Source: a candidate division WOR-3 bacterium (GTDB lineage: Bacteria; SDB-A). From it: a stretch of 64,000 bases of DNA. Location of the stretch: contig JAFGSQ010000056.1 in the NCBI GenBank assembly GCA_016934535.1, positions 43,602 to 107,601 on the forward strand, read 5' to 3'. The number at the start of each line of letters is the position of its first letter. Position 1 is the stretch's first letter. The notes beneath the pieces were generated by a model. It saw nothing but the letters and a program-made list of their open reading frames with translations. It was not told the origin of the DNA and made no database searches. Made by a program: the position numbers and the translations under genes. Below, piece by piece: positions 1-64,000 of the stretch.

Positions 1-1
1 A

Positions 2-154
2 TGGGAAAGGCAATCCATGGGACTTGAGGTCTCGTCGCATTACACTGAACTATTTGAGGATTTTCACGATTACTTCATGAAAGAAGCTGAAGCCATAGGC
101 GACACGGCGTTGTCAAGAGAACTCGATGTCCTCAAGAAACTGTCGGAAATGTAG
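2..154 (+). CDS. C-terminal fragment of an unknown protein (5' end outside window)
   Basis: A reading frame open from the window edge runs to a TAG at 152-154. It encodes 50 residues of an acidic, helix-prone C-terminus; the only internal ATG is at 17. I do not recognise the family. After the TAG the same frame stays open for another 15 lysine-rich codons to a TAA at 200-202. The intrinsic terminator at 214-247 begins 11 bp beyond that TAA, so the gene may originally have ended there. The strand is supported by the downstream terminator and by the absence of a competing frame. Function unknown. Confidence 0.5.
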   Translation, partial: WERQSMGLEVSSHYTELFEDFHDYFMKEAEAIGDTALSRELDVLKKLSEM

Positions 155-213
155 AAAGACATCAAGAAAGCGGGGATTCTAAAGAAGGATTCCCTCGATT
201 AATTGAAAATGAA

Positions 214-247
214 AGAGGGCGGGGATGAACCCGCCCTCTCTTGGTTT
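214..247. terminator. Bidirectional intrinsic terminator
   Basis: A perfect 10-bp GC-rich stem (214-223 with 230-239) closes a 6-nt loop. It sits between the end of the plus-strand fragment and the stop of the minus-strand surface-protein gene at 266. Both flanks are moderately T-rich in the direction of transcription, so it can serve both converging genes. Confidence 0.75.
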
Positions 248-265
248 AGCCCTAACTGTTTTGTA

Positions 266-2305
266 TCAGTATACTCTTGTGAATTTACCCGTGAAAACGT
301 TGCCGTTGGAAGTTACTTTGTAGAAGTAAACGCCGCTGGATACATTTTCAGAATTCCACGAGAGGACCGAAGACTGGTTGACTGTTCCGGAGAAAGGAGT
401 CGCCACGAGTCTTCCCGTCGCGTCAAATATCTCGAACTCGACCTGTGACGAAGAAGGAACCGTCACTGCGAGCCTTAATACATTGCCTACCTGGGCGATC
501 GATCTTACCGAGAAAGTCTCGGGATTGGCAATCGGATTTTCTTCGACTGCGTTGGGTATCCTTATAGTGACGTCGTCGATGTAGAATCCGGGGTAAGCCA
601 CTGAGCCGTCAGATCCGAAATCCCACTGCAACCATATTGTCTGGCCGCCGTAAGTAGAAAGATCCATCGTGTACTGGTTCCATGCGTTCATTCCCGCTAC
701 GTGACCCGTCCATATAGCCTGACCGTTGAGAGGATTCGAGGAATTCCCCGTTCCCGTATAGGCGGGCGCGACTCCGGTGAAAATATTGAAGGTCGTGCCG
801 TCTGTCGAGATCTTCATGTTAGCGCCGTCGTAGCTGGCTTCTGAGTCCCACCACATCCAGAAATAACACTCAGATGCTGACATGTCAGCCGGAAGAGTTA
901 TCCCGGGTGTAGTCAGCTGAGCGTTTGCAGAGTTGGGATAGTTGCCTGCCAGGACGGTCGCCCATACGTTGGATCCGCTATATGCCGCTCCGGGGCCTGA
1001 AGTCGGAGCGCCCCACTGCCATACACTCGCCGTTCCCGTGACCGTCATGTTTCCGCTGTCGGCTTCAAAGTCCTCGACGTAGAGGTCCTGGAACAACCAG
1101 GTGTGAAAATCTACGACGACCGTGTCGTTTGTCGTGACAGATCCGCCCGGATCGGTGACGAATGTCGCCGTGAAGTTGTGCCTGTACCACCAGGTCGTCC
1201 AGCTCGGGAAAGTGACCTGCTGTGAGTCTCCCGGGGCGAGGTTCGTGACCTGAACGGTCTGATCGTAAATCACTCCAGAAACGGATTCTTCAATAGTCAG
1301 GTCGACGTCAAATGTCTGAGGTCCGGAGCAGTAAGCACCCGCGAAGACCCAGCATTCGGGTGTGATAGCAGTCGCCGGAGGATATTGACCCTCGACGGGG
1401 ACTACAACTCTCTGAATCCCGACATCGTTTATTGAAGGAGCGAGGCCGAGGGCGTAGACGAAATCCTGGTCACCCTGGCAGAATCCGATGAGACACGGAC
1501 CGAAACCGAGGAAATCCGGATAAAAATCGCCGCCGCCTGCCATATGATCTGTAAATCCAGCTGCGAAAGCAGGAATCGCGCAGTACAGGGTTTCCCTCGT
1601 CCATGTTCCCGTGTGATAATTGAGTCCGAACCACGTGCATTCCCAGCCGAGAGGGTTTGTCACCTGGCCGTGGTACCAAACTTTGTCTCCGTTGGGTACA
1701 GAACCGGGAACAAATGCTGATCCGTAAACGGAGTAATCACCTGTTCCGCTCCATGGCGAGCCCGTCTTCTGGAATCTGCCCATCGATGTGCTGAAGTTGC
1801 CTGTCCAGAAAGTGTCGCCGGGAACCCAGGCTATTCCCCTGTTGGGGTTGGACTGTCCGGTGTAAGTGTTGACCTGAGTCATCGAAAAAGGCGACAGACC
1901 CAGGACGTAGCCTCTGACGCCTGTTCCTGACTGGTCTCCGGCGTAAATGGTATCACCGGCGTCCCTGTCCATGTCTCTGTGTCCCCACGTTCCGGCGGCC
2001 TGGCCGGTTTGGGCGACGGAGCCGATGTAAGTTCCAGATACGTAATTAATCAAAAGAAAAACAGGCTGTGCTGTGTTCGCGTCGGTGATTATCATCAGAG
2101 AGTCGTCTATGACCTCTACACCGAGGAGTCTGTTGCTCGCGACACCGCCGAGACCCTCGATTACGAGAGACCAGACAAGCGGCATTTCAATTCCGTCTGT
2201 TGCCGGCATTGAGGGAATGTAGGGAGCGGCGTCTGTGTTCCCGCCTGCTGCGAACATTCCGGATGCGGCGAAAACCATCACCGCAAAGAACATGAGCGAC
2301 CTCAT
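266..2305 (-). CDS. Secreted protein with MAM-like domain and C-terminal T9SS type A sorting domain
   Basis: The product is 679 residues. The ATG at 2305 is chosen because AAGGAGG lies just upstream; an in-frame ATG at 2353 has no such site. Residues 1-20 form a Sec signal peptide (MRSLMFFAVMVFAASGMFA). The middle part is rich in Gly/Trp/Thr and looks like beta-propeller repeats. Roughly residues 420-590 resemble the jelly-roll (MAM/immune-inhibitor-A-like) modules of secreted proteins of FCB-type bacteria. The last 80 residues have the Por-secretion/T9SS type A pattern (FEIFDATGRLV, then SSGVYFYKV, ending FTRVY). It is likely exported across the inner membrane by Sec and attached to or released at the cell surface. 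The ligand is unknown. It is a single gene between two terminator/promoter regions. Confidence 0.85.
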   Translation of the reverse strand: MRSLMFFAVMVFAASGMFAAGGNTDAAPYIPSMPATDGIEMPLVWSLVIEGLGGVASNRLLGVEVIDDSLMIITDANTAQPVFLLINYVSGTYIGSVAQTGQAAGTWGHRDMDRDAGDTIYAGDQSGTGVRGYVLGLSPFSMTQVNTYTGQSNPNRGIAWVPGDTFWTGNFSTSMGRFQKTGSPWSGTGDYSVYGSAFVPGSVPNGDKVWYHGQVTNPLGWECTWFGLNYHTGTWTRETLYCAIPAFAAGFTDHMAGGGDFYPDFLGFGPCLIGFCQGDQDFVYALGLAPSINDVGIQRVVVPVEGQYPPATAITPECWVFAGAYCSGPQTFDVDLTIEESVSGVIYDQTVQVTNLAPGDSQQVTFPSWTTWWYRHNFTATFVTDPGGSVTTNDTVVVDFHTWLFQDLYVEDFEADSGNMTVTGTASVWQWGAPTSGPGAAYSGSNVWATVLAGNYPNSANAQLTTPGITLPADMSASECYFWMWWDSEASYDGANMKISTDGTTFNIFTGVAPAYTGTGNSSNPLNGQAIWTGHVAGMNAWNQYTMDLSTYGGQTIWLQWDFGSDGSVAYPGFYIDDVTIRIPNAVEENPIANPETFSVRSIAQVGNVLRLAVTVPSSSQVEFEIFDATGRLVATPFSGTVNQSSVLSWNSENVSSGVYFYKVTSNGNVFTGKFTRVY

Positions 2306-2415
2306 AGTTCCTCCTTGTTTAAAATTGTTCAATCGTGCCATAGCACATTTCACTTATGACAAATTGTCAGTCAGGTAAAGAACATCTGTCAAGAGCAAAT
2401 TTATTTTTTGCGGGA

Positions 2416-2445
2416 TTGTCAAAAAGTTTTTATTACTGTTATACT
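2416..2445 (+). promoter_or_regulatory. Promoter of the symporter-helicase-rnhC operon, predicted leaderless
   Basis: TTGTCA (2416-2421), an 18-bp spacer and extended -10 TGTTATACT (hexamer 2440-2445). Only 8 bp separate the -10 from the ATG at 2454, so the transcript should start within about two bases of the start codon. No convincing Shine-Dalgarno is present. Confidence 0.6.
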
Positions 2446-2453
2446 CTGGAATC

Positions 2454-3977
2454 ATGATTTTAGACATTGCCGTGATAATTGTTTACTCGGCAGCTGTAAT
2501 TGCCGTCGGTTATTTTGCCGGAAAAAAAGAATCTTCCGCCGAAGATTTCTTTTTAGCGGGAAGAGCCATGAAGTGGTGGGCCGTGACTATATCAGTATAT
2601 GCCACAGCTCTGTCGGCCATGACTTTTATTGGAGTTCCTGGCGCCGTAGTCGCCGCTGGAGGCGATTTTAACTATTTACAACTCGCTTTCGGAGACCTTT
2701 TCGCGAGATTTTTGGTTTCATTCGTCTTCCTGAAAGCGTTTTACGGCAGGAAAGTCATGACGCCGTATGAGTTTTTGGGACAAAGATTCGGCAGGATGAC
2801 GTGGTTTTCCTCATCCGCCATATACATCGTCAGCAGAGTGCTTGCAAGCTCCGTCAGATTAGCCGCTTGTGCTGTCGGCCTTTCCGTGATTTTCGGGATC
2901 TCTTTCGGTTCTTCTGTTTTTTACGTTTGTTCAGTCGCTCTTTTGTACACGGCTTTTGGCGGAATAAAAGCGGTTATATGGACCGACATTTTTCAGTTCG
3001 TTCTGTTTATCGCCTCGGCTGTTTTTGCCGCTGTGTTCATATTCAGATCAATGCCGGGAGGTTTCGGCGAGTTTCTTTCCGTCGGTTTTGAAGCGGGAAA
3101 ATTCACCGTTTTCCACATTTCATTCGACTCCTCTTCACCGGATTTTGTTCTGAATTTTGCAAATTCCAAGTCCTTTCTGGCGGGTTCTCTTTTCGGTTTT
3201 TTCACTACTTTGGCCGTAATGGGCACAGACCATGACTTTGTGCAGAGAACTCTGACGTGCAAAAATCTTAACGAAGGAAGAAAAGCGCTCATATATTCCG
3301 CCGTACTGAATTTTCCCGTGACACTTTTGTTTTTAACAGTCGGTGCGGCACTTTTTGCGTATTACAGAGTCTTTCCTCACGACGCTACAGTCACCGGATA
3401 TCTGGTTGATAATCCTGATTACGTTTTTCCGTATTTTATTAAAACAGTCTTGCCTCCCGGAGCCCGTGGACTTCTTATAGCCGGGCTTTTAGCCGCGGCG
3501 ATGTCTTCGATAGATTCTTCGGCCAATTCTCTCGCTTCTTCTTTTTACAGGGACTTTTTGAAAAATTTGTTTACAATTCCGGAAAAGAGGTCCGTATTTC
3601 TTTCAAGATTCCTGGTCCTGGTATTCGTGCTGGTACTCGGTGTTGTGGCCGTATTTTTCGGAAAAACACAGTCCGTTCTTTGGCTGGGATTCAAGGTTTT
3701 CGGTTATTCCTACGGAGCTCTGCTTGGAGTCACTCTCGCAGGCATTGCGACGAAAAAAAGGGGGATAGATATAGCGAGCACAATCGCAATGCTTTCAAGC
3801 ATTTTGGTTGTCACGTTTCTTACAAGTGACGGCGTCGGAATTCTGGAGCCGTTCAGATCTTTTGTTTTAAAGCCGTTAGGCGTTAAATGCGTCGCCTGGA
3901 CATGGTCAATAATCATCGGTACGGCCTGGACTTTCCTTATGACGATAGCCTTTCGAAGCAGGGTGAAAAGTAAATGA
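2454..3977 (+). CDS. Sodium:solute symporter (SSS family)
   Basis: This 507-residue polytopic membrane protein has about 13 hydrophobic segments. The N-terminus carries the family pattern of a first helix, then EDFFLAGRAMKWW and ATALSAMTFIGVPG. The segment GLLIAGLLAAAMSSIDSSAN matches the conserved core helix containing Na+-site serines. It is expected to import a small organic solute with Na+. The substrate cannot be told from sequence; the SSS family covers sugars, amino acids, pantothenate, sialic acid and others. It is the first gene of an overlapping operon: its TGA overlaps the helicase ATG by 4 bp. Coupling of a transporter to a helicase and RNase HIII is probably just compact packing. 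Confidence 0.9.
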   Translation: MILDIAVIIVYSAAVIAVGYFAGKKESSAEDFFLAGRAMKWWAVTISVYATALSAMTFIGVPGAVVAAGGDFNYLQLAFGDLFARFLVSFVFLKAFYGRKVMTPYEFLGQRFGRMTWFSSSAIYIVSRVLASSVRLAACAVGLSVIFGISFGSSVFYVCSVALLYTAFGGIKAVIWTDIFQFVLFIASAVFAAVFIFRSMPGGFGEFLSVGFEAGKFTVFHISFDSSSPDFVLNFANSKSFLAGSLFGFFTTLAVMGTDHDFVQRTLTCKNLNEGRKALIYSAVLNFPVTLLFLTVGAALFAYYRVFPHDATVTGYLVDNPDYVFPYFIKTVLPPGARGLLIAGLLAAAMSSIDSSANSLASSFYRDFLKNLFTIPEKRSVFLSRFLVLVFVLVLGVVAVFFGKTQSVLWLGFKVFGYSYGALLGVTLAGIATKKRGIDIASTIAMLSSILVVTFLTSDGVGILEPFRSFVLKPLGVKCVAWTWSIIIGTAWTFLMTIAFRSRVKSK

Positions 3978-5944
3978 ACACTGTTACGGAAAAAATCTAC
4001 AGCATTGATTACGAAAAACAGTTGAACGCAGAGCAGATGAAAGCGGTCACGCATCTCGAAGGACCTCTTCTCGTCATAGCTGGAGCCGGCAGCGGAAAGA
4101 CGCGAACTCTCGTTTATAGGGTCGCCTTTCTTGTAGAAAACAGAATTGACGCCAGAAACGTCCTCCTGCTTACTTTCACGAGGAAAGCCGCGCAGGAAAT
4201 GCTGAGGAGAGCATCTTCACTTCTCGACGAAAGATGCTCCCGGGTTGCCGGAGGTACATACCATTCCTTCGCATGTCTGATTCTAAGAAAGAACGCGGAA
4301 AAAATAGGTTACGGCTCAGGTTTTTCAATTCTTGACAGATCCGATTCAGAAGACCTGATCAACCTTCTGAGATCGGAAATGAAATTTTCGTCAAAAGAAA
4401 CCAGATTTCCGAGAAAAAACACTCTGGGCGACATCTTCAGCAAGGCGGCGAACTGCCTGACCGACGCGACAACGATTGTAGAGAGGCATTATCCGCAGTT
4501 TTCCCATTTGGCCGAAGATATCGAATCTCTGAGATTCAAATACGAAGACAACAAGAAGAACAGCCTTCTCATGGATTACGACGACCTTCTCGTCAATCTT
4601 AAAAAACTGCTGGAACAAAAAGAGGAGACGAGAAAAAAACTCAGTTCTTTTTTCAGGTACATAATGGTGGACGAATATCAGGACACTAACAAAATTCAAT
4701 CCTCTATCACGGCTCTTCTCGCTTCAGAACATCAGAATGTAATGGCAGTTGGAGACGATTCCCAGAGCATATACTCTTTCAGAGGGGCGAATTTCAAAAA
4801 TATAATGGATTTTCCCAATATTTTTCCGGGGACAAAAATTGTGACTATTGAGGAAAATTACAGGAGCACTCAGCCGATTTTGAATCTGACTAACGAAATA
4901 ATCCGTTTCGCCGCCGAAAAATATTCGAAAAAGCTTAGGACCGAAATCAAGGGAGGGAGAAAGCCTCTTTTTATAGAAGCCAAAGACGAAAACGATCAGT
5001 CCCGATACATCTGCGGCAGAATACTCGACCTGCGCGAAGAAGGCGTCCGCCTGAACGACATCGCGGTCCTGTTCAGAGCCGGGTGGCATTCTAACGACCT
5101 GGAACTCGAATTGAGAAAATTCGGACTGCCTTTCAGGAAGTATGGAGGCATAAAATTCACGGAGGCTTCGCACGTAAAAGATGTCCTCGCTTTTCTCAAA
5201 GCTCTCAGCAATCCGAGAGATTCTGTCAGCTGGTTCAGATGTTTGAAACTCATCGAAGGAGTGGGCGACAAAACTTCAAAAATGATATGGGAAAAAATTG
5301 CCGAAAAAGGAAGCATAGAAAAAATTGACGAGTCTCTTTACGCTTCCAAAACTTACAAAGAGGATATTTTGGGGCTCAAAAAACTGTCTTCTTTAGTCAA
5401 CGACGGAGCCGTTTCGGCTTCGGAATGCGTGAGGGAAGTTCTCGATTTTTACAGGAACGCATTTACGAAAATATACAGCGAGGACTATTCAAAAAGAGCC
5501 AACGACCTCGATTCCCTCGCTCTCGTGGCGGAAAGATATTCGGGTCTCGAAGAATTTCTTACCGATCTGACTCTCGAACCCATCGAAAGAAGTCAGATAG
5601 GCGCCATGAGAGAAAACAGCGACGACGAGATACTGACGCTTTCAACTATACATTCAGCCAAGGGTCTTGAGTGGCATTCAGTTTTCATTCTACACCTCGC
5701 AGACGGATATTTTCCTTCTTCTTATTGTTTTGAGGAACCCGACGAATTGGAAGAGGAAAGACGGCTTCTTTACGTCGCCGCGACGAGAGCCAAGAGGAAT
5801 CTTTTTCTGGTCAAACCCGGTTATCTCAATCCGGCGAGGAATTATTATGGTTTCAGTTATTTCAGCACTTCTCAGGTTTCAAGGTTTCTGGCCGAAGGCA
5901 GAATACTGGAGGATTTTGTTGAAAGGAAATCGGCCGATGTTTAA
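3974..5944 (+). CDS. UvrD/PcrA-like superfamily 1A DNA helicase
   Basis: The 656-residue protein has all SF1A motifs in order: Q motif LNAEQMKAV (about 18), Walker A AGAGSGKT (about 38), Ia LLLTFTRKAA, II VDEYQDTN, III GDDSQSIYSFRGA, IV EENYRST, V STIHSAKGLEWHSVFI and VI EERRLLYVAATRA. It is a 3'-5' ATP-dependent helicase of repair or replication restart. At 656 residues it is shorter than E. coli UvrD (720) and lacks a long C-terminal tail, closer to Rep/PcrA minimal forms. The ATG overlaps the symporter stop (ATGA). Its own end overlaps the RNase HIII start by 8 bp, so the three are translationally coupled. I assign the family but not a specific gene name. Confidence 0.9.
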   Translation: MNTVTEKIYSIDYEKQLNAEQMKAVTHLEGPLLVIAGAGSGKTRTLVYRVAFLVENRIDARNVLLLTFTRKAAQEMLRRASSLLDERCSRVAGGTYHSFACLILRKNAEKIGYGSGFSILDRSDSEDLINLLRSEMKFSSKETRFPRKNTLGDIFSKAANCLTDATTIVERHYPQFSHLAEDIESLRFKYEDNKKNSLLMDYDDLLVNLKKLLEQKEETRKKLSSFFRYIMVDEYQDTNKIQSSITALLASEHQNVMAVGDDSQSIYSFRGANFKNIMDFPNIFPGTKIVTIEENYRSTQPILNLTNEIIRFAAEKYSKKLRTEIKGGRKPLFIEAKDENDQSRYICGRILDLREEGVRLNDIAVLFRAGWHSNDLELELRKFGLPFRKYGGIKFTEASHVKDVLAFLKALSNPRDSVSWFRCLKLIEGVGDKTSKMIWEKIAEKGSIEKIDESLYASKTYKEDILGLKKLSSLVNDGAVSASECVREVLDFYRNAFTKIYSEDYSKRANDLDSLALVAERYSGLEEFLTDLTLEPIERSQIGAMRENSDDEILTLSTIHSAKGLEWHSVFILHLADGYFPSSYCFEEPDELEEERRLLYVAATRAKRNLFLVKPGYLNPARNYYGFSYFSTSQVSRFLAEGRILEDFVERKSADV

Positions 5945-6875
5945 AAACGGCGTTGCGGAACTGGTCTTCAAAACGAAAAAAGGTCTGAAAAAGTTCGGCG
6001 CGGAAATTTCAGGGGAAAAGCAAATTGCCAACGGAGTGCAGTTTTTCGTAAAAAGTTCATGCGGTTCGGGTTACGTAAGGGTATACAGCAACAGAAAAAA
6101 AGGCGTACAAATTGACTGCTCCCAGCTCGACAGCGAAGAACTTGCTCAAGCTGTCAAAGACATAGGAAATGGAGTTGATCCCGAAACCAATCAGAAGACT
6201 CCGGTAATTGAATATCCGCTCGTGGGATGTGACGAGTCCGGAAAAGGAGATTTGTTCGGACCTCTCGTATGCGCGGCGGTTTTCGCCAGCGAAGAGACTT
6301 CGAAAAAGCTTGCGATGATGGGAGTGAGAGATTCAAAATTGAACACAGATAAAAAAAACATTTGTCTGGCCGAAGAATTGAATTCTTTCCTCGGCTCCAA
6401 ATGCGAAACATTAATTCTCGTTCCGGGCAAGTACAACGAGATTTACGCCGAATACTCGCGAAAGTCAAAGACCCTCAACGACGTTTTGTGTTTTTGTCAC
6501 GAAAAAACCACAGGACATCTCGTTAAAAGACATGTCCCGAAAACAATAATCGTCGATAAATTTTCTTCGGGCTGTTCTTTTGATAAAAGCTTTGCCGGAA
6601 AAACCAGGTTTTTTTTTCGGGCCGAAAATATACCGGCCGTCGCGGCGGCATCGATCCTGGCAAGAGCGGCATTTCTCGGGGAGATAGAAAAAATGTCCCG
6701 TAAATACGGCGTGAAAATTCCTCTCGGATCGTCGGACGCCGCGTTTGAAACAGCCGTAAAAATTGCAAAAAAATACGGCGTTATGGAAATGCAAAAGACG
6801 GTAAAAATGAATTTCAGAACGGCTCAAAGGGCACTCGAATCGGCCGCCTCGACAAACAAACTGTTTTCAGAGTAA
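5937..6875 (+). CDS. rnhC: Ribonuclease HIII
   Basis: This 312-residue enzyme removes RNA from RNA-DNA hybrids. The ATG at 5937 is chosen because AAGGAAAT precedes it and because the upstream open frame (from 5667) only shadows the helicase. Residues 1-80 form the TBP-like substrate-binding domain typical of HIII (DUF3378). The catalytic domain follows, with CDESGKGDLFGPLV near residue 95 (the HIII-type DE pair), VRDSKL, IIVDKF and ASILARAAFL. RNase HIII replaces HII/HI as the main type in Bacillus, Chlamydia and some FCB-type bacteria. No rnhB is seen in this window. It overlaps the helicase gene, which fits a joint role in clearing replication obstacles. Confidence 0.93.
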   Translation: MFKNGVAELVFKTKKGLKKFGAEISGEKQIANGVQFFVKSSCGSGYVRVYSNRKKGVQIDCSQLDSEELAQAVKDIGNGVDPETNQKTPVIEYPLVGCDESGKGDLFGPLVCAAVFASEETSKKLAMMGVRDSKLNTDKKNICLAEELNSFLGSKCETLILVPGKYNEIYAEYSRKSKTLNDVLCFCHEKTTGHLVKRHVPKTIIVDKFSSGCSFDKSFAGKTRFFFRAENIPAVAAASILARAAFLGEIEKMSRKYGVKIPLGSSDAAFETAVKIAKKYGVMEMQKTVKMNFRTAQRALESAASTNKLFSE

Positions 6876-6924
6876 AATTGGTTTTTCAAACCTTGGTCAT
6901 TACAGCTTTTAAAAAGGAGTTTTG

Positions 6925-8223
6925 ATGCCTGCCACCGCTGTCGTCGGAGCCAATTGGGGAGACGAGGGAAAAGGCAAAATGACTGATTATTTTGCCAAGA
7001 ATTCGGACGTCGTCGTCAGATATCAGGGCGGAAACAACGCGGGACACACTATCATAAACGATTACGGCAAGTTTGCCCTTCATCTTCTTCCTTCGGGTGT
7101 GTTTTACAAACACGTCACCAATGTTCTCGGACCCGGAGTGGCCTTAAACGTCCGCAGTTTCATAAATGAACTCGAAACACTTCGGAAAAATGGAGTGCCT
7201 GAACCGGACGTAATTGTCTCAGACAGAGCGCAGATAGTTATGCCGTATCATGTTCTTTTCGACGAGTGCGAGGAAGAACGGCTCAAAGACAGGAAATTCG
7301 GTTCGACGAAATCGGGTATAGCTCCATTTTATTCCGATAAATATTTAAAAACAGGAGTTGAAGCCTCACTGCTTTTCGACGAAGAAGGATTGGCGACGGC
7401 CGTAAAAAAAGCGGTGGAGATAAAGAATGTTTTCCTGAAAAATTTGTACGGCAAAGATCTTTTGAACGCAGACCCGATACTGGATGAAATGCTGATACAG
7501 GGAAAAATGATTGAACCCTATCTCAGGGACACGACCGAATATTTTAACGAAGCGCTTAAGAAAAAGAAAAAAATTCTGCTCGAAGGCCAGCTCGGCACTC
7601 TGAGAGATCCCGACCACGGCATATACCCGTATTCGACGTCTTCATCGCCTCTCGCAGGTTTTGCTTCGGTCGGAGCCGGAATCCCGCCTTACGAAATAAC
7701 CGAGATAATAGCGGTCGTAAAAGCTTACTCATCCTGTGTAGGAAACGGACCGTTTACGACCGAGATATTCGAAGAAGAAGCCGAAGAGCTGAGAAAGCGC
7801 GGAGGAGACGCAGGGGAATACGGAGCCACTACTGGAAGACCCCGCAGGATGGGCTGGTTCGACTGCGTCGCAACTAGATACGGATGCAAAGTCCAGGGGG
7901 CGACTCAGGCCGTCCTGACTAATCTCGACGTTCTCGGATATTTAGACGAAATACCTGTCTGCACTGCCTATGAAACGACAAGAGGATTGATGAAAAATTT
8001 CCCGACGACTTCCATTCTCGAGAAAGCGGTTCCCGTTTTCGAGAAAATGCCCGGATGGAAAAGCGATATATCAAAAGTCGGAAAATTCCGCGACCTGCCT
8101 GAGAATGCAAAAAATTACGTGGAAAGAATAGAAAAAGAAATCGGCGTCAGAGTATCATGGGTTTCGGTGGGACCAAGGCGCGCCGAACTCATAGAGAGAG
8201 ACGGCGCGCGTATTTTCAGCTGA
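6925..8223 (+). CDS. purA: Adenylosuccinate synthetase
   Basis: The 432-residue enzyme makes adenylosuccinate from IMP, aspartate and GTP in AMP synthesis. The sequence shows the P-loop GANWGDEGKGK at the N-terminus with the catalytic Asp, then GGNNAGHTI, HLLPSG, a GTP-binding region TGRPRRMGWFD and the C-terminal SVGPRRAELI. Length matches the family (about 430). The ATG at 6925 is preceded by AAAAAGGAG; a TTG directly upstream is the alternative. It lies 49 bp after rnhC and converges 6 bp from the lipoprotein gene. The partner enzyme PurB is encoded elsewhere in the window (45581-46894), so AMP synthesis from IMP is complete here. Confidence 0.97.
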   Translation: MPATAVVGANWGDEGKGKMTDYFAKNSDVVVRYQGGNNAGHTIINDYGKFALHLLPSGVFYKHVTNVLGPGVALNVRSFINELETLRKNGVPEPDVIVSDRAQIVMPYHVLFDECEEERLKDRKFGSTKSGIAPFYSDKYLKTGVEASLLFDEEGLATAVKKAVEIKNVFLKNLYGKDLLNADPILDEMLIQGKMIEPYLRDTTEYFNEALKKKKKILLEGQLGTLRDPDHGIYPYSTSSSPLAGFASVGAGIPPYEITEIIAVVKAYSSCVGNGPFTTEIFEEEAEELRKRGGDAGEYGATTGRPRRMGWFDCVATRYGCKVQGATQAVLTNLDVLGYLDEIPVCTAYETTRGLMKNFPTTSILEKAVPVFEKMPGWKSDISKVGKFRDLPENAKNYVERIEKEIGVRVSWVSVGPRRAELIERDGARIFS

Positions 8224-8229
8224 TCAACT

Positions 8230-9159
8230 TCAGAAAAGGGAGAGATAAATTTTGGCTCTTTCTTCAGCCGGACCTTTCATTCCAGTGTAAAAATTCGTGA
8301 ATGTTATTGTTCCGCCGTTTGTCCCTCCTTCGTTCCATCTGAAGGCGACGGGCGAATCTGAAAGCCATTGTCCGCCTTCAACCGGAACCGTAGCCCTTAT
8401 GAGGACTGTTATACCGGTCTGAACCATGCTTATCGGAACATAGGGCATTGTAAATACCACAGACAGGGTTCCTCCGACATAGGATGACAGCGAGGATTCT
8501 AGTTCGATGTTAGTCGCCGTTCCTGCAACGCCGTCCGTCGAATGTCTTTCAAACTGTTGAGGGAACATGGCCAAAAGCCATGTGTATGCGCTGCTCGAAG
8601 CGTAGAGGTGGTTTCCCTGCTGTTCCGCCCAGTTTTTAAGTTCTGTGGGCTGTGAGGGGGGGGTGTAACCGCTGTCAGAGACCAGGAATATGTATTTCCT
8701 TCCGTTTATGTCTGAAGCGCTCAGGTTGTGAAGTCTGACAGAATCGTAAACTATTCCGGCGCTGTTTAAGACGGACGTCAGTTCATCCCAGAAATCGCCG
8801 CCGTATACAACCAGAAAATAGCTTCTTGCGGGAACTGAAGAATATAGAGTTCTCGACGAAGTATCGTTTTTGACTACCGTCACCGTAACCGATGCCGTGA
8901 AGACTCCCATTGTAGCGGTGAGGACTTGATCGCCCTCCGGGACATTTTGAAGGAAGAAATAACCATCCGCTGCTGTCGTGGTGCTTATACTGCCGATGGA
9001 CACGGTCGCTCCGGGAACTGCAAAACCTCCCGAAGGCAGTCTGAAATATCCGTCAACGCAACCGGCGTTGGCTGGTTGCGTGGGAGAAGAGCTCTTCGTA
9101 CAGGAAGAAAAAGCTATAAGAGCCGTTGCCGCCAGCAAGAGAGTTAAAATATTTCTCAC
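8230..9159 (-). CDS. Lipoprotein with carboxypeptidase-regulatory-like domain, unknown function
   Basis: The product is 309 residues with a GTG start at 9159, fixed by AAGGAGG 6 bp upstream. Residues 1-20 form a lipoprotein signal with lipobox FSSC, so Cys20 should be acylated. Residues 35-100 resemble a carboxypeptidase-regulatory-like beta-sandwich (GATVSIGS, then AADGYFFLQNVPEG). The remainder reads like a Rossmann-type alpha/beta region (YFLVVYGGDFWDEL, KYIFLVSDSGY), possibly a DUF4350 or glutamine-amidotransferase-like fold lacking a visible Cys nucleophile. It probably sits on the inner or outer membrane facing the periplasm. Expressed alone from the strong extended -10 promoter at 9197-9205. 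No specific function assigned. Confidence 0.8.
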   Translation of the reverse strand: MRNILTLLLAATALIAFSSCTKSSSPTQPANAGCVDGYFRLPSGGFAVPGATVSIGSISTTTAADGYFFLQNVPEGDQVLTATMGVFTASVTVTVVKNDTSSRTLYSSVPARSYFLVVYGGDFWDELTSVLNSAGIVYDSVRLHNLSASDINGRKYIFLVSDSGYTPPSQPTELKNWAEQQGNHLYASSSAYTWLLAMFPQQFERHSTDGVAGTATNIELESSLSSYVGGTLSVVFTMPYVPISMVQTGITVLIRATVPVEGGQWLSDSPVAFRWNEGGTNGGTITFTNFYTGMKGPAEERAKIYLSLF

Positions 9160-9196
9160 GAAGCCTCCTTTTTTTTAAATAAGGTTATTGTAAAGC

Positions 9197-9205
9197 ATTA
9201 TATCA
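9197..9205 (-). promoter_or_regulatory. Extended -10 promoter of the lipoprotein gene
   Basis: TGATATAAT on the minus strand (hexamer 9202-9197) is a perfect extended -10; the -35 region is weak. It would start RNA near 9190, leaving a leader of about 30 nt that contains the AAGGAGG ribosome site of the GTG start at 9159. Confidence 0.6.
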
Positions 9206-9241
9206 CGAAAGAGGTTTCGGCAGAACACTGAGCAACGGGTT

Positions 9242-10366
9242 TCATTTTACGGCAGTGAAAAGATCGCTGACAGAAATATTGTAGTGCAGTCTGTTTATTG
9301 TCGAAGCGAACCTCTTTGAAAGATTGTGTACTTTGACGAAATCAAGTTCGAGTATTTCCGGAATCTGGGGAATCGTGTCAGTGACGTGCATTTCGGTCAG
9401 CCCGAATTTTTCGTGAGCCTCAATAAGGCCGGGAATGTGATTCTTTTTAATCTTGAGATGGGAAATAGCGACATATATATCTTCTATTCCGTGGTTTGTT
9501 TTAAGATTTTTTACAACGTTCAAAAATGAACTTCCGGTGACCGTTTCGTCATCAATGATCAGTGCGGTCTTTTTCCCCTCGAGATCGCCTATTACTCCGA
9601 GCATGTCGGATTTGTCCTTGGCGTGTCTGAATTTATTCACTATCGCGTGAGAGATTCCCATGGCGTCGGCAAAATGAATGGTGAACTTGGCTCCTCCCGA
9701 ATCAGTCGAGACTGCCACTGCTTCTTTCAATTTTCTGAACTTGCTGAAAATCTCGAGAAAAAGATCAAGTCCGCTGAGTGCGACCAGTGTCATGTCAGGC
9801 TCGTAGAGCCCGAAAATAGAGAGAGCATGAAGATGATACGTCAGATGGATGTTTGCTCCCGCCACTTTCAGCTGGTCAGCGAAAAGCTTCGCGAGAGTCG
9901 CTTCTCTCTGCATGAAAGTCGGTTTGTCCTGTCTTGAATAAGGTGAATAAGGCGTGACAACAGTTATGTTCTGGGCTCTGTGGGCTTTCAGCGTCCTTAC
10001 GGCCTGAAGAAGCTGTTGAAGGTTTTCGTTGACTGTGTTACCCGAGGTGTTTTCGTGGATGCATTGAAATACGAAAGCGTTTGATCCTGCGACGTGTCTT
10101 GTCAAGCGCGGACATGTTTCCATGTCCTGAAATATCATTGTAAGTGGCGCTTCCTGCGTTCCTATCAAGGGAATGTCTTTCAGGTCACTGCCGTTTATTC
10201 TGAGCATTTCTTCGTATTGCTTTTTGACATCGGCCGCCAGAGAAATTCCCGAATTGCATGCGACGAAAAGAAGCCATCCGTTAGGGCCGAGAAGAAGGCG
10301 GCTTTTTGTCTTTTCGAATCTTTCAGGGGCAATGAAATTTTGGCTGAACTTGTCCATGTTTATCAT
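9242..10366 (-). CDS. Ribose-phosphate pyrophosphokinase-like phosphoribosyltransferase (divergent)
   Basis: The product is 374 residues, longer than the usual 310-320 of Prs. PRPP-synthetase hallmarks are visible: the flexible-loop-like PYSPYSRQDK (canonical PYARQDR), HLHALSIFGLY in place of the canonical DLHxxQIxGFF, and the PRPP-binding loop ALIIDDETVTGSSF. The N-terminal 60 residues are an extra segment without a clear family match. It could make PRPP from ribose-5-phosphate and ATP, but the loop and DLH deviations leave room for another type I phosphoribosyltransferase role. The ATG at 10366 is preceded by CGGAGG. It follows the flippase gene by 18 bp and is probably co-transcribed with it. 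Confidence 0.78.
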   Translation of the reverse strand: MINMDKFSQNFIAPERFEKTKSRLLLGPNGWLLFVACNSGISLAADVKKQYEEMLRINGSDLKDIPLIGTQEAPLTMIFQDMETCPRLTRHVAGSNAFVFQCIHENTSGNTVNENLQQLLQAVRTLKAHRAQNITVVTPYSPYSRQDKPTFMQREATLAKLFADQLKVAGANIHLTYHLHALSIFGLYEPDMTLVALSGLDLFLEIFSKFRKLKEAVAVSTDSGGAKFTIHFADAMGISHAIVNKFRHAKDKSDMLGVIGDLEGKKTALIIDDETVTGSSFLNVVKNLKTNHGIEDIYVAISHLKIKKNHIPGLIEAHEKFGLTEMHVTDTIPQIPEILELDFVKVHNLSKRFASTINRLHYNISVSDLFTAVK

Positions 10367-10384
10367 GATTTTACCTCCGAATTA

Positions 10385-11749
10385 TTAACCGTTCCCAGCT
10401 AACTTCGTGTATGATCTGTAAAAATCGAGCTTGTAGCCGTGAGAAGAAACAATTTTCCTGTAAGGAATGAACAAATATGCGTTTGCCAGAGCTCTTCCCA
10501 AAACTACCGCCGCCGCCGCCGAGTAAATACCTATTGGATTGAAAAGTTTTTGCGACAAAGTCATAATAAGCCCTATAAAAATGACCTCCAGAACAGTTGC
10601 GACAGTGATCGGGTATGTAAGCCTGGAATTGACGAGAACTGATCTTTGCCACGCCAGGAGAGTCGTCAGAGCCGGCATAAAAGATAGAATTGAAAACGGG
10701 ACTATGGTGATTAGAAGAAGTTCGTCTGTGAGAAAGGACACATGTTTAAACCATAGAATTACGAGAGGAGTTACAGATATGATAGCGGGGATTACACTTG
10801 TAATCAGACCGAGTTTGAAAGCAAAATTTCTCAGAGGTATGAAGTTTTCGTATTTTTTACCTAAAAGAGCGAGACCAGCTTCCTGAAAAGAGAGTCCGAA
10901 ACTTCTGAAAATAAAAATAAATCCGTTTATGACAGGTAAAACGGCGAGAGATTCGATGGTCATTCTCGATTTGGCCATGAAAAAAGTGAGAAGAGGATTA
11001 ATGCCGAGGATGAGATAGGAAGTCAGTGCGAGAGGATAGTAAAATGATAATATCTCTCTAAAAGAAAGATATTTTCCGTCCGATTCGATAGATGTCACGC
11101 TCTTGACTGCTTTTATGCTCATTATGCGGGTGGCAATAGATTCCAGAATCACTCCGGCTGAAAGAGAAGCCGCGCCGACGCACGCGCCCGGAATTTCGGA
11201 AAAAAGAAACAAAAGAAATCCGGTAATAGACATAGTTGAAAGCCTTACAAAAGTTCCCGCCGCAACTTTTTTAGTCTGGCCTGATCGAATCAGAATACCC
11301 TGATAAAACCTTCTGTATCCTATCGCACCCGCCCAAGGGATCATGATTATTGAAGAAGCGTGAGCCAGGGAAGCTATTTCGTCGTTGAGGTTGAGGACTT
11401 TCCGGGAGATAAAACTAAAAACCGGAGGCAGATTTAAAATGACATGAAGCAATGTCACGGATATTATCAGAGTAACAATAAAATTTCTCAGTTTTAAATA
11501 TTTATTTCTGTCGCTGACAAGAGCAACAGAAGCCGAAAGAATCATAACTACAGGAGCTTCGACGAGCATGGCTATTGCGAAAGCCACTCCGTAAGCGGCC
11601 AGGTTGAATTTTGCGTCATGAATTCTTCCTATTATGGCGGTTATGAAAGGTGCTTCAGCCGCCATCATCAGCCAGGTGAAAGAAAGAGGGATCCAGAAAA
11701 CGATAATTTCTTTTGTAGTAATGCCGTTGCTTACGGAGTCTTTTGACAT
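10385..11749 (-). CDS. Polytopic flippase-like protein (MATE / ANKH-like)
   Basis: The product is 454 residues with about 12 hydrophobic helices and no soluble domain. The first segment (PLSFTWLMMAAEAPFI) and the internal twofold organisation resemble the MOP superfamily, especially ANKH/progressive-ankylosis-like members and MATE exporters. Substrate unknown. I place the start at the ATG at 11749. An open frame continues upstream to a TTG at 11785, but that TTG is itself the first codon-length of the promoter -35 box. The ATG lies 7 bp after a good -10 and has no Shine-Dalgarno, so a leaderless mRNA is predicted. It is followed closely by the PRPP-synthetase-like gene. Confidence 0.72.
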   Translation of the reverse strand: MSKDSVSNGITTKEIIVFWIPLSFTWLMMAAEAPFITAIIGRIHDAKFNLAAYGVAFAIAMLVEAPVVMILSASVALVSDRNKYLKLRNFIVTLIISVTLLHVILNLPPVFSFISRKVLNLNDEIASLAHASSIIMIPWAGAIGYRRFYQGILIRSGQTKKVAAGTFVRLSTMSITGFLLFLFSEIPGACVGAASLSAGVILESIATRIMSIKAVKSVTSIESDGKYLSFREILSFYYPLALTSYLILGINPLLTFFMAKSRMTIESLAVLPVINGFIFIFRSFGLSFQEAGLALLGKKYENFIPLRNFAFKLGLITSVIPAIISVTPLVILWFKHVSFLTDELLLITIVPFSILSFMPALTTLLAWQRSVLVNSRLTYPITVATVLEVIFIGLIMTLSQKLFNPIGIYSAAAAVVLGRALANAYLFIPYRKIVSSHGYKLDFYRSYTKLAGNG

Positions 11750-11756
11750 GATAAAG

Positions 11757-11785
11757 ATTAAAATGGCTGGGTCGAACGTTGTCAA
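11757..11785 (-). promoter_or_regulatory. Promoter of the flippase gene, predicted leaderless
   Basis: TTGACA (11785-11780), a 17-bp spacer and TTTAAT (11762-11757), followed by 7 bp and the ATG at 11749. Both hexamers and the spacing are near-consensus. The -35 shares its bases with the -35 of the divergent glutaredoxin promoter. Confidence 0.65.
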
Positions 11786-11806
11786 ATCTATTTTTCATGT
11801 TATATT
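11779..11806 (+). promoter_or_regulatory. Promoter of the glutaredoxin gene
   Basis: TTGTCA (11779-11784), a 16-bp spacer and extended -10 TGTTATATT (hexamer 11801-11806). The start site would be near 11813, leaving a leader of about 14 nt with GGAG at 11817-11820. Its -35 occupies the same base pairs as the -35 of the divergent flippase promoter. Confidence 0.6.
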
Positions 11807-11826
11807 TAGACAAAAAGGAGAAAAAA

Positions 11827-12060
11827 TTGTCAGTGAAAATTTATACTACCCCTTCATGTTCCTACTGCAATTCGGTCAAGACATATCTCAGGCAGAAAGG
11901 AATATCTTTCAGTGAAGTAGACGTCTCAAAAAATCAGGCGGCGGCAGATGAAATGGTAAGAAAGAGCAATCAGCAGGGAGTGCCGGTCATAGAAGCCAAT
12001 GGTAAAATCATAGTTGGATTCAACAAGCCTGCTCTGGACAAAGCTCTGAATTTAACATAA
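11827..12060 (+). CDS. Glutaredoxin-family protein
   Basis: The product is a 77-residue single-domain thioredoxin-fold protein. The redox motif CSYC follows the first beta strand (VKIYTTPSCSYC). The cis-Pro loop is GVPVIEANGKIIVGF, typical of NrdH/UXX-star-type small glutaredoxins. The TTG at 11827 is chosen because GGAG lies 6 bp upstream; a GTG at 11833 is the alternative, and an ATG-led extension upstream lies in promoter sequence. Probable role: cytosolic thiol-disulfide exchange, with thioredoxin reductase or glutathione as possible reductants. It shares a promoter region with the divergent flippase gene and converges on histidine ammonia-lyase. Confidence 0.87.
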   Translation: MSVKIYTTPSCSYCNSVKTYLRQKGISFSEVDVSKNQAAADEMVRKSNQQGVPVIEANGKIIVGFNKPALDKALNLT

Positions 12061-12069
12061 CACTGTCCA

Positions 12070-13578
12070 TTATTTCAGTATACAGTTCATAGACCCATCT
12101 GAAGGACTTTTTTCTACGGCTTTTATGCCCTTGGACACTTCGTGGTCTTCTTCGACGTGAGGGAATTTTGCCCTGACGAAATCGAAGATTTGTGTGGTTC
12201 CCTTCCCGAGTTTTTCCCTCTTGTTCTCAAGGTCGACAGCCCTTGCAGCCGTCAGCAGTTCTATGGCTATGATGCTTGAGACAAAACCTTCTGATTCCAG
12301 ACACTTGAGAGCTGAGTTCGATCCGAAACTGACGTGATCCTCTCTTCCCGCCGAAGTCGGCAGTGAATCCGAAGAGCACGGATTTGCCCTGTTTTTTACG
12401 AGGTTGAGAAGTGAAGCTGCAGTGAGGTGTGCGATCATATATCCGGACTCGACTCCCGGTTTTGACGCCAAAAAAGGAGGCAGACCGCTTCTCTTGTCGT
12501 CGAGCAGGAGGTCGGTCCTTCTCTCTGAAATGCCTGCGATGTTGGAAAGAGCTATTGCGAGCGAGTCCATGGCAAAAGCTATGGGCTGGCCGTGGAAATT
12601 GCCGCCTGAAAGGATTTCATTTTGGTCGGGAAATACGAGCGGGTTGTCTGTTACGGAGTTTATTTCAATTTCGAGCGTCTTTTTAACCTGAGCAAGTGAG
12701 TCTTTGAGGACGCCGTGGACTTGCGGTATACATCTGAGGGAATAGGGGTCCTGAACCCGCGGGTGTGAAGAGGAATGGATGTTTTTGCTCCCAGCGCATA
12801 GATGTCTGATGTTTTCCGCCGTTTTTATCTGTCCCTCGTAGGGTCTGAGTTCGTGGATTTTTGCGTCGAACGCTTCCGGTCTTCCGTCGAAAGCTTCGAG
12901 AGTCAGCGCTCCCGCCATGTCTCCGGAAATTGAAATATTTTTAGCTTTTTCGTACGCGAGGATTCCGACCGCAGTCATGAACTGGGTCCCGTTCAAGAGC
13001 GCGAGACCTTCCTTTGCCTTGAGGACGAGAGGTTTCAGACCGCTTTTTTCGAAGAAGGACTGCGCCTCCATTCTTTCTCCCTTGAAGTAGACAAAACCCC
13101 TTCCTATTAGTCCGAGTGTAAGATGCGCAAGAGGGGCGAGATCACCGGATGCGCCGACTGAACCGAGGGACGGGACTTCAGGGTATGCACCCGTGTTCAA
13201 AAAATCTTTTATAAGTATTAATATTTCTGGTCTGACTCCGGAATGCCCTTTGGCAAGGACGCAGGCCCTGAGGAACATCATTGCGCGGACGGCTTCTTCC
13301 GGTAAAACAGGTCCAGTTCCGCAACTGTGAGAGAGGACCAGATTCAGCTGAAGCCTGTCTATGAGATCGGGAGGTATCTTTTTTTCGGCCAGCGATCCGA
13401 ATCCCGTGTTGACTCCGTAGACGGAAGTATTCCCGGAAGCTGCTTTTTCAACTGCGGCTCTCGCTTTTTTAACTTTTTCCATAGCGCTTTCGGTTACCGA
13501 AACCTCTGCTTTTTCGACGGCGACTGAGATTACGTCTTCTATTGATATGTCTTTTTCGGATAACATAACTTTTTTCAC
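12070..13578 (-). CDS. hutH: Histidine ammonia-lyase (copy 1, canonical MIO motif)
   Basis: The 502-residue enzyme deaminates L-histidine to urocanate. The MIO prosthetic group would form from the Ala-Ser-Gly in GSVGASGDLAPLAH (about residue 145). YGVNTGFG near the N-terminus supplies the catalytic Tyr loop, and NSVTDNPLVF, GGNFHGQP and SAGREDHVS are present as in bacterial HutH. The start is GTG at 13578, because GGAGG lies 5 bp upstream; the ATG at 13590 overlaps that ribosome site. A possible -10 TATACT lies at 13611-13606. No hutU, hutI or hutG is nearby, so the fate of urocanate is not shown. A second lyase lies at 55709-57235. Confidence 0.93.
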   Translation of the reverse strand: MKKVMLSEKDISIEDVISVAVEKAEVSVTESAMEKVKKARAAVEKAASGNTSVYGVNTGFGSLAEKKIPPDLIDRLQLNLVLSHSCGTGPVLPEEAVRAMMFLRACVLAKGHSGVRPEILILIKDFLNTGAYPEVPSLGSVGASGDLAPLAHLTLGLIGRGFVYFKGERMEAQSFFEKSGLKPLVLKAKEGLALLNGTQFMTAVGILAYEKAKNISISGDMAGALTLEAFDGRPEAFDAKIHELRPYEGQIKTAENIRHLCAGSKNIHSSSHPRVQDPYSLRCIPQVHGVLKDSLAQVKKTLEIEINSVTDNPLVFPDQNEILSGGNFHGQPIAFAMDSLAIALSNIAGISERRTDLLLDDKRSGLPPFLASKPGVESGYMIAHLTAASLLNLVKNRANPCSSDSLPTSAGREDHVSFGSNSALKCLESEGFVSSIIAIELLTAARAVDLENKREKLGKGTTQIFDFVRAKFPHVEEDHEVSKGIKAVEKSPSDGSMNCILK

Positions 13579-13875
13579 AATTTCCTCCATTCGGATGTAG
13601 TGACAAGTATATGAGAAATTTATTTTAGCAAATTATTGAGCTAATGGAATTATCTTATTATGTTTTTATAAAACAATTAATGAACACTGAAAGAAGAAAC
13701 AGAATAAAATGCGCACGAAGATCGAAATAAATCTCGATATCACGAAGAGTCAAATCATGTCGATTTGCCCTGCGCGAAGGTGAAGAATAAGAGAAATAAT
13801 ATTTTTCTTTTAAAATTTGTATCTCAAATTTTATAACTTCGTGGTAGAAATTTTCTTTTTTATTTGATTTTTTCT
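13579..13875. other. AT-rich intergenic region with a small inverted repeat
   Basis: Nearly 300 bp without a supported gene. It holds a possible -10 (TATACT, 13611-13606) for hutH and a perfect 9-bp AT-rich inverted repeat with a 5-nt loop at 13811-13833. A short near-palindrome around 13720-13745 (ATCGA...TCGAT) is also visible. No T-run follows the repeat in either direction as in a terminator. I see no open frame with a ribosome site. Confidence 0.4.
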
Positions 13876-14214
13876 TCAGCAGGTCAGATGTATAGCCGCG
13901 GCGGTTTTATATAGCACGCTTGTTTCGTTGAATTTTGCGACGGCTGACTTTGAGTCCAGCACGTGAAGCATACAGCCCGTGGCGTTGAAGAATTCTGCGA
14001 GATTTTTGTCAACTTTCATCATGCCGAAACATCCGGTGCCAACGACCAGACATTCCGGTTTAAAATCCACTATATCCCCGGCGTCGGCCAGAGAAAACAT
14101 ATGACCTTCCGATCTTATCCAAGGGCTTAAAACGGCGTCTCCGAGAATGACGACGTCTTTTCTGTACTTTTTTGAATCTATTGTGATTTCTCCGAAAACA
14201 TATTTTTCTATCAA
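13876..14214 (-). CDS. Mth938-like domain protein (DUF498 family)
   Basis: The 112-residue small alpha/beta protein matches the Mth938/NDUFAF3-like fold: YVFGEITIDSKKY, DVVILGDAVLSPW, CLVVGTGCFGMM and a C-terminal strand-helix. Bacterial members are widespread and uncharacterised; the human relative NDUFAF3 assists complex I assembly. Its ATG overlaps the stop of the BatA-like gene (ATGA), and it is the last gene of a five-gene overlapping minus-strand operon. Family call is firm, function is not. Confidence 0.78.
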   Translation of the reverse strand: MIEKYVFGEITIDSKKYRKDVVILGDAVLSPWIRSEGHMFSLADAGDIVDFKPECLVVGTGCFGMMKVDKNLAEFFNATGCMLHVLDSKSAVAKFNETSVLYKTAAAIHLTC

Positions 14215-15752
14215 TTTCTTTTTCCCAGATAAAAAGAATAAAAACCTTCGGCTAAAAGAAGAAAAATAAGTATATACGTCAAAAAAGGACTCATGTCGAA
14301 AAGAGCGCTTTTTTTTACAAGAGAAGTCATTTCATCGAGAGAGCACGATTTCGACGAGGCGAAATCATCATTTAAATAATCGGACGCCCGTTCTTCGTCC
14401 GGAACGAAAGGGGAGATCGAATGGCTTTCCCCGGATCCAAGCGCGAGATTCAGCAACAAAACGGGAAAGTTTTTCAGCGAGAAAATTGTCGAGTTTTCCG
14501 GACTGAATGCGAATACGAAATTATTTCCGCATTTTATCAGGGCCGGATTGCCGTCTTCAAATCTGTTTATGACTGAATGAGAATTTGCTAAGTCTTTCGG
14601 AGGGGTCAGCAAGACTTTATACAAAACTGTCGTACCGAGAAAACCTGTTAAACCCTGACGGATCACCGCAGGTTTATCCGGCAAAGGGGACGATGATACC
14701 CCGGTAAGAACCTCGACGTAATTTCCCAGTTTTGATGCGTCGTCGAGAAAAACGAAGACTTTGACTTCACCTGAGCCGGGAAGCGTAAAATCAAGAAACT
14801 CAGATTCGTCTATGAAGGCGATGGAAGCGCTTTCGGGAAAAAAAGTTTTGACGGCTTTTCCTTCGGGGAATACTGAAAAAATTCTTCTGAATATCTCTTC
14901 ATTGTTAGAAAATATTTTTATTTGGTTTTTTGAATGCAAAATTACAAATAAACTGTCGGCCGTTGAGGAAATTAAAACCGTATCGGATGATGAGCTGACA
15001 AACAAAGGCAGGAAAATACCGTCTTCGGCTTCTACAACGGTGTCGGTTTTCTGGGAATGAACCCCGGCGTAAAACCCAGGGTTTGTCGAGAGAAATATGT
15101 AAGCGGTGTCATCGCTGAGAAACCATTCGGGAAGAATTACGGATTTCACGGCAAAAACGTATTGGGAGTCGGGAAATGTTACGGCGTCAAAATCCTCGCA
15201 AAGCGATTCCATGCCCCTCCATGAAATTTTCTGTCTGTCTGTAATCAGCAGTGGTTCACCGCACCCCATTTCACGGCACAGTAGAAGCGAAAAAGGTATA
15301 TCGGCTGAACCGTCTATTTCGCGTGGACAAAACACTGATCTGTCAAAAGCGTCTTCATCAATAAAATCGGTCTGTCCTTTACCCGTGACGCAGACCCCTG
15401 ATACGTAATCGAGAAGTCCTGAAAATTCTTTTTCGTATATTCCGCTTCTTGTGACGCTTTCAGATATGTCCGCAACGACAGCGACCTGGGAAATCGTCCT
15501 GCTGAAAGGAAATTTTATTTTTGTCGCCGGCCGGGAAAAAGCCGCTGCCGTGCAAAAAATAACAAGTATTCTCAAAATGAGCTGAATCAGTTCTCTCAAA
15601 CGGAATTTTTTCTTAAGCGGGACACCCGAGTCCTTTATGAGGCAGGCGGCTGGAAAGAGAATCTCTTTTTTACCGAATTTTCTCATCAGATGAAAAATGA
15701 CTGGGAATACAGCGGCTGAGGATATCAGCAAATAGAGAGGGTTTATTAACAT
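14211..15752 (-). CDS. BatA-like membrane protein (aerotolerance N-terminal domain, degenerate VWA)
   Basis: This 513-residue protein has two N-terminal helices (about 5-22 and 55-72) separated by a basic linker, as in BatA/BatB aerotolerance proteins. They are followed by a MIDAS-like DISES motif at about 95-99. The body is a large beta-rich, presumably periplasmic or cytoplasmic VWA-like region, and one C-terminal helix (about 490-508) ends with FYLGKRN. Related proteins occur beside MoxR ATPases and DUF58 proteins; none is encoded here. It overlaps the methyltransferase gene by 7 bp upstream and the Mth938-like gene by 4 bp downstream. Role unknown, probably envelope-associated. Confidence 0.72.
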   Translation of the reverse strand: MLINPLYLLISSAAVFPVIFHLMRKFGKKEILFPAACLIKDSGVPLKKKFRLRELIQLILRILVIFCTAAAFSRPATKIKFPFSRTISQVAVVADISESVTRSGIYEKEFSGLLDYVSGVCVTGKGQTDFIDEDAFDRSVFCPREIDGSADIPFSLLLCREMGCGEPLLITDRQKISWRGMESLCEDFDAVTFPDSQYVFAVKSVILPEWFLSDDTAYIFLSTNPGFYAGVHSQKTDTVVEAEDGIFLPLFVSSSSDTVLISSTADSLFVILHSKNQIKIFSNNEEIFRRIFSVFPEGKAVKTFFPESASIAFIDESEFLDFTLPGSGEVKVFVFLDDASKLGNYVEVLTGVSSSPLPDKPAVIRQGLTGFLGTTVLYKVLLTPPKDLANSHSVINRFEDGNPALIKCGNNFVFAFSPENSTIFSLKNFPVLLLNLALGSGESHSISPFVPDEERASDYLNDDFASSKSCSLDEMTSLVKKSALFDMSPFLTYILIFLLLAEGFYSFYLGKRN

Positions 15753-16840
15753 TTTTCTGAAATTAAAACGGTGTAAAAACCTTTTTCTACTGACGACACG
15801 TTCTTGAAAATATGCTTCATCCTCTGAGCATACCCGGCCGTTCTGTGGACGACAAAAGCCGCGGTTCCGCCTTTTTTGAGAGATAAAAACGCCTGACCGA
15901 GTATGAAATCGGCAGCGTTGCCTCCGAAATGAGTGGGCGGATTCGAAAGAAAATAATCTGCACTGGCGTAAAGTCTTTCCGGGACTCTGTCATCGAATAT
16001 GACTTCACAGTTGCCGGCCGAATTGATACCTGCATTTTTCCAACTGCATTTGACAGCGATAAGATTATTTTCAATCAAAAAACACTTTTCGGATGTTTTG
16101 GAGAGGCAAATTCCGATTGGTCCGTATCCGCATCCGAAGTCGATCACTGAAGAATATTTTATCGGCGAAACATTTTCAATTAGGTGTTTGGTTCCTTCGT
16201 CAATTTTCTTTCTCGAAAAAACGCCCGGAACGGTTTTAAAGACGTTTTGACCGAAATTGATTTTTCTTGAAAAATCTCCGGGAGTGAAGTTTTTTTTGTG
16301 ACAGCACCTGAGGGTCCTGTATCCTCCTGAAATCCCGAGAACTTCGACCTCTTCGAAAAGGTTTTTCAGATATTTTTGATACCATTTTGCGCCGAAATCT
16401 CTTCGGCATATAAAAAAAAGTTTTCCGTTTTCTTTCAGGAAAGAAAGAGAGTTCTCGAACATCGAAATTGTCAGTTCTCTTCCGCCGTGAGGGTCAGGAT
16501 TTACGATGACGGCGTCTGATTTTTCAGAAAGCTTAAATCCGTCTGACAGGACAGGCGTGACGTTATTCAGACAATTGGCCGAAATGTTATCTTTGAGAGT
16601 TCTGTAAGCTGTCAGATTCCATTCAACAGAAACAACTTTATCACAAAATTTAGAAAGAGGAAGCGACACAAAACCAGGTCCCGAGGCGTAGTCTGTAACT
16701 TTACCCAATTCTTTTTCTTTTTCAAGTTCAGAAAGGATGTACTGGGCCGATTTGGGAGGCTGAGAACAGCCTGCAAATCCAGTCACCGGAATGACGTTTA
16801 TTCCGTATCTTTCGAATTTGACAGGAGTTAACGGCTTCAA
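15746..16840 (-). CDS. RsmC/RlmG-like tandem-domain rRNA guanine-N2 methyltransferase
   Basis: The product is 364 residues with a duplicated Rossmann methyltransferase architecture. The N-terminal half is degenerate (YASGPGF, NPDPHGG). The C-terminal half has the SAM loop DFGCGYGPIG and the base-flipping motif LSNPPTHFGG, the NPPxH form of RsmC, RlmG and related m2G methyltransferases. The target is probably a guanine of 16S or 23S rRNA. I choose the TTG at 16840: it forms a 4-bp TTGA overlap with the stop of the upstream gene and has GAAGG 7 bp before it. The first ATG, at 16894, would overlap that gene by 58 bp and has no ribosome site. Confidence 0.8.
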   Translation of the reverse strand: MKPLTPVKFERYGINVIPVTGFAGCSQPPKSAQYILSELEKEKELGKVTDYASGPGFVSLPLSKFCDKVVSVEWNLTAYRTLKDNISANCLNNVTPVLSDGFKLSEKSDAVIVNPDPHGGRELTISMFENSLSFLKENGKLFFICRRDFGAKWYQKYLKNLFEEVEVLGISGGYRTLRCCHKKNFTPGDFSRKINFGQNVFKTVPGVFSRKKIDEGTKHLIENVSPIKYSSVIDFGCGYGPIGICLSKTSEKCFLIENNLIAVKCSWKNAGINSAGNCEVIFDDRVPERLYASADYFLSNPPTHFGGNAADFILGQAFLSLKKGGTAAFVVHRTAGYAQRMKHIFKNVSSVEKGFYTVLISEKC

Positions 16841-17631
16841 GACTCTGCCTTCGATTTCACCAAAGTCAGGTAGAGGTCGAGTTTTTCCGGACAATGTTTT
16901 TTTAGCGCCTTTATGTGCTTCCGGATGACGTCTTCGGATTTTCTCGCTAGTGGTCCGGTCTCCGCTTTTTCAGTTCCCATCTTTTCTATGTTGCTGATTA
17001 TGTCGGCTGAAAAAAAAGTGCAAGTCTTCAGGGCGGTCTTTCTGTCAACACCGGATTTTTCAAGAATCTCTGCGGCGTTTTTTATTGATTTTATCATACC
17101 TTCGACGAGTATAACTGCCGAAGCGTGGTAGAGCGGTAACATATCACCGCGAATTTTTACTGGTCTGGCGCCGATTTTTTTGGCGAGTTCTGAAAAAACA
17201 TTGAAATACTTGTCCTTGCACGAGATACCGAAGATGAAACCGCTGAAGTCTTCAATTTTGGTATCTACGGCAGGAAATGACATGAAGGGATGAAAAACAG
17301 AAACGCTCTGAATTTTATCGTTGGCCGAGAAAGAAGCGCTGGTGTGGGCTATCAAATGCTTTTTGTTCAAAAATTTGCTTATTTCAGACAGCGCGCCGCC
17401 AATGTCTTTCTCCTGGGTGCATATAATTATCACGTCGCTGTTTTCAGCAAATTTTCCCGAGTCGCGGAAAAGCTGAATTTTCATTTCTTTCAAAAAGTCG
17501 CTGACATAACGGGGAGGCGTTGTTTTTGTTTTTATGGAAACCTGAAAACCTTTTTTCTTAAAAACAGACGCCAGAGTCGTTCCGACTTTTCCGGCGCCTA
17601 TGATCCCTATTCTCTTTTCAGTAATATTCAA
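16837..17631 (-). CDS. Rossmann-like and DUF2520 domain protein
   Basis: The product is 264 residues. The N-terminus is a dinucleotide-binding Rossmann fold (RIGIIGAGKVGTTLA), followed by DVIIICTQEKDI and a helical DUF2520-type C-terminal domain (LYHASAVILVEGM, then TGPLARKSEDVIRKH). The family resembles ketopantoate/6-phosphogluconate-type oxidoreductases and is often found near pantothenate or folate genes; substrate unknown. It overlaps the DUF503 gene by 14 bp upstream and the methyltransferase by 4 bp downstream. Confidence 0.85.
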   Translation of the reverse strand: MNITEKRIGIIGAGKVGTTLASVFKKKGFQVSIKTKTTPPRYVSDFLKEMKIQLFRDSGKFAENSDVIIICTQEKDIGGALSEISKFLNKKHLIAHTSASFSANDKIQSVSVFHPFMSFPAVDTKIEDFSGFIFGISCKDKYFNVFSELAKKIGARPVKIRGDMLPLYHASAVILVEGMIKSIKNAAEILEKSGVDRKTALKTCTFFSADIISNIEKMGTEKAETGPLARKSEDVIRKHIKALKKHCPEKLDLYLTLVKSKAES

Positions 17632-17899
17632 CGCGCACCCCTTCTAATATTACGTTTTTGTCGTTTTCGACGAACTTTATCATGGAGTGTATCTGCGGTT
17701 CGACGGAACTCTTGTCGGTTCCGATTATTGCCGCAGAAAGTGTCGCTCTGTTGAAAAAGTCGTGGTTGTCGGTCTCGGCTACGGAGGCGTTGAATTTGTT
17801 TTTAAGTCTTTCCTTTATGCTTCTCACCGCCTGTCTTTTGTCTTTGAGCGAATAAGCCCATTCTATTGACAAAGTAAAATTTACTACGCCGAGACACAT
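17618..17899 (-). CDS. DUF503 family protein (YlxP-like)
   Basis: The 93-residue protein has the ferredoxin-like DUF503 pattern: SLKDKRQAVRSIKERLKNKF followed by NRATLSAAIIGTD and a C-terminal strand. YlxP is usually found in the nusA-infB-rbfA region; here it instead heads a five-gene operon. AAGGA lies about 10 bp before the ATG. It overlaps the following gene by 14 bp. Function in other bacteria is unsettled. Confidence 0.87.
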   Translation of the reverse strand: MCLGVVNFTLSIEWAYSLKDKRQAVRSIKERLKNKFNASVAETDNHDFFNRATLSAAIIGTDKSSVEPQIHSMIKFVENDKNVILEGVRVEYY

Positions 17900-17979
17900 A
17901 AGATTTTACGTCCTTCATTTACGAGGAGCGAGCCATCCGGAATGTTTGAAACACTACGAATGGCCGACTTGAAAAAAAT

Positions 17980-19203
17980 TTATTTTATAAAATCGACTTT
18001 TTCCCTCATCTCTCCTTCGGGAGTGGATAAAGTTATGAAATATGTTCCGTTGATACAGTCGTTTCCAGTGCCGTCGTGTCCGTCCCAGTAAAATGAATGA
18101 TTTCCGGCGTCAAGCATTCCTTCGTTGAGAACTCTTACTTTTGAACCGTTGACGGAATATATTGAAACCGATACGAATTGCGGATATGTCAAACTGATAT
18201 TAATTTCGAGACTGTTGGCGAAAGGATTTGGGAATAATCTTAATACATTTATTCCAGTGTGTTGTTCGACAGGTTCTTCCACTCCGAGACCTGTCTCGTA
18301 AAGTTCAATGAACCTGCACTGTCCGGAATACTTTACTGCAATCTGCGCACCTGTGGCTGAATCGAGCTCGACAACTCCGACAGAACTTGTCGCAAGAATG
18401 TTGCCGTTTCCGAGTCTGTAAACGCCTCTGGCGCCGCTGAAAGGCAGTGTCCTGAATATAGTTCCGCTCGTGTCAAAATCAGTGACGTTGTTCGCGGAAA
18501 ATCCGGCTACCAGAAATTCTCCTGGCTGAACCGGATCGGAAATTATCTGCTCGGGAAAATTAATAGATATAATTTGTTTCACGAAACTCCCCGAAGCGTC
18601 GTAGAGTCTTACGTTGTCTGAAGATCCTTCTATGTCGGCCACAAGAGCGCTTCCGTCCGAGAGGAAAAATATGTCGAAAGGATCTATGGTTCCTGCGGGG
18701 ACGAAAAAGCCCGCAGACGAATGAGGACCGCTGAACATGAAAATAGCCTTGTTGCCGGTTCCTCCGCATGTGACGAACAGAGTGTCGTTTCTGAAAGCGA
18801 TTCCCCTGACGTTGTCCAATCCGTCGGAGGCGTCTGCCGCTATGTACAAGAAATTTCCCAGAGAATCGAAAGCGTATACGGCGTCTGATACTTGATCTGA
18901 GAGGAAAATAATATTAGATGGTCCCTGTATGGCGTTGATAGGTGTTTGAAGGTCGTAATTGAGTCCGGTGGGATCGTCTACAATTATGTTTCCGATGTAT
19001 GTTCCGTCGTAGGGCGAAAACATGCCTACTACGTCGGCGTTTGAATCCGGGATAAGAAGAACCGACGCCTTGGGCATAGAAGATTTCTCATAGACTTGTT
19101 TTCCTGTCCAAGGATTGATACCCGACATCTCAGCCTCTTCCTGATTTGCAAAAATCATGATGGGAAGAGACAACAAAAACATGACACTGATTAAACGCTT
19201 CAT
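17980..19203 (-). CDS. Secreted beta-propeller-like protein with C-terminal FlgD/T9SS sorting module
   Basis: The 407-residue protein has a Sec signal (MKRLISVMFLLSLPIMIFA). Several NHL/6-phosphogluconolactonase-like blades follow (DVVGMFSPYDGTYIG, VRGIAFRNDTLFVT, ARGVYRLGNGNILATS). The last 80 residues are an FlgD-like/T9SS type A module (RLFPNPFANSLEINI, then GTYFITLSTPEGE, ending KVDFIK). AAAAAAGGAGG precedes the ATG. It probably shares an export route with the 266-2305 product, although no T9SS machinery gene is in the window. It is expressed alone from the TGTTATAAT promoter upstream. Confidence 0.83.
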   Translation of the reverse strand: MKRLISVMFLLSLPIMIFANQEEAEMSGINPWTGKQVYEKSSMPKASVLLIPDSNADVVGMFSPYDGTYIGNIIVDDPTGLNYDLQTPINAIQGPSNIIFLSDQVSDAVYAFDSLGNFLYIAADASDGLDNVRGIAFRNDTLFVTCGGTGNKAIFMFSGPHSSAGFFVPAGTIDPFDIFFLSDGSALVADIEGSSDNVRLYDASGSFVKQIISINFPEQIISDPVQPGEFLVAGFSANNVTDFDTSGTIFRTLPFSGARGVYRLGNGNILATSSVGVVELDSATGAQIAVKYSGQCRFIELYETGLGVEEPVEQHTGINVLRLFPNPFANSLEINISLTYPQFVSVSIYSVNGSKVRVLNEGMLDAGNHSFYWDGHDGTGNDCINGTYFITLSTPEGEMREKVDFIK

Positions 19204-19238
19204 TTTTCCTCCTTTTTTCGTTACGGTTAATATAATTA

Positions 19239-19247
19239 ATTATAACA
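19239..19247 (-). promoter_or_regulatory. Extended -10 promoter of the sorted beta-propeller protein
   Basis: TGTTATAAT on the minus strand (hexamer 19244-19239) is a perfect extended -10. A weak -35 (TTTTCA, 19267-19262) lies 17 bp upstream. The predicted start leaves a leader of about 30 nt including the AAGGAGG site. Confidence 0.55.
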
Positions 19248-19280
19248 TAATTACAGGCGTTGAAAAAAGAAACTGAGGTC

Positions 19281-19634
19281 TCAACCACCGAAAATCGTCT
19301 TTCTGAAAATGAAAAAAACGGCGCCGAGAATGCAGAGTCCGGCCCAGAGAAAATCAATGTCGGGTTTTTCTCTGAAATAGAAAACAGAAAAAGGAATGAA
19401 AACGGAAAGTGTTATGACTTCCTGGAGGATTTTAAGCTGTCCTAAGTTCATCGCCTGATGACCAATCCTGTTGGCCGGAACCTGAATAAGGTATTCGAAA
19501 AAAGCGATTGCCCAGCTGGCAATTGAGGCTATTATCCAGGGTTTTTGCGATAAATTTTTGAGGTGTGCATACCAGGCGAAGGTCATAAAGATGTTGCTGC
19601 AGATCAATAGAATTACCGTAATTAAATAATGCAT
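19281..19634 (-). CDS. DUF486 family small membrane protein (DMT-like)
   Basis: The 117-residue protein has four hydrophobic segments and strong family motifs: FMTFAWYAHLK, SWAIAFFEYLIQVPANRIG, LGQLKILQEVITLSVF and a final LGAVFFIFRK. DUF486 belongs to the drug/metabolite transporter clan, half-size like EmrE; no substrate is established. AAAGGA lies 6 bp before the ATG and a perfect TATAAT at 19661-19656 precedes it. Monocistronic. Confidence 0.9.
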   Translation of the reverse strand: MHYLITVILLICSNIFMTFAWYAHLKNLSQKPWIIASIASWAIAFFEYLIQVPANRIGHQAMNLGQLKILQEVITLSVFIPFSVFYFREKPDIDFLWAGLCILGAVFFIFRKTIFGG

Positions 19635-19655
19635 ATAAAATCCTTTTAGCCGGAA

Positions 19656-19661
19656 ATTATA
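19656..19661 (-). promoter_or_regulatory. -10 box of the DUF486 gene
   Basis: TATAAT on the minus strand with a weak -35 (TTTGCA) 16 bp upstream. RNA would begin near 19649, giving a short leader with AAAGGA. Confidence 0.45.
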
Positions 19662-19724
19662 AGGGATTTTTTATTCCTGCAAAGTATTATTTGCGCCGAT
19701 TTTAATGCGGAGAAAAATTCTTTC

Positions 19725-19733
19725 TGATAGAAT
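19725..19733 (+). promoter_or_regulatory. Extended -10 promoter of the cyclase-ATPase-TPR gene
   Basis: TGATAGAAT (hexamer 19728-19733) is the same extended -10 seen at 25154-25162. No clear -35. RNA would start near 19740, about 11 bp before the ATG, leaving room for the GAGAGG ribosome site. Confidence 0.5.
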
Positions 19734-19750
19734 TTCGGCAGAGAGGACGG

Positions 19751-22700
19751 ATGAAAAATTCAATGAAGACAAGAAGGTTAGTCCCAAACATTGTCGAAGA
19801 TTTTTTCCTCAATAAAATACAGTTCAAAGAGTTTGAAGGAGCGGTTTTGTTCCTCGACATTTCCGGCTTCACTTCGACAACGGAAGAGCTGATGAAAAAC
19901 GGAAAAGAAGGCGCTGAGGTACTTTCAAAAATAATAAACGACGTCTTCACTCCGGCGATATCCGCCGTCGAAAGACATTCCGGGTTCGTCCCAGTTTTTG
20001 CAGGAGACGCGTTTTATGCCGTGTTTCCAGCCGGAAAGAAAATTAATAAATCCTCCACAGTGTCCGCTCTTTTAGCCGCCGGCGAGATTGTGAGTGAATT
20101 CACCGGTTTGAATCCCGTCAAAACCAGGTTTGGAGATTTCGTTTTCTCGCCTAAAATCGCCCTATCGTCTGGTAAAATCATTTTTAAGACAATCGATTGC
20201 GGCGGACGGTACTTGTATTATTTTCAGGGAAAACCGTTTGACGAGACGGCTGAACTGCAAAAAAAATGTGGTGACAATGAAGTTTTGGCGAATACAAAAA
20301 TAAAAAAAGCCGTAAAAACTGACAAAAGATACAAGTTTATAAAGAAAACCGAAAATTTTTTTGCCGCGGATATTAGATTAAAAAAAAACAAAGAGCTGAA
20401 AAAACAGTCGAAAAAGATTTCGATCCGAATTGCAGAAAAATTCATTCCAAAGAGTGTTCTTTCCAAAAAAGAAACGGGTGAATTCAGGGACACAGTGGCG
20501 TGCTTCATTTCTCTGGAAAGAGTTAAAGACATTGATCAGGCAATAAAAAACGCCGTCGTCATTTCAGAGAAATTCGGTGGGTACATGAACAAAATAATCG
20601 CAGGCGACAAAGGGGTTGTAGCCCTGACTATTTTCGGCGCTCCGACGGCGGTCGAGAAACCTCTTGAAAAAGCCGTCAGATTCTCACTTGAGCTCAATTC
20701 GGTGTCAAAACGCTCTGTGAAGACGGGAATTTCCCGAGGAGTGACCTACGCTGGATTTGTCGGATCCCCGGATATGAGCGAATACACTGTGATGGGAAAA
20801 AGCGTCAACCTGGCGGCAAGATTGATGGTAAAAGGTAAAAAAGGGCAAATTCTGATTGATGAAAGAACAGCACAGGCGTTAACGGACAGATTCATTCTAA
20901 AGACTGAAGGAAAGCGGAAATTCAAAGGAATCAAGGAAAGAATGGATTTGTTTTCAGTTGATGAGGCGGGCAAAGAAGAAATCACGGGAAATTTTGACGA
21001 CCTTTTTGTAGGAAGAGAAAAGGAAAGAAATCAGATCATTGATGTTCTGAAAAAGACTTTGAAAGAAAAGGTCAACGGAGGAATGATTTTCATCGACGGA
21101 GAACCTGGCATGGGCAAGACCAGACTCGTGTCTGAAGTTCTGAACGAAGAGGAAATAAAAGATTCGTTCACGATTGTATTTTTATCATTTGAACCTTCGC
21201 AGAGTGAAAGCCTGTCGCCTTTCGTAAAATTTTTGAAAAACTACTTTTTCAGTGCAAAAAACGATTTCGACGCTGTTTTGAGTGAACTGGCTGAAAAAAC
21301 CGGAGACAGAGTTTTGAGGGAAGAGCTTTTGCGGGGAAGAGATTTTTTGGCTTACTTCACCGGTGTTGAAAAAGACTTGATCAATTACCCGGGAATCAAA
21401 CCCGAAAAAATAAGCGAAAATTTTTTTTACGCTTTTAAAGCGATGATCAAAGCGCTTTCTTCATTTAAGCCGATCATTTTGACCGTGGATGATTTTCAAT
21501 GGGTGGATGAAGATTCTATAGATCTTATGAGGGTGCTTTCGATAAACGTCGAAAAATTCCCTTATGTCTTTTTAGCTACCTGCAGATTGAAAGACGACGG
21601 TCAGGTCTTTGACCCGGAGACTGAATTTCCTGTTGTCAAAAGAATATTAATAGAACATTTCGGCGTAGAACTGACGGGAAAAATGCTTGAAAACACATGG
21701 AAGTCAGAAAAACTGCCCCAAAAGACTATTGAGTTTTTTCACGAAAAAACCGGTGGGAATCCGTTTTTTATAGAACAGTTCGCGCTTTATTTCATGGAAA
21801 ATAAACTTTTAAGTCCAGATTTCAGCATAGCAGGCCAAACCGATGGTATTCCCTCTGATATAAATTCGGTCATAACAGCCAGATTCGACAGGCTGACGGA
21901 TGATTTGAAAGAAGCCATCAAAAACGCGTCTGTTCTCGGCAAGGAATTTGCCGTCGATGTTTTGTCCCGGATGCTGAGAAATAAAAGGATATCCCGCGAC
22001 CTAAGGTCGGGAGAAAACGAACAGATATGGACGAGGATTGAAAAAATTAGATACATGTTCAGGCACGTTCTCATAAGAGATTCAGTCTATCAAATGATAC
22101 TCAAAGAGAAACTGAGATCTCTTCATAACCTCGCAGGAAGCATAATCGAAGAGATATACGCCGAAGATATTTCAAGTCATTATGTCGAACTTATTGAGCA
22201 CTGGGACAGGGCTGAAAACGCCGATAGAGTTATTAAAACCGGGAGAGACGCCGTCAAACATGCCGCTGAAAAAGGTATGAAAAAAGACTCTCTGACCTGT
22301 TATGAAACTATGGACAGGTATTTGACCGGTTCGGAAAAGACTGTCAACAAAATACAGTGGGCGCAGACCCTTTATAATACTTCGAATTTCAAAAAAGCGA
22401 TTGCCGTGGCTGAGGAAGCTCTCATTGAAGCTGAAAAAGATCATGACAAAAAATCTCACAGTAGATTGGTCAATTTGATTTTCGAAGTGAAGCTTCACGT
22501 CGGAGACAGGGAAGAAATCAGAAGAAAGTTCGACGCATTAAAAGAGCTTCTGGAGAACACAGACGACCCTGTATCTCTGATCAACACTCTCGACAATATT
22601 GCCATGTATCATCATCACTCCGGGTATGAAGAACAGGGTTATGTCTACGCAAAGAGGGCTTTGGAAGAGGCAGAAAAACTTGCAGATTCATCGGAGAACA

Positions 22701-23584
22701 GACAGTATCTCAATATACTTGCAAAAAATTACAGCATAATATCCGTGTTTTTCGGAAGGGAAGTCGGCCTTGACAGGGTTTTTGAGTATCTGGACAGAGC
22801 TCTTAAAATCGCTGAAAGAATTGAAAGTAAACCCGCCAAGGCTGTTTTGTACGGTAATCTCGGTCTTTCATACATGGAGATAAAACTCGACGCGGATAAA
22901 GCCATGTTTAATTTTAAAAAAGCCCTGGAACTATACGAAGAATTCCAGGATAGAAACGGATCGGTGACGACACTTAACAACATGGCATTGATTGCTCTGC
23001 ACAAAAAAGAATTAAAAAAGGCCGAAGAATTGTTCAGAAGAGCTCATTCAATATCGATTGAAATCGGAGACATTCCTGTACAAATACTCTGCCTTATCAA
23101 TTTGTGCAGTGTCGAGAGAAATAGGGGCAGGTACGATAAAGCTCTCGCGTTGCTGGACGAAGCAATTGAAAAAGTGAATAAATGCGGCAAAGACCTTTTT
23201 CTTGCGGAACATTACGACATCAGGTTTGGAATCAATATCCTGAAAAAGGACTATGAAGAAGCCGAAAAGAGCAACGAAGCCCTTCTTGCGATGCACGGAA
23301 AACTTAAAAATGATTATCTGCTTTTCAGGTATGAGATAAACTCAGCCGAATTGGTTTACGAGCGGGGTGACGCAGAAAACGCTGAAAAAAAACTGAATCA
23401 AATGCTCGAAAAATGGGGAAATACGATCCAAAAGGCGGAAATATTTTACTTGATGTGGAAAATCAAACGGACAAGCGAGTCCAGGCAAAGGGCTGCATAT
23501 CTATACAAAAAACTGATAGAAGAGGAAACCGGAGAGTACAAACAGCTGTCCTATATTGACAAGTATGAAGAATTGACTTCTTAG
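19751..23584 (+). CDS. Soluble-adenylyl-cyclase-like protein: two class III cyclase domains, AAA/STAND ATPase, TPRs
   Basis: The product is 1277 residues with no membrane segment. Cyclase domain 1 (about 30-200) has VLFLDISGFT with a metal Asp36 and FAGDAFYAVF with metal Asp86. Cyclase domain 2 (about 240-400) has ADKGVVALTIFG-like sequence and the EYTVMGKSVNLAARLM block with the transition-state Asn and Arg. An ATPase follows (GEPGMGKTRLV near 452; ILTVDDFQWVD near 578), then TPR repeats from about 870 to 1250. This is the layout of mammalian soluble adenylyl cyclase (ADCY10) and related bacterial proteins. The base-specifying Lys of ADCY10 domain 1 (four residues before the second metal Asp) is Val82 here, so cAMP production is not assured. 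Probably a cytosolic signalling hub. Confidence 0.85.
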   Translation: MKNSMKTRRLVPNIVEDFFLNKIQFKEFEGAVLFLDISGFTSTTEELMKNGKEGAEVLSKIINDVFTPAISAVERHSGFVPVFAGDAFYAVFPAGKKINKSSTVSALLAAGEIVSEFTGLNPVKTRFGDFVFSPKIALSSGKIIFKTIDCGGRYLYYFQGKPFDETAELQKKCGDNEVLANTKIKKAVKTDKRYKFIKKTENFFAADIRLKKNKELKKQSKKISIRIAEKFIPKSVLSKKETGEFRDTVACFISLERVKDIDQAIKNAVVISEKFGGYMNKIIAGDKGVVALTIFGAPTAVEKPLEKAVRFSLELNSVSKRSVKTGISRGVTYAGFVGSPDMSEYTVMGKSVNLAARLMVKGKKGQILIDERTAQALTDRFILKTEGKRKFKGIKERMDLFSVDEAGKEEITGNFDDLFVGREKERNQIIDVLKKTLKEKVNGGMIFIDGEPGMGKTRLVSEVLNEEEIKDSFTIVFLSFEPSQSESLSPFVKFLKNYFFSAKNDFDAVLSELAEKTGDRVLREELLRGRDFLAYFTGVEKDLINYPGIKPEKISENFFYAFKAMIKALSSFKPIILTVDDFQWVDEDSIDLMRVLSINVEKFPYVFLATCRLKDDGQVFDPETEFPVVKRILIEHFGVELTGKMLENTWKSEKLPQKTIEFFHEKTGGNPFFIEQFALYFMENKLLSPDFSIAGQTDGIPSDINSVITARFDRLTDDLKEAIKNASVLGKEFAVDVLSRMLRNKRISRDLRSGENEQIWTRIEKIRYMFRHVLIRDSVYQMILKEKLRSLHNLAGSIIEEIYAEDISSHYVELIEHWDRAENADRVIKTGRDAVKHAAEKGMKKDSLTCYETMDRYLTGSEKTVNKIQWAQTLYNTSNFKKAIAVAEEALIEAEKDHDKKSHSRLVNLIFEVKLHVGDREEIRRKFDALKELLENTDDPVSLINTLDNIAMYHHHSGYEEQGYVYAKRALEEAEKLADSSENRQYLNILAKNYSIISVFFGREVGLDRVFEYLDRALKIAERIESKPAKAVLYGNLGLSYMEIKLDADKAMFNFKKALELYEEFQDRNGSVTTLNNMALIALHKKELKKAEELFRRAHSISIEIGDIPVQILCLINLCSVERNRGRYDKALALLDEAIEKVNKCGKDLFLAEHYDIRFGINILKKDYEEAEKSNEALLAMHGKLKNDYLLFRYEINSAELVYERGDAENAEKKLNQMLEKWGNTIQKAEIFYLMWKIKRTSESRQRAAYLYKKLIEEETGEYKQLSYIDKYEELTS

Positions 23585-23589
23585 CTGGG

Positions 23590-24069
23590 TTAGTTCTTTT
23601 GACGGCGTTTTTGTAAAAAAATCAGGTCTGATAAAAAGGCGGCTGTCAAAACAGCAAAAATTGTAAATGTTTCGAGTCTAAAAAAACTTCCTTTGACTTC
23701 GGGAAGATTTTGAAACAGAACAATGAAAATTGTCTTTATGGGCTCAAACCAACTTTTTGCTTGGGTCAGAACGTCAATTCTTACAAGATAAAATACAGCG
23801 CAAGCCGCCACGGCCAAGAAATACAAGCAGTTCAACAGCCTTTCTTCGGTTTTGATCTTTTTTCTTCTTGCCGAAACGGCTTTGACCGTTTTGATTGTGA
23901 AGTCCCTAGGTATTTCAGTCCTCTCAGAAGAGAGGTGTTTGAAAAGAGTCTCGTATTCACTTAGTTTCTTTGAACAGGACGCGCAGTGGGAGAGATGGTC
24001 TGTCACAGATGCGTCTTTTTTCCCCCCGTCGAGAAATTCCTGAAAAATGTCTTCGTCAACATGCTTCAT
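23590..24069 (-). CDS. Anti-sigma factor with zinc-finger (ZAS-like) N-terminus
   Basis: The product is 159 residues. The N-terminal 40 residues carry the ZAS motif (Asp-His-x3-Cys-x2-Cys, DHLSHCASC) that clamps ECF sigma factors. Two transmembrane helices follow (about 82-98 and 135-150). It would hold the sigma factor encoded just upstream at the membrane until a signal inactivates it. The start codon lies inside the sigma gene (14-bp overlap), giving coupled synthesis. AGGCGGC-like sequence precedes the ATG. Confidence 0.83.
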   Translation of the reverse strand: MKHVDEDIFQEFLDGGKKDASVTDHLSHCASCSKKLSEYETLFKHLSSERTEIPRDFTIKTVKAVSARRKKIKTEERLLNCLYFLAVAACAVFYLVRIDVLTQAKSWFEPIKTIFIVLFQNLPEVKGSFFRLETFTIFAVLTAAFLSDLIFLQKRRQKN

Positions 24070-24652
24070 TTGCCGCCTCCTGCGTTCTTAATACCATATC
24101 TTTCAGGTTTTTTCGAGCCCGGAATAGATAATTTTTTACCGTTCCTAAGGGCATCGATAAAGCGTAAGATATTTCTTCGTATGAAAAATTTTCCGTATGA
24201 TAAAGGGATATTATCTCTCTCTGGACAGGATGAAGCCTCTCCAGGCATTTTTCTACCAGCTGATTGCACTCCTCCCTTTGCCGGTTAAGAGAGGATTCTT
24301 TATGAGAATTTTGTAAGGACTTTTCATCCAAAAATATCTCTTCTTTTTCTCCAAAATTCATTTTGCTGAAAGATACGGTTTTTTTTCTTTTTTTAAGCAA
24401 GTTGCACGCGTGATTGTATGATATTTTCGCTATCCACGTAGAAAGTTTACAACCGTGTTTAAAAGAGCCGAGGTTTTCATAGATTTTTATGAATATTTCC
24501 TGACAAGCGTCCTCGAGATCGTCGCTGTCTTCAATCAGTTTTCCCGCGACGTGAAAGACCAGTTTTTTGTATGAATCAATGAAAAAAACGAGAGCTTCTT
24601 CGTCTCCCGACATTATTCGCCGGATTAATTCTTTTTCTTCTTTTTGATCCAT
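24056..24652 (-). CDS. ECF (RpoE-type) RNA polymerase sigma factor
   Basis: The 198-residue protein has sigma region 2 (DLEDACQEIFIKIYENL, then LSTWIAKISYNHACNLLKK) and region 4 (LHPVQREIISLYHTENFSY, then LGTVKNYLFRARKNL), joined by a long variable linker. It should direct RNA polymerase to a small stress or envelope regulon. It is co-transcribed with its anti-sigma. The promoter is a perfect vegetative extended -10 (TGATATAAT) only 6 bp before the ATG, so the gene seems constitutively transcribed as a leaderless mRNA rather than auto-activated. No Shine-Dalgarno precedes the ATG. Confidence 0.9.
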   Translation of the reverse strand: MDQKEEKELIRRIMSGDEEALVFFIDSYKKLVFHVAGKLIEDSDDLEDACQEIFIKIYENLGSFKHGCKLSTWIAKISYNHACNLLKKRKKTVSFSKMNFGEKEEIFLDEKSLQNSHKESSLNRQREECNQLVEKCLERLHPVQREIISLYHTENFSYEEISYALSMPLGTVKNYLFRARKNLKDMVLRTQEAANEAC

Positions 24653-24658
24653 TTGATT

Positions 24659-24667
24659 ATTATATCA
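24659..24667 (-). promoter_or_regulatory. Extended -10 promoter of the sigma/anti-sigma operon, predicted leaderless
   Basis: TGATATAAT on the minus strand (hexamer 24664-24659), then 6 bp, then the ATG at 24652. No recognisable -35 and no Shine-Dalgarno. Confidence 0.6.
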
Positions 24668-24767
24668 GACAAAAGCAGACGGTGTTTTGTTGCAGAATAT
24701 TGATCTGAAATTTTATGCAACCATTTCGCTTCCCCGATTGTCTTATTGTTCAAAAGGAGGTGTGAAG

Positions 24768-25094
24768 ATGAACGATTTTTTACCCATGGCTGTCTTTTTA
24801 GGAACGATTTACGGCATAGTGAAGCTGTCGATGGACTACAAAATAAAAAAGAGACTGATAGAAAAGGGAGACAACAATTTCGATCTCAACAGTTTGTCGA
24901 AAAACGGTCCCGGGTACGCAGTTCTTATGTGGGCGATGATCCTCATATCCCTGGCTGCTGCAATTTTGCTGGGATTTCTTTTCTTCCCTGAAATCAGGAT
25001 GGAAGCGACAAGCGCAATGATGCTCGGACTGAGCGGCTTCAGCATGATAGTGTATTTTGTCATAAGCAAGATTCTTGACAGAAAGAAAAAATAA
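24768..25094 (+). CDS. Small membrane protein, DUF6249-like
   Basis: The product is 108 residues. The ATG at 24768 is chosen because AAAAGGAGG lies 7 bp upstream. A first hydrophobic segment (about 3-18) is followed by the charged stretch DYKIKKRLIEKG, typical of DUF6249. Two further helices (about 50-67 and 80-100) come next, with a lysine-rich tail. It stands beside the ECF sigma operon on the opposite strand and ends in a strong terminator, so it is a separate unit. It might belong to the sigma regulon (inference from position only). Confidence 0.75.
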   Translation: MNDFLPMAVFLGTIYGIVKLSMDYKIKKRLIEKGDNNFDLNSLSKNGPGYAVLMWAMILISLAAAILLGFLFFPEIRMEATSAMMLGLSGFSMIVYFVISKILDRKKK

Positions 25095-25114
25095 TCCTCT
25101 GTTCCTGCCGTTTG

Positions 25115-25143
25115 ACCGGGGGTGAATCCCCCGGTTTTTTTTT
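25115..25143 (+). terminator. Strong intrinsic terminator of the DUF6249-like gene
   Basis: A perfect 8-bp stem ACCGGGGG/CCCCCGGT (25115-25122 and 25128-25135) with a 5-nt loop, followed by a run of nine T ending at 25143. Confidence 0.92.
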
Positions 25144-25153
25144 GCCTGGATTC

Positions 25154-25162
25154 TGATAGAAT
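25154..25162 (+). promoter_or_regulatory. Extended -10 promoter, predicted leaderless GTG mRNA
   Basis: TGATAGAAT (hexamer 25157-25162) starts 11 bp after the preceding T-run. Six bases separate it from the GTG at 25169. Confidence 0.5.
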
Positions 25163-25168
25163 ATTCAG

Positions 25169-26095
25169 GTGACTAAAGATGAATTTCAGAAAACGGCCGA
25201 CTCTGTCGGACTTGTCAGCGATAATAAAAAAAATGGTACTTTCGAAATAATCCTCGACAAAATCGAAAGTATGAAAAAATACAATTCCGTGGAATGCCAT
25301 CTGGTTTTGTATCCTTATTCGGACGAAGTCTCGTCCAGGGATTTTGTATTTACTCCGTACGAGGAATACGTCCGCGACATTCTGGTCAAACAAAGATCTG
25401 CTTATGCTGAAATGACAGACAGGTTTGGAAATTTTTTCGGGCTTTTCCTCGGTGTTGTCATCATTGCAATTTTTGCGATATTCAAACCCGAAGATCTCCT
25501 GTCTGTCGAATCGCTGGTGTCGGTCATTGGCTCTTACCTCATAGGGAAAGAAATATGGGATGACATAGAAAACATTCTCATAAATCTCACGAAAAAAATG
25601 ACAGTCAGGATGGTCGAGAATTATTACAGATTTCAGCTCGAAAAGCATTCCACGCTGACGTTATATTCATTGTTCGCCAAAAAAAGAAGGTACGGAAGGG
25701 AGACCATCGTCCCGGAAAAGATAGATTTTATCCAACACAGCAATTCCCAGACCCTGAGGCTTTATTTTTCAAAAAAAGAGATAAGAAAGATACCCGGTTC
25801 TTCAGCCCTGATGGTAACTTTGTCCGTCACTCCCGACAAAATTACCGAATTTCTCGAAAAAGGCTGGCTTTTCGGAGTAAAACTGAGCCTGAACAAGAGT
25901 TTTATTTGTTTCAAGAAAAGTGTCGAACTTTTTCAATCCCTCGACGGCCAGAAGAAGGGATGCCTCGACGAGGCAGGCAATTGGCACGAGGGATCGGTTT
26001 TTAAAAGGAAAACTTTTACTTTTTGGAAGATCAAGGCTTTTTTGTCAAAAAAACTGACCGATGATTTCTCTCTTGTTTATTCGAAGAGTGAATAG
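25169..26095 (+). CDS. Membrane protein of unknown function
   Basis: The 308-residue product begins with a GTG directly downstream of a -10 box. I do not recognise the family. The N-terminal 90 residues are soluble and charged. Two hydrophobic helices lie near 92-108 and 113-128 (GLFLGVVIIAIFAIF, then SLVSVIGSYLIG). The C-terminal 170 residues are basic, with alternating strands and the segments LRLYFSKKEIRK and ALMVTLSVTPDKI. The gene is monocistronic and converges on the receiver/PEP-binding gene with an 18-bp gap. The opposite-strand frame over this region (24836-25648) has no promoter and would run through the terminator, so the plus strand is preferred. Confidence 0.65.
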   Translation: MTKDEFQKTADSVGLVSDNKKNGTFEIILDKIESMKKYNSVECHLVLYPYSDEVSSRDFVFTPYEEYVRDILVKQRSAYAEMTDRFGNFFGLFLGVVIIAIFAIFKPEDLLSVESLVSVIGSYLIGKEIWDDIENILINLTKKMTVRMVENYYRFQLEKHSTLTLYSLFAKKRRYGRETIVPEKIDFIQHSNSQTLRLYFSKKEIRKIPGSSALMVTLSVTPDKITEFLEKGWLFGVKLSLNKSFICFKKSVELFQSLDGQKKGCLDEAGNWHEGSVFKRKTFTFWKIKAFLSKKLTDDFSLVYSKSE

Positions 26096-26096
26096 A

Positions 26097-26139
26097 CGGT
26101 TTTTTGATTTATATCAGTAATTATTACCTGAAAAAACCG
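26097..26139. terminator. Possible bidirectional terminator hairpin between convergent genes
   Basis: A 9-bp inverted repeat, CGGTTTTTT at 26097-26105 and AAAAAACCG at 26131-26139, flanks a 25-nt loop containing the stop of the minus-strand gene. The T/A runs lie within the stem, so either strand gives a U-rich arm. The large loop makes it weak. Confidence 0.35.
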
Positions 26140-29077
26140 CTCCGGATCCGTTTCTGCCGTCCATGAGGACGGTCAATCCTTCGGGGAATTCCACGTGGGC
26201 GCAATATTCTTTTGCACAGGTAATATTCTTCTTTTTGATGATATCCCAGTTTATGAAATCTTTTTCGCTGTTGTAAGGAACTGTCAGATAACCTATGTTG
26301 AGAGTGGTAATGTTGTGAAAAAAATGAGAACCCAGCGAAGGATCTATCTGAAAATCCTTTGTTCCGTATTCGACTATCGTTCTGGCGCCTGAAATCTGGT
26401 TCCATTTGACAGGTATCCCCAGGAACCTGTCGCTCGTCCCCCATCTTCCAGGGCCTATCAGGAGATAAGGCTTTTTCGCGTCTTTTAGCTTCTGATTGAA
26501 GTGTTCTACTTCTTCGGCGATTTTGAGCGTTTCCATCTTTTTGAACTTTTCGGGAAAAACGAAAACTACGTCTTTTATTCCTTCCACTTTGCCGTTTCCC
26601 AGGGTTTGTGTTGTCGATATGAAAACGTTTTTACCTTCGAGCTCCGAGGAGTCAATTTCGTAATTGTCGAAATTTCTTATGAAAGGCTTGAGCTGGAGAA
26701 TGTAAAAAACGGGTTTTTTACCGAGTTCGACCGCGAATTCAATTTCAACGGGTGTTCCGAGAGCGGTTTTAAAGACTGCGAGAAGTTTTTGAAGAACGTC
26801 AGAAAGTGGAAAAGATTCGTATTTCAATATGTTTGCAAAATTTATTATTCTCGGTCCATCGGTTCCCAGGTATCCGGAAAACCTGTTGTTCTGCCAGTCC
26901 CAGACTGAAGCAACATCTTTCAGAGCGCCGTCTTTTTCAGCGTCTTCGAGGGAGGATTTTACAAGGGTGATGTCTTCGCCGAGAGAAAGATCGAAATCGC
27001 TTTTTCCCATATCGAGCGCCCAGAAATAGGTCTGTGAATTTTTAAGCTGGTCGTCAGATGAATAAAAGTCGATTTTTGGGTGCTTGGGGCAGAACCTGAA
27101 AGCCCTGTCGCCGTCTACGACGTATGTTCCAAGGCCAAGAGCAACGACCGCGATGCCGTCTTCCGGTTTTATATAGGAAACAGGATAGTAATTGTATGAC
27201 TGGGCGACTCCGGAAAATGACGGATAAAACCTTCCGTTAACCGAATTTCCGACCAGTTTCTGTATGACAACAGCCATTTTTTCTTCTTCTATGTTGTAGC
27301 CGATGGATTCGAAATAGGTCTTGGCGACCTTGGAATAAACCGAAGAGTAAACAAGTTTTACAGCGTCCGTGAACTGCTTGTATCTGATCTCGAAATTGTA
27401 ATTGGAGTTTGGTATTATGTATGTCTCGTAAATGCCTGAAAAGGGGTGGGATATCGAGTCTTCGAAAACCGCTGTAGATCTGACTGCGAGAGGATGGTTG
27501 ATTTTCTGAAGAAGTATCCTGAATTTTTTTTCGAGATCCTCAGGAAGCGAAGAAGAAAGAAATTTTTGTTTGATTTTTTCATGGTCGTCCTCTTCAATGG
27601 CAAATTCCAGAAGGTCGTTTTTTTCGATGAACTGGTCGAATGAATCCGTACCGACCAGGTATGTTTTCGGTATTCTGATGCTTGCACCCTGCACTGAGTT
27701 TTCAAGAGCGCTGTTTTGAAGAAGTGAACTGATAAAAGCGATTCCCCTTCCTTTGCCTCCGAGTGCTCCCGCCGAAAGCCTCACAATGCTGTCTCCTTCG
27801 GTGAGGTATTTGTCGTCGAAATTGATTATTTTTCCCTTCGATTTTTTGTATTCTACAAGCTTTGTCATATTGGACAAATGGAACTTGATTTCTCTGGGGC
27901 TTTCAAAATCGACTGTTTTCATCCTGCGCAAGCTTTCGGCAATTTTAAATTCGCCTCTGGCAGCGAACCATGTCGAAAAATCATTTCTTTCGAAATGGTA
28001 AAAAATGGAATCTTCGGGTATTTTTTCTATTTTTTTCTCGAAATCGTCCAAATTGAGAGCTTCGTCGAGAATATCACCCGTATCATTCTTGAACAAAAAA
28101 GGGCCGAAACCGAGTTCATTTTTGATGAAATCTCTGACCTGGGTTGAGAGCCGGTCAGAATTTTTGTCAATAAAAGAAACTTTCAAATCTTTCGCTTTTT
28201 CTGCCGTCGAGGGTTCCGAAGATTGAAGAAGAGCTATGAGGTCGGGAGAAGTTTTCCTGAATTCTTCGATCAAGGAAATGCCTGCCGATTCGTCCAGAAA
28301 ACCTTCTTTGGGAAAACGGCGGTCCGTAATAAGGCACATCAGGTAATTTTTGAAATTGGTAAAAATTGTCCGGGCTTCCTCGAAATTCATGGCGAGGAGG
28401 ACCTTGGGCCGGGTCTTGTATCTTGTTATCTTTCTCGTTTCGTCGAATTTCTCTTCGGTTATCAGAGTGTGTGTCTGTTTTATTATTTCACGGTACAGAA
28501 GCGGAAGATATTTTGAATAATAGACCGGCGAGTCTTCGACAAGAAGGATTATCCTGACAGAAGCGAGAGAGGTGTCGTTTAAAGCGTTTTTATAATCTTC
28601 GACATATTTGCTCATCGCCAGGAATATTTTCGCGTCGCCGTTCCAGATGAAAATCTTGTCTATGGCGCTTGGTCTGTCTTTCCACTGTTCGACGATCTTT
28701 ATGTCGGAATTGTCGTTTAACAGAAGAAACACCGGCAAATCGGGATCTAATTCCCTTATTGAAAGACTGGTTTCGTAAGGTTGAAAGTCGTCTATTCTCA
28801 TTGTCAGTATTACAAGATCGATTTTTTTTTCTTTTATCGCCTGAACAGCTTTTTCCTTGGAATAGACAGAAGTTATTCTCGGCGCGTCCGCCAGGCTGAT
28901 TTTGAAATACTCTTCGAACAGCATGTCACTGAGAAGTCCTTCTTCTTCAAGAATATAAGAATCGTACAACGTCGCGACGAGTAGAATTTCTCTTATCTTG
29001 AAAGGAGAAAGTCCACGGTTTATGTCGGAGCTTATCCTGAGATTTTCCTCGTATTGAGTGAGTTCAAAGTCTGACAT
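26114..29077 (-). CDS. Receiver-like / PEP-pyruvate-binding (PPDK_N) fusion protein, unknown function
   Basis: The product is 987 residues. Residues 30-165 look like a degenerate receiver domain. Residues 173-335 look like a second one: LLVEDSPVYY near 180, a possible phospho-acceptor Asp in LITDRRF near 249, and ALLQSSE. An ATP-grasp PEP/pyruvate-binding domain follows (GALGGKGRG near 440, LAVRSTAVFED near 532, EIEFAVELGKKPVFYILQLKP near 780). A C-terminal module contains LIGPGRWGTSD near 877 and GSHFFHNI. It lacks the swivelling phospho-His domain and the PEP-utilising barrel, so it is not a PEP synthase or PPDK. Its start overlaps the end of its partner gene (29064-31412) by 14 bp, and the pair shares both modules. 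Confidence 0.75.
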   Translation of the reverse strand: MSDFELTQYEENLRISSDINRGLSPFKIREILLVATLYDSYILEEEGLLSDMLFEEYFKISLADAPRITSVYSKEKAVQAIKEKKIDLVILTMRIDDFQPYETSLSIRELDPDLPVFLLLNDNSDIKIVEQWKDRPSAIDKIFIWNGDAKIFLAMSKYVEDYKNALNDTSLASVRIILLVEDSPVYYSKYLPLLYREIIKQTHTLITEEKFDETRKITRYKTRPKVLLAMNFEEARTIFTNFKNYLMCLITDRRFPKEGFLDESAGISLIEEFRKTSPDLIALLQSSEPSTAEKAKDLKVSFIDKNSDRLSTQVRDFIKNELGFGPFLFKNDTGDILDEALNLDDFEKKIEKIPEDSIFYHFERNDFSTWFAARGEFKIAESLRRMKTVDFESPREIKFHLSNMTKLVEYKKSKGKIINFDDKYLTEGDSIVRLSAGALGGKGRGIAFISSLLQNSALENSVQGASIRIPKTYLVGTDSFDQFIEKNDLLEFAIEEDDHEKIKQKFLSSSLPEDLEKKFRILLQKINHPLAVRSTAVFEDSISHPFSGIYETYIIPNSNYNFEIRYKQFTDAVKLVYSSVYSKVAKTYFESIGYNIEEEKMAVVIQKLVGNSVNGRFYPSFSGVAQSYNYYPVSYIKPEDGIAVVALGLGTYVVDGDRAFRFCPKHPKIDFYSSDDQLKNSQTYFWALDMGKSDFDLSLGEDITLVKSSLEDAEKDGALKDVASVWDWQNNRFSGYLGTDGPRIINFANILKYESFPLSDVLQKLLAVFKTALGTPVEIEFAVELGKKPVFYILQLKPFIRNFDNYEIDSSELEGKNVFISTTQTLGNGKVEGIKDVVFVFPEKFKKMETLKIAEEVEHFNQKLKDAKKPYLLIGPGRWGTSDRFLGIPVKWNQISGARTIVEYGTKDFQIDPSLGSHFFHNITTLNIGYLTVPYNSEKDFINWDIIKKKNITCAKEYCAHVEFPEGLTVLMDGRNGSGAVFSGNNY

Positions 29078-31412
29078 CGGTATCGATTCCGTTTAGTTTT
29101 AAAAAACCAATTGCGTAAGAAGAATCGCCATCCATGACTATTTCGCCTGAATAACCTTTGGCCTGTTCTTCAATGTCAATAACCCTTATCACGCTTTCGA
29201 AGAGCTCTTTTTTTCCAGGAGAGAGATTGACGAGTGAAGAAAGACTGTTTTTTGATAAAGTGAAAAAATCATTGTTGAAAACAGAGTTCTCGTCGTCCGG
29301 GTAAAGTGGGAGGTATTTTATCTGTGATTCGACCAGATCCTGGAAAAAATGGGTTCCGAAAGACAGCTCCGGCATGTATCCTTTTTTCTGTTTTGCTATT
29401 TCGATGAGCATGGCGGTGTTGTTTATGTCGCTGTACGTCACTCTGACGCCGAGTTTGATATCACCCCTGCTTCCCCATCTTCCGGGTCCGGCCAAAATAA
29501 ATTTCTTTTTGGGTAGTTCCGAGTTGAGCTGTGAAACTATTTTTCCCACAGTGATCAGATCGTTGAGCTCTTCCATGGAGTCGTATGCGAAAGGGTCTAT
29601 GAAAACTATGTACCGGATGTCTTTTACGAGTGCGTTGGTGACATATTTTTTAGCCGTGAAAAGAATTTTGTCCCGAGGTATGTCGCGCGGCATTGATACC
29701 GAAATTATCTCTTTTGAATGACTCTGAGGTCTGCACTGGAGCAGGTAAAACTTCTCGGTTGCGGCGTTGAATGCAAATTCGATGTCAACAGGATAACCGA
29801 GAGCTCTCTTGAGAACATCGAGTATCGTTTTAATATAGTTTATGAACCTGCCTTTTTTTATCAAATTCGCAAAGGTGATTACAGGTTCGCCTTTTGAGAG
29901 ATCGACGAGGCTTCCGACAGACTGGTGAAGCTGTCCGTCTGAAAACAACGAAACTATGTCGGGCAATCCCGGCAGATTTGTTCCTGCGTCTTCAATGAGT
30001 TTTTCGAGTGATATGGATTCGAATTTTCTGGTCTCGAGGTTAATGACGTCAATGTATTTTTGTGAATAATGGAAGGATTCTTCGGGAGTGGAGTTGACTT
30101 TCAAGCCCGGTTGGCCTGGACACAAAAGAAGGGGATAGTCGTCACCAAGCCTGTCGACGGCTCTGGTTCCGAGTCCCGCGACGAGCCTTATTATTCCGTC
30201 GTCCTTTTTTATCCTCGGCGACCATCTGAACTCGTTGTCTGTGAAGGCTACACCGGCGAAAGCCGGAAGATAGTACTTGCCGATTTTTGTGCCGACGACT
30301 TCCTGAATCATCAAAGCCATTTCTTCGTTGAAATCCAGCAGGCCGTTCTCTCTCCTGTATTCTATGACGTCCGGGCTGAATACGCTGGAGTAAACTTCCT
30401 CTATTGCATCTATGAGAGCTTCCAGCCTCTCTTTCTTTGTCCCCTGGTTGGAAACGAAAAGGCTTTTGTATTTTCCTGCGAATGCAGCTTCGGGGCTGTC
30501 TTCGAGAAGACTCGACGAGCGGACTATAATTGGGGAATCTCCGAAATCGTCAAGAGCAACGCTGAACATCGAAATGAATTCGAGTGGCATTATCGAGTTT
30601 TTAAAAATCTGTTCGATGTAGGGATACTCTTTCCTGATCTCAAGCGGGTCGTGGTACTTTATCCTCTGGAATTCTTCAAGAGCGTTGGAATGAAGAAATT
30701 CAAAAATGCCGTCTGAAGTTATGAACCATGTCTTGGGAGTCTGGATTTCACCGAGCACGCTGAATTCTTCGGACTTGCTTTTGAGTATCTGTTTCGCCCT
30801 TATCATTCCCGCGGCTTTTCCTCCCAGTTTGCCGTTGCCTTTCGACGGGCCAATGGTTTTGTTGAGGATGTCAATGAAGTCATCGATTGTAATGTGGTCC
30901 TTAAGAGTGTTTATGTAAGACAGATTGTTGCTCAAAAATCTTCTTATCAGAGCCACCCTCACTCCCAGTCTGTCTTCCTGAGTCAGAGCGTCTTTCAGGT
31001 GAGGCTGTTTGGAAAAAGTGTACAAGGCGTTGTGAATCTCATCGAAAGCGACGTCTCTTTTCTCAGCTGATTTCATAAGGAAATTCAGGTTCTCATTTTT
31101 TATCCACATCCTTATCACATTTGTAATTTCTTCATCTCCGATTTCATCTTCGGCAATTTTAAAGACTTCTCCTATCATTTTTTCCAGAGTTTGTGTGTTT
31201 ATTCGCGGATGGGGTTGATTGTCGTCCAGGCTTTCCTCGAAATCGAACATAGTCACGGATTTGTCTATGTTAAGGACTATGTTTTCAATTTTCGTAATGT
31301 CTTTTTTAAACAGGTAGTTCATCATTCTTCTGCCGAGCCTCTTGTACAGCACAGGATTCGCCTCTTCGAGAAGATCTATTATTATTCTCCACTCAGGTTT
31401 ATTTGAGGACAT
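29064..31412 (-). CDS. PEP-pyruvate-binding (PPDK_N) domain protein, partner of the receiver-like fusion
   Basis: The product is 782 residues. About 190 N-terminal residues are helical and unassigned. The ATP-grasp PEP/pyruvate-binding domain spans about 190-565: GKLGGKAAGMIRA near 197, SPIIVRSSSLLEDSPEA near 300, and a closing DIEFAFNAATEKFYLLQCRP. A C-terminal module (about 590-760) has LAGPGRWGSRGD near 644 and SFGTHFFQDL, shared with the downstream partner. As in the partner, the phospho-His and barrel domains of PEP synthase are absent. GGAG precedes the ATG. It starts 18 bp beyond the gdh terminator, so it needs its own start site or read-through. Nucleotide-dependent activity is likely; substrate unknown. 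Confidence 0.78.
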   Translation of the reverse strand: MSSNKPEWRIIIDLLEEANPVLYKRLGRRMMNYLFKKDITKIENIVLNIDKSVTMFDFEESLDDNQPHPRINTQTLEKMIGEVFKIAEDEIGDEEITNVIRMWIKNENLNFLMKSAEKRDVAFDEIHNALYTFSKQPHLKDALTQEDRLGVRVALIRRFLSNNLSYINTLKDHITIDDFIDILNKTIGPSKGNGKLGGKAAGMIRAKQILKSKSEEFSVLGEIQTPKTWFITSDGIFEFLHSNALEEFQRIKYHDPLEIRKEYPYIEQIFKNSIMPLEFISMFSVALDDFGDSPIIVRSSSLLEDSPEAAFAGKYKSLFVSNQGTKKERLEALIDAIEEVYSSVFSPDVIEYRRENGLLDFNEEMALMIQEVVGTKIGKYYLPAFAGVAFTDNEFRWSPRIKKDDGIIRLVAGLGTRAVDRLGDDYPLLLCPGQPGLKVNSTPEESFHYSQKYIDVINLETRKFESISLEKLIEDAGTNLPGLPDIVSLFSDGQLHQSVGSLVDLSKGEPVITFANLIKKGRFINYIKTILDVLKRALGYPVDIEFAFNAATEKFYLLQCRPQSHSKEIISVSMPRDIPRDKILFTAKKYVTNALVKDIRYIVFIDPFAYDSMEELNDLITVGKIVSQLNSELPKKKFILAGPGRWGSRGDIKLGVRVTYSDINNTAMLIEIAKQKKGYMPELSFGTHFFQDLVESQIKYLPLYPDDENSVFNNDFFTLSKNSLSSLVNLSPGKKELFESVIRVIDIEEQAKGYSGEIVMDGDSSYAIGFLKLNGIDTDVRL

Positions 31413-31430
31413 TGTTCACTCCGTGTTGAG

Positions 31431-31459
31431 AAAAAACAGGGGCGGAAAATATCCGCCCC
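31431..31459 (-). terminator. Intrinsic terminator of the glutamate dehydrogenase gene
   Basis: Read on the minus strand: an 8-bp stem GGGGCGGA/TCCGCCCC (31459-31452 with 31446-31439), 5-nt loop, then TGTTTTTT. It lies between gdh and the PEP/pyruvate-binding gene. Confidence 0.85.
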
Positions 31460-31469
31460 AAAAATTGGA

Positions 31470-32756
31470 TCAGACCCAGCCTCTCACCCTGCATGATTCG
31501 GCGACTCTTTGGACAGAAATCATGTAGGCGGCGTCTCTCATGTATAAATTCTGTTTTTTGGCAAGGTCGGCTACGGCGCGGTATGCCGCTGTCATTTTCG
31601 TGTCCAGGTTTTTGAGAACTTCTTCTTTAGTCCAGAAATAGTTCATGTTGCATTGAACCTGCTCGAAGTAACTGCAGGTCACTCCGCCTGCATTGGCCAG
31701 AAAATCAGGCACGATGTATATGTTTTTTTCTTTCATATATTTGTCTGCTTCAGGAGTAGTGGGTCCGTTGGCTCCTTCCGCAATGAGTTTGACTGAAGGT
31801 TTGATCTTTGCGACATTGTCACCGGTTATCTGGTTTTCGAGGGCCGCAGGGACAAGTATTTCAGCTTCCTGTTCGAGCCATGCCTCTCCGGGAAGGACTT
31901 CATAGCCGAGAGATTTGGCTTTTTCCTTGTTAATCCCTCCGAATCTGTCCGTAATGTCACGCAGTTCATCTATGTCGAATCCCTTTGTTTTCTTGAATGA
32001 ATAAGAGGTCTGATCTTCCTGATCCCAGCAGGAGACACAAACAGGCGTTCCTCCGTATTCGACGTACAGACGGATTGCGTACTGGCTGACGTTGCCGAAT
32101 CCCTGGAATGAAGCTCTCGTTTTTTTTATGTCGAGACCGAGATCCTTGAGGGCTTCCCTGACAGTGTACATAACGCCGTATCCGGTGGCTTCCGTTCTGC
32201 CGAGAGAGCCTCCTACGCCGACAGGTTTGCCGGTTATCATGCCTGGATATTTTCCGGAATGAATTCTCTCGTATTCGTCGAGCATCCATATCATGTGCTG
32301 ACCGGAGGTCATCACGTCAGGAGCCGGCACATCCTGCAGAGGACCTATTTCGTATGATATCTGCCTGACCCATCCTCTGCAAATACCTTCCTGTTCTCTT
32401 TCTGAAAGATGATGCGGGTCACAAATAACTCCCCCTTTTCCCCCTCCGAGAGGAATGTCCACAACCGAACACTTCCATGTCATCCACATCGCCAGAGCTC
32501 TCACAGTGTCGAGCGTTTCAAGCGGGTGAAACCTGATTCCGCCTTTACAAGGTCCTCTCGAATCGTTGTGCTGGACTCTGAACCCTCTGAAAACCTTGAC
32601 CGAACCGTCGTCCATCCTTACCGGGATGCTGAATGAATATTCTCTCAGGGGAGTGCGCAGCAAGTCCCTTGTGGCTTGATCTAAACCGAGTTTTTCGGCC
32701 GTGTTGTCGAATTGCTGCTGAGCCATTTTGTACGCGTTGAAAGACTTTTCAGACAC
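31470..32756 (-). CDS. gdhA: Glutamate dehydrogenase (Glu/Leu/Phe/Val family)
   Basis: The 428-residue hexameric-type enzyme interconverts glutamate and 2-oxoglutarate plus ammonia. Motifs present: RVQHNDSRGPCKGGIRFHP (substrate site Lys), PLGGGKGGV with the catalytic Lys, PAPDVMT, Rossmann FQGFGNVSQYA, and AEGANGPTTPEAD. Coenzyme specificity is not clear. The GTG at 32756 is preferred because AGGAGG lies 5 bp upstream; a GTG at 32762 overlaps that site. It is monocistronic, with its own promoter and terminator. It is a plausible ammonia sink or source beside two histidine ammonia-lyases in the window. Confidence 0.95.
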   Translation of the reverse strand: MSEKSFNAYKMAQQQFDNTAEKLGLDQATRDLLRTPLREYSFSIPVRMDDGSVKVFRGFRVQHNDSRGPCKGGIRFHPLETLDTVRALAMWMTWKCSVVDIPLGGGKGGVICDPHHLSEREQEGICRGWVRQISYEIGPLQDVPAPDVMTSGQHMIWMLDEYERIHSGKYPGMITGKPVGVGGSLGRTEATGYGVMYTVREALKDLGLDIKKTRASFQGFGNVSQYAIRLYVEYGGTPVCVSCWDQEDQTSYSFKKTKGFDIDELRDITDRFGGINKEKAKSLGYEVLPGEAWLEQEAEILVPAALENQITGDNVAKIKPSVKLIAEGANGPTTPEADKYMKEKNIYIVPDFLANAGGVTCSYFEQVQCNMNYFWTKEEVLKNLDTKMTAAYRAVADLAKKQNLYMRDAAYMISVQRVAESCRVRGWV

Positions 32757-32792
32757 AAACACCTCCTAAAAAAGTTAAAAATAAATATGCAG

Positions 32793-32820
32793 ATTATGCA
32801 ATTTTATGATATTTTGTCGA
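32793..32820 (-). promoter_or_regulatory. Promoter of gdhA
   Basis: TCGACA (32820-32815), a 16-bp spacer and CATAAT (32798-32793), each one mismatch from consensus. The leader is about 30 nt with the AGGAGG site. Confidence 0.5.
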
Positions 32821-32919
32821 ATAAGTTAATAGGAATAGAAATTTTTAAAAGATTAAATATTTCCGGAATAGTATTTTAAATTATGTGTGTAACTTACAGT
32901 ATACCGGGAGAAGTGAATA

Positions 32920-33354
32920 ATGAATATTGTATTCAGAAAATATGAAGACAGCGACCACGAAAATCTTGTCAAGCTTTGGGAAAAAAGCGGTTTACCGTAC
33001 AAACTGAGCGGCAGGGACGGAAAAAGCTTGACCCTGAAACAGTCTCTTCTTGAAAATGTCTGTTATTATCTCGCTGAAATCGATGGAAAAGTCGTGGGCA
33101 GTGTTTTCGCGACGCATGACGGCAGGAAAGGATGGGTCAACAGGCTCGCAGTCGATCCGGATTTCGGGGGAAAAGGTATCGCCGGACTGCTCGTGGAAAA
33201 AGCAGAAGAATGGTTCCGAAGTAAAAGCATAAAAGTTTACGCCTGCCTGATAAATGAGGAAAACGAAAGGTCCAAGAGAGTTTTTGAAAAAATGGGTTAC
33301 TCTCTGAAAGACCACATAAAATATTTTGTCAAAAAACCTGCCGGCGATGTCTGA
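32920..33354 (+). CDS. GNAT family N-acetyltransferase
   Basis: The 144-residue single-domain acetyl-CoA-dependent acyltransferase shows the GNAT pattern: N-terminal IVFRKYEDSDHENLVKLWEK, central YYLAEIDGKVVGSV, the acetyl-CoA loop VDPDFGGKGIAGLLVEKAEEW and a C-terminal NERSKRVFEKMGY. Substrate unknown; the form resembles RimI-like small acetyltransferases. GGGAG precedes the ATG. Its stop overlaps the HAD gene by 8 bp, so the two form an operon. Confidence 0.88.
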   Translation: MNIVFRKYEDSDHENLVKLWEKSGLPYKLSGRDGKSLTLKQSLLENVCYYLAEIDGKVVGSVFATHDGRKGWVNRLAVDPDFGGKGIAGLLVEKAEEWFRSKSIKVYACLINEENERSKRVFEKMGYSLKDHIKYFVKKPAGDV

Positions 33355-34021
33355 AATGTTTCGGATTAAAACCCCTTTTCTCGCCGTTTTCGACATGGAC
33401 GGAACGCTTTACAGATCCGATGCTTCGTTTATTCCCGCCGTAAAATCTCTTCTTTCGAACAACGGCTTAGAAGTACCGGCCGACGATTTCCTGTTTTCTT
33501 TCATTGGGGAGCCCGACAGCGTTTTTATTGATTGGCTGGCGAAATTATCTTCAAACGGAAACGCTGACTCTCTTTACAATGAATTTCAAAGAAGCGAATT
33601 GAACATGGTAAGAGAAAGGGGAGAATTGTATGACGGAGTCCTCTCTCTTCTTGACTGGCTCAAAGAAAACGGTTTCACATTGGCCGTTTGTTCAAACGCT
33701 ACAAAAGTTTATATTGATACGGTACTGGAGAAGTTCAGACTAACCGAACTATTTTCGGCAGTGAGAGTCCCTGCGGGTTCTGAAAGCAAAAAAAAGATGC
33801 TGAAAGAAATCAGTGATCAGTTTTCTCCGGAAATAGGTTTTATGGTGGGAGACAGGATTCACGATATGCAGGCGGCTTTTGAAAACGGATTTGCATTTAT
33901 CGGAGCTCTTTACGGTTTCGGAAGGAAAGAGATAGAGACAGCCGAAAATTGTGCTGAAAGCCCGTTTGAGATTAAGCCTATTTTTGAAAAAAGACTTTCA
34001 GATGCAAAACTTCAGATCTGA
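33347..34021 (+). CDS. HAD-superfamily hydrolase (phosphoglycolate-phosphatase-like)
   Basis: The 224-residue HAD phosphatase has motif I FDMDGTLYRSD near residue 18 with the nucleophile Asp, a helical cap, motif II VCSNATK, a motif III Lys in ESKKKMLKEI, and motif IV MVGDRIHDMQAA. The layout is that of Gph/PGMB-type small-molecule phosphatases. The ATG at 33347 is chosen; the ATG at 33356 is possible. It overlaps the GNAT gene upstream and runs 24 bp into the opposite-strand nucleotidyltransferase gene. Confidence 0.88.
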   Translation: MSEMFRIKTPFLAVFDMDGTLYRSDASFIPAVKSLLSNNGLEVPADDFLFSFIGEPDSVFIDWLAKLSSNGNADSLYNEFQRSELNMVRERGELYDGVLSLLDWLKENGFTLAVCSNATKVYIDTVLEKFRLTELFSAVRVPAGSESKKKMLKEISDQFSPEIGFMVGDRIHDMQAAFENGFAFIGALYGFGRKEIETAENCAESPFEIKPIFEKRLSDAKLQI

Positions 34022-34711
34022 ATCTTCAATTTTGAATACGGTTTCTTTCTTGCCTGCGTCAAACCACATTGATCCATCATCTTCCTGAAAGCCTATTTTT
34101 CCACGGAATGGTTTTGACAAATAGAAGTCGATAATCGAAAAAGGAAGCTTGGGACAGGCGTGAAAAAAAATCGATGAACTTACGCATTGAATACCTGAAA
34201 ATGCGTAAGTTCTGTACCCGGGATTTGAATACTTGCTGGAAGATGTCTTTCTTTTAAGAAGGAATCCGTTTTCGTCGAACAGAAGATGCCTCATTGTGTC
34301 GCGTTTTTTCACGGACAGTGTAGCCAGGTTTGATGAACCGGCGTGATAATCGTAAAGAGAAAGCAGGTTCGTGTCTGATATGATGTCGACATTGTGGACG
34401 AGGAATTGCTTGGAATCTTTAAAAAAATTTCTGGCATTGAAAATACCTCCTCCCGTACCCAATGGGAAACTCTCTTCTCTATAGAAGGATATCTCGGCCC
34501 CGAAAAATTTTTTGGACTCAGCGTATGAGATCACGTCGTCGGCGAAATGATGGACGTTTACTGCAATTTCTTTGAAACCCTGGCTGACGAGCTTGCGAGC
34601 GACGATTTCAATCAAAGGAATACCTTTGATTCTGACGAGAGCTTTTGGAGTATTTCGCGTCATCGGCATCAGTCTTTTACCGAATCCTGCGGCGAGAATC
34701 ATTGCCTTCAC
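33998..34711 (-). CDS. MurU-like sugar-1-phosphate nucleotidyltransferase
   Basis: The 237-residue NDP-sugar pyrophosphorylase has the signature MILAAGFGKRLMPMTRNTPKAL, then PLIEIVARKL, LGTGGGIFNA and FLVHNVDII. Size and order match N-acetylmuramate-1-phosphate uridylyltransferase (MurU). The GTG at 34711 overlaps the stop of the upstream kinase-RapZ gene by 4 bp (GTGA). That coupling to an AmgK-like kinase supports a role in activating MurNAc/GlcNAc-1-phosphate for wall recycling (inference). The 3' end overlaps the convergent HAD gene by 24 bp. It is the last gene of the 20.7-kb minus-strand run. Confidence 0.85.
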   Translation of the reverse strand: MKAMILAAGFGKRLMPMTRNTPKALVRIKGIPLIEIVARKLVSQGFKEIAVNVHHFADDVISYAESKKFFGAEISFYREESFPLGTGGGIFNARNFFKDSKQFLVHNVDIISDTNLLSLYDYHAGSSNLATLSVKKRDTMRHLLFDENGFLLKRKTSSSKYSNPGYRTYAFSGIQCVSSSIFFHACPKLPFSIIDFYLSKPFRGKIGFQEDDGSMWFDAGKKETVFKIEDSDLKFCI

Positions 34712-36129
34712 TTGAAATCCGTTTCGAGGTGAGATATCTGGACAAATACTTTTTTGTCGCCTTTTAGGAGGTCTTTCAGTTTTTCTGCGCAGTAGACTGA
34801 TCTGTGCTTTCCTCCGGTGCACCCGAAATACACGTCGAGCTGTTCAAAGTTTCGTTCTATGTAGTTTTCCAGAGCCCCGTCCACCGTTTTTTTCATGTTG
34901 GCGATAAAAGATGAAACCCCTGGATCCTTGTCGAGGAAAAGGGCGACTTCAACGTCTTTGCCTGTCAAAGATGCAAGTCCGGCTTCTCTTCCGGGGTTGA
35001 TCAGATGCCTGCAATCGAAAACGAACCCCCCTCCGTGAACTCCAAGGTCCCGAGGTATCCCTTTTTTGTATGAAAAACTCTTTATCCTGACCGTGAGTTT
35101 GCCCTTTTCAAGAGAAGGCGTGAGCCCGGCTATCTTTTCGAGAGATTCATTCAGGGATTCTTCTACGGCGGGAAATAATCCGGAACGAATTTCACGGATT
35201 ATTTCCAGGGCGTTTTCTACGGCTTCACCGACACAGTTTTTAAAAGAAGCGTTCTGCCCGTGATAGCCTCTCAAACCGTAAGCACCCAAGTTTTGAAGTA
35301 TTCTGAGAAGAGCGCACAAAAAAAAGTTTTCCAAAAAACAGGGAGAAGATGAGAAAGGTCTTATTTGGTCTGTATGTGAATAGAAATCAAAAAGCTGTTT
35401 TCGTTCGCTTTTTTTCAAGCTGGCTCTTGTCTGAAATATAAGGGAAGCGGCGTCGTACAGAAGGGGTCCATTCCGGCCGCCGGTGAAGTCTAATACGTAT
35501 ATTTTTTCGTTTTTGAATATTATGTTTCTCGATTGAAAATCCCTGTGCACGAAAGCTCGTTGCGGAATTTTGTTTACCAGAGAAGACATGAGTGAAAATT
35601 CTTTTTCGAGTCGCGGTTCGTCGAAAGTAACTTCGAAAAGCTTAAGAAAACAGTATTTAAAGTAATAAAGATCCCACAGCACTGAATGCCTGCTGAATTT
35701 ATTTATCGGCCGGCACATTTTGTAATCAATTTTTTTATCAACTTCCGTCTGCATCAGAGCGAGAAATTCGAGAGCCTTTTTGTACAGCGACATTGTTTTG
35801 GCGTTTAAATGATGAGAATCGGTTTTTTTTGACAATGACAGGAGTGATTCTTCACCGGCGTCTTCGCAAAGAAATATTCGTCCGGTTCTGTCTTCTATGT
35901 ATATTTCGGGGACGCTGACAGAGGAATCCTTCAAAACTCCCGTCAGATAGGAAAAAACATTCCCTTCATTTTTGCTCTTAAAATACTGGCAAAAAGCCGC
36001 TTGGTCGCCTCTTTTTATTCTGGCGAACAACTTGGATGAGTCGGTGGAGCTGAAAAAGGAAAATTCTTCGGCTTCGGCGCCGAAGTGCTTCTTAAAAAGC
36101 GAAGAGGCTTCAGATCTGAAGTTTGTCAA
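34708..36129 (-). CDS. Fusion of an AmgK-like sugar kinase with a RapZ C-terminal domain
   Basis: The product is 473 residues. Residues 1-330 have the aminoglycoside-phosphotransferase/choline-kinase fold: RAFVHRDFQSRNIIF near 190 (Brenner motif with catalytic Asp and metal Asn) and VLDFTGGRNGPLLYD. Together with the adjacent MurU-like gene this is the layout of AmgK, the anomeric MurNAc/GlcNAc kinase. Residues 345-470 match the RapZ C-terminal domain: SYKKGIPRDLG, FVFDCRHLINPGR, GKDVEVALFL, FGCTGGKHRS. RapZ's own N-terminal P-loop domain is absent. In E. coli the RapZ C-terminal domain senses glucosamine-6-phosphate and binds small RNA. Here it could regulate the kinase or bind RNA (inference). 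Confidence 0.83.
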   Translation of the reverse strand: MTNFRSEASSLFKKHFGAEAEEFSFFSSTDSSKLFARIKRGDQAAFCQYFKSKNEGNVFSYLTGVLKDSSVSVPEIYIEDRTGRIFLCEDAGEESLLSLSKKTDSHHLNAKTMSLYKKALEFLALMQTEVDKKIDYKMCRPINKFSRHSVLWDLYYFKYCFLKLFEVTFDEPRLEKEFSLMSSLVNKIPQRAFVHRDFQSRNIIFKNEKIYVLDFTGGRNGPLLYDAASLIFQTRASLKKSERKQLFDFYSHTDQIRPFSSSPCFLENFFLCALLRILQNLGAYGLRGYHGQNASFKNCVGEAVENALEIIREIRSGLFPAVEESLNESLEKIAGLTPSLEKGKLTVRIKSFSYKKGIPRDLGVHGGGFVFDCRHLINPGREAGLASLTGKDVEVALFLDKDPGVSSFIANMKKTVDGALENYIERNFEQLDVYFGCTGGKHRSVYCAEKLKDLLKGDKKVFVQISHLETDFK

Positions 36130-36144
36130 AGATTTTCGCCTGCT

Positions 36145-37269
36145 TTAAATATTTTTTACAGAGATCTGCACGCCTTTTTCTCTGAGGAAATCCAGAATAA
36201 AAGAAAAACAGCCCTCATCGCGGCCTATAAATTCAGGGGCGAGGACGCCTCGTTCCTTTATCTTTCCTTCAAGAAAAAGCATGCAAACAGCGCAGCAGGT
36301 AAATCCGGTTGTTCTCGCCATAGAGAGTTCCCTGCTGTTCTCGTCGAACGAATCGAAGAGATAGTATTCGTGCGAAGCATAGATGGAGCCGGGATTGTTT
36401 TCGACGGTTATTTTCATGCAGGTGATGTCTCTGTCTTTTTCCGTTATTCTCCAGTTTTCAGAAAGAAGAACTTCGCTGAAATCACACGGCTTCAGGTTGA
36501 CGCCTTTGATATGGACGGGTTTATCTGAAAAAAAGCCCGTGTCCTTAAGTACCTTCAGGTATTCGTATGTTCCCGGGTAACGCAGAGTTTTTTCCGTCAT
36601 GAAAGGCACGTCAGCGGTCTTGATAAGCGTCCTTAAACCGTCTGTGTTGAAAGCGACGAGAGTTCCAACTCCCTCGAAGTCTACAAGTTCCGGTTCTGAC
36701 AACGCCGGTTTTATTCTGATTTCACCGTTTTCAACAATCCTGGCCTCCCGAACGTATTCGGCTATCACGTCAGAAGGAGAAAAGACTGATTTGTATTCGA
36801 AAGGAAGAAACCTGGCCCGGACAAGGCCGCCGACGAGACATTTATAGGAACGGACTTTTCCGAGACCGATGTGGTGTCCCAATATTATGTTGCACAGCCC
36901 TGGCGCGATGCCGCAGTCTATCAGAGCGGAGATTCCCTGTTTACGCGCCAGTTCGTCCAGAGAAAAAGGATCCTCTTCGAAAAAAGATATGTCAACTGTG
37001 TTTGTGCGGTTTTCTATCAGCGTACGGAGCGTGTTGTAGCCCATGAAACCCGGAAGGGCGAGGACGGCCAGGTCCGCAGTGGAAACCGCTTTTATAATCT
37101 GATTTCTTTCCGACAGGTCGCATTGAATGATTTTGACGCAGGTGTTCGAGAACAGCTGTTCAAGACGCGAGGAGTTCATGTCAGCACATGTCACTTCGAA
37201 AGATCGGCTGAGTTCCTTTGCTATCAATCCCCCTACGATGCCTGAACCGAGAACCGTGACCTTTTTCAT
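36145..37269 (-). CDS. Saccharopine-dehydrogenase-like NAD(P)-dependent oxidoreductase
   Basis: The 374-residue protein has an N-terminal Rossmann fold (KKVTVLGSGIVGGLIAKEL; CADMNSSR for the ribose site; ADLAVLALPGF). The C-terminal Sacchrp_dh_C-like part begins near IDCGIAPGLCNIILGHH. Closest known types are saccharopine reductase, lysine 6-dehydrogenase and carboxynorspermidine synthase; sequence alone does not separate them. Its ATG overlaps the dipeptidase stop (ATGA), and it ends 15 bp before the kinase-RapZ gene. No other lysine or polyamine genes are nearby. Confidence 0.85.
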   Translation of the reverse strand: MKKVTVLGSGIVGGLIAKELSRSFEVTCADMNSSRLEQLFSNTCVKIIQCDLSERNQIIKAVSTADLAVLALPGFMGYNTLRTLIENRTNTVDISFFEEDPFSLDELARKQGISALIDCGIAPGLCNIILGHHIGLGKVRSYKCLVGGLVRARFLPFEYKSVFSPSDVIAEYVREARIVENGEIRIKPALSEPELVDFEGVGTLVAFNTDGLRTLIKTADVPFMTEKTLRYPGTYEYLKVLKDTGFFSDKPVHIKGVNLKPCDFSEVLLSENWRITEKDRDITCMKITVENNPGSIYASHEYYLFDSFDENSRELSMARTTGFTCCAVCMLFLEGKIKERGVLAPEFIGRDEGCFSFILDFLREKGVQISVKNI

Positions 37270-38654
37270 TTTTCTTCACCCGCGAATTTACGGTCAAGTT
37301 CGCAAAGCGATTCGGCGAGAATGCGGGTGAAGAGGAAAATATCTTCCGTGTGCATATATTCATCGGGCTGATGAGCCATATTTTCTCTCCACGGGAAAAC
37401 AGGGCCGAATGCCACCGTGTTGTCGAACGCCCGTGCGTATGTTCCGCCGCCTATGGCTACGGGAGGCGTATCGTCTCCTGTGATTTTTCTGTATGTTTCA
37501 AGGACAGTCGCGATCAGAACGGAATTTTCCGGTACGTAAAGACCGTCGACGAATTTTTCGAGATTTATTCTAAGTTCAGGAAATTCAATCTTGTTAAACA
37601 GGCCGATGATTTCTTCGGCCGAGTATTTTATCGGGCATCTGATGTCGTTGAAAAGAGTGACATGTCCGTTTTTTGTCTCCAAAACTCCCGGATTGATCGT
37701 AAGTTTTCCAGAGACGTCGTCCTCCAGCGCTACACCGAGTTTTTCCCCCCAATGATCGTCTTGAAATTTAGAGTTGTAAAAGTCAACAAAATGCCGGAAC
37801 AGGTCGTTTTTCGGCATCAGAGAACCGAGAAAAGCGAAGAGAACCGAAATAGCGTTGATGCCCTTATCGGGAACGCTTGCGTGAGCGGACTTTCCCTTCA
37901 CGGACGCGATAATTCTGCCGTTTTCTTTTGTCAAAGAGATGGAGTCTTCGAACCGGTCGGCAACAATTTTTCTGATCTCATTCTCGGGGAAGGTGTCCTG
38001 GAAAACAGCCGTAGCCTTTTCCGGAACCATGTTTACTGCCTTGCCTCCCGAGACAGAATAAAGCGAATCGGATCTGAAAGGAGCTGTCAAAGATATTCTC
38101 GCTATGTTTTTTTCAGCAAAAATGACGGGAAACTGTGAATCAGGCGTCAGTCCCCAGGCGGGAATCTCTTCGTTTTGTTTATATTTGTCTACACATTCCC
38201 AGCCCGATTCTTCGTCGCCTCCGAGTATGACTCTCAGCCTGCCTTTTATTCCTGAAGTCTTCTGAATACAGTGAAGAGCATAAAGAGAGCAGACAGCCGG
38301 GCCTTTGTTGTCCTCTACACCTCTGCCGAACATTTTTCCGTCGGCTACGGTGCCCTTGAAGGGAGGGTGAATCCATCCGGATTCGGCCGGAACGACGTCC
38401 AGATGGCATAGAACTGCACCCAGGGGTCCTTTTTCGCCTATTTCGAAATAGATGTAATGTCCGTCTTTCGAAAAAGCTTTTAACCCGAGTTTTTTTCCTA
38501 TAGAAAGAGCAGTCTCGAAGGCCCGGGCGACTTCGGAGCCGAAAGGAGCTCCGGGAAGGGGTTCTTTTTTGAGGCTTGGGATTTCAAGTATTTTCATGAT
38601 GTCTGAAAGTAAACCATCTTTCACTGATTCGAGGGCTTCTTCAAGGGGTGTCAT
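37266..38654 (-). CDS. M20 family dipeptidase (PepV-like)
   Basis: The 462-residue zinc peptidase has metal ligands in order: LCHLDVVP, FGRGVEDNKGP, GGDEESG (catalytic Glu pair), LTPDSQFPV and YMHTEDIF. A lid domain sits between about 190 and 370. Size and the internal insert match PepV, which cleaves unspecific dipeptides in the cytosol. The ATG at 38654 is chosen because AAAGGA lies 7 bp upstream; an ATG at 38672 overlapping the RNase gene stop is possible. Overlaps the next gene by 4 bp. Confidence 0.88.
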   Translation of the reverse strand: MTPLEEALESVKDGLLSDIMKILEIPSLKKEPLPGAPFGSEVARAFETALSIGKKLGLKAFSKDGHYIYFEIGEKGPLGAVLCHLDVVPAESGWIHPPFKGTVADGKMFGRGVEDNKGPAVCSLYALHCIQKTSGIKGRLRVILGGDEESGWECVDKYKQNEEIPAWGLTPDSQFPVIFAEKNIARISLTAPFRSDSLYSVSGGKAVNMVPEKATAVFQDTFPENEIRKIVADRFEDSISLTKENGRIIASVKGKSAHASVPDKGINAISVLFAFLGSLMPKNDLFRHFVDFYNSKFQDDHWGEKLGVALEDDVSGKLTINPGVLETKNGHVTLFNDIRCPIKYSAEEIIGLFNKIEFPELRINLEKFVDGLYVPENSVLIATVLETYRKITGDDTPPVAIGGGTYARAFDNTVAFGPVFPWRENMAHQPDEYMHTEDIFLFTRILAESLCELDRKFAGEEK

Positions 38655-38668
38655 AAACGAATCCTTTC

Positions 38669-40186
38669 TCATTTGACTTCTATGTCAGGAAGAAATCCTC
38701 CGTCCCAGCGGCTGATTTCAATGTTGTCGTTGACGCACCACACTGATATTTGATCTCCAGCCGCCGAAGGATCGAGAACGGCTTCCACACTTATGTTTTT
38801 TTCTTTTGCGAGCGAAACGAAAAATACGGACAGTTGGTTGGATATGAATTCGTAAAGCCTGCGAGGGCACCTTATCTGAATTATTTTGCCTGACAGTTTT
38901 GCGGAAATGTTTCTCAGCCAGCGTTTCATCGAGCCTGTAATGTAATAATCTTCGAAGAGGAGTCCGGACCCTTTACAGAAAGGACAGTTTTTCTGGAGAT
39001 TTTGAACGACGGAAGGACCTGTTCTTTTACGAGTCATCTGAAGGAGACCAAGTTCGCTTATGGGAAGCGTGTAATAATTGGTTTTATCTTTTGCCAAATG
39101 CTTTTCGAATTCAGCCCTTACAGCCCTTCTGTGCTCTTCCGACTGCATGTCAATGAAATCAATGACAATAAGGCCTCCGAGGTTTCTCAATCTCGTTTGT
39201 TTTGCTATTTCTCTTGCGGCTTCGAGGTTTATCTTGTACGCGAGCTCTTCGGGGTTGTTTATTGTAGAGTATCTGCCGCTGTTGACGTCTATGGCGACCA
39301 GAGCTTCGGTGTGCTGAAATATAAGATAAGCGCCCGACAGAAGGGGGACCACGGGAGAGAAAAGTTTTGTTATTTCGTCTTCTATCCCGAAATGTTCAAA
39401 CACGGGTAATCTTTCATTGTAAAGCTTGATTTTTTTCAGAAGGTCACCGGATTTGTTTGTAGAAGAAAGATATCTTTGTATTCTTTTGAACAATTGAGGG
39501 TTGTCTATGACGAGCTGTTCCGTCGAACCCAGAAGGTGATCTCGCAATATCCTCATGATTGGATCGTCTTCCGTGTGAAGCAAAGCCGGGGCTTCTTTCT
39601 TTTTAGAAAGATCTTCAATTTCCCTCCACTTGGATTTAAGTAAATCGAGGTCGGAAAGGATTTCATCTTTTGTCCTGTTTTGCGCTTCGGTTCTTAATAT
39701 TATTCCGAAATCCTTTGATATCAATTCGCGACCAAGGGATTTCAGTCTTTTTTTCTCGTCGCGGTTTTTGATCTTTCTCGATATACCGACAATTTTTCTG
39801 CCGGGCATAAGTACTGAATATCTTCCGGGTATCGAAATGTATGTGGTCGCTCGCGGTCCCTTTTTCCCCATCGGGGATTTGGTAATCTGAAGGTATATTA
39901 CTTTTCCTTTTTCAAGCCGTTGTTTTTCTTCGGGAACCTCGCCTTCAAATTCTATCGAATCCGACATGACTTCAGAAAGGGGCAGAAAGGCGGCTTTTTC
40001 CTGCCCTATATCGATGAAGGCGGCGTTCAATCCTGTATTGACCTGAGTGACAATTCCCTTGTAAATATCACCGACAAGCTTCTTTTTGTCGAAAGTCTCA
40101 ATAAATATGTCCGACAGCCTCCCGTTCTCTATTACTGCTACACGCAATTCGTCATCGAATGAGTTGATGAATATTCCATTTTCCAT
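38669..40186 (-). CDS. rng: Ribonuclease G/E family endoribonuclease
   Basis: The 505-residue endoribonuclease shows an N-terminal S1 domain (VGDIYKGIVTQVNTGLNAAFIDIG), the RNase H-like part and the DNase I-like catalytic part with LVAIDVNSGRY and LIVIDFIDM (metal Asp residues). The Zn-link is CPFCKGSG. Length fits RNase G, without RNase E's long scaffold tail. It matures rRNA and decays mRNA. GAGG lies before the ATG, 3 bp after the radical SAM gene; this gene pair is conserved in many bacteria, usually upstream of rplU-rpmA, which are not present here. Confidence 0.93.
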   Translation of the reverse strand: MENGIFINSFDDELRVAVIENGRLSDIFIETFDKKKLVGDIYKGIVTQVNTGLNAAFIDIGQEKAAFLPLSEVMSDSIEFEGEVPEEKQRLEKGKVIYLQITKSPMGKKGPRATTYISIPGRYSVLMPGRKIVGISRKIKNRDEKKRLKSLGRELISKDFGIILRTEAQNRTKDEILSDLDLLKSKWREIEDLSKKKEAPALLHTEDDPIMRILRDHLLGSTEQLVIDNPQLFKRIQRYLSSTNKSGDLLKKIKLYNERLPVFEHFGIEDEITKLFSPVVPLLSGAYLIFQHTEALVAIDVNSGRYSTINNPEELAYKINLEAAREIAKQTRLRNLGGLIVIDFIDMQSEEHRRAVRAEFEKHLAKDKTNYYTLPISELGLLQMTRKRTGPSVVQNLQKNCPFCKGSGLLFEDYYITGSMKRWLRNISAKLSGKIIQIRCPRRLYEFISNQLSVFFVSLAKEKNISVEAVLDPSAAGDQISVWCVNDNIEISRWDGGFLPDIEVK

Positions 40187-40189
40187 ATT

Positions 40190-42502
40190 TTACCTCTGTA
40201 TTATTTCCGTTCTTTCCCAAATCGTGTCTTGTTCGATTCCAAAATATTTCTCCAATTCCGCTGGCCTTACTGATCCGGTGCTGTTGTATATAACGCTGAA
40301 AACAGTACCCTCGCAGGTGTTTTCAATTTTCATCAGGTATTTTTTCATGTCCAAAGTCTTTTTTCTGCCTTTTGTGTTCCTTTCTATAGTGCAAGAAGTT
40401 TTCGAGAAAAAATCTTCCACCGTTTGTCTGTCTGCTTCATAATTTCTGCACAAGTATTTTATTTCGAGTTCGGAAGACGTTATCGGCGGGTGGCTTTTCT
40501 CGAAAAAAAATATATCGAGAGGAGATATGCCCACAGGAAAATGCTCTTGCAGCTTTTTATGAGCGCTCTTTTCGAGCAAGTTCGTCGATGAAAAATCTAA
40601 AAGTTCGGTATTTGACACGGCACCGCACGGAAGAGGAGGTCCGAAATTTACAGCGGGTTTCGGTCTTTTGCCTTTTGTGTAAGGCATTTTGATACCGGCT
40701 CTTTTCAAAGATCTCAAAACTGCTGTTGTCAGTTCAAGATGTGAAATAAAACGGAGGGGGAGTTCTTTTGAATATTTTAGCCTGTAGTGAAAGATCGTCT
40801 CTTCGGCTTCGGTTACGTTTAAAAACGATTTTACGGGCATTGAAATGGCGGAATCGTTTTTCCGTTGAACGTTGAAAAAATCGCTTCGTGAACCGGTTCT
40901 GATTTTATCCCATCTTCCTGACCCGCCGTTTGTGTTCCTGAGCTCCGCTGAAAAGTCTATTCCGGCTTTTTCCATGGAAGAACGCCAGACGTCGAAACTG
41001 AAATTTTCAATCCACTGATCGAACCTCGATCCTTTCCTGAAAGCCTCGACCGCGACTGTTGAGATTTCGTGCCCCCCCCTTGCTATGATGCCTTCTACGG
41101 CGGCGGTTCTGGGATCCCTGAAATTGACGAATCTTCTGATTTTTTTCAATTTTTCGGATATCAGGCGGTATTTTCCGGTGATTTCTTCGGGAGTTGACTG
41201 CGGACATGTTTCAAACGGAGTATGAGGCCTCGGTACGAAAGGAGCAATAGATATCTTGAAGCTGTTTTTTTTCATGGCTTTGGAAATTTCGATTGCCAAA
41301 TCAGCTATGTCTTCTACGTCTCTATCAGTTTCTCCGGGAAGTCCGACCATGAAGTAGAATTTGATCCTGCTGAAACTGTTTCGCAGAGCTTTTTCAATTG
41401 AACTGAATATGTCATTGTCTTTCATCGTTTTTCCGACGTCTGATCTGAGAGATTCGTTTCCGGCTTCAGGAGCGAGAGTGAGTGTTCTGTGTCCGAGAAT
41501 GCCTGCTATTCTTAGTGTTTCTTCACTGACGCTGTCGGCGCGCAGTGAAGGCAGGGACAGGAAGATGTGATTTTTTTTCAGATAGGGGAACAGTTCGCCA
41601 AGTATCGAGCCGAGTTCCGGATGATCGCTGACTGAAAGGCTCAAAAGGGAAAGTTCTTCCCATCCGGTCGATTCCAGTCCTTCTTTCGCTATTCTCACTA
41701 CGTCTTCGGCGTTTCTATGCCGGACTTTTCTTGAAACACAGCCTGCCTGGCAAAACTTGCAGGATCTAGCACAGCCTCTTGTAATCTCGACGACATGTCT
41801 GTCGTGGATTATCTGCATGTGAGGAAGAAGAGGCGGAAGCGGAGCCTGCTCGTATTTTAATTCTTCAACCCGCAGGTATTCGACGTCAGTATTAGTGATA
41901 CCCGGCACGTAAACGCCCTTGAGACGGGATAATTCTTCGACGAATTCTGTCCTTCGCAGCAGCTTTTGTCTGTATTGTCTGGCTAAACAAGCGATATGAA
42001 GAATTACGTCTTCGGCTTCGCCGATTACGAAAGCATCTATGAAGTGAGACCACGGCGACGGATTCAGAACGGAGGCTCCTCCGGCGATGACAACGGGATC
42101 TCCATCGGAGCGGTCGAGGCGCGAAACAGGGATTCCACCCAGAAAAAGAATGTTAATAATATTGGTTATGTCGAGTTCGCATTCGAGAGAGAATCCCAAA
42201 ACTGAAAAATCGCTGACCGGGATTCTGCTTTCGAGTGAAAAAAGAGGAAATTTACCCGACAACAACGCTTTCTCGAGATCCTGTGCCGGGCAATAAACTC
42301 GTTCGACGCCATATCCGTTGTTCAGCAGGACTCGTCTGAGTATCTGAAGACCGAGATTTGACATTCCTATCTCGTAAATATCAGGATAGCAAAGAAGGAC
42401 AAGAGCATCTTCGGGATTATTAACCGAATGGAATTCGCTGCCTATGTATCTGGTCGGATGTTCTACTTTGCGTAATATATCATCCAGGTCATTTTTTACC
42501 AC
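40190..42502 (-). CDS. Radical SAM protein, TIGR03960/DUF2344 fusion type
   Basis: The product is about 770 residues. The N-terminal 200 residues form a B12-binding-like region (CYPDIYEIGMSNLGLQIL). The radical SAM core has ITRGCARSCKFCQAG with the CxxxCxxC iron-sulfur ligands and LTLAPEAGNE. The C-terminal 200 residues match DUF2344 (FHYRLKYSKELPLRFISHLE). Such proteins are uncharacterised, although their steady link to rng suggests RNA or ribosome modification. The start is uncertain: a GTG at 42502 gives a 7-bp overlap with fabH and a TTG at 42523 is possible. Neither has a good ribosome site. Confidence 0.88.
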   Translation of the reverse strand: MVKNDLDDILRKVEHPTRYIGSEFHSVNNPEDALVLLCYPDIYEIGMSNLGLQILRRVLLNNGYGVERVYCPAQDLEKALLSGKFPLFSLESRIPVSDFSVLGFSLECELDITNIINILFLGGIPVSRLDRSDGDPVVIAGGASVLNPSPWSHFIDAFVIGEAEDVILHIACLARQYRQKLLRRTEFVEELSRLKGVYVPGITNTDVEYLRVEELKYEQAPLPPLLPHMQIIHDRHVVEITRGCARSCKFCQAGCVSRKVRHRNAEDVVRIAKEGLESTGWEELSLLSLSVSDHPELGSILGELFPYLKKNHIFLSLPSLRADSVSEETLRIAGILGHRTLTLAPEAGNESLRSDVGKTMKDNDIFSSIEKALRNSFSRIKFYFMVGLPGETDRDVEDIADLAIEISKAMKKNSFKISIAPFVPRPHTPFETCPQSTPEEITGKYRLISEKLKKIRRFVNFRDPRTAAVEGIIARGGHEISTVAVEAFRKGSRFDQWIENFSFDVWRSSMEKAGIDFSAELRNTNGGSGRWDKIRTGSRSDFFNVQRKNDSAISMPVKSFLNVTEAEETIFHYRLKYSKELPLRFISHLELTTAVLRSLKRAGIKMPYTKGKRPKPAVNFGPPLPCGAVSNTELLDFSSTNLLEKSAHKKLQEHFPVGISPLDIFFFEKSHPPITSSELEIKYLCRNYEADRQTVEDFFSKTSCTIERNTKGRKKTLDMKKYLMKIENTCEGTVFSVIYNSTGSVRPAELEKYFGIEQDTIWERTEIIQR

Positions 42503-43482
42503 TTCAGGACCGTGGCTCCCCAAGTCAGTCCGCCGCCGAAAGCGTCGAGAAGAACGACGTCTCCGGGTTTTATGGTTCCTTCTCTGACGGCTTCGTCAAG
42601 AGCGACCGGAATTGTCGCCGCAGACATGTTGCCGTATTTATGGATGGTTATGTAAACTTTATCAATGTCTATTCCGGCTCGTACTGCTGTGGATTCCATT
42701 ATTCTGTAATTGGCCTGATGAGGTATGAATACCTTCACGTCTTTACCCGTCAAGCCGGCCTGTTTGAGAACCTCTATTGCAACATTTCCCATTTTTGTGA
42801 CAGCGTGCTTGTATGTTTCGTTTCCCTGCATTTTAAGATAGTGCATTCTGTTCTTGACCGTTTCTTCCGTCGAAGGATGCCTAGATCCGCCGGCAGGGAG
42901 TTCGAGAAGTTTTGCCAGGCTTCCATCGGAATATATTTTTGTTGATATGATGCCGCTTTTGCCTTCCGAAGGACCTAGAATTACAGCACCAGCCCCGTCT
43001 CCGAAAAGGACCACCGTGCTTCTATCTTCTTTGTCGGCTATTTTGGACAGAATTTCAGCGGCGGCTACAAGTATGTATTTCGCTGTTTTATTGGCTATAA
43101 AATTCCGGGCGATTTCCATCGCATAAATAAAACCTGTACAGGCCGCTGAAATATCGAAAGCGGGGATGTTTTTGAGGTGCAGTTTATTCTGGACTATGCA
43201 TGCGGTTGAAGGAAAAAGATGGTCGGGGGATATTGTAGCGATTATAATCATGTCGATCTTGTCCGGATCAATACCGGAGCTCTCTATCGCTTTTTTTGAT
43301 GCTTCAATGACCATGTCTGATGTTGCCTGATCGTCTCTGACCCATCTTCTTTCTTTAATTCCGGATCTTTCCGTAATCCACTCGTCCGATGTGTCCAGAT
43401 ATTTCTCGAAGTCTTTGTTCGTTATTATCTTATCCGGGACGTAAGAGCCGGTTCCGTAAATTTTTGCCCTGTACATTTTCAC
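42496..43482 (-). CDS. fabH: Beta-ketoacyl-ACP synthase III
   Basis: The 328-residue enzyme starts fatty-acid synthesis by condensing acyl-CoA with malonyl-ACP. The catalytic triad is visible: Cys in SAACTGFIYA (about 112), His in FIPHQANYRI, and Asn in YGNMSAATIP. TSDEWITERSGIKERRW is the typical N-terminal signature. The ATG overlaps the stop of the phosphate-acyltransferase gene by 4 bp. In many bacteria plsX precedes fabH; here that place is taken by a ptb-like gene. Confidence 0.95.
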   Translation of the reverse strand: MKMYRAKIYGTGSYVPDKIITNKDFEKYLDTSDEWITERSGIKERRWVRDDQATSDMVIEASKKAIESSGIDPDKIDMIIIATISPDHLFPSTACIVQNKLHLKNIPAFDISAACTGFIYAMEIARNFIANKTAKYILVAAAEILSKIADKEDRSTVVLFGDGAGAVILGPSEGKSGIISTKIYSDGSLAKLLELPAGGSRHPSTEETVKNRMHYLKMQGNETYKHAVTKMGNVAIEVLKQAGLTGKDVKVFIPHQANYRIMESTAVRAGIDIDKVYITIHKYGNMSAATIPVALDEAVREGTIKPGDVVLLDAFGGGLTWGATVLKW

Positions 43483-44402
43483 TTCTCCATTCGCGCGGCG
43501 GATACGATTGCGGCCAGAGCTATTGAATAATATTTTGTTTCGTCGCTGTCCGATCTGGAAACCAGAACTCCGGGAGCCGATGCGCCGACGATTATAGCCG
43601 CCACCTGGCCTTTGGCAAGATGTATAAGTCCTTTGTAAAAAGCGTTTGCACCTTCTATTGCAGGAAATATTAAAACGTCGGCTTCGCCGTTGACCGGTGA
43701 ATTGATTTTTTTACTCTGGAGGCAATGTGTGTTAACCGATATGTCGAGGGCGAGCGGGCCGTCGACTATGCAGTTTTTTATCTGACCCCTTTCCGCCATT
43801 TTTGTCAAAAGAGCCGCGTCAACCGAAGACTGTATTTTTTGTTCCACTTTTTCCGAAGCGGAAAGAACTGCGACTTTGGGCATTTTGACACCCAGGAAAT
43901 TGGCAATCTCGACGCAGTATTCTATCATCAAAGCTTTTTGACTGAGGTCAGGCTGGGGAAGAATGGCGACGTCCGAAAGAATCAAGAATTTAGGGTAAGT
44001 TTCGACTTTTGCTATTGTGACGTGCGTCAGCGTTGATTTCGGAGGCATAAGGCCTTTATCTTTATCGAGAATAGCCCGCGCGTAATCAGACGTCGAAATC
44101 ATTCCTTTCATTATTATGTCCGCTTTTTTTTCTCTGACGATTTCTACGGCTTTTCGACCCGCCAGTTTTTTGTCGGTTTCTTCGACGTACTCGAATACTT
44201 TTGGATCAATACCGACTTTCTTGGCAAGTTCCTGCGTAGCTTTACTGTCTCCGACCATGATAGCGTGTATGAATCCTTCGTTTGCCGCCCTTGCAATAGC
44301 TTCGATAGTGTCGGGATCGTCTCCGCAGGCGACCGCGACTGTCTGTTTGCGGCATGATTTTGCTTTATTTACCAGTTCTTCGAATGTTCGTATAACTTCC
44401 AT
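43479..44402 (-). CDS. ptb: Phosphate butyryltransferase-like acyltransferase
   Basis: The 307-residue member of the PTA/PTB family converts acyl-CoA and phosphate to acyl-phosphate and CoA. Conserved parts are AVACGDDPDTIEAI, DIIMKGMISTSDY, PKFLILSDVAILPQPDL, PKVAVLSASEKV, VDGPLALDISV and AIIVGASAPGVL. It is shorter than Pta (about 330) and fits Ptb. AGGAGG precedes the ATG. It stands between an acyl-CoA dehydrogenase and fabH, with no butyrate kinase gene nearby, so it may feed acyl-phosphate or short-chain CoA use in lipid metabolism (inference). Confidence 0.85.
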   Translation of the reverse strand: MEVIRTFEELVNKAKSCRKQTVAVACGDDPDTIEAIARAANEGFIHAIMVGDSKATQELAKKVGIDPKVFEYVEETDKKLAGRKAVEIVREKKADIIMKGMISTSDYARAILDKDKGLMPPKSTLTHVTIAKVETYPKFLILSDVAILPQPDLSQKALMIEYCVEIANFLGVKMPKVAVLSASEKVEQKIQSSVDAALLTKMAERGQIKNCIVDGPLALDISVNTHCLQSKKINSPVNGEADVLIFPAIEGANAFYKGLIHLAKGQVAAIIVGASAPGVLVSRSDSDETKYYSIALAAIVSAARMEK

Positions 44403-44410
44403 TCTGCCTC

Positions 44411-45580
44411 CTATTTTTTCTGTGCCAACTCGTGAATGAGTTTGGTCATTATGATGGACCTTTGTATTTGGTTCGTACCTTCGTATATTTGAGTAATTTT
44501 TGCGTCTCTCATCATCTTTTCCACGGGATAGTCCTTCATGTATCCGTAACCACCGAGGATCTGAACGGCGTCAGTCGTCACTTTCATTGCGACGTCGCTT
44601 GCAAATACTTTTGTCATGGCTGAAAACTTGCCGATGTCCTTCGCCCCGGAGTCTATGTATTTGGCGACGGTGTAATTGAAACTTCTCGCGGCCTGAATGG
44701 AAGTTTCCATGTCGGCTAACATAAAACCTATTCCCTGAAAATTGATTATTGCCTGGTCGAACTGGATTCTTTTCGAAGCGTAATCTGCGGCCGCTTCAAA
44801 AGCTCCCTGAGCTATTCCGATGGCTTGGGAGGCGACACCCGGTCTTGAGTGATCGAAAGTATCCATCGCTATCCTAAAACCTCTTCCTTCGCCTCCGATG
44901 AGGTTTTCTTTAGGTATTTCACAATCGTCGAAGACGAGTTCCGTGGTTATTGAAGCTCTAATTCCCAGTTTTTTTTCTTTTTTTCCGAACGAAAAACCAG
45001 CGGCTCCTTTTTCGACTATTACGGCGGAGAGTCCTCTTATCCCTTTACCGGGATTGGTCGTAACGAAGACGACGTAAATGTCAGCTTCGCTGCCTGAGGT
45101 TATGAACTGTTTGGTGCCGTTCAAAATATACCGGTTCCCCTTTAAAACGGCTTTTGTTTTAATGTTTGCCGAATCCGAACCGGCTTCAGCTTCTGTTATA
45201 GCGAATGCGGCTAATTTTTCACCGCTTGCGATTTGAGGAAGGTACTTTTTTTTCTGCTGTTCATTCGCATGAAGAAGAAGAGGCATGGATCCAAGTCCGC
45301 TCGCGGCATAGCAAATCGCTATCCCGCCGCATATACGCGAAAGCTCCTCGGTCACTATCGAAAGTTCGGAAGCTCCACCGCCGAGTCCGTCGTAAGATTC
45401 AGGGATAAAGACCCTGAACAAATCGGCTCGGGCCAATTCGGCGAGTATTTCTCTCGGAAAAGTTTCGTTTTCGTCGAATTCCGCGCGAATTGGAAGGATT
45501 TTTTCCTCGGCGATTTTCCTCGTCAGGTATTTTATTTCATTTTGCTCCTCGGTGTAAAAAAAATCTGTCGGCGAATTCAT
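44411..45580 (-). CDS. Acyl-CoA dehydrogenase
   Basis: The 389-residue FAD enzyme has AFAITEAEAGSDSANIKT and FITSGSEADIYVV for FAD and substrate binding, the FDHSRPGVASQAIGIAQGA helix, and a C-terminal IYEGTNQIQR with the catalytic Glu typical of short-chain (butyryl-CoA) dehydrogenases. It oxidises acyl-CoA to enoyl-CoA or, with an electron-bifurcating partner, works in reverse; no etfAB genes lie here. Its ATG immediately follows the purB stop, with GGAGG inside the end of purB. Confidence 0.92.
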   Translation of the reverse strand: MNSPTDFFYTEEQNEIKYLTRKIAEEKILPIRAEFDENETFPREILAELARADLFRVFIPESYDGLGGGASELSIVTEELSRICGGIAICYAASGLGSMPLLLHANEQQKKKYLPQIASGEKLAAFAITEAEAGSDSANIKTKAVLKGNRYILNGTKQFITSGSEADIYVVFVTTNPGKGIRGLSAVIVEKGAAGFSFGKKEKKLGIRASITTELVFDDCEIPKENLIGGEGRGFRIAMDTFDHSRPGVASQAIGIAQGAFEAAADYASKRIQFDQAIINFQGIGFMLADMETSIQAARSFNYTVAKYIDSGAKDIGKFSAMTKVFASDVAMKVTTDAVQILGGYGYMKDYPVEKMMRDAKITQIYEGTNQIQRSIIMTKLIHELAQKK

Positions 45581-46894
45581 TCACTCCTCCTTTTCCGAAT
45601 CGAGAATCCTTTTGAAAATCAAATCAACATTTTCTATAAATTTATCTTCGTCGGCTGTACGTCGAATCTCCTCAATTGTGAAAAATCCGGAAAAAGCTTT
45701 GTCCTTTTCCAGAATTTCAGATAACGAAATTCCATTCTCCTGCGCTTTCAGCGCAGCAGATTGAATTATCCTGTAAGCCTCGTCCCTGTTTACCCCTTTT
45801 TCGCATAGTTTTAAAAGAAACGCTCCGGATAAATACCTCTGCCCGGACTTTTCCTTGTTCTGTTTCATTCTGCCTGCGTCCGTTGAGAGGTTCTCAATAA
45901 TATACTCCATTTTTCTGAGCATATAAAGCAATATACTCGTCGCTTGCGGTAAAACAATTCTTTCCACCGACGAATGGCTTATGTCTCTTTCATCCCACAA
46001 AGACACGTTTTCCAGAGACGCGGAAGTATAACCCCTGAAAAGCCTTGCGAGTCCGCAAATTCTTTCGCAAATAACCGGATTCTTTTTATGAGGCATCGCT
46101 GAGGATCCTTTCTGGCCGACAGAGAAAGGTTCTCCGAGTTCGGCTGTTTCCGTTCTCTGCAAAAGCCTTATCTGCAGAGCCGTCCTTTCAAGAGCGGCTG
46201 CCAAATGAGCGAGAGCCATGACAAAATAAAGATGGCGGTCTCTCGGAACAACCTGTGTGGCGACCGGTTCTGTTTTAAGTCCGAGGATGTCGAGAGTCCT
46301 TTCCTCAAGGGAAGGATCGAGATTTCCGTAAATACCTACAGGCCCTGATATTTTGCCGTACCTGACGTTTTCAGTTGCTTCTTTCAGTATTTTGAGGGAT
46401 CGTTTGAAATTTTCCCTGTGTGACAGAAGCTTCACTCCGAGCGTGACAGGTTCGGCGTGAACACCGTGGGTTCTTCCCATCATAACCAGATGTTTTGTCT
46501 CCAGAGCCTTTATTTTCGTTTTTTCTATGAGAGATTCGAGGGATTTCAGGATTATGTTTCCCGCTTCGATTAAAATTAAAGCCTGAGCCGTGTCGAGAAC
46601 GTCGGAAGAAGTCATGCCGAAGTGTATGTGCCTGGAAGGTTCTCCGACTTTTTCGGATACGGAGCTGAGGAAAGCAATGACGTCGTGCTGAACTTCATTT
46701 TCAATTTCTCTTATTCTGTTCAGATCGAAACCGGCCTTTTCCTCTATCACGTTGAATTCTTCTTTAGGAATCAATCCTTTTTCCATTCTCGCTCTGCAGG
46801 CGGCTATTTCGACTTTCAGCCATGTCCTGAATTTGTTGTCTTCCGACCAGAGTTCTTTCATCTCCGGGAGCGTGTATCTGTCCAAAAGGCTCAT
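45581..46894 (-). CDS. purB: Adenylosuccinate lyase
   Basis: The 437-residue fumarase-superfamily enzyme acts twice in purine synthesis (SAICAR to AICAR; adenylosuccinate to AMP). Signatures: [27 protein letters not shown] and [11 protein letters not shown] with the catalytic Ser loop. The ATG at 46894 follows GAGAGGAC; an open frame upstream overlaps truA and is not used. Partner purA is at 6925-8223 in the window. Confidence 0.95.
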
Positions 46895-46907
46895 GTCTGT
46901 CCTCTCT

Positions 46908-47696
46908 TTACGTTCCGGTAAACAGGTTTGTGAAGCTTTCCGCGTAAAAATTCCTATCCTCATCCGAGTATATGACTCTGTAAAGATAAAGTCCATCTGC
47001 CGGGGCTGTGAATCCTCCGTATTTTCTACTTCTCAATGACAATGAGAGAGCCGTTTGAGAAGTCGCTGTTTTTCCTCTTCCGATATCGTACAGCATTCCT
47101 ACCAGGGATCTCAGCATTTTGTGAAGGAACCTGTCTGCGGCAAAAAAAAATAAAAGTCCGTTTCGGATTTCGTGTATCTCTGCTTTCCTGAGGTCGACAA
47201 AAGTGTTGCTTTTGAGGCTTTTGGCGATGCAAAAAGACGAAAAGTCATGTTTCCCGGTTATACCGCTTAATGCCTCTTTCATGTTTTCAACGCAGAGTCT
47301 TTTTTTCAGCTGCCATACAAGACCTCTTGTGAAAGGATTTCCGTTTGAATATTCTATCCTGTAAACATATTGTCTTTCTTTCGCGCTTTTTGTCGAATGA
47401 AAAGACGGATTTTCTGTAAAGAGTTCAAGAACTGTCATATCCTGCGGCAATTTTGAATTGACAGCTCTCAGAAGATCCGTATCACCGAGGCTCGTAGAGG
47501 AGTCAAAGTGAGCGGTTTGTCCGATAGCGTGAACGCCTGTGTCCGTTCTGCCGGCTCCTGTAACGCGTGATTTCTCGTCAGTAATTGTCAGAACGGCTTT
47601 TTCCAATTCGCCTTGCACTGTTCGGAGACCGCTTTGGAACTGCCAGCCGTAGAATTGCCTGCCGACGTAAGATGTTTTTATCCGTATTCTTCTCAA
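46908..47696 (-). CDS. truA: tRNA pseudouridine(38-40) synthase
   Basis: The 262-residue protein isomerises uridines in the anticodon arm. Key parts: YVGRQFYGWQFQ, the catalytic Asp in GAGRTDTGVHA, and MLRSLVGMLYDIGRGK. The TTG at 47696 is chosen because it forms a 4-bp TTGA overlap with the upstream stop and has GGAG 9 bp before it. It also gives MRRIRIKTSYVG, the usual TruA N-terminus; a TTG at 47711 would add five residues. In Firmicutes truA often follows ecfT, and an EcfT-like gene lies directly upstream here. Confidence 0.93.
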   Translation of the reverse strand: MRRIRIKTSYVGRQFYGWQFQSGLRTVQGELEKAVLTITDEKSRVTGAGRTDTGVHAIGQTAHFDSSTSLGDTDLLRAVNSKLPQDMTVLELFTENPSFHSTKSAKERQYVYRIEYSNGNPFTRGLVWQLKKRLCVENMKEALSGITGKHDFSSFCIAKSLKSNTFVDLRKAEIHEIRNGLLFFFAADRFLHKMLRSLVGMLYDIGRGKTATSQTALSLSLRSRKYGGFTAPADGLYLYRVIYSDEDRNFYAESFTNLFTGT

Positions 47697-48313
47697 AACA
47701 GGAATCTCCAAGACGAAAAGAGAATTATGAACGAATACAACAGAGTGTCACCCAAACGGAACAGAACGGTTTTGCCGGGAAAGTTCAAATCGTCGGTGTC
47801 ACGGAATCCTCTCGAACTGAGAGACAGAAACAAGTCACGCTTCCGGTGTTCTATTTTCAGAACGCTCCAGTTTGCGAGCATCGGGAAAAGAGTCATACTA
47901 CCAGGTATTTTTTGCCCGTTGATTTTTACAGTCAAGACAGCTCCCTTCAATTCTGATCTGATAAAAGGAGCGAAACTCGACGAGATTTCACAAATCATGT
48001 AGAGGCTCTTCATTATTGCAGATTTGCCCGTAAATGGGAGAGACAACAAATCGTCTACAGAAAATATTCCCGCGAAAAAGAAAGAAAAGTAAAGCATTGA
48101 AATCAGCTTCCAAACTTCCGGTTTTGCGGGGAAACCCATATTATGGAGGACAATAAAAACCAGCGTTCCGAAAAGAGGGTGCAAAGCCTTTTTTATGGAG
48201 CCTGAAAGTGAAAGGAATATAGCGACGGAAGAAAAAATTAAAGCAGAAAAAAGCAAAGAAGGAGAACAAAGTAATAAGAATGAAGAAAAAAAAACGAAAA
48301 TGATTTTTGACAT
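47693..48313 (-). CDS. Small polytopic membrane protein, EcfT/CbiQ-like (tentative)
   Basis: The product is about 206 residues with four or five N-terminal hydrophobic segments, a soluble middle part and a C-terminal helix. SLSSRGFRDTDDL resembles the coupling motif (ARG-type) of the T component of energy-coupling-factor vitamin transporters. The position directly before truA is where ecfT lies in Firmicutes. No ECF ATPase genes are nearby and the protein is shorter than typical EcfT (about 260). The ATG at 48313 is chosen; a TTG at 48328, 2 bp after the pyrG stop, is equally possible. Could instead be an unrelated membrane protein. Confidence 0.5.
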   Translation of the reverse strand: MSKIIFVFFSSFLLLCSPSLLFSALIFSSVAIFLSLSGSIKKALHPLFGTLVFIVLHNMGFPAKPEVWKLISMLYFSFFFAGIFSVDDLLSLPFTGKSAIMKSLYMICEISSSFAPFIRSELKGAVLTVKINGQKIPGSMTLFPMLANWSVLKIEHRKRDLFLSLSSRGFRDTDDLNFPGKTVLFRLGDTLLYSFIILFSSWRFLF

Positions 48314-48330
48314 AGATGAAAAAGGCAAAC

Positions 48331-50079
48331 TTAAACCGCTTTTTGGTAATGTCTTTCAAGGCAGGCTTGAATGAATCCTTTAAATAGTGGAGAGGGGTCT
48401 ATAAGACTCGACTTGAATTCCGGATGAGCTTGGGTGGCTATGAAGAATGGATGGTTTTTCAGTTCAATGAATTCCATGAGAGGCTCTTCGTTCTCATGAC
48501 GAAGATGAAATCCCGAGAAAACAATGCCGGCTTTTTCGAACCTGGATATGTAATCCGGATTGACTTCATATCTGTGTCTGTGCCTTTCTATGATTTCAGT
48601 GAATTTGTCTTGTTTGGGAACCGCTCCCAGTCTGAAGCTTTCCGATCCCTTAAAAAGCGTTTCTATTATCAGCGCGTCCTTTTTTACTCTTTCTGTTTCA
48701 AGGTAAAGCGATTCGACTTTAGTGCCTTTTTTTATGTTGGCGAGATAAGCACCGAGTCTCATGGTCGCTCCGTATCTGGAATGCTGCATTGCCTCTTCCT
48801 GAGAAGGCAGAAGAGTGATGACGGGATGAGGTGTGCCGGGTTCGTTTTCCGTCGAATCGGCGTTATCAAGATTCAAAATGTTTCTGGCGGTTTCAACCAG
48901 AGCGAGCTGCATTCCGAGGCAAAGGCCGAGATAAGGAATGCCGCATGTCCTGGCAACATTTATTGCATTGATTTTTCCTTCGACTCCGAGTTTACCGAAT
49001 CCTCCCGGAACTATTATTCCGTCGAGATTTTCCAGAACTGATCTGCATTCGCTTCCCGATTCGACAGATCCGGCGTTGATCCAGCATATTTTCACCCTGC
49101 AATCGAGATTCGCTCCGGCGTGTTCGAGAGCGTGTTTGACAGAAATGTAAGCGTCTTCGAGCTGATAATTTCCCGTTTCGATATATTTGCCTATCATCCC
49201 CATAGATATTTCCTTAGACGGATTGGTTATGCGTGAAACGAGTTTTTGCCATTCTGCCCAGTTTCCTTCTTTAATCGGCTTGAGATTGAGGGTCATCAGA
49301 ATTTTTTTTCCGAGGCTTTCCCTTTCGAAATTCAACGGCACTGAATATACAGAAGAAATATCCGGTGCAGAAATGACCATGTCAGCCGGGATGTTCGCAT
49401 AAATCTCAATCTTCTTTTTTCTGACCTGATCGGTCTCGGTCTTGGCTCTGCAGAGAATAATGTCGGGAAAAATGCCGTGTTGAGAGAGAAGTTTGATAGC
49501 CTGCTGAGTAGGTTTGGTTTTCATTTCTCCAATGTTTCCGGGGATCGGCAGGTAGGTCAGGAGCACGTAAGAAAAACTGCCTGCTCCCAGTTTCCTTTCC
49601 AGGCTTTTTAATGCGAACAAAAAAGGTATGTTTTCATAGTCTCCTATCGTTCCGCCGATTTCTATTACCGCTATGTCGTGATCTTTTGTAGATTCTTCAA
49701 TCCTGTGTATTATCTCATCCGGGATGTGAGGAATGAATTGGACGGTTTCGCCTAAAAATTTGCCGCTTCTTTCTTTTTCAATGACAGACCAGTACACCTG
49801 GCCGGTTGTTATGTTATTTTTTTTCGGAATTTGTTCGCCGATAAATCTTTCATAGTTACCAAGATCCTGGTCTATCTCGCCGCCGTCATCTGTCACCCAG
49901 ACTTCGCCGTGTTCAGTGGGTCTAAGAGTGCCGGCGTCGAAATTTATGTAGGGATCGATCTTAACGGCGGTAGTCCTGTATCCATACTCTATGAGGATTT
50001 TTGCTATGGAAGCGGATGCGATGCCTTTGCCGACTCCGCTTATGACGCCTCCAACGACAACGACGTATTTATTTGCCAT
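48331..50079 (-). CDS. pyrG: CTP synthase
   Basis: The 582-residue enzyme makes CTP from UTP, ATP and glutamine. The synthetase half has VVVGGVISGVGKGIASAS and PYINFDAGT, and the GATase half has GGFGKLGVEGK, LGLCLGMQLA with the nucleophile Cys, and TQAHPEF with the His-Glu pair. It is about 40 residues longer than usual; an extra charged segment lies near residue 460, between GAYLANI and the EVNPDYI region. It overlaps kdsB by 11 bp and supplies CTP for the KdsB and Cmk steps of the same transcript. Confidence 0.96.
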   Translation of the reverse strand: MANKYVVVVGGVISGVGKGIASASIAKILIEYGYRTTAVKIDPYINFDAGTLRPTEHGEVWVTDDGGEIDQDLGNYERFIGEQIPKKNNITTGQVYWSVIEKERSGKFLGETVQFIPHIPDEIIHRIEESTKDHDIAVIEIGGTIGDYENIPFLFALKSLERKLGAGSFSYVLLTYLPIPGNIGEMKTKPTQQAIKLLSQHGIFPDIILCRAKTETDQVRKKKIEIYANIPADMVISAPDISSVYSVPLNFERESLGKKILMTLNLKPIKEGNWAEWQKLVSRITNPSKEISMGMIGKYIETGNYQLEDAYISVKHALEHAGANLDCRVKICWINAGSVESGSECRSVLENLDGIIVPGGFGKLGVEGKINAINVARTCGIPYLGLCLGMQLALVETARNILNLDNADSTENEPGTPHPVITLLPSQEEAMQHSRYGATMRLGAYLANIKKGTKVESLYLETERVKKDALIIETLFKGSESFRLGAVPKQDKFTEIIERHRHRYEVNPDYISRFEKAGIVFSGFHLRHENEEPLMEFIELKNHPFFIATQAHPEFKSSLIDPSPLFKGFIQACLERHYQKAV

Positions 50080-50821
50080 TAAAATTTTCTCCCTTTATTA
50101 GATTACTGGCTTTTATGAAGTCCTCTTCAGTATCTATACCGAAAGAAGGTTTTTCCGCAGCCACAAGTTTTATTTTCGCGCCCATTTCGAGCGTTCTCAG
50201 CTGTTCCAGTTTCTCGATATCTTCGAGGACTCCTGTCGGAGTGTCGGAGAATCTGAGTAAAAATTCTTTTTTATAAACGTAAAGTCCGAGGTGGCGGAGA
50301 TAATTGACAGGTTTCCCGTCTCTCGAAAACGGTATTTTAGCTCTTGAAAAATACAGGGCGTAATTTTTTTTGTCTGCGACTATTTTGACAGTCGAGGGAG
50401 AAGAGGGATTGTCGTTTTCAGAAAAAGGAACAAATAAAGTGGAAACGTCGGCCCCGGGGTCTTCCTTAAGAGCGCTCACGGCTTTGTCAATATCCCTGAA
50501 ATCTAGAAACGGTTCGTCTCCCTGAATGTTCGCCACTATTTCAGCAGAAGGGTAATTACGGGCCACCCATGCAACTCTGTCTGATCCACTCGGCAGTTCC
50601 GGAGTTAATATGCACTCGACGTTTTTCAGGGACGAAGCTTTTTCAATTATTTTCTCGGAATCTGCAGCTATAATGATTTTGTCAATAGTTTCGCTTTTGA
50701 GTGCATTTTCAGCCGCCCAAAAGAAAAGAGGCTTCCCGCCGAGCTCCAAAAGAGGCTTGAAGGGAAGCCTTGTAGAGCCAATCCTCAAGGGTATGACGCC
50801 GAGGATCATGCTTTCTCTCAC
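50069..50821 (-). CDS. kdsB: 3-deoxy-manno-octulosonate cytidylyltransferase
   Basis: The 250-residue enzyme activates KDO with CTP for lipopolysaccharide core synthesis. It has the family opening GVIPLRIGSTRLPFKPL, NIQGDEPFLD, YFSRAKIPFSRDG, LRHLGLYVYKKEFLLRF and LEQLRTLEMG. The GTG at 50821 has GAGG 5 bp upstream; an ATG at 50809 is the alternative. This gene is the clearest sign of an LPS-bearing outer membrane. It overlaps pyrG, which provides its CTP. Confidence 0.94.
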   Translation of the reverse strand: MRESMILGVIPLRIGSTRLPFKPLLELGGKPLFFWAAENALKSETIDKIIIAADSEKIIEKASSLKNVECILTPELPSGSDRVAWVARNYPSAEIVANIQGDEPFLDFRDIDKAVSALKEDPGADVSTLFVPFSENDNPSSPSTVKIVADKKNYALYFSRAKIPFSRDGKPVNYLRHLGLYVYKKEFLLRFSDTPTGVLEDIEKLEQLRTLEMGAKIKLVAAEKPSFGIDTEEDFIKASNLIKGENFNGK

Positions 50822-50836
50822 TAAACCCTCAAAGCA

Positions 50837-52486
50837 TCAGGATTCTGTGTCTTTACTCTGAGAATCTGACGGAGCCGCTTCTTTTTCTGATAAAAGTATT
50901 CTGCGGCCGTCGGAGGACATCTCTATGATCTTGAGGTCCAGATTGTCTCCAATTTTGTAAACATCGGAGGGTTTCTTTATGTTGTCGTTGACGAGATGAG
51001 AAAAAGGAACGAAACCTCTCGCGTTGTCCTCAATTTTAACAACGATGCCTCTGTCCTTGAGTTCGACAATGCTGCCAATTATGTTGTCTCCGGGTTGATG
51101 GGAAGAGATGAATTTCTGAACCGGGTCTTCTTCGAGTTGTTTTATACCGAGAGAAATTTTCTTCGATTCCTTGTCTATCTTGAGGACTTTGCACTGAACG
51201 GATTTTCCTTCTTTTAATATTTGCCTGGGAGTCTCTATTCTTTCCACCCAGGACATGTCGGACACGTGAATTAATCCGTCTATGCCTTCTTCAAGCTGAA
51301 CGAAGGCGCCGAAGTTGGTAATAGTTCGGATTTTGCCTTCGACGATTGAACCGACCGGATATTTTTCCTCTATGGTTTCCCACGGGTCAGGATGCACCTG
51401 TTTGAGACCGAGAGATATTCTCTGCTTGTCGGCGTCTATATTGAGGACGATAGCTTCTACGGCCTGATCGACGTCTAAAATGTCGGAAGGCTTTTTGATG
51501 TGTTTAGTCCACGACATCTCGGAAATGTGAATGAGACCTTCGACCCCTTTCTCAATTTCGACAAAAGCACCGTAGTCTGTCATCGAGACTACTTTTCCGT
51601 TGACCTTTGTTCCTTCGGGATACTTTTCTGTTATGTTTTTCCACGGGTCGGGGACGAGTTGTTTCATACCGAGAGAAACTCTGTTTTTTTCTTTCTCAAT
51701 ACCGATTACCATGACTTGAACTGTGTCTCCAATGGAAAGCACTTCGCTGGGATGCTGAATCCTGCCCCAGGAAATATCGGTGATGTGAAGAAGGCCGTCA
51801 ATTCCTCCGAGGTCTATGAAGGCTCCGAAGGGAGTAATATTCTTGACTTTGCCTTCGAGAACCGAGTTCACGTCGAGATCGTGAAACAGTTGTTTCTTCT
51901 TTTGTTCTCTGTCTTCTTCGAGTATCTGTCTTCTAGACACGACTATGTTTCTTCTTTTCCAGTTCAATTTGATTATCCTGAAAAGGAATTTTTTGGCGAC
52001 TAGTGAGTCCATGTCTTTGCAGGGTCTGAGATCTATCTGGCTTCCGGGCAGAAAAGCTTCCACTCCGAAAACAGAGACAATCATTCCGCCTTTGACCCTT
52101 CTTGTTACAGTCCCTTCGACCGGTGACTTGTCGTCGTAAGCAGCTTTAATGTCGTCCCAGACTTTAATAAAATCGGCTTTCTGTTTGGACACAACTGCGA
52201 AGCCTTCTTCTCCTTCGAGTTCTTCAAGAAAAACCTCGATCGTATCGCCGACTTTCAGCGCAAAATCTTCAGGGAATTCAGATGCCGAGAGAACTCCCTC
52301 GCTTTTCTGACAAATGTCGAGAACGATGTCTTTGGGCCCTATCCTGACGACAGTTCCTTTGACTATTTTTCCTTCTTCGAGAGTGGGAGAATATTTATCG
52401 ATGAGAACCGAAAGCTCGTCATCGGTTATGTCCCAGATTTCAAAATTCTTCTGTTTTTCGCTTTCCACAACGTTCTGATTGTCCAA
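50837..52486 (-). CDS. rpsA: 30S ribosomal protein S1
   Basis: The 549-residue protein has six S1 domains, the full proteobacterial-type number. The two N-terminal ones are divergent (VKGTVVRIGPKDIVL, VEGTVTRRVKGGMIV). Three are canonical (for example GAFIDLGGIDGLLHITDISW), and one C-terminal domain is degenerate. It brings structured or weak-SD mRNAs to the ribosome. The TTG at 52486 is chosen because GGAGG lies 5 bp upstream; the frame stays open to 52567 inside ispH. Six-domain S1 together with apparently leaderless messages is a combination worth noting. Order cmk-plsC-ispH-rpsA is conserved in several phyla. Confidence 0.93.
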   Translation of the reverse strand: MDNQNVVESEKQKNFEIWDITDDELSVLIDKYSPTLEEGKIVKGTVVRIGPKDIVLDICQKSEGVLSASEFPEDFALKVGDTIEVFLEELEGEEGFAVVSKQKADFIKVWDDIKAAYDDKSPVEGTVTRRVKGGMIVSVFGVEAFLPGSQIDLRPCKDMDSLVAKKFLFRIIKLNWKRRNIVVSRRQILEEDREQKKKQLFHDLDVNSVLEGKVKNITPFGAFIDLGGIDGLLHITDISWGRIQHPSEVLSIGDTVQVMVIGIEKEKNRVSLGMKQLVPDPWKNITEKYPEGTKVNGKVVSMTDYGAFVEIEKGVEGLIHISEMSWTKHIKKPSDILDVDQAVEAIVLNIDADKQRISLGLKQVHPDPWETIEEKYPVGSIVEGKIRTITNFGAFVQLEEGIDGLIHVSDMSWVERIETPRQILKEGKSVQCKVLKIDKESKKISLGIKQLEEDPVQKFISSHQPGDNIIGSIVELKDRGIVVKIEDNARGFVPFSHLVNDNIKKPSDVYKIGDNLDLKIIEMSSDGRRILLSEKEAAPSDSQSKDTES

Positions 52487-52557
52487 TATTTCCTCCACGA
52501 GACATACGGTTAGATTGTTAGAAACATTTTCTCTGTCACTGCATTTATCAGCGGTTG

Positions 52558-53415
52558 TTAAAGGCAAAATTCTTCGACAGCTCTTTTTACATCTTCAATC
52601 ACCGAGAGAGGGGTAGAAGCCCCCCCGGTTATTCCAACGCATCCGGCTTCGTCGAAAAATTCACGACGTATCTCTTCGGGGCTTTCTATTTGAAAAGCCT
52701 TGTAGCCTTTTTCAAGCAGGAAATTCGTAAGCTCTCTCGTGTTAGAGCTGTTTTTTCCGCCCACCACTATATTTACGTCTGTTTTTTCAGCTACGCTCAG
52801 CGACTCTGTTCTTCTGATATATGTCGCGTTGCATATTGTATTGTAGACTAAAATCTCCTTATAAAGCAAGACAATTTCACCGGTGATTTTTTTGAATTCG
52901 TTTCCGGAAAAAGTCGTCTGAACTATTATTACAGTTTTGACGTCCGGTTTGAAGTTTAAATTTTTTACTTCGTCGAAAGAGCCGATCACGATAGCGTTGT
53001 AAAGACTGTGAGAAAGCAAGGCTTTGACTTCGGGGTGCTCTTTTTTTCCAATGATTATAAGCTGGTTTTCCTTTTTAGAATTCTGATCTGCGATTATCTG
53101 GGCTTTTTTTACGAAAGGACATGTTGTGTCTACTATGCTGAAGTGAAGTCTTTTCGCCTTTTCAATGACTTCGAGCGGAACTCCGTGACTTCTAAGAATA
53201 AGCTTTCCCGGCTCGACGGCTTCGAGATCCTTTTCGTCGATGGTTACGGCCCCTTTTTCCTCGAGCATTTTCACGGTCTGCGGATTGTGGATAATTTCTC
53301 CGAGTATGTAGATTTTTTCGTTTGCTTCAGAAGAATCGAGCACTTCTTCCGCCATTTTCACCGCTCTTTTGACGCCGAAGCAGAAACCTGCATTTTCAGC
53401 TATTATTACCTGCAT
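52558..53415 (-). CDS. ispH: 4-hydroxy-3-methylbut-2-enyl diphosphate reductase
   Basis: The 285-residue iron-sulfur enzyme performs the last step of the MEP isoprenoid pathway, giving IPP and DMAPP. The three cluster cysteines are in AGFCFGVKRAV, DTTCPFVKK and NTICNAT; the active-site His residues are in GEIIHNPQ and RSHGVP. The ATG at 53415 begins the conserved MQVIIAENAGFC and overlaps plsC by 10 bp; the open frame upstream is a plsC shadow. Confidence 0.95.
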   Translation of the reverse strand: MQVIIAENAGFCFGVKRAVKMAEEVLDSSEANEKIYILGEIIHNPQTVKMLEEKGAVTIDEKDLEAVEPGKLILRSHGVPLEVIEKAKRLHFSIVDTTCPFVKKAQIIADQNSKKENQLIIIGKKEHPEVKALLSHSLYNAIVIGSFDEVKNLNFKPDVKTVIIVQTTFSGNEFKKITGEIVLLYKEILVYNTICNATYIRRTESLSVAEKTDVNIVVGGKNSSNTRELTNFLLEKGYKAFQIESPEEIRREFFDEAGCVGITGGASTPLSVIEDVKRAVEEFCL

Positions 53416-54062
53416 AATTCTTTCATCTGTTTCTTCCAGATTGCCGCCATTGTGTCTGCTGTTCTGGACGCCGGCATTGTTCCTGAAAAAGGATGTATCG
53501 GTTTTCCGAACTTTACATCTACGCGCATTTTGCCTTTCAACAAGTCTTCTTTCAATGGATTCTTGTATTTTATAAAACAAGGAACCAGCGGAACTTTAGT
53601 TTTTATAGAAAGAAAAGCCGCTCCCGATTTGATTTCTTCCAACTGATTGTCGATTTTCCTTGTGCCTTCAGGAAAAACCATCAGAACGTACCCTTTGTTC
53701 AGGACGGAAAGCGCTTTTTTAATTGCCGATAAGTCTTTACCAGTTCTGTCGATTTTGATCGAATTGTATAAAGTCAAAACCGCGCTGTAAAGAGGATGAA
53801 CCAAAAAAAGTTCTTTTTTAGCGAGAAAATAACACATTCTCGGATATATGCTGAATGCGGCCACCGGAGGATCGAAATTATTTTGATGATTCGGCGCAAG
53901 TATGAATGCTCTATCCAAAGGGAGGTTTTCCGAACCTTGTATTCTCAAGCCGAGAACATGTCTGAAAAAGAAGCTTGCTACAAAATGTGAAAAAGACCAA
54001 AGAGCAGAAGGTCGGGGAATCAGAGTCCTATGTCGGCTGTTATCTTTTCTACGACTTGGCAT
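53406..54062 (-). CDS. plsC: 1-acyl-sn-glycerol-3-phosphate acyltransferase
   Basis: The 218-residue membrane-associated acyltransferase makes phosphatidic acid. It has the HX4D motif NHQNNFD, then KKELFLVHPL, a region around IKIDR and VFPEGTRK. It has one N-terminal hydrophobic stretch. The ATG at 54062 gives a 43-bp overlap with cmk and no clear ribosome site, so the true start may be further in, near the cmk stop. It shares its transcript with fabH and ptb-like lipid genes farther down. Confidence 0.9.
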   Translation of the reverse strand: MPSRRKDNSRHRTLIPRPSALWSFSHFVASFFFRHVLGLRIQGSENLPLDRAFILAPNHQNNFDPPVAAFSIYPRMCYFLAKKELFLVHPLYSAVLTLYNSIKIDRTGKDLSAIKKALSVLNKGYVLMVFPEGTRKIDNQLEEIKSGAAFLSIKTKVPLVPCFIKYKNPLKEDLLKGKMRVDVKFGKPIHPFSGTMPASRTADTMAAIWKKQMKELCR

Positions 54063-54664
54063 ATTGTCAGTTCGGTTGTGTCTATTATAGTTGACCCTTC
54101 AGGGACTTTCAGGGGGGAGATGCTTCTTTCAGAATCGTATTTGTCCCTGGCCGAGAGTTTTTCTCCGACCTCTCTGCAGTCCATTTCAACACCCATGACG
54201 AGAAGGTCTTTTTTTCTTCTTTTTGCTCTTTGATTCAAAGAAGCCGTCATAAAAAACTTGTGTTCGGCCTCCGGGAAAACAACCGAACCCATGTCTCTGC
54301 CTTCGCAGACAATTCCTTTTTCATGAAAAATACTTCGCTGAAGTTCGACCATTTTTTTTCTGACTTCAGGAATCGCGCTGACCGGGCTCACAGCTTCGCT
54401 GACGTCGGGTCGTCTAATTCTGTTTTCGACGTCTTTCCCGTTGAGAAAAATCCTGCCGTTTTCGTATTTGACTTCAATATCGTCCAAAACGGAAGAAATT
54501 TTTGTTTCGTTGTTCACGTCTATGCCGTTTTCGATGAGAAAAAGCGTAACGGCTCTGTACATTGCGCCGGTGTCGAGGTACAAAAATCCCAGTTTTTCGG
54601 CGATGATTTTAGCCACAGTGCTTTTACCTGCGGCGGCAGGTCCGTCTATTGTTATCAAAATCAT
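54020..54664 (-). CDS. cmk: Cytidylate kinase
   Basis: The 214-residue kinase phosphorylates (d)CMP. P-loop IDGPAAAGKSTVAK, YLDTGAMYRAVT, CEGRDMGSVVFP, and the lid RAKRRKKDL are present. It heads the 18-gene minus-strand run. The ATG at 54664 lies 8 bp after a -10 box with a perfect TTGACA upstream and has no Shine-Dalgarno, so the transcript is predicted to be leaderless. Confidence 0.94.
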   Translation of the reverse strand: MILITIDGPAAAGKSTVAKIIAEKLGFLYLDTGAMYRAVTLFLIENGIDVNNETKISSVLDDIEVKYENGRIFLNGKDVENRIRRPDVSEAVSPVSAIPEVRKKMVELQRSIFHEKGIVCEGRDMGSVVFPEAEHKFFMTASLNQRAKRRKKDLLVMGVEMDCREVGEKLSARDKYDSERSISPLKVPEGSTIIDTTELTICQVVEKITADIGL

Positions 54665-54672
54665 GTTCAGGC

Positions 54673-54701
54673 AGTTTATTGATTCGAAATCGGCGTGTCA
54701 A
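54673..54701 (-). promoter_or_regulatory. Promoter of the cmk-to-murU-like gene run, predicted leaderless
   Basis: TTGACA (54701-54696), a 17-bp spacer and TAAACT (54678-54673), followed by 8 bp and the cmk ATG. The -35 is consensus; the -10 matches four of six. Confidence 0.55.
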
Positions 54702-54731
54702 TTCAATTATTAAGGATGATACAATGATGGT

Positions 54732-55025
54732 TCAGATTTCTTTCGTCAGTTTGAGATAATCTTTGTAAGGGATGGCGGTCCAGCTCTGGGATTCAAAAGC
54801 GCCGTTAAGCAGGCTTATCATGGATACTTTGGCGGCTGTATTTTCGTCGGGAGCTTCGTATATGTCCATGAAATCGAATTCACCAAGCAAAGCGTAATGA
54901 GAGACAAATTTTACTTCCGGACATTTATCTTTAACCTGTTCGAGCCAGTCTCTGCCGGCCGAAGATCTGTTTTTCACTTGTTTGGAGACTTCGGGGGAGA
55001 GTTTTGTCATCAGAATGAAAGTCAT
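54732..55025 (-). CDS. GYD domain protein
   Basis: The 97-residue ferredoxin-like-fold protein of the GYD family: FILMTKLSPEVSKQVK, the motif LLGEFDFMDIYEAPDE, and a closing AIPYKDYLKL. GYD proteins are small, widespread and of unknown function. AAAGGAGG precedes the ATG. It is expressed from the extended -10 TGATATAAT at 55067-55059, which overlaps the divergent promoter of the MBL hydrolase gene. Confidence 0.88.
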   Translation of the reverse strand: MTFILMTKLSPEVSKQVKNRSSAGRDWLEQVKDKCPEVKFVSHYALLGEFDFMDIYEAPDENTAAKVSMISLLNGAFESQSWTAIPYKDYLKLTKEI

Positions 55026-55035
55026 AACACCTCCT

Positions 55036-55063
55036 TTGAAAATAACAACTTGAATGATATTAT
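55036..55063 (+). promoter_or_regulatory. Promoter of the MBL hydrolase gene
   Basis: TTGAAA (55036-55041), a 16-bp spacer and extended -10 TGATATTAT (hexamer 55058-55063). RNA would start near 55070, leaving a leader of about 23 nt. Confidence 0.5.
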
Positions 55064-55067
55064 ATCA
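55059..55067 (-). promoter_or_regulatory. Extended -10 promoter of the GYD gene
   Basis: TGATATAAT on the minus strand (hexamer 55064-55059). It occupies almost the same base pairs as the -10 of the opposite promoter because the site is palindromic around 55055-55067. Confidence 0.55.
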
Positions 55068-55092
55068 CAAAATCAAACGGGAAGAACGAATC

Positions 55093-55698
55093 ATGAAAAT
55101 AACGCGTTTTATAGTGGGCCAGATTGAAACCAACTGTTATTTTGCGACTTCAATGGATGAACTTCTGATTGTCGATCCCGGTGGCTTTTCCGAGAAAATG
55201 TCCGATTTCAGGAAGAATTTTATATGCAAGTATATTTTTCTCACGCACAATCATTACGATCACACTGCCGGCGTGTTGAAGATGAAAAGTCTTTTTCCGG
55301 AAGCCGAAATTACGATACACGAAAATGACGCCGCGGGTCTCAACGACCCTTTTTACAACGGCTCACTTCTTTTCGGTGCGCATCCAAAAAAAATAATTCC
55401 CGACTTCGTCTTGAAAGGAAATGAAAAACTTACACTGGCCGGGCGTGAGATTTCTCTTTTGCACACTCCCGGTCACACGGAAGGTTCGGTTTCTTTGTTT
55501 ACGGAAAACGTTCTTTTCTCGGGCGACACTCTCTTCAAAAACGGCGTCGGAAGGTGCGACATGCCGTCGGGCGATTGCATCAAACTCGTAAAATCGCTCA
55601 AGTCATATTACGGGCTGAGAACCAATTACAGAATTTTGCCGGGTCACGGAGAGGAAACGGATCTCGAAAGCGAAAGAGATTTCGTTTTTTCTCTCTGA
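55093..55698 (+). CDS. MBL-fold metallo-hydrolase (glyoxalase II-like)
   Basis: The 201-residue protein has the zinc-site motif THNHYDHTAG, then LHTPGHTEGSV, FSGDTLF and LPGHGEET, in the order of hydroxyacylglutathione hydrolase/YcbL-type thioesterases. It is shorter than GloB (about 250) and lacks its C-terminal glutathione-binding domain, as in YcbL. Likely a cytosolic thioester hydrolase; substrate unknown. The ATG at 55093 is used; the open frame begins upstream within promoter sequence. It converges 10 bp from the second ammonia-lyase gene. Confidence 0.88.
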   Translation: MKITRFIVGQIETNCYFATSMDELLIVDPGGFSEKMSDFRKNFICKYIFLTHNHYDHTAGVLKMKSLFPEAEITIHENDAAGLNDPFYNGSLLFGAHPKKIIPDFVLKGNEKLTLAGREISLLHTPGHTEGSVSLFTENVLFSGDTLFKNGVGRCDMPSGDCIKLVKSLKSYYGLRTNYRILPGHGEETDLESERDFVFSL

Positions 55699-55708
55699 AA
55701 ATTTTATT

Positions 55709-57235
55709 TCATTCCGAAAGGTTGCCCGTCACATTTTCAACTTCCGTGAGAATTTCGCAGGATTTGACAAGTTCTTTCATTTTGTTGTGATCGCTGTAAA
55801 GAGGTCTGTCGATGTCGAGAAAATCCACGTGTTTCCTTATCGTCTTTTTCGCGGTTAAAGTCCCATTGCCTGTTTTGTATTCCCTGAAATCCAGTGCCTG
55901 CGCCGCCGCCATTAATTCTATGCCGAGTATCCCGTAGGCGTTGTCGAGTATTTGAAAATTTTTCAGGGCTGTGTTCATGCCCATGGAAACAAAATCTTCC
56001 TGATCCGCAGCCGCAGGTATTGACTGAATGCAGGCAGGAGAAGACAGGATTTTCTGTTCGACTATCAGGGAGTCGGCGGTGTACTGACTGAGCATCAAGC
56101 CGGAAAACATGCCGGCGCCTTTCGACAGAAAAGCGGGAAGCCCGACGTTAAGAGCCGGATTGTTCAGGCGATTCATCCTTCTCTCGGACAAAACGCAGAC
56201 CATCGTTATCACGGTGCCTGCAAGTTCCATCGGAACGGAAACGGGGCTGCCTTGAAAATTCGCTCCTGAAAGCTGGGTGTTTTCTTCCGGGAAAAATATC
56301 GGATTGTCGCCTACTCCGTTGAGTTCAATCTCAACCTGGCTTTTCGCGTACGCTATCGCGTCGTGAGCGGCTCCGATGACCTGCGGTGTCGAGCGCATTG
56401 AATAGGCATCCTGAACTTTGCATTTTATCCTTTTTTCAAACACGTCGCCGTCGGTCATAAGTTTTCTAAGAGCTTTTGCGCTTCTGATTGAGCCCTTGAA
56501 TCCTCTTGCCATGTGTATCCTTTCGTCGTAGGGAGAGGGATTGGCTCTTAAAGCCTCCAACGACATTGCCGCGGCAATTTCGGCTTGTTTTAAAAATCTG
56601 TCGGCGTCATAAAGAAAAATGGCGCTCATGGCGGTTATGAAATTAGAGCCATTTATTGTCGCCAGGCCGTCTCTCGCCATGAGACCGGGAACTATGATGT
56701 CTGCTCTTTCCATAGCTTCTCGACCCTCAAGTAATTCACCTTTGTAGCAGGCTTTCCCTTCGCCCATCAGCAGTAGGGCTATCTGGGACATGGGGGCGAG
56801 ATCACCGCAGGCGCCGACCGAACCCTTTTGGCATACTTGAGGAGTGACGCCTTTGTTAAGCATTTCGACGATGGTTTTTGTGATTTCGGGTCTGCAACCG
56901 GAATTGCCGTTGGCGTGCACGTTGACTCTGCCGAGCATGGCACCTCTGACGTATTCTTCCGGCATGGGTTCGCCAATTCCGGCCGAATGGTTGTAAATCA
57001 GGTATTTCTGAAAATCCTTGATTTGACGCTCATCGAGGACAATTTCAGAAAACTCGCCTATACCCGTGTTAATTCCGTACATTGTTTCACCCGCAGAGAT
57101 TTTATTTTCGAGCATATGCCTGCATTTTTCGATTTTCTCAAGGCTTGAGGGGTGGACAGAAACTGTGCCGCCATTTCTCGCCACGTCAACCAAAGTTTCA
57201 ACCGTCAGGTTTTTGCCGTTCAATTCGTGATGCAC
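55709..57235 (-). CDS. HAL/PAL-family ammonia-lyase with Ala-Cys-Gly in the MIO position (copy 2)
   Basis: The 508-residue aromatic amino-acid lyase family protein aligns along its length with HutH (YGINTGIGEF, NGVGDNPIFF, GANFQGSPVS, AADQEDFVS). However, the MIO-forming tripeptide is ACG (GSVGACGDLAPMS; codons 56812-56804) instead of ASG. The S-to-C mutant of Pseudomonas HutH is reported to stay active, so catalysis is possible. Substrate may be histidine or another amino acid. The start is GTG at 57235 with AAGGAG 6 bp upstream. It is 11 bp downstream of the SPFH gene and probably co-transcribed with it. Confidence 0.87.
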   Translation of the reverse strand: MHHELNGKNLTVETLVDVARNGGTVSVHPSSLEKIEKCRHMLENKISAGETMYGINTGIGEFSEIVLDERQIKDFQKYLIYNHSAGIGEPMPEEYVRGAMLGRVNVHANGNSGCRPEITKTIVEMLNKGVTPQVCQKGSVGACGDLAPMSQIALLLMGEGKACYKGELLEGREAMERADIIVPGLMARDGLATINGSNFITAMSAIFLYDADRFLKQAEIAAAMSLEALRANPSPYDERIHMARGFKGSIRSAKALRKLMTDGDVFEKRIKCKVQDAYSMRSTPQVIGAAHDAIAYAKSQVEIELNGVGDNPIFFPEENTQLSGANFQGSPVSVPMELAGTVITMVCVLSERRMNRLNNPALNVGLPAFLSKGAGMFSGLMLSQYTADSLIVEQKILSSPACIQSIPAAADQEDFVSMGMNTALKNFQILDNAYGILGIELMAAAQALDFREYKTGNGTLTAKKTIRKHVDFLDIDRPLYSDHNKMKELVKSCEILTEVENVTGNLSE

Positions 57236-57246
57236 TGACTTCTCCT

Positions 57247-58161
57247 TCAGTGTGAAGAATTTAAAATTAATGGAATCCCGGAGGATGAGGGATTTGTCGG
57301 TATGACGTAAAAAACCGAATTACCAGATTCTCCGAGCAATTTTATTGCCTCGACAGCGTTCCACTGTATGTACCTGTCCGTGAGATTTGATGAAATTATC
57401 AACTGCGCAGAAGCTATTCCACCGGCTTCGACCACTCTCTTGATCGAATCCTGTCTTGCAATGGCAATTTCGTATTCTCTTCTTTGAAGTTGCTGTTCGG
57501 CAGAAAGCTTTTCCTGAATCGCGAGATCGACGCTCGTGGGAGGCGTGATGTTTCTTAAAAGGACATTGTCTACTTTGATACCTTTGGGATTCAGATACAA
57601 AGAAAGGTCTCTCAAAAGCTGAAGACGTATGTCGTCCCTTTGCTTGAAACACTCGTCAAGTTTGTACGTGCTGAAAACGTCTCTGAGTATTGCTCTCGAC
57701 GCAGGTCTTACTAAAAGATCGCGAAGCTGATCGGTGTTTGTCGCTACCCTCGAGTAAATAGATGCTGCGGAATCGGGATTGACCGACCACCATATTGTTA
57801 TATCGACAGTCACTTCGGAGTTGTCGAGAGTTCTCGCCGTTATCGGGTCGGGATTATAACGTATTCCTTCGCCGGGGGCGATGCTCATAGTGTATTCCTG
57901 AAGGCGTATAGAGTATGTCACTATCTTGGCAAAAGGATTTTTAACGTGAAGGCCTTCGGTCATGGGTTTTGCAAGAACCTTGCCGAAAAGAACCTGAAGC
58001 CCGATTTCACCCGCGTCAATAACAGTGAGAGTCTGCGCGAAAAAAGAAAGCACCAGAAAAACTATAAAAACGGCTATTCCAGGCCCTTTTTTCTTGAGGG
58101 CGATGAGTGAAATACCTCCGGACACCGCGAAAATAAAGAAAAGAAACGATAGAAAAGTCAT
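57247..58161 (-). CDS. SPFH/prohibitin-domain membrane protein
   Basis: The 304-residue protein has two N-terminal hydrophobic helices (about 2-20 and 29-48). The SPFH/band-7 domain follows: VIDAGEIGLQVLFGKVL, EGLHVKNPFAKIVTYSIRLQEY, VTVDITIWWSVNP, PASRAILRDVF. A coiled-coil stretch (KLSAEQQLQRREYEIAIARQ) precedes the C-terminus. Prohibitin-like proteins form membrane-bound rings that often regulate FtsH-type proteases; no protease gene is adjacent. GGGAGG precedes the ATG. Confidence 0.9.
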   Translation of the reverse strand: MTFLSFLFFIFAVSGGISLIALKKKGPGIAVFIVFLVLSFFAQTLTVIDAGEIGLQVLFGKVLAKPMTEGLHVKNPFAKIVTYSIRLQEYTMSIAPGEGIRYNPDPITARTLDNSEVTVDITIWWSVNPDSAASIYSRVATNTDQLRDLLVRPASRAILRDVFSTYKLDECFKQRDDIRLQLLRDLSLYLNPKGIKVDNVLLRNITPPTSVDLAIQEKLSAEQQLQRREYEIAIARQDSIKRVVEAGGIASAQLIISSNLTDRYIQWNAVEAIKLLGESGNSVFYVIPTNPSSSGIPLILNSSH

Positions 58162-58312
58162 TTTTGCCTCCCTTGTTCATATTTTCCTTGATTTTATGAC
58201 GAAATTTCTATAAACCTTCTTTTTAACTTATAAGCATAAAAATATACAGCATATCCCGTTTGCCGTCAGCAGAGGAATGCAAAATGTTTTTTTGAAATCA
58301 AGGGAGGCTCTA

Positions 58313-58699
58313 TTGAAGAAAGAGGAAACCATCAAGGCGAGAGTACTCATGGATTTTCTCAGAAAGAACCTTAAAGGGATCGGCATCAATGAGATCATGT
58401 CTGAACTGGAGATAAGCGGAATAACCGGAGAAGAATTGGAAGAGGAAATACTAAGCTTGATACCGCGTTTTCGTCAGAGCGGGAAAGGCGAAATTTTCAG
58501 CGACGAAAGGCTCCTTTCTCTCATAGACAATCTCACTGAAGAAGGAATGATGCATTTTCTGCAAATTTGGGACAGCGGAATGCTCGACGAGAAGGACATA
58601 AATTTCTTTCTCGAAATGATTGAAAACAGATCGGAAGAAAAAATGAACGTCAAAACTGTTGAAATAATTATCAACTGTCTTTTGATTAACAAGGGGTGA
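58313..58699 (+). CDS. Smg/DUF494-like protein
   Basis: The 128-residue acidic, helical protein. The C-terminal half (LTEEGMMHFLQIWDSGMLDE, then VKTVEIIINCLLINKG) resembles the Smg/DUF494 family. That family is normally encoded between dprA and topA, and topA begins 1 bp after this gene. The TTG at 58313 is chosen because GGGAGG lies 5 bp upstream; an ATG at 58277 is poorly spaced from its AGAGG. The similarity is modest, so the family call leans on context. Function of Smg is not established. Confidence 0.65.
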   Translation: MKKEETIKARVLMDFLRKNLKGIGINEIMSELEISGITGEELEEEILSLIPRFRQSGKGEIFSDERLLSLIDNLTEEGMMHFLQIWDSGMLDEKDINFFLEMIENRSEEKMNVKTVEIIINCLLINKG

Positions 58700-58700
58700 C

Positions 58701-60911
58701 ATGGCTAAAAATCTTCTCATTGTCGAATCACCGACCAAGGCGAAAACGATAACCAAAATTGTGGGAAAGGATTTTTCAGTTCTTTCTACGTTCGGACACA
58801 TAAAAGACATGCCCGTCTCAAGACTCGGTGTCGACGTTGAAGACAACTTCAAAACGATCTTCGTACTCAATAAAACAAAACTCAAGCAGATAGTCAAAAT
58901 CAAGGAATCGGCAAAAAAAGCCGATACAGTTTACATAGCGACGGATCCCGACAGAGAAGGAGAGGCCATCGCTCAACACATAAGCGAAGAGCTTCCGTCA
59001 GGAAAATCGGTCAAGAGGCTTCTTTTTTACGAAATGACTCCCAAAGCGATAAACGAAGCCATAAAAACCCCGGGTGAAATAGATTGTCTTAAAGTGGACT
59101 CGCAAAACGCAAGGAGAATATTAGACAGGCTGGTCGGATACAAAGTGAGCCCGCTTCTTTGGAAACGGATAAAAAGCGGCTTGTCCGCAGGCAGAGTCCA
59201 GACGGTAGCACTCAAGCTGATTTGCGAAAGAGAGAACGAAAGGAGAAAGTTTGTCTCCCAGGAATACTGGGACGTAATGTTTGTCCTGGAAAAGGACGGA
59301 AAGCTTGTCACCGCAGCTCTCTCGAAAAAAGCCGGAAGAAAAATAAAGATAGAAAGCGGGAAAGAGGCGGAAAAACTAACTGAGCAGGTTAAAAATAACA
59401 CTGTTAAAGTCCTGGATATGACTTTTCAGGAAAGGAAGAAAAAGCCCAAACCTCCGTACACTACGAGCACGCTTCAGCAGGACGCAGTCACGAGGCTCGG
59501 TTACAGCGCCAGCAGAACCATGATGGTGGCTCAGAAGTTGTTCGAAGGCGTCGATATTGAAAACGAAACTGTCGGATTGATAACCTACATGAGAACGGAT
59601 TCAGTGAGAGTTTCCCCCGAAGCCGTCAGCCAAGCGAGGAAATTCATGTCTGAAAGCGGATTGAAGCGCCTTTTGCCTGAAAAACCCAACAAATACGCTG
59701 ACTCCAAGAAAAATGTCCAGAGCGCGCATGAAGCTGTAAGACCGACGGATTTATTTAAAACACCGGATAGCCTGAAGGGAAAAATCGAAAAAGACATGCT
59801 CAATCTGTATTCGATGATATGGAAAAGGTTTATCGCTTCCCAATGCAGAGACGCTGTTGAGAAGATATCGACTCTGACATTTTCTGCCGGTACCGATTTG
59901 GAGTTGAGGGCTTCAAGAACCGAAACGGTTTTCGACGGATTCAAGCACTTTTTCGACGGCAACGGAGAAGAGAATGAAACAGAAAAGCTTCCTGATCTCA
60001 AAAAAGGAGACGAAATGAAAGTCGTCTCAGAAAAAGCGGAACAGCATTTCACTCAACCTCCTGCGAGATTCACGGAGGCGTCTTTGATAAAAGAACTCGA
60101 CGCACTTGGCATAGGAAGGCCGAGTACTTACGCACCGATCATTTCAATAATTGTTGAACGCGGATACGTGCTGAAGTCCAACAGAAGCCTTTCTCCGACC
60201 AAACTCGGAGAAGTTGTGCTTAAGTATCTCGTAGAATCTTTTCCTGAAGTATTCAACGAAAAATTCACCGCTCTGATGGAGGAAAGGCTTGACGAGATAG
60301 AGCAGGGTAAATCGAAAAAAGAGACCGTACTCGTGGAGTTTTACAAACCCTTCGGAGCGAGAATGGAACAGGTAAAAAATTCAAAGATCACAATAGAAAT
60401 TCCTGAAAACGAAAAAATATGTCCGGTATGCGGCAAACAAATGGCGTTAAAGAACAGCAGGTACGGGTCTTTCCTCGGGTGTACCGATTACCCGAAATGC
60501 AAAGGTAAAAAGGACATTTTTTCCGAAAACGACAATGAAACCGAAACTGAAATTGCGTGCCCGAAATGCGGACAGAAAATGATTTCGATGAACGGGAGAT
60601 ACGGAAAGTACCTGAGATGCAGGAATTACCCCCAATGCCCCACGACTACTCCTTATTATATTGGAGTTGATTGCCCTCACGATAAATGCCGGGGTAAGAT
60701 AGCAGAGAAGAAAAGTGCAAAAGGAAGAAATTACTGGACCTGCGACGAATGTAAGGCCGTATTCTGGACTAAACCAATCTCAAGGAAATGTCCGAACTGT
60801 AAAAGTAACGCCATGCTTGAAAAAAAGACAAAAAAAGGAACGATACTCACATGCCCGCTTTGCAATGCAGTGGTCGCGCCGGAAGAATACATGGGAGAGA
60901 TGTCTGAATGA
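58701..60911 (+). CDS. topA: DNA topoisomerase I
   Basis: The 736-residue type IA enzyme relaxes negative supercoils. The Toprim domain is at the N-terminus (NLLIVESPTKAKTI, ATDPDREGEAIA). The active-site Tyr is in GLITYMRTDS near residue 297, and GIGRPSTYAPI is conserved. The C-terminus carries four zinc ribbons, the first three being CPVCGKQM...CTDYPKC-, CPKCGQKM...CRNYPQC- and CPHDKC...CDEC-like. The last one is CPNCK...CPLC. It starts directly after the Smg-like gene and overlaps the amylase gene by 4 bp. Confidence 0.97.
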   Translation: MAKNLLIVESPTKAKTITKIVGKDFSVLSTFGHIKDMPVSRLGVDVEDNFKTIFVLNKTKLKQIVKIKESAKKADTVYIATDPDREGEAIAQHISEELPSGKSVKRLLFYEMTPKAINEAIKTPGEIDCLKVDSQNARRILDRLVGYKVSPLLWKRIKSGLSAGRVQTVALKLICERENERRKFVSQEYWDVMFVLEKDGKLVTAALSKKAGRKIKIESGKEAEKLTEQVKNNTVKVLDMTFQERKKKPKPPYTTSTLQQDAVTRLGYSASRTMMVAQKLFEGVDIENETVGLITYMRTDSVRVSPEAVSQARKFMSESGLKRLLPEKPNKYADSKKNVQSAHEAVRPTDLFKTPDSLKGKIEKDMLNLYSMIWKRFIASQCRDAVEKISTLTFSAGTDLELRASRTETVFDGFKHFFDGNGEENETEKLPDLKKGDEMKVVSEKAEQHFTQPPARFTEASLIKELDALGIGRPSTYAPIISIIVERGYVLKSNRSLSPTKLGEVVLKYLVESFPEVFNEKFTALMEERLDEIEQGKSKKETVLVEFYKPFGARMEQVKNSKITIEIPENEKICPVCGKQMALKNSRYGSFLGCTDYPKCKGKKDIFSENDNETETEIACPKCGQKMISMNGRYGKYLRCRNYPQCPTTTPYYIGVDCPHDKCRGKIAEKKSAKGRNYWTCDECKAVFWTKPISRKCPNCKSNAMLEKKTKKGTILTCPLCNAVVAPEEYMGEMSE

Positions 60912-62359
60912 ACTGGAGGAAATATCCATCCGTTATCGAACTGCACACGAAAATCTGGCTCGACAATCTTTCCGTCGAAAACGGATACAAAGTAAATTTT
61001 GACAATTTTCCCGAAAAAGAGTTGGAAAAAATCAGAGAAAGCCACTTTGACGGTTTGTGGCTTATGGGCATTTGGAAGAGAAGTACAGAGGCAAAAAAAA
61101 TGGCTCTGAACTGTAAAAATTTAATTTCGGCCGGAAAAAAACTGCTTGAGTCATTTGATCCCGAAAAAGATTTGGACGCTTCAGCGTATTCGATTTGTGA
61201 CTATGTCATTGATGAACGATTCGGAAGCACGGAAGGTTTTCTGAATTTCAGAAATAATATCGAACCAAAGAAAATAATTCTCGATTTTGTTCCTAATCAC
61301 ACTTCCCGGGACTGTGTTTGGCTGAGGGAAAAGCCTGAGATTTATATGGCTGCAGATGAATCACTTCTGATGGAGAACGCGGCTTTTATGATAGACGGAA
61401 GAGCCGTAGCGATGGGCAAAGACCCAAACTTTCCGGCTTGGAACGACACTGCTCAACTCGATTACTCGAAAAGTGTTACGAGAGAGACTATGATCGGAAC
61501 CCTGAAGAACATCTCAGGTCTTTGCGACGGTCTGAGATGCGACATGGCGATGCTTGTCACTAACGATGTTTTTTCAAAAACATGGAAAAAGAAGATCGAG
61601 ATTTCCGAGGAATTCTGGAGCAAGGCAATAAACGAAATCAAAAAAATTAAAAATGATTTTCTTTTTATAGCCGAAGTTTACTGGGGGATGGAATGGGACC
61701 TTCAGCAACAGGGTTTTGATTATACATACGATAAAACACTTTACGACAGGCTCAGATACGGAGAAAACTCTTCTGTTTACGGACATCTGCACGCGGAAAA
61801 GATTTATTATGAAAAACTTGTCAGATTTCTTGAAAATCACGACGAGGATCGATCTGCGGCTTTGTTTGAAAACAGAAGGCTCTATGCTGCGGCGATTTTG
61901 ACTTTTCTTCTTCCGGGCATGAGGCTTTTTTTTGACGGACAGTTTCAGGGGAGAAAGATAAAGTCTCCAATTCAATTCACAAGATGGCCAGAAGAAACAA
62001 TTGATACGGCAGTATCGGATTTTTACAAAAATTTATTGTCCCTTCTTTCAGACGACACTCTTCATTCGGGAAAATGGACGCTTCTTAACGCTTTTCTGCC
62101 GGATGAACCCGAATTTTCCGGAGTATTTTCTTTCATGTGGTCTCTTAAAGAGTGCGATGTAATTGCCGTTGTAAACAACACCCCCTTTCATAAAAATGGA
62201 TTCTCGAAGATTGAAAGGATTTATTCGTCGGGTAATACAATAACTTTCAAAGATGTTTTTACTGACAAAGTGTGGGACAGAGAAAAAGAGAGCATCCTTT
62301 CTTCGGGGCTTTATTTTGATCTGGAACCCTACGAATACAAGATTTACCGGATCAGCTGA
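60908..62359 (+). CDS. GH13 alpha-amylase-family protein
   Basis: The 483-residue (beta/alpha)8 glycosidase-like protein without a signal peptide, hence cytosolic. Conserved regions: I DFVPNHTS, II GLRCDMAML with the nucleophile Asp, III FIAEVYWG with the acid/base Glu, and IV FLENHDEDR with the third Asp. The N-terminal strand WLMGIWKRST and an inserted region before region I recall maltosyltransferase or sugar-phosphorylase subgroups, but specificity cannot be read off. All catalytic residues are present. It is coupled to topA (ATGA), a context with no obvious metabolic logic. Confidence 0.87.
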   Translation: MNWRKYPSVIELHTKIWLDNLSVENGYKVNFDNFPEKELEKIRESHFDGLWLMGIWKRSTEAKKMALNCKNLISAGKKLLESFDPEKDLDASAYSICDYVIDERFGSTEGFLNFRNNIEPKKIILDFVPNHTSRDCVWLREKPEIYMAADESLLMENAAFMIDGRAVAMGKDPNFPAWNDTAQLDYSKSVTRETMIGTLKNISGLCDGLRCDMAMLVTNDVFSKTWKKKIEISEEFWSKAINEIKKIKNDFLFIAEVYWGMEWDLQQQGFDYTYDKTLYDRLRYGENSSVYGHLHAEKIYYEKLVRFLENHDEDRSAALFENRRLYAAAILTFLLPGMRLFFDGQFQGRKIKSPIQFTRWPEETIDTAVSDFYKNLLSLLSDDTLHSGKWTLLNAFLPDEPEFSGVFSFMWSLKECDVIAVVNNTPFHKNGFSKIERIYSSGNTITFKDVFTDKVWDREKESILSSGLYFDLEPYEYKIYRIS

Positions 62360-62373
62360 AAAGAGGTGAAGCA

Positions 62374-63117
62374 GTGAAAAAAAATGAAAATAAAAAAGTT
62401 AAAAAGAAGATTTCTCCGCAAATAAAAAATAAATCAGTTTCTGCAAAACCAAAAACGGTAAAAAGTGAACCGGTTTTGAACGACAGAAAAATTCCCCCTA
62501 AAAAGGAAAGCGGAGTATCAGTTTTTAAAGACAGTATCCTGTATGCTTCCGGAGATTTGAATATTTCTTCGGTTAAAAACAACGAATTTTTTCTCGCCGC
62601 GCGCGCTAACGTCAAAATCACGGGAAAAAAAACATCTGTCGAAATAAAGGGCATAGTTAAAATAACACTGCCGCAAGGTGAGAATTTGGCTGAAAACGTT
62701 TTTTTCAACTGGCTGGACAGAGAAATCCAAAGAGACCACATATTCGAAGACAGAGAGAAGAAATGGCTGGGAAAATGGATAAAATCAATAGAGTCGTTCA
62801 ATAACCTCGATGATAAAAATATAAAAAAAATTCCGATTGACTGGGATTTCATAGCAAAGAAAAACGGATTCAGTGCTGAAACAACAGATTTTCTCAAATC
62901 GGTGCATTCGGCAGGCTGGGCAAAATCATACGAAAATCCGATTTCAATAAATTCAGTGAAAAGCAAAAAAGGCAAATACAAACCGGGTCATTACAAAACC
63001 GTCATTCAAAAAAACCCGCTCCCCATAATAGTCCCATTTTACAGATTTCTCGATGGAGAAGGAAAAAGGATATTCGACAACGAATGCATAAGGGATCTGA
63101 TTGTTGCTGAAAACTAA
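62374..63117 (+). CDS. Lysine-rich protein of unknown function
   Basis: The 247-residue product starts with GTG at 62374, preceded by AGAGGTGA. Residues 1-45 are a low-complexity Lys/Pro-rich tail, probably disordered. Residues 48-100 read as beta strands. Residues 100-190 are helical with WLDREIQRDHIFEDREKKW and IPIDWDFIAKKNGF. No recognised family, signal or membrane segment. The basic tail suggests nucleic-acid or membrane-surface contact (inference). It overlaps the following lipoprotein gene by 17 bp and lies in the topA operon. Confidence 0.65.
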   Translation: MKKNENKKVKKKISPQIKNKSVSAKPKTVKSEPVLNDRKIPPKKESGVSVFKDSILYASGDLNISSVKNNEFFLAARANVKITGKKTSVEIKGIVKITLPQGENLAENVFFNWLDREIQRDHIFEDREKKWLGKWIKSIESFNNLDDKNIKKIPIDWDFIAKKNGFSAETTDFLKSVHSAGWAKSYENPISINSVKSKKGKYKPGHYKTVIQKNPLPIIVPFYRFLDGEGKRIFDNECIRDLIVAEN

Positions 63118-63877
63118 ACCGGCTTTTCTTGTTTTATACATATTCGCTTTATCAGGCTGTTCTGTTCCGGGTCCAGTCGACCTCGGCATTGACAACGGAG
63201 AAGAAATTCCACTCTGCTTGGATGTCTGCTCAGACACTTTGAGAGTAATAATCATGAACAATTCGAGCCTTTTTCAAGCAGTCGCTTCGTCATTTTACGA
63301 TCAAAACTCGAGAGAAATAGATTCTTTTCTGAGCTTGACCGGAAGAATATATATTGTTGAGAAGGCCAACAGTTTTTTTGCACCTCCCGAAAGTTCGGCT
63401 ACTTATATTCTATACTCTCTTGCCGACGAAGAAGATTCATCGCAAGCTGGAGAATGCATAGATTTTTTTTGTGAAATTTTTTTGAGAAAATATTTGTTGA
63501 ACATAAATGCAAGCAGGTGCGTTTATTTTTCTCCCGGCAGAATTTTTTTCAGACCGGCACTTTCTTTTTCTTCTATGAGTAGCCTGCCTTATTTTATTCA
63601 CGCAGCATGCAGGTCGATCGAAAGGGAGAGAGGGAGTGTCTGGCCGAGACACAGAAAAGAATGGGACGAAAACATTCTCTTTATGTCGCGCATAAATAAA
63701 ATTTCTGTCGCCTCCTCGCGTTCCGAAGAAAGCATGCCTCAGTACATGAATGTAGTGAGTTATCCTTCTTTTGCTGGAGAAAGTCTCGCTTCTTCAATAC
63801 CTTCTGTCAGGCTCAGAGAAGACAGGATTATTGTCGTCCTTGGAAAGGACGCCGGAAAAGCCCTGGGTTTCAGATAA
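63101..63877 (+). CDS. Putative lipoprotein of unknown function
   Basis: The 258-residue product starts with TTG at 63101 (AGGGA 5 bp upstream). A lipoprotein signal ends at lipobox ALSGC (Cys20), so the protein should be membrane-anchored and face the periplasm. The mature part alternates strands and helices and contains six further cysteines or so. It also has a CLDVCSDTLRVIIMNNSS segment and a C-terminal LREDRIIVVLGKDAG. I do not recognise the family. It is the last gene of the plus-strand operon before tRNA-Gly. Confidence 0.68.
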   Translation: MLLKTKPAFLVLYIFALSGCSVPGPVDLGIDNGEEIPLCLDVCSDTLRVIIMNNSSLFQAVASSFYDQNSREIDSFLSLTGRIYIVEKANSFFAPPESSATYILYSLADEEDSSQAGECIDFFCEIFLRKYLLNINASRCVYFSPGRIFFRPALSFSSMSSLPYFIHAACRSIERERGSVWPRHRKEWDENILFMSRINKISVASSRSEESMPQYMNVVSYPSFAGESLASSIPSVRLREDRIIVVLGKDAGKALGFR

Positions 63878-63880
63878 AAC

Positions 63881-63908
63881 TTGACACGAAGAAAGCCTTT
63901 GATAAAAT
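63881..63908 (+). promoter_or_regulatory. Strong promoter of the tRNA-Gly gene
   Basis: Consensus TTGACA (63881-63886), a 16-bp spacer and extended -10 TGATAAAAT (hexamer 63903-63908). RNA would start near 63915, about five bases before the mature tRNA 5' end. Confidence 0.8.
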
Positions 63909-63919
63909 CAATTTTAAAC

Positions 63920-63992
63920 GCGGGAGTAGCTCAGTTGGTAGAGCGCCACCTTGCCAAGGTGGATGTCGCGGGTTCGAATCCCGTCTCCCGCT
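63920..63992 (+). tRNA. tRNA-Gly (anticodon GCC)
   Basis: A full cloverleaf of 73 nt. The acceptor arm GCGGGAG pairs with CTCCCGC, the D-arm contains AGCTCAGTTGGTAGAGC, and the anticodon stem CCACC/GGTGG frames a 7-nt loop with GCC at 63953-63955. The T-arm contains GGGTTCGAATCCC. The discriminator base is T at 63992 and CCA is not encoded, so it must be added by CCA-adding enzyme. It decodes GGC and GGU. Confidence 0.97.
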
Positions 63993-64000
63993 TTTATTTC

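Follow-up and report, generated by a model that had tools for sequence, protein, structure and literature searches.

The question raised by this locus is what is accomplished by two overlapping genes that each encode an ATP-grasp domain of the PPDK_N type. PPDK_N is the ATP-binding half of enzymes of the PEP synthase/pyruvate phosphate dikinase (PPDK) type, and such domains transfer (pyro)phosphate from ATP to a His of an adjacent domain. An initial annotation of the window (the whole stretch of 64,000 nucleotides analysed here) described the two products, P0001 and P0002, as PEP/pyruvate-binding proteins that form a two-protein system by themselves. We find that both belong to a family which recurs beside glutamate dehydrogenase (GDH) genes in bacteria that are only distantly related, among them gut Bacteroidales, and which therefore probably turns GDH on or off.

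Organisation of the locus

The two reading frames do overlap by 14 bp (29064-29077), as first described, but the pair is not self-contained, since the gene encoding a type II GDH lies 57 bp upstream of P0002 and was overlooked in the initial annotation, and since class A (the architecture of P0001) is often found without class B (that of P0002). The genes thus form a minus-strand string gdh–B–A with gdh first (Table 1); the GDH itself scores below the equivalog cut-off of NF040817 among the NCBIfam models. Comparison with congeners places the pair under strong purifying selection, with dN of 0.08-0.16 and dS near saturation, and a true PEP-utilising enzyme is encoded elsewhere in the source genome, on contig 4.

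Table 1. Features of the gdh–B–A locus, in window coordinates
Feature	Position	Strand	Description
Class A protein P0001	26114..29077	-	987 aa; pseudo-receiver, receiver, linker, PPDK_N ATP-grasp, C-terminal GPGRWG module
C-terminal module of P0001, residues 814-987	26117..26638	-	G877 R878 W879, E903, S914-x-G916-x-H918-F919
PPDK_N of P0001, residues 438-801	26675..27766	-	Pfam E 2e-37
REC2 of P0001, residues ~172-328	28094..28564	-	hhalign prob 95.6, E 1e-8
REC1 of P0001, residues ~29-165	28583..28993	-	hhalign prob 97.5, E 7e-12; Pfam Response_reg E 1.3e-5
Class B protein P0002	29064..31412	-	782 aa; helical N-terminal region, PPDK_N, C-terminal GPGRWG module
C-terminal module of P0002, residues 573-782	29067..29696	-	G644 R645, E671, S684-x-G686-x-H688-F689
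PPDK_N of P0002, residues 195-572	29697..30830	-	Pfam E 1e-54
Hairpin between gdh and class B	31439..31459	-	strong, terminator-like; recurs in relatives
GDH gene	31470..32762	-	430 aa, type II; nearest NCBIfam model NF040817

The hairpin at the gdh/class B junction recurs in the two relatives with junction sequence (L034 and L023), where the stem is preserved despite base changes, and in several other lineages gdh is likewise followed by a hairpin. A terminator-like structure in this position implies that gdh would be made in excess over its controllers, and suggests that far less of the latter is produced than of GDH, which would suit catalysts better than stoichiometric subunits.

Other genes of the neighbourhood were also noted. 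A 1277-aa protein with an adenylate/guanylate cyclase domain, an AAA_16 ATPase and TPRs is encoded at 19751-23584 (+), and a similar long ORF occupies the same neighbourhood in two further genomes (G001 and G002), which also share an ECF-type sigma factor gene with an overlapping probable anti-sigma gene, found in the window beyond class A at 23590-24652 (-). The window's genus includes a candidate division WOR-3 MAG (G002, JAFGIG01), and L023 is LKUE01000385.1 of the MAG 'Desulfuromonas sp. SDB', a name that looks wrong as the sequence matches a genome of the window's family.

An ATP-grasp domain joined to a C-terminal module

Pfam identifies PPDK_N in both proteins, and the GGKxxG and VRSxxxxED motifs noticed initially, together with the EF and Q motifs, are essentially invariant among 89 homologues. 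The label 'PEP/pyruvate-binding' is nevertheless a misnomer, because in the enzymes from which the label derives this domain binds ATP. The reported lack of a swivelling phospho-His domain and of a PEP barrel was upheld: neither PF00391 nor a barrel was matched by Pfam in P0001 or P0002, both of which end after the C-terminal module.

That the two proteins share this module was likewise confirmed, as the G-R of GPGRWG, a Glu and the S-x-G-x-H-F surrounding G[ST]HFF are essentially invariant in the 89 sequences, and the His (H918 in P0001, H688 in P0002) is present in 89/89. The initial annotation saw no acceptor His; the module is indeed not detectably a swivel domain, but this invariant His is an obvious candidate. 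The module has no relative in Pfam or the PDB, where a profile search returned chance matches only. It is found in 75/386 genomes by module-profile search and is always fused to PPDK_N, as judged by an open frame long enough to hold that domain, except in pieces cut by contig ends. A hidden swivel domain was considered, as the motif order and a His preceding a helix are suggestive by eye, and was rejected, as profile comparison gives it no support (hhalign probability of 0.1-0.5% against 24 swivel domains). AlphaFold2 reached a pLDDT of 39 for P0002 from a 4-sequence alignment and of 38 for the P0001 C-terminal module from a 3-sequence alignment, both too low for the models to be of use.

Class A as a response regulator

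The two receiver-like domains reported for P0001 both proved to be real receivers when compared by profile (hhalign) with the receivers of neighbouring genes, the linker serving as a negative control at 0.3%. REC1 has the receiver fold with a Thr at the acceptor position and no acceptor Asp, and REC2 has the full catalytic set of E181, D182, D252, S286 and K305, in which D252 falls on the acceptor Asp, and K305 on the Lys, of the receivers aligned by hhalign. Four of these residues (E181, D182, D252, K305) do not vary across 19 homologues, and S286 hardly does. The acceptor Asp anticipated near residue 249 therefore exists in REC2, the residue being D252. Pfam alone recognises Response_reg in only 5/9 REC2 segments, and weakly.

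Judged by its sequence, class A is a response regulator with a bona fide receiver in REC2, which makes the signal control suggested at the outset likely. At one locus (L027) the class A gene overlaps a histidine-kinase gene; across the fetched contexts, a histidine-kinase gene adjoins only a minority of class A genes. We know of no response-regulator output domain of the PPDK_N type, and none was found described in the literature on such proteins.

A widespread family with several architectures

With P0001 as query, homologues were found in 74/386 bacterial genomes of a broad sample, and six architectures were distinguished: A (two receivers, ~985 aa), A-short (no receivers, ~585 aa), B (~780 aa), B-long (~1060 aa, with a start that is GAF-like by eye and a Pol-beta nucleotidyltransferase end called by Pfam as NTP_transf_2), B2 (~780 aa) and C (~870 aa, whose start resembles a degenerate KaiC/RecA by eye and receives no Pfam call). 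B-long proteins occur at type II GDH loci (L072, L073, L074, L075 and L110) with the Pol-beta-type tail motif GSTKNxTAGPxSDIDLL, and L084 has a similar tail.

Classes A and B do not always occur together. Class A is without class B in many genomes, G006, G053, G055 and G056 among them, and class B is without class A within the fetched flanks of L084 and L110. The two-protein pair of the window is one version of the family, in which class A often stands alone. No viral relatives of the family were found, and no paper describing it was found in the literature on GDH with PPDK_N, DUF5752, BT_1972/1973 or PEP-synthase-like outputs. The family is widespread and apparently undescribed; of the novelty claimed initially, it can be said that the libraries searched contain no description of the C-terminal module.

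Linkage to GDH and glutamate metabolism

Gene neighbourhoods were taken from 71 contexts fetched besides the window and from every site of a PF00208 match in the 74 family-positive genomes. GDH lies within 5 kb of 51/91 family gene clusters, where 0.70 would be expected from genome sizes and GDH counts, and within 5 kb of 1/150 PF00391 (true PEP-utilising-enzyme) genes among the matches listed for the same genomes (Fisher p 1e-28). Some 40% of the clusters are without GDH within 5 kb, which is owing to contig ends in some instances, not in all. PF00208 was present in 74/74 family-positive genomes at a cut-off of E 1e-10 and in 35/49 family-negative genomes at the differing cut-off of E 1e-30.

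The GDH paralogues split into deeply separated types, and each type keeps its own class of partner. Type I GDH is accompanied by class A in 19/24 cases, the remaining 5 being in loci that also carry type II GDH; type II, the type of the window, is accompanied by class B, with A or A-short also present in 12/15; and type III is accompanied by B2 or C in 6/7. Furthermore, genomes with two regulators (e.g. G328, G172, G235 and G207) have a separate class for each GDH paralogue. Three class C genes with no linked GDH directly adjoin gltB/gltD (L083 and L090) or gltB (L109), and other unlinked copies lie near a glutaminase (L086), a glutamine synthetase (L054) and a GltA/NfnAB-like pair (L055), the names of the neighbours at unlinked copies being read from the sequences and not Pfam calls. 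In L083, carA/carB follow the class C and glutamate synthase genes. The shared denominator of the family loci is GDH or another gene of glutamate metabolism.

The association extends to gut Bacteroidales. WP_041525632.1 of Parabacteroides distasonis (NZ_OY725790.1) carries the annotation PEP/pyruvate-binding domain-containing protein and is homologous to class A over its full length, with 97% coverage and 36.7% identity. Its gene is divergent from gdhA, and in Phocaeicola massiliensis class A is next to gdhA in the same arrangement; in Prevotella sp. OT299 class A is present and no GDH was found within 8 kb. Baggio and Morrison reportedly observed in 1996 that activity of the B. thetaiotaomicron GdhA in E. 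coli needs a trans-acting DNA segment adjoining gdhA.

Further genes occur near class A. An APH-type kinase/RapZ C-terminal fusion followed by a sugar-type nucleotidyltransferase is found in the window's family and in Parabacteroides (window 33998-36129 (-), L142 10736-12900 and L030 16446-18601); it was considered as a part of the system, being common to Parabacteroides and close relatives, and was dismissed, as it is found in only 3/72 contexts, beyond which L067 has a weak match to the nucleotidyltransferase only. Beside an unlinked class A gene, L052 has a weak, circularly permuted ATP-grasp-like protein at 10995-12368 (CP_ATPgrasp_2, below cut-off).

A model for control of GDH

We lean, on balance, towards a model in which P0001 and P0002 represent a family of signal-controlled ATP-grasp signalling enzymes that control GDH and, in some lineages, other glutamate-producing enzymes. 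The model builds on the observed linkage to GDH, the matching of class to GDH type, the intact ATP-grasp motifs, the obligate C-terminal module with its invariant His and the sensory or receiver N-termini; from these we infer catalysis, the His step, GDH as the target and the direction of the effect. A signal, which would be phosphorylation of Asp252 in class A and other inputs in classes B and C, would gate the use of ATP by PPDK_N. Phosphate (or pyrophosphate) from ATP would then pass to the invariant His918/His688 of the C-terminal module, or be used directly there, following which GDH would be covalently modified or activated. In its simplest form the proposal is thus a receiver-gated relay that may run from ATP to His918/His688 to GDH, or to a metabolite of the glutamate pathway. 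In the window, P0001 and P0002 probably have the type II GDH as a joint target. The phospho-His step is put forward only by analogy and from the invariant His, since the module is without detectable homology to the phospho-His swivel domain.

The same observations may be read differently. The linkage could instead reflect a common pathway and not direct control, and it is rather unlikely, in our estimate, that the proteins are metabolic enzymes, i.e. ATP-dependent ligases or phosphotransferases acting on glutamate, 2-oxoglutarate or ammonia, with the GDH neighbour supplying or draining the substrate. Such a role would be in keeping with the intact ATP-grasp residues and with the non-GDH neighbours (glutamate synthase, glutaminase, glutamine synthetase and carAB), which have a metabolite, glutamate or glutamine, in common but no protein fold; however, the variable N-termini (two receivers, GAF-like, KaiC-like or helical) and the matching of paralogues to GDH types look regulatory. 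That very matching suggests physical contact, as would be made by a stoichiometric ATP/ADP sensor or assembly factor that attaches to GDH and, through nucleotide binding and with no phosphate transfer, determines GDH activity or the assembly of the hexamer. GDHs are often adenylate-regulated, and the trans-acting requirement reported for the B. thetaiotaomicron GdhA would fit a maturation factor too; we nonetheless judge this reading unlikely, and slightly less probable than a metabolic enzyme, as the full conservation of the ATP-grasp catalytic motifs and of the C-terminal His/Glu/Arg set, as well as the terminator-like hairpin between gdh and its partners, favour a catalyst.

Lastly, PPDK_N does match PEP synthases, and the proteins might be diverged PEP synthase/PPDK enzymes, or what is left of such enzymes after decay, with PEP still as product or substrate. 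This is very improbable given a domain content without swivel or barrel, the low dN and saturated dS, the separate true PF00391 proteins in the same genomes and a linkage to GDH that true PEP-utilising enzymes do not have.

Relation to known systems

GDH is a major point at which ammonia enters organic nitrogen, and to our knowledge few dedicated protein regulators of bacterial GDHs have been described. With the family in about a fifth of the broad genome sample, and beside gdhA in gut Bacteroidales, post-translational control of GDH becomes directly testable, and a function would be assigned to many proteins now labelled 'PEP/pyruvate-binding domain-containing protein'.

PEP synthase (PpsA) and PPDK have PPDK_N with its GGK, VRSxxxxED, EF and QxRP motifs in common with the pair, whereas the swivel phospho-His domain (T-[SC]-H motif) and the PEP/pyruvate TIM barrel are replaced here by a new C-terminal module and the genes are linked to GDH. 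Rifampicin phosphotransferase (RPH) and PigC/RedH, which use PPDK_N for chemistry other than PEP synthesis, are among the best sequence relatives in the PDB and NCBIfam, but they keep the swivel His domain, unlike the present pair, and scores against their family models are far below the cut-offs. Class A also resembles response regulators with enzymatic output, in that it joins a receiver (acceptor Asp252) to an enzyme-like output. Finally, GlnD/GlnE offer a functional analogy, as signal-driven covalent control is there applied to a central enzyme of nitrogen assimilation, glutamine synthetase, and a Pol-beta-type nucleotidyltransferase forms the C-terminus of some class B proteins; the folds differ, and the presumed target here would be GDH. 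In its most far-reaching form, which we hold only tentatively and consider doubtful, the model would make two-component-controlled covalent modification of GDH a widespread parallel to GlnD/GlnE, in which a PPDK-type ATP-grasp kinase works with a new phospho-carrier domain whose invariant His replaces that of the swivel.
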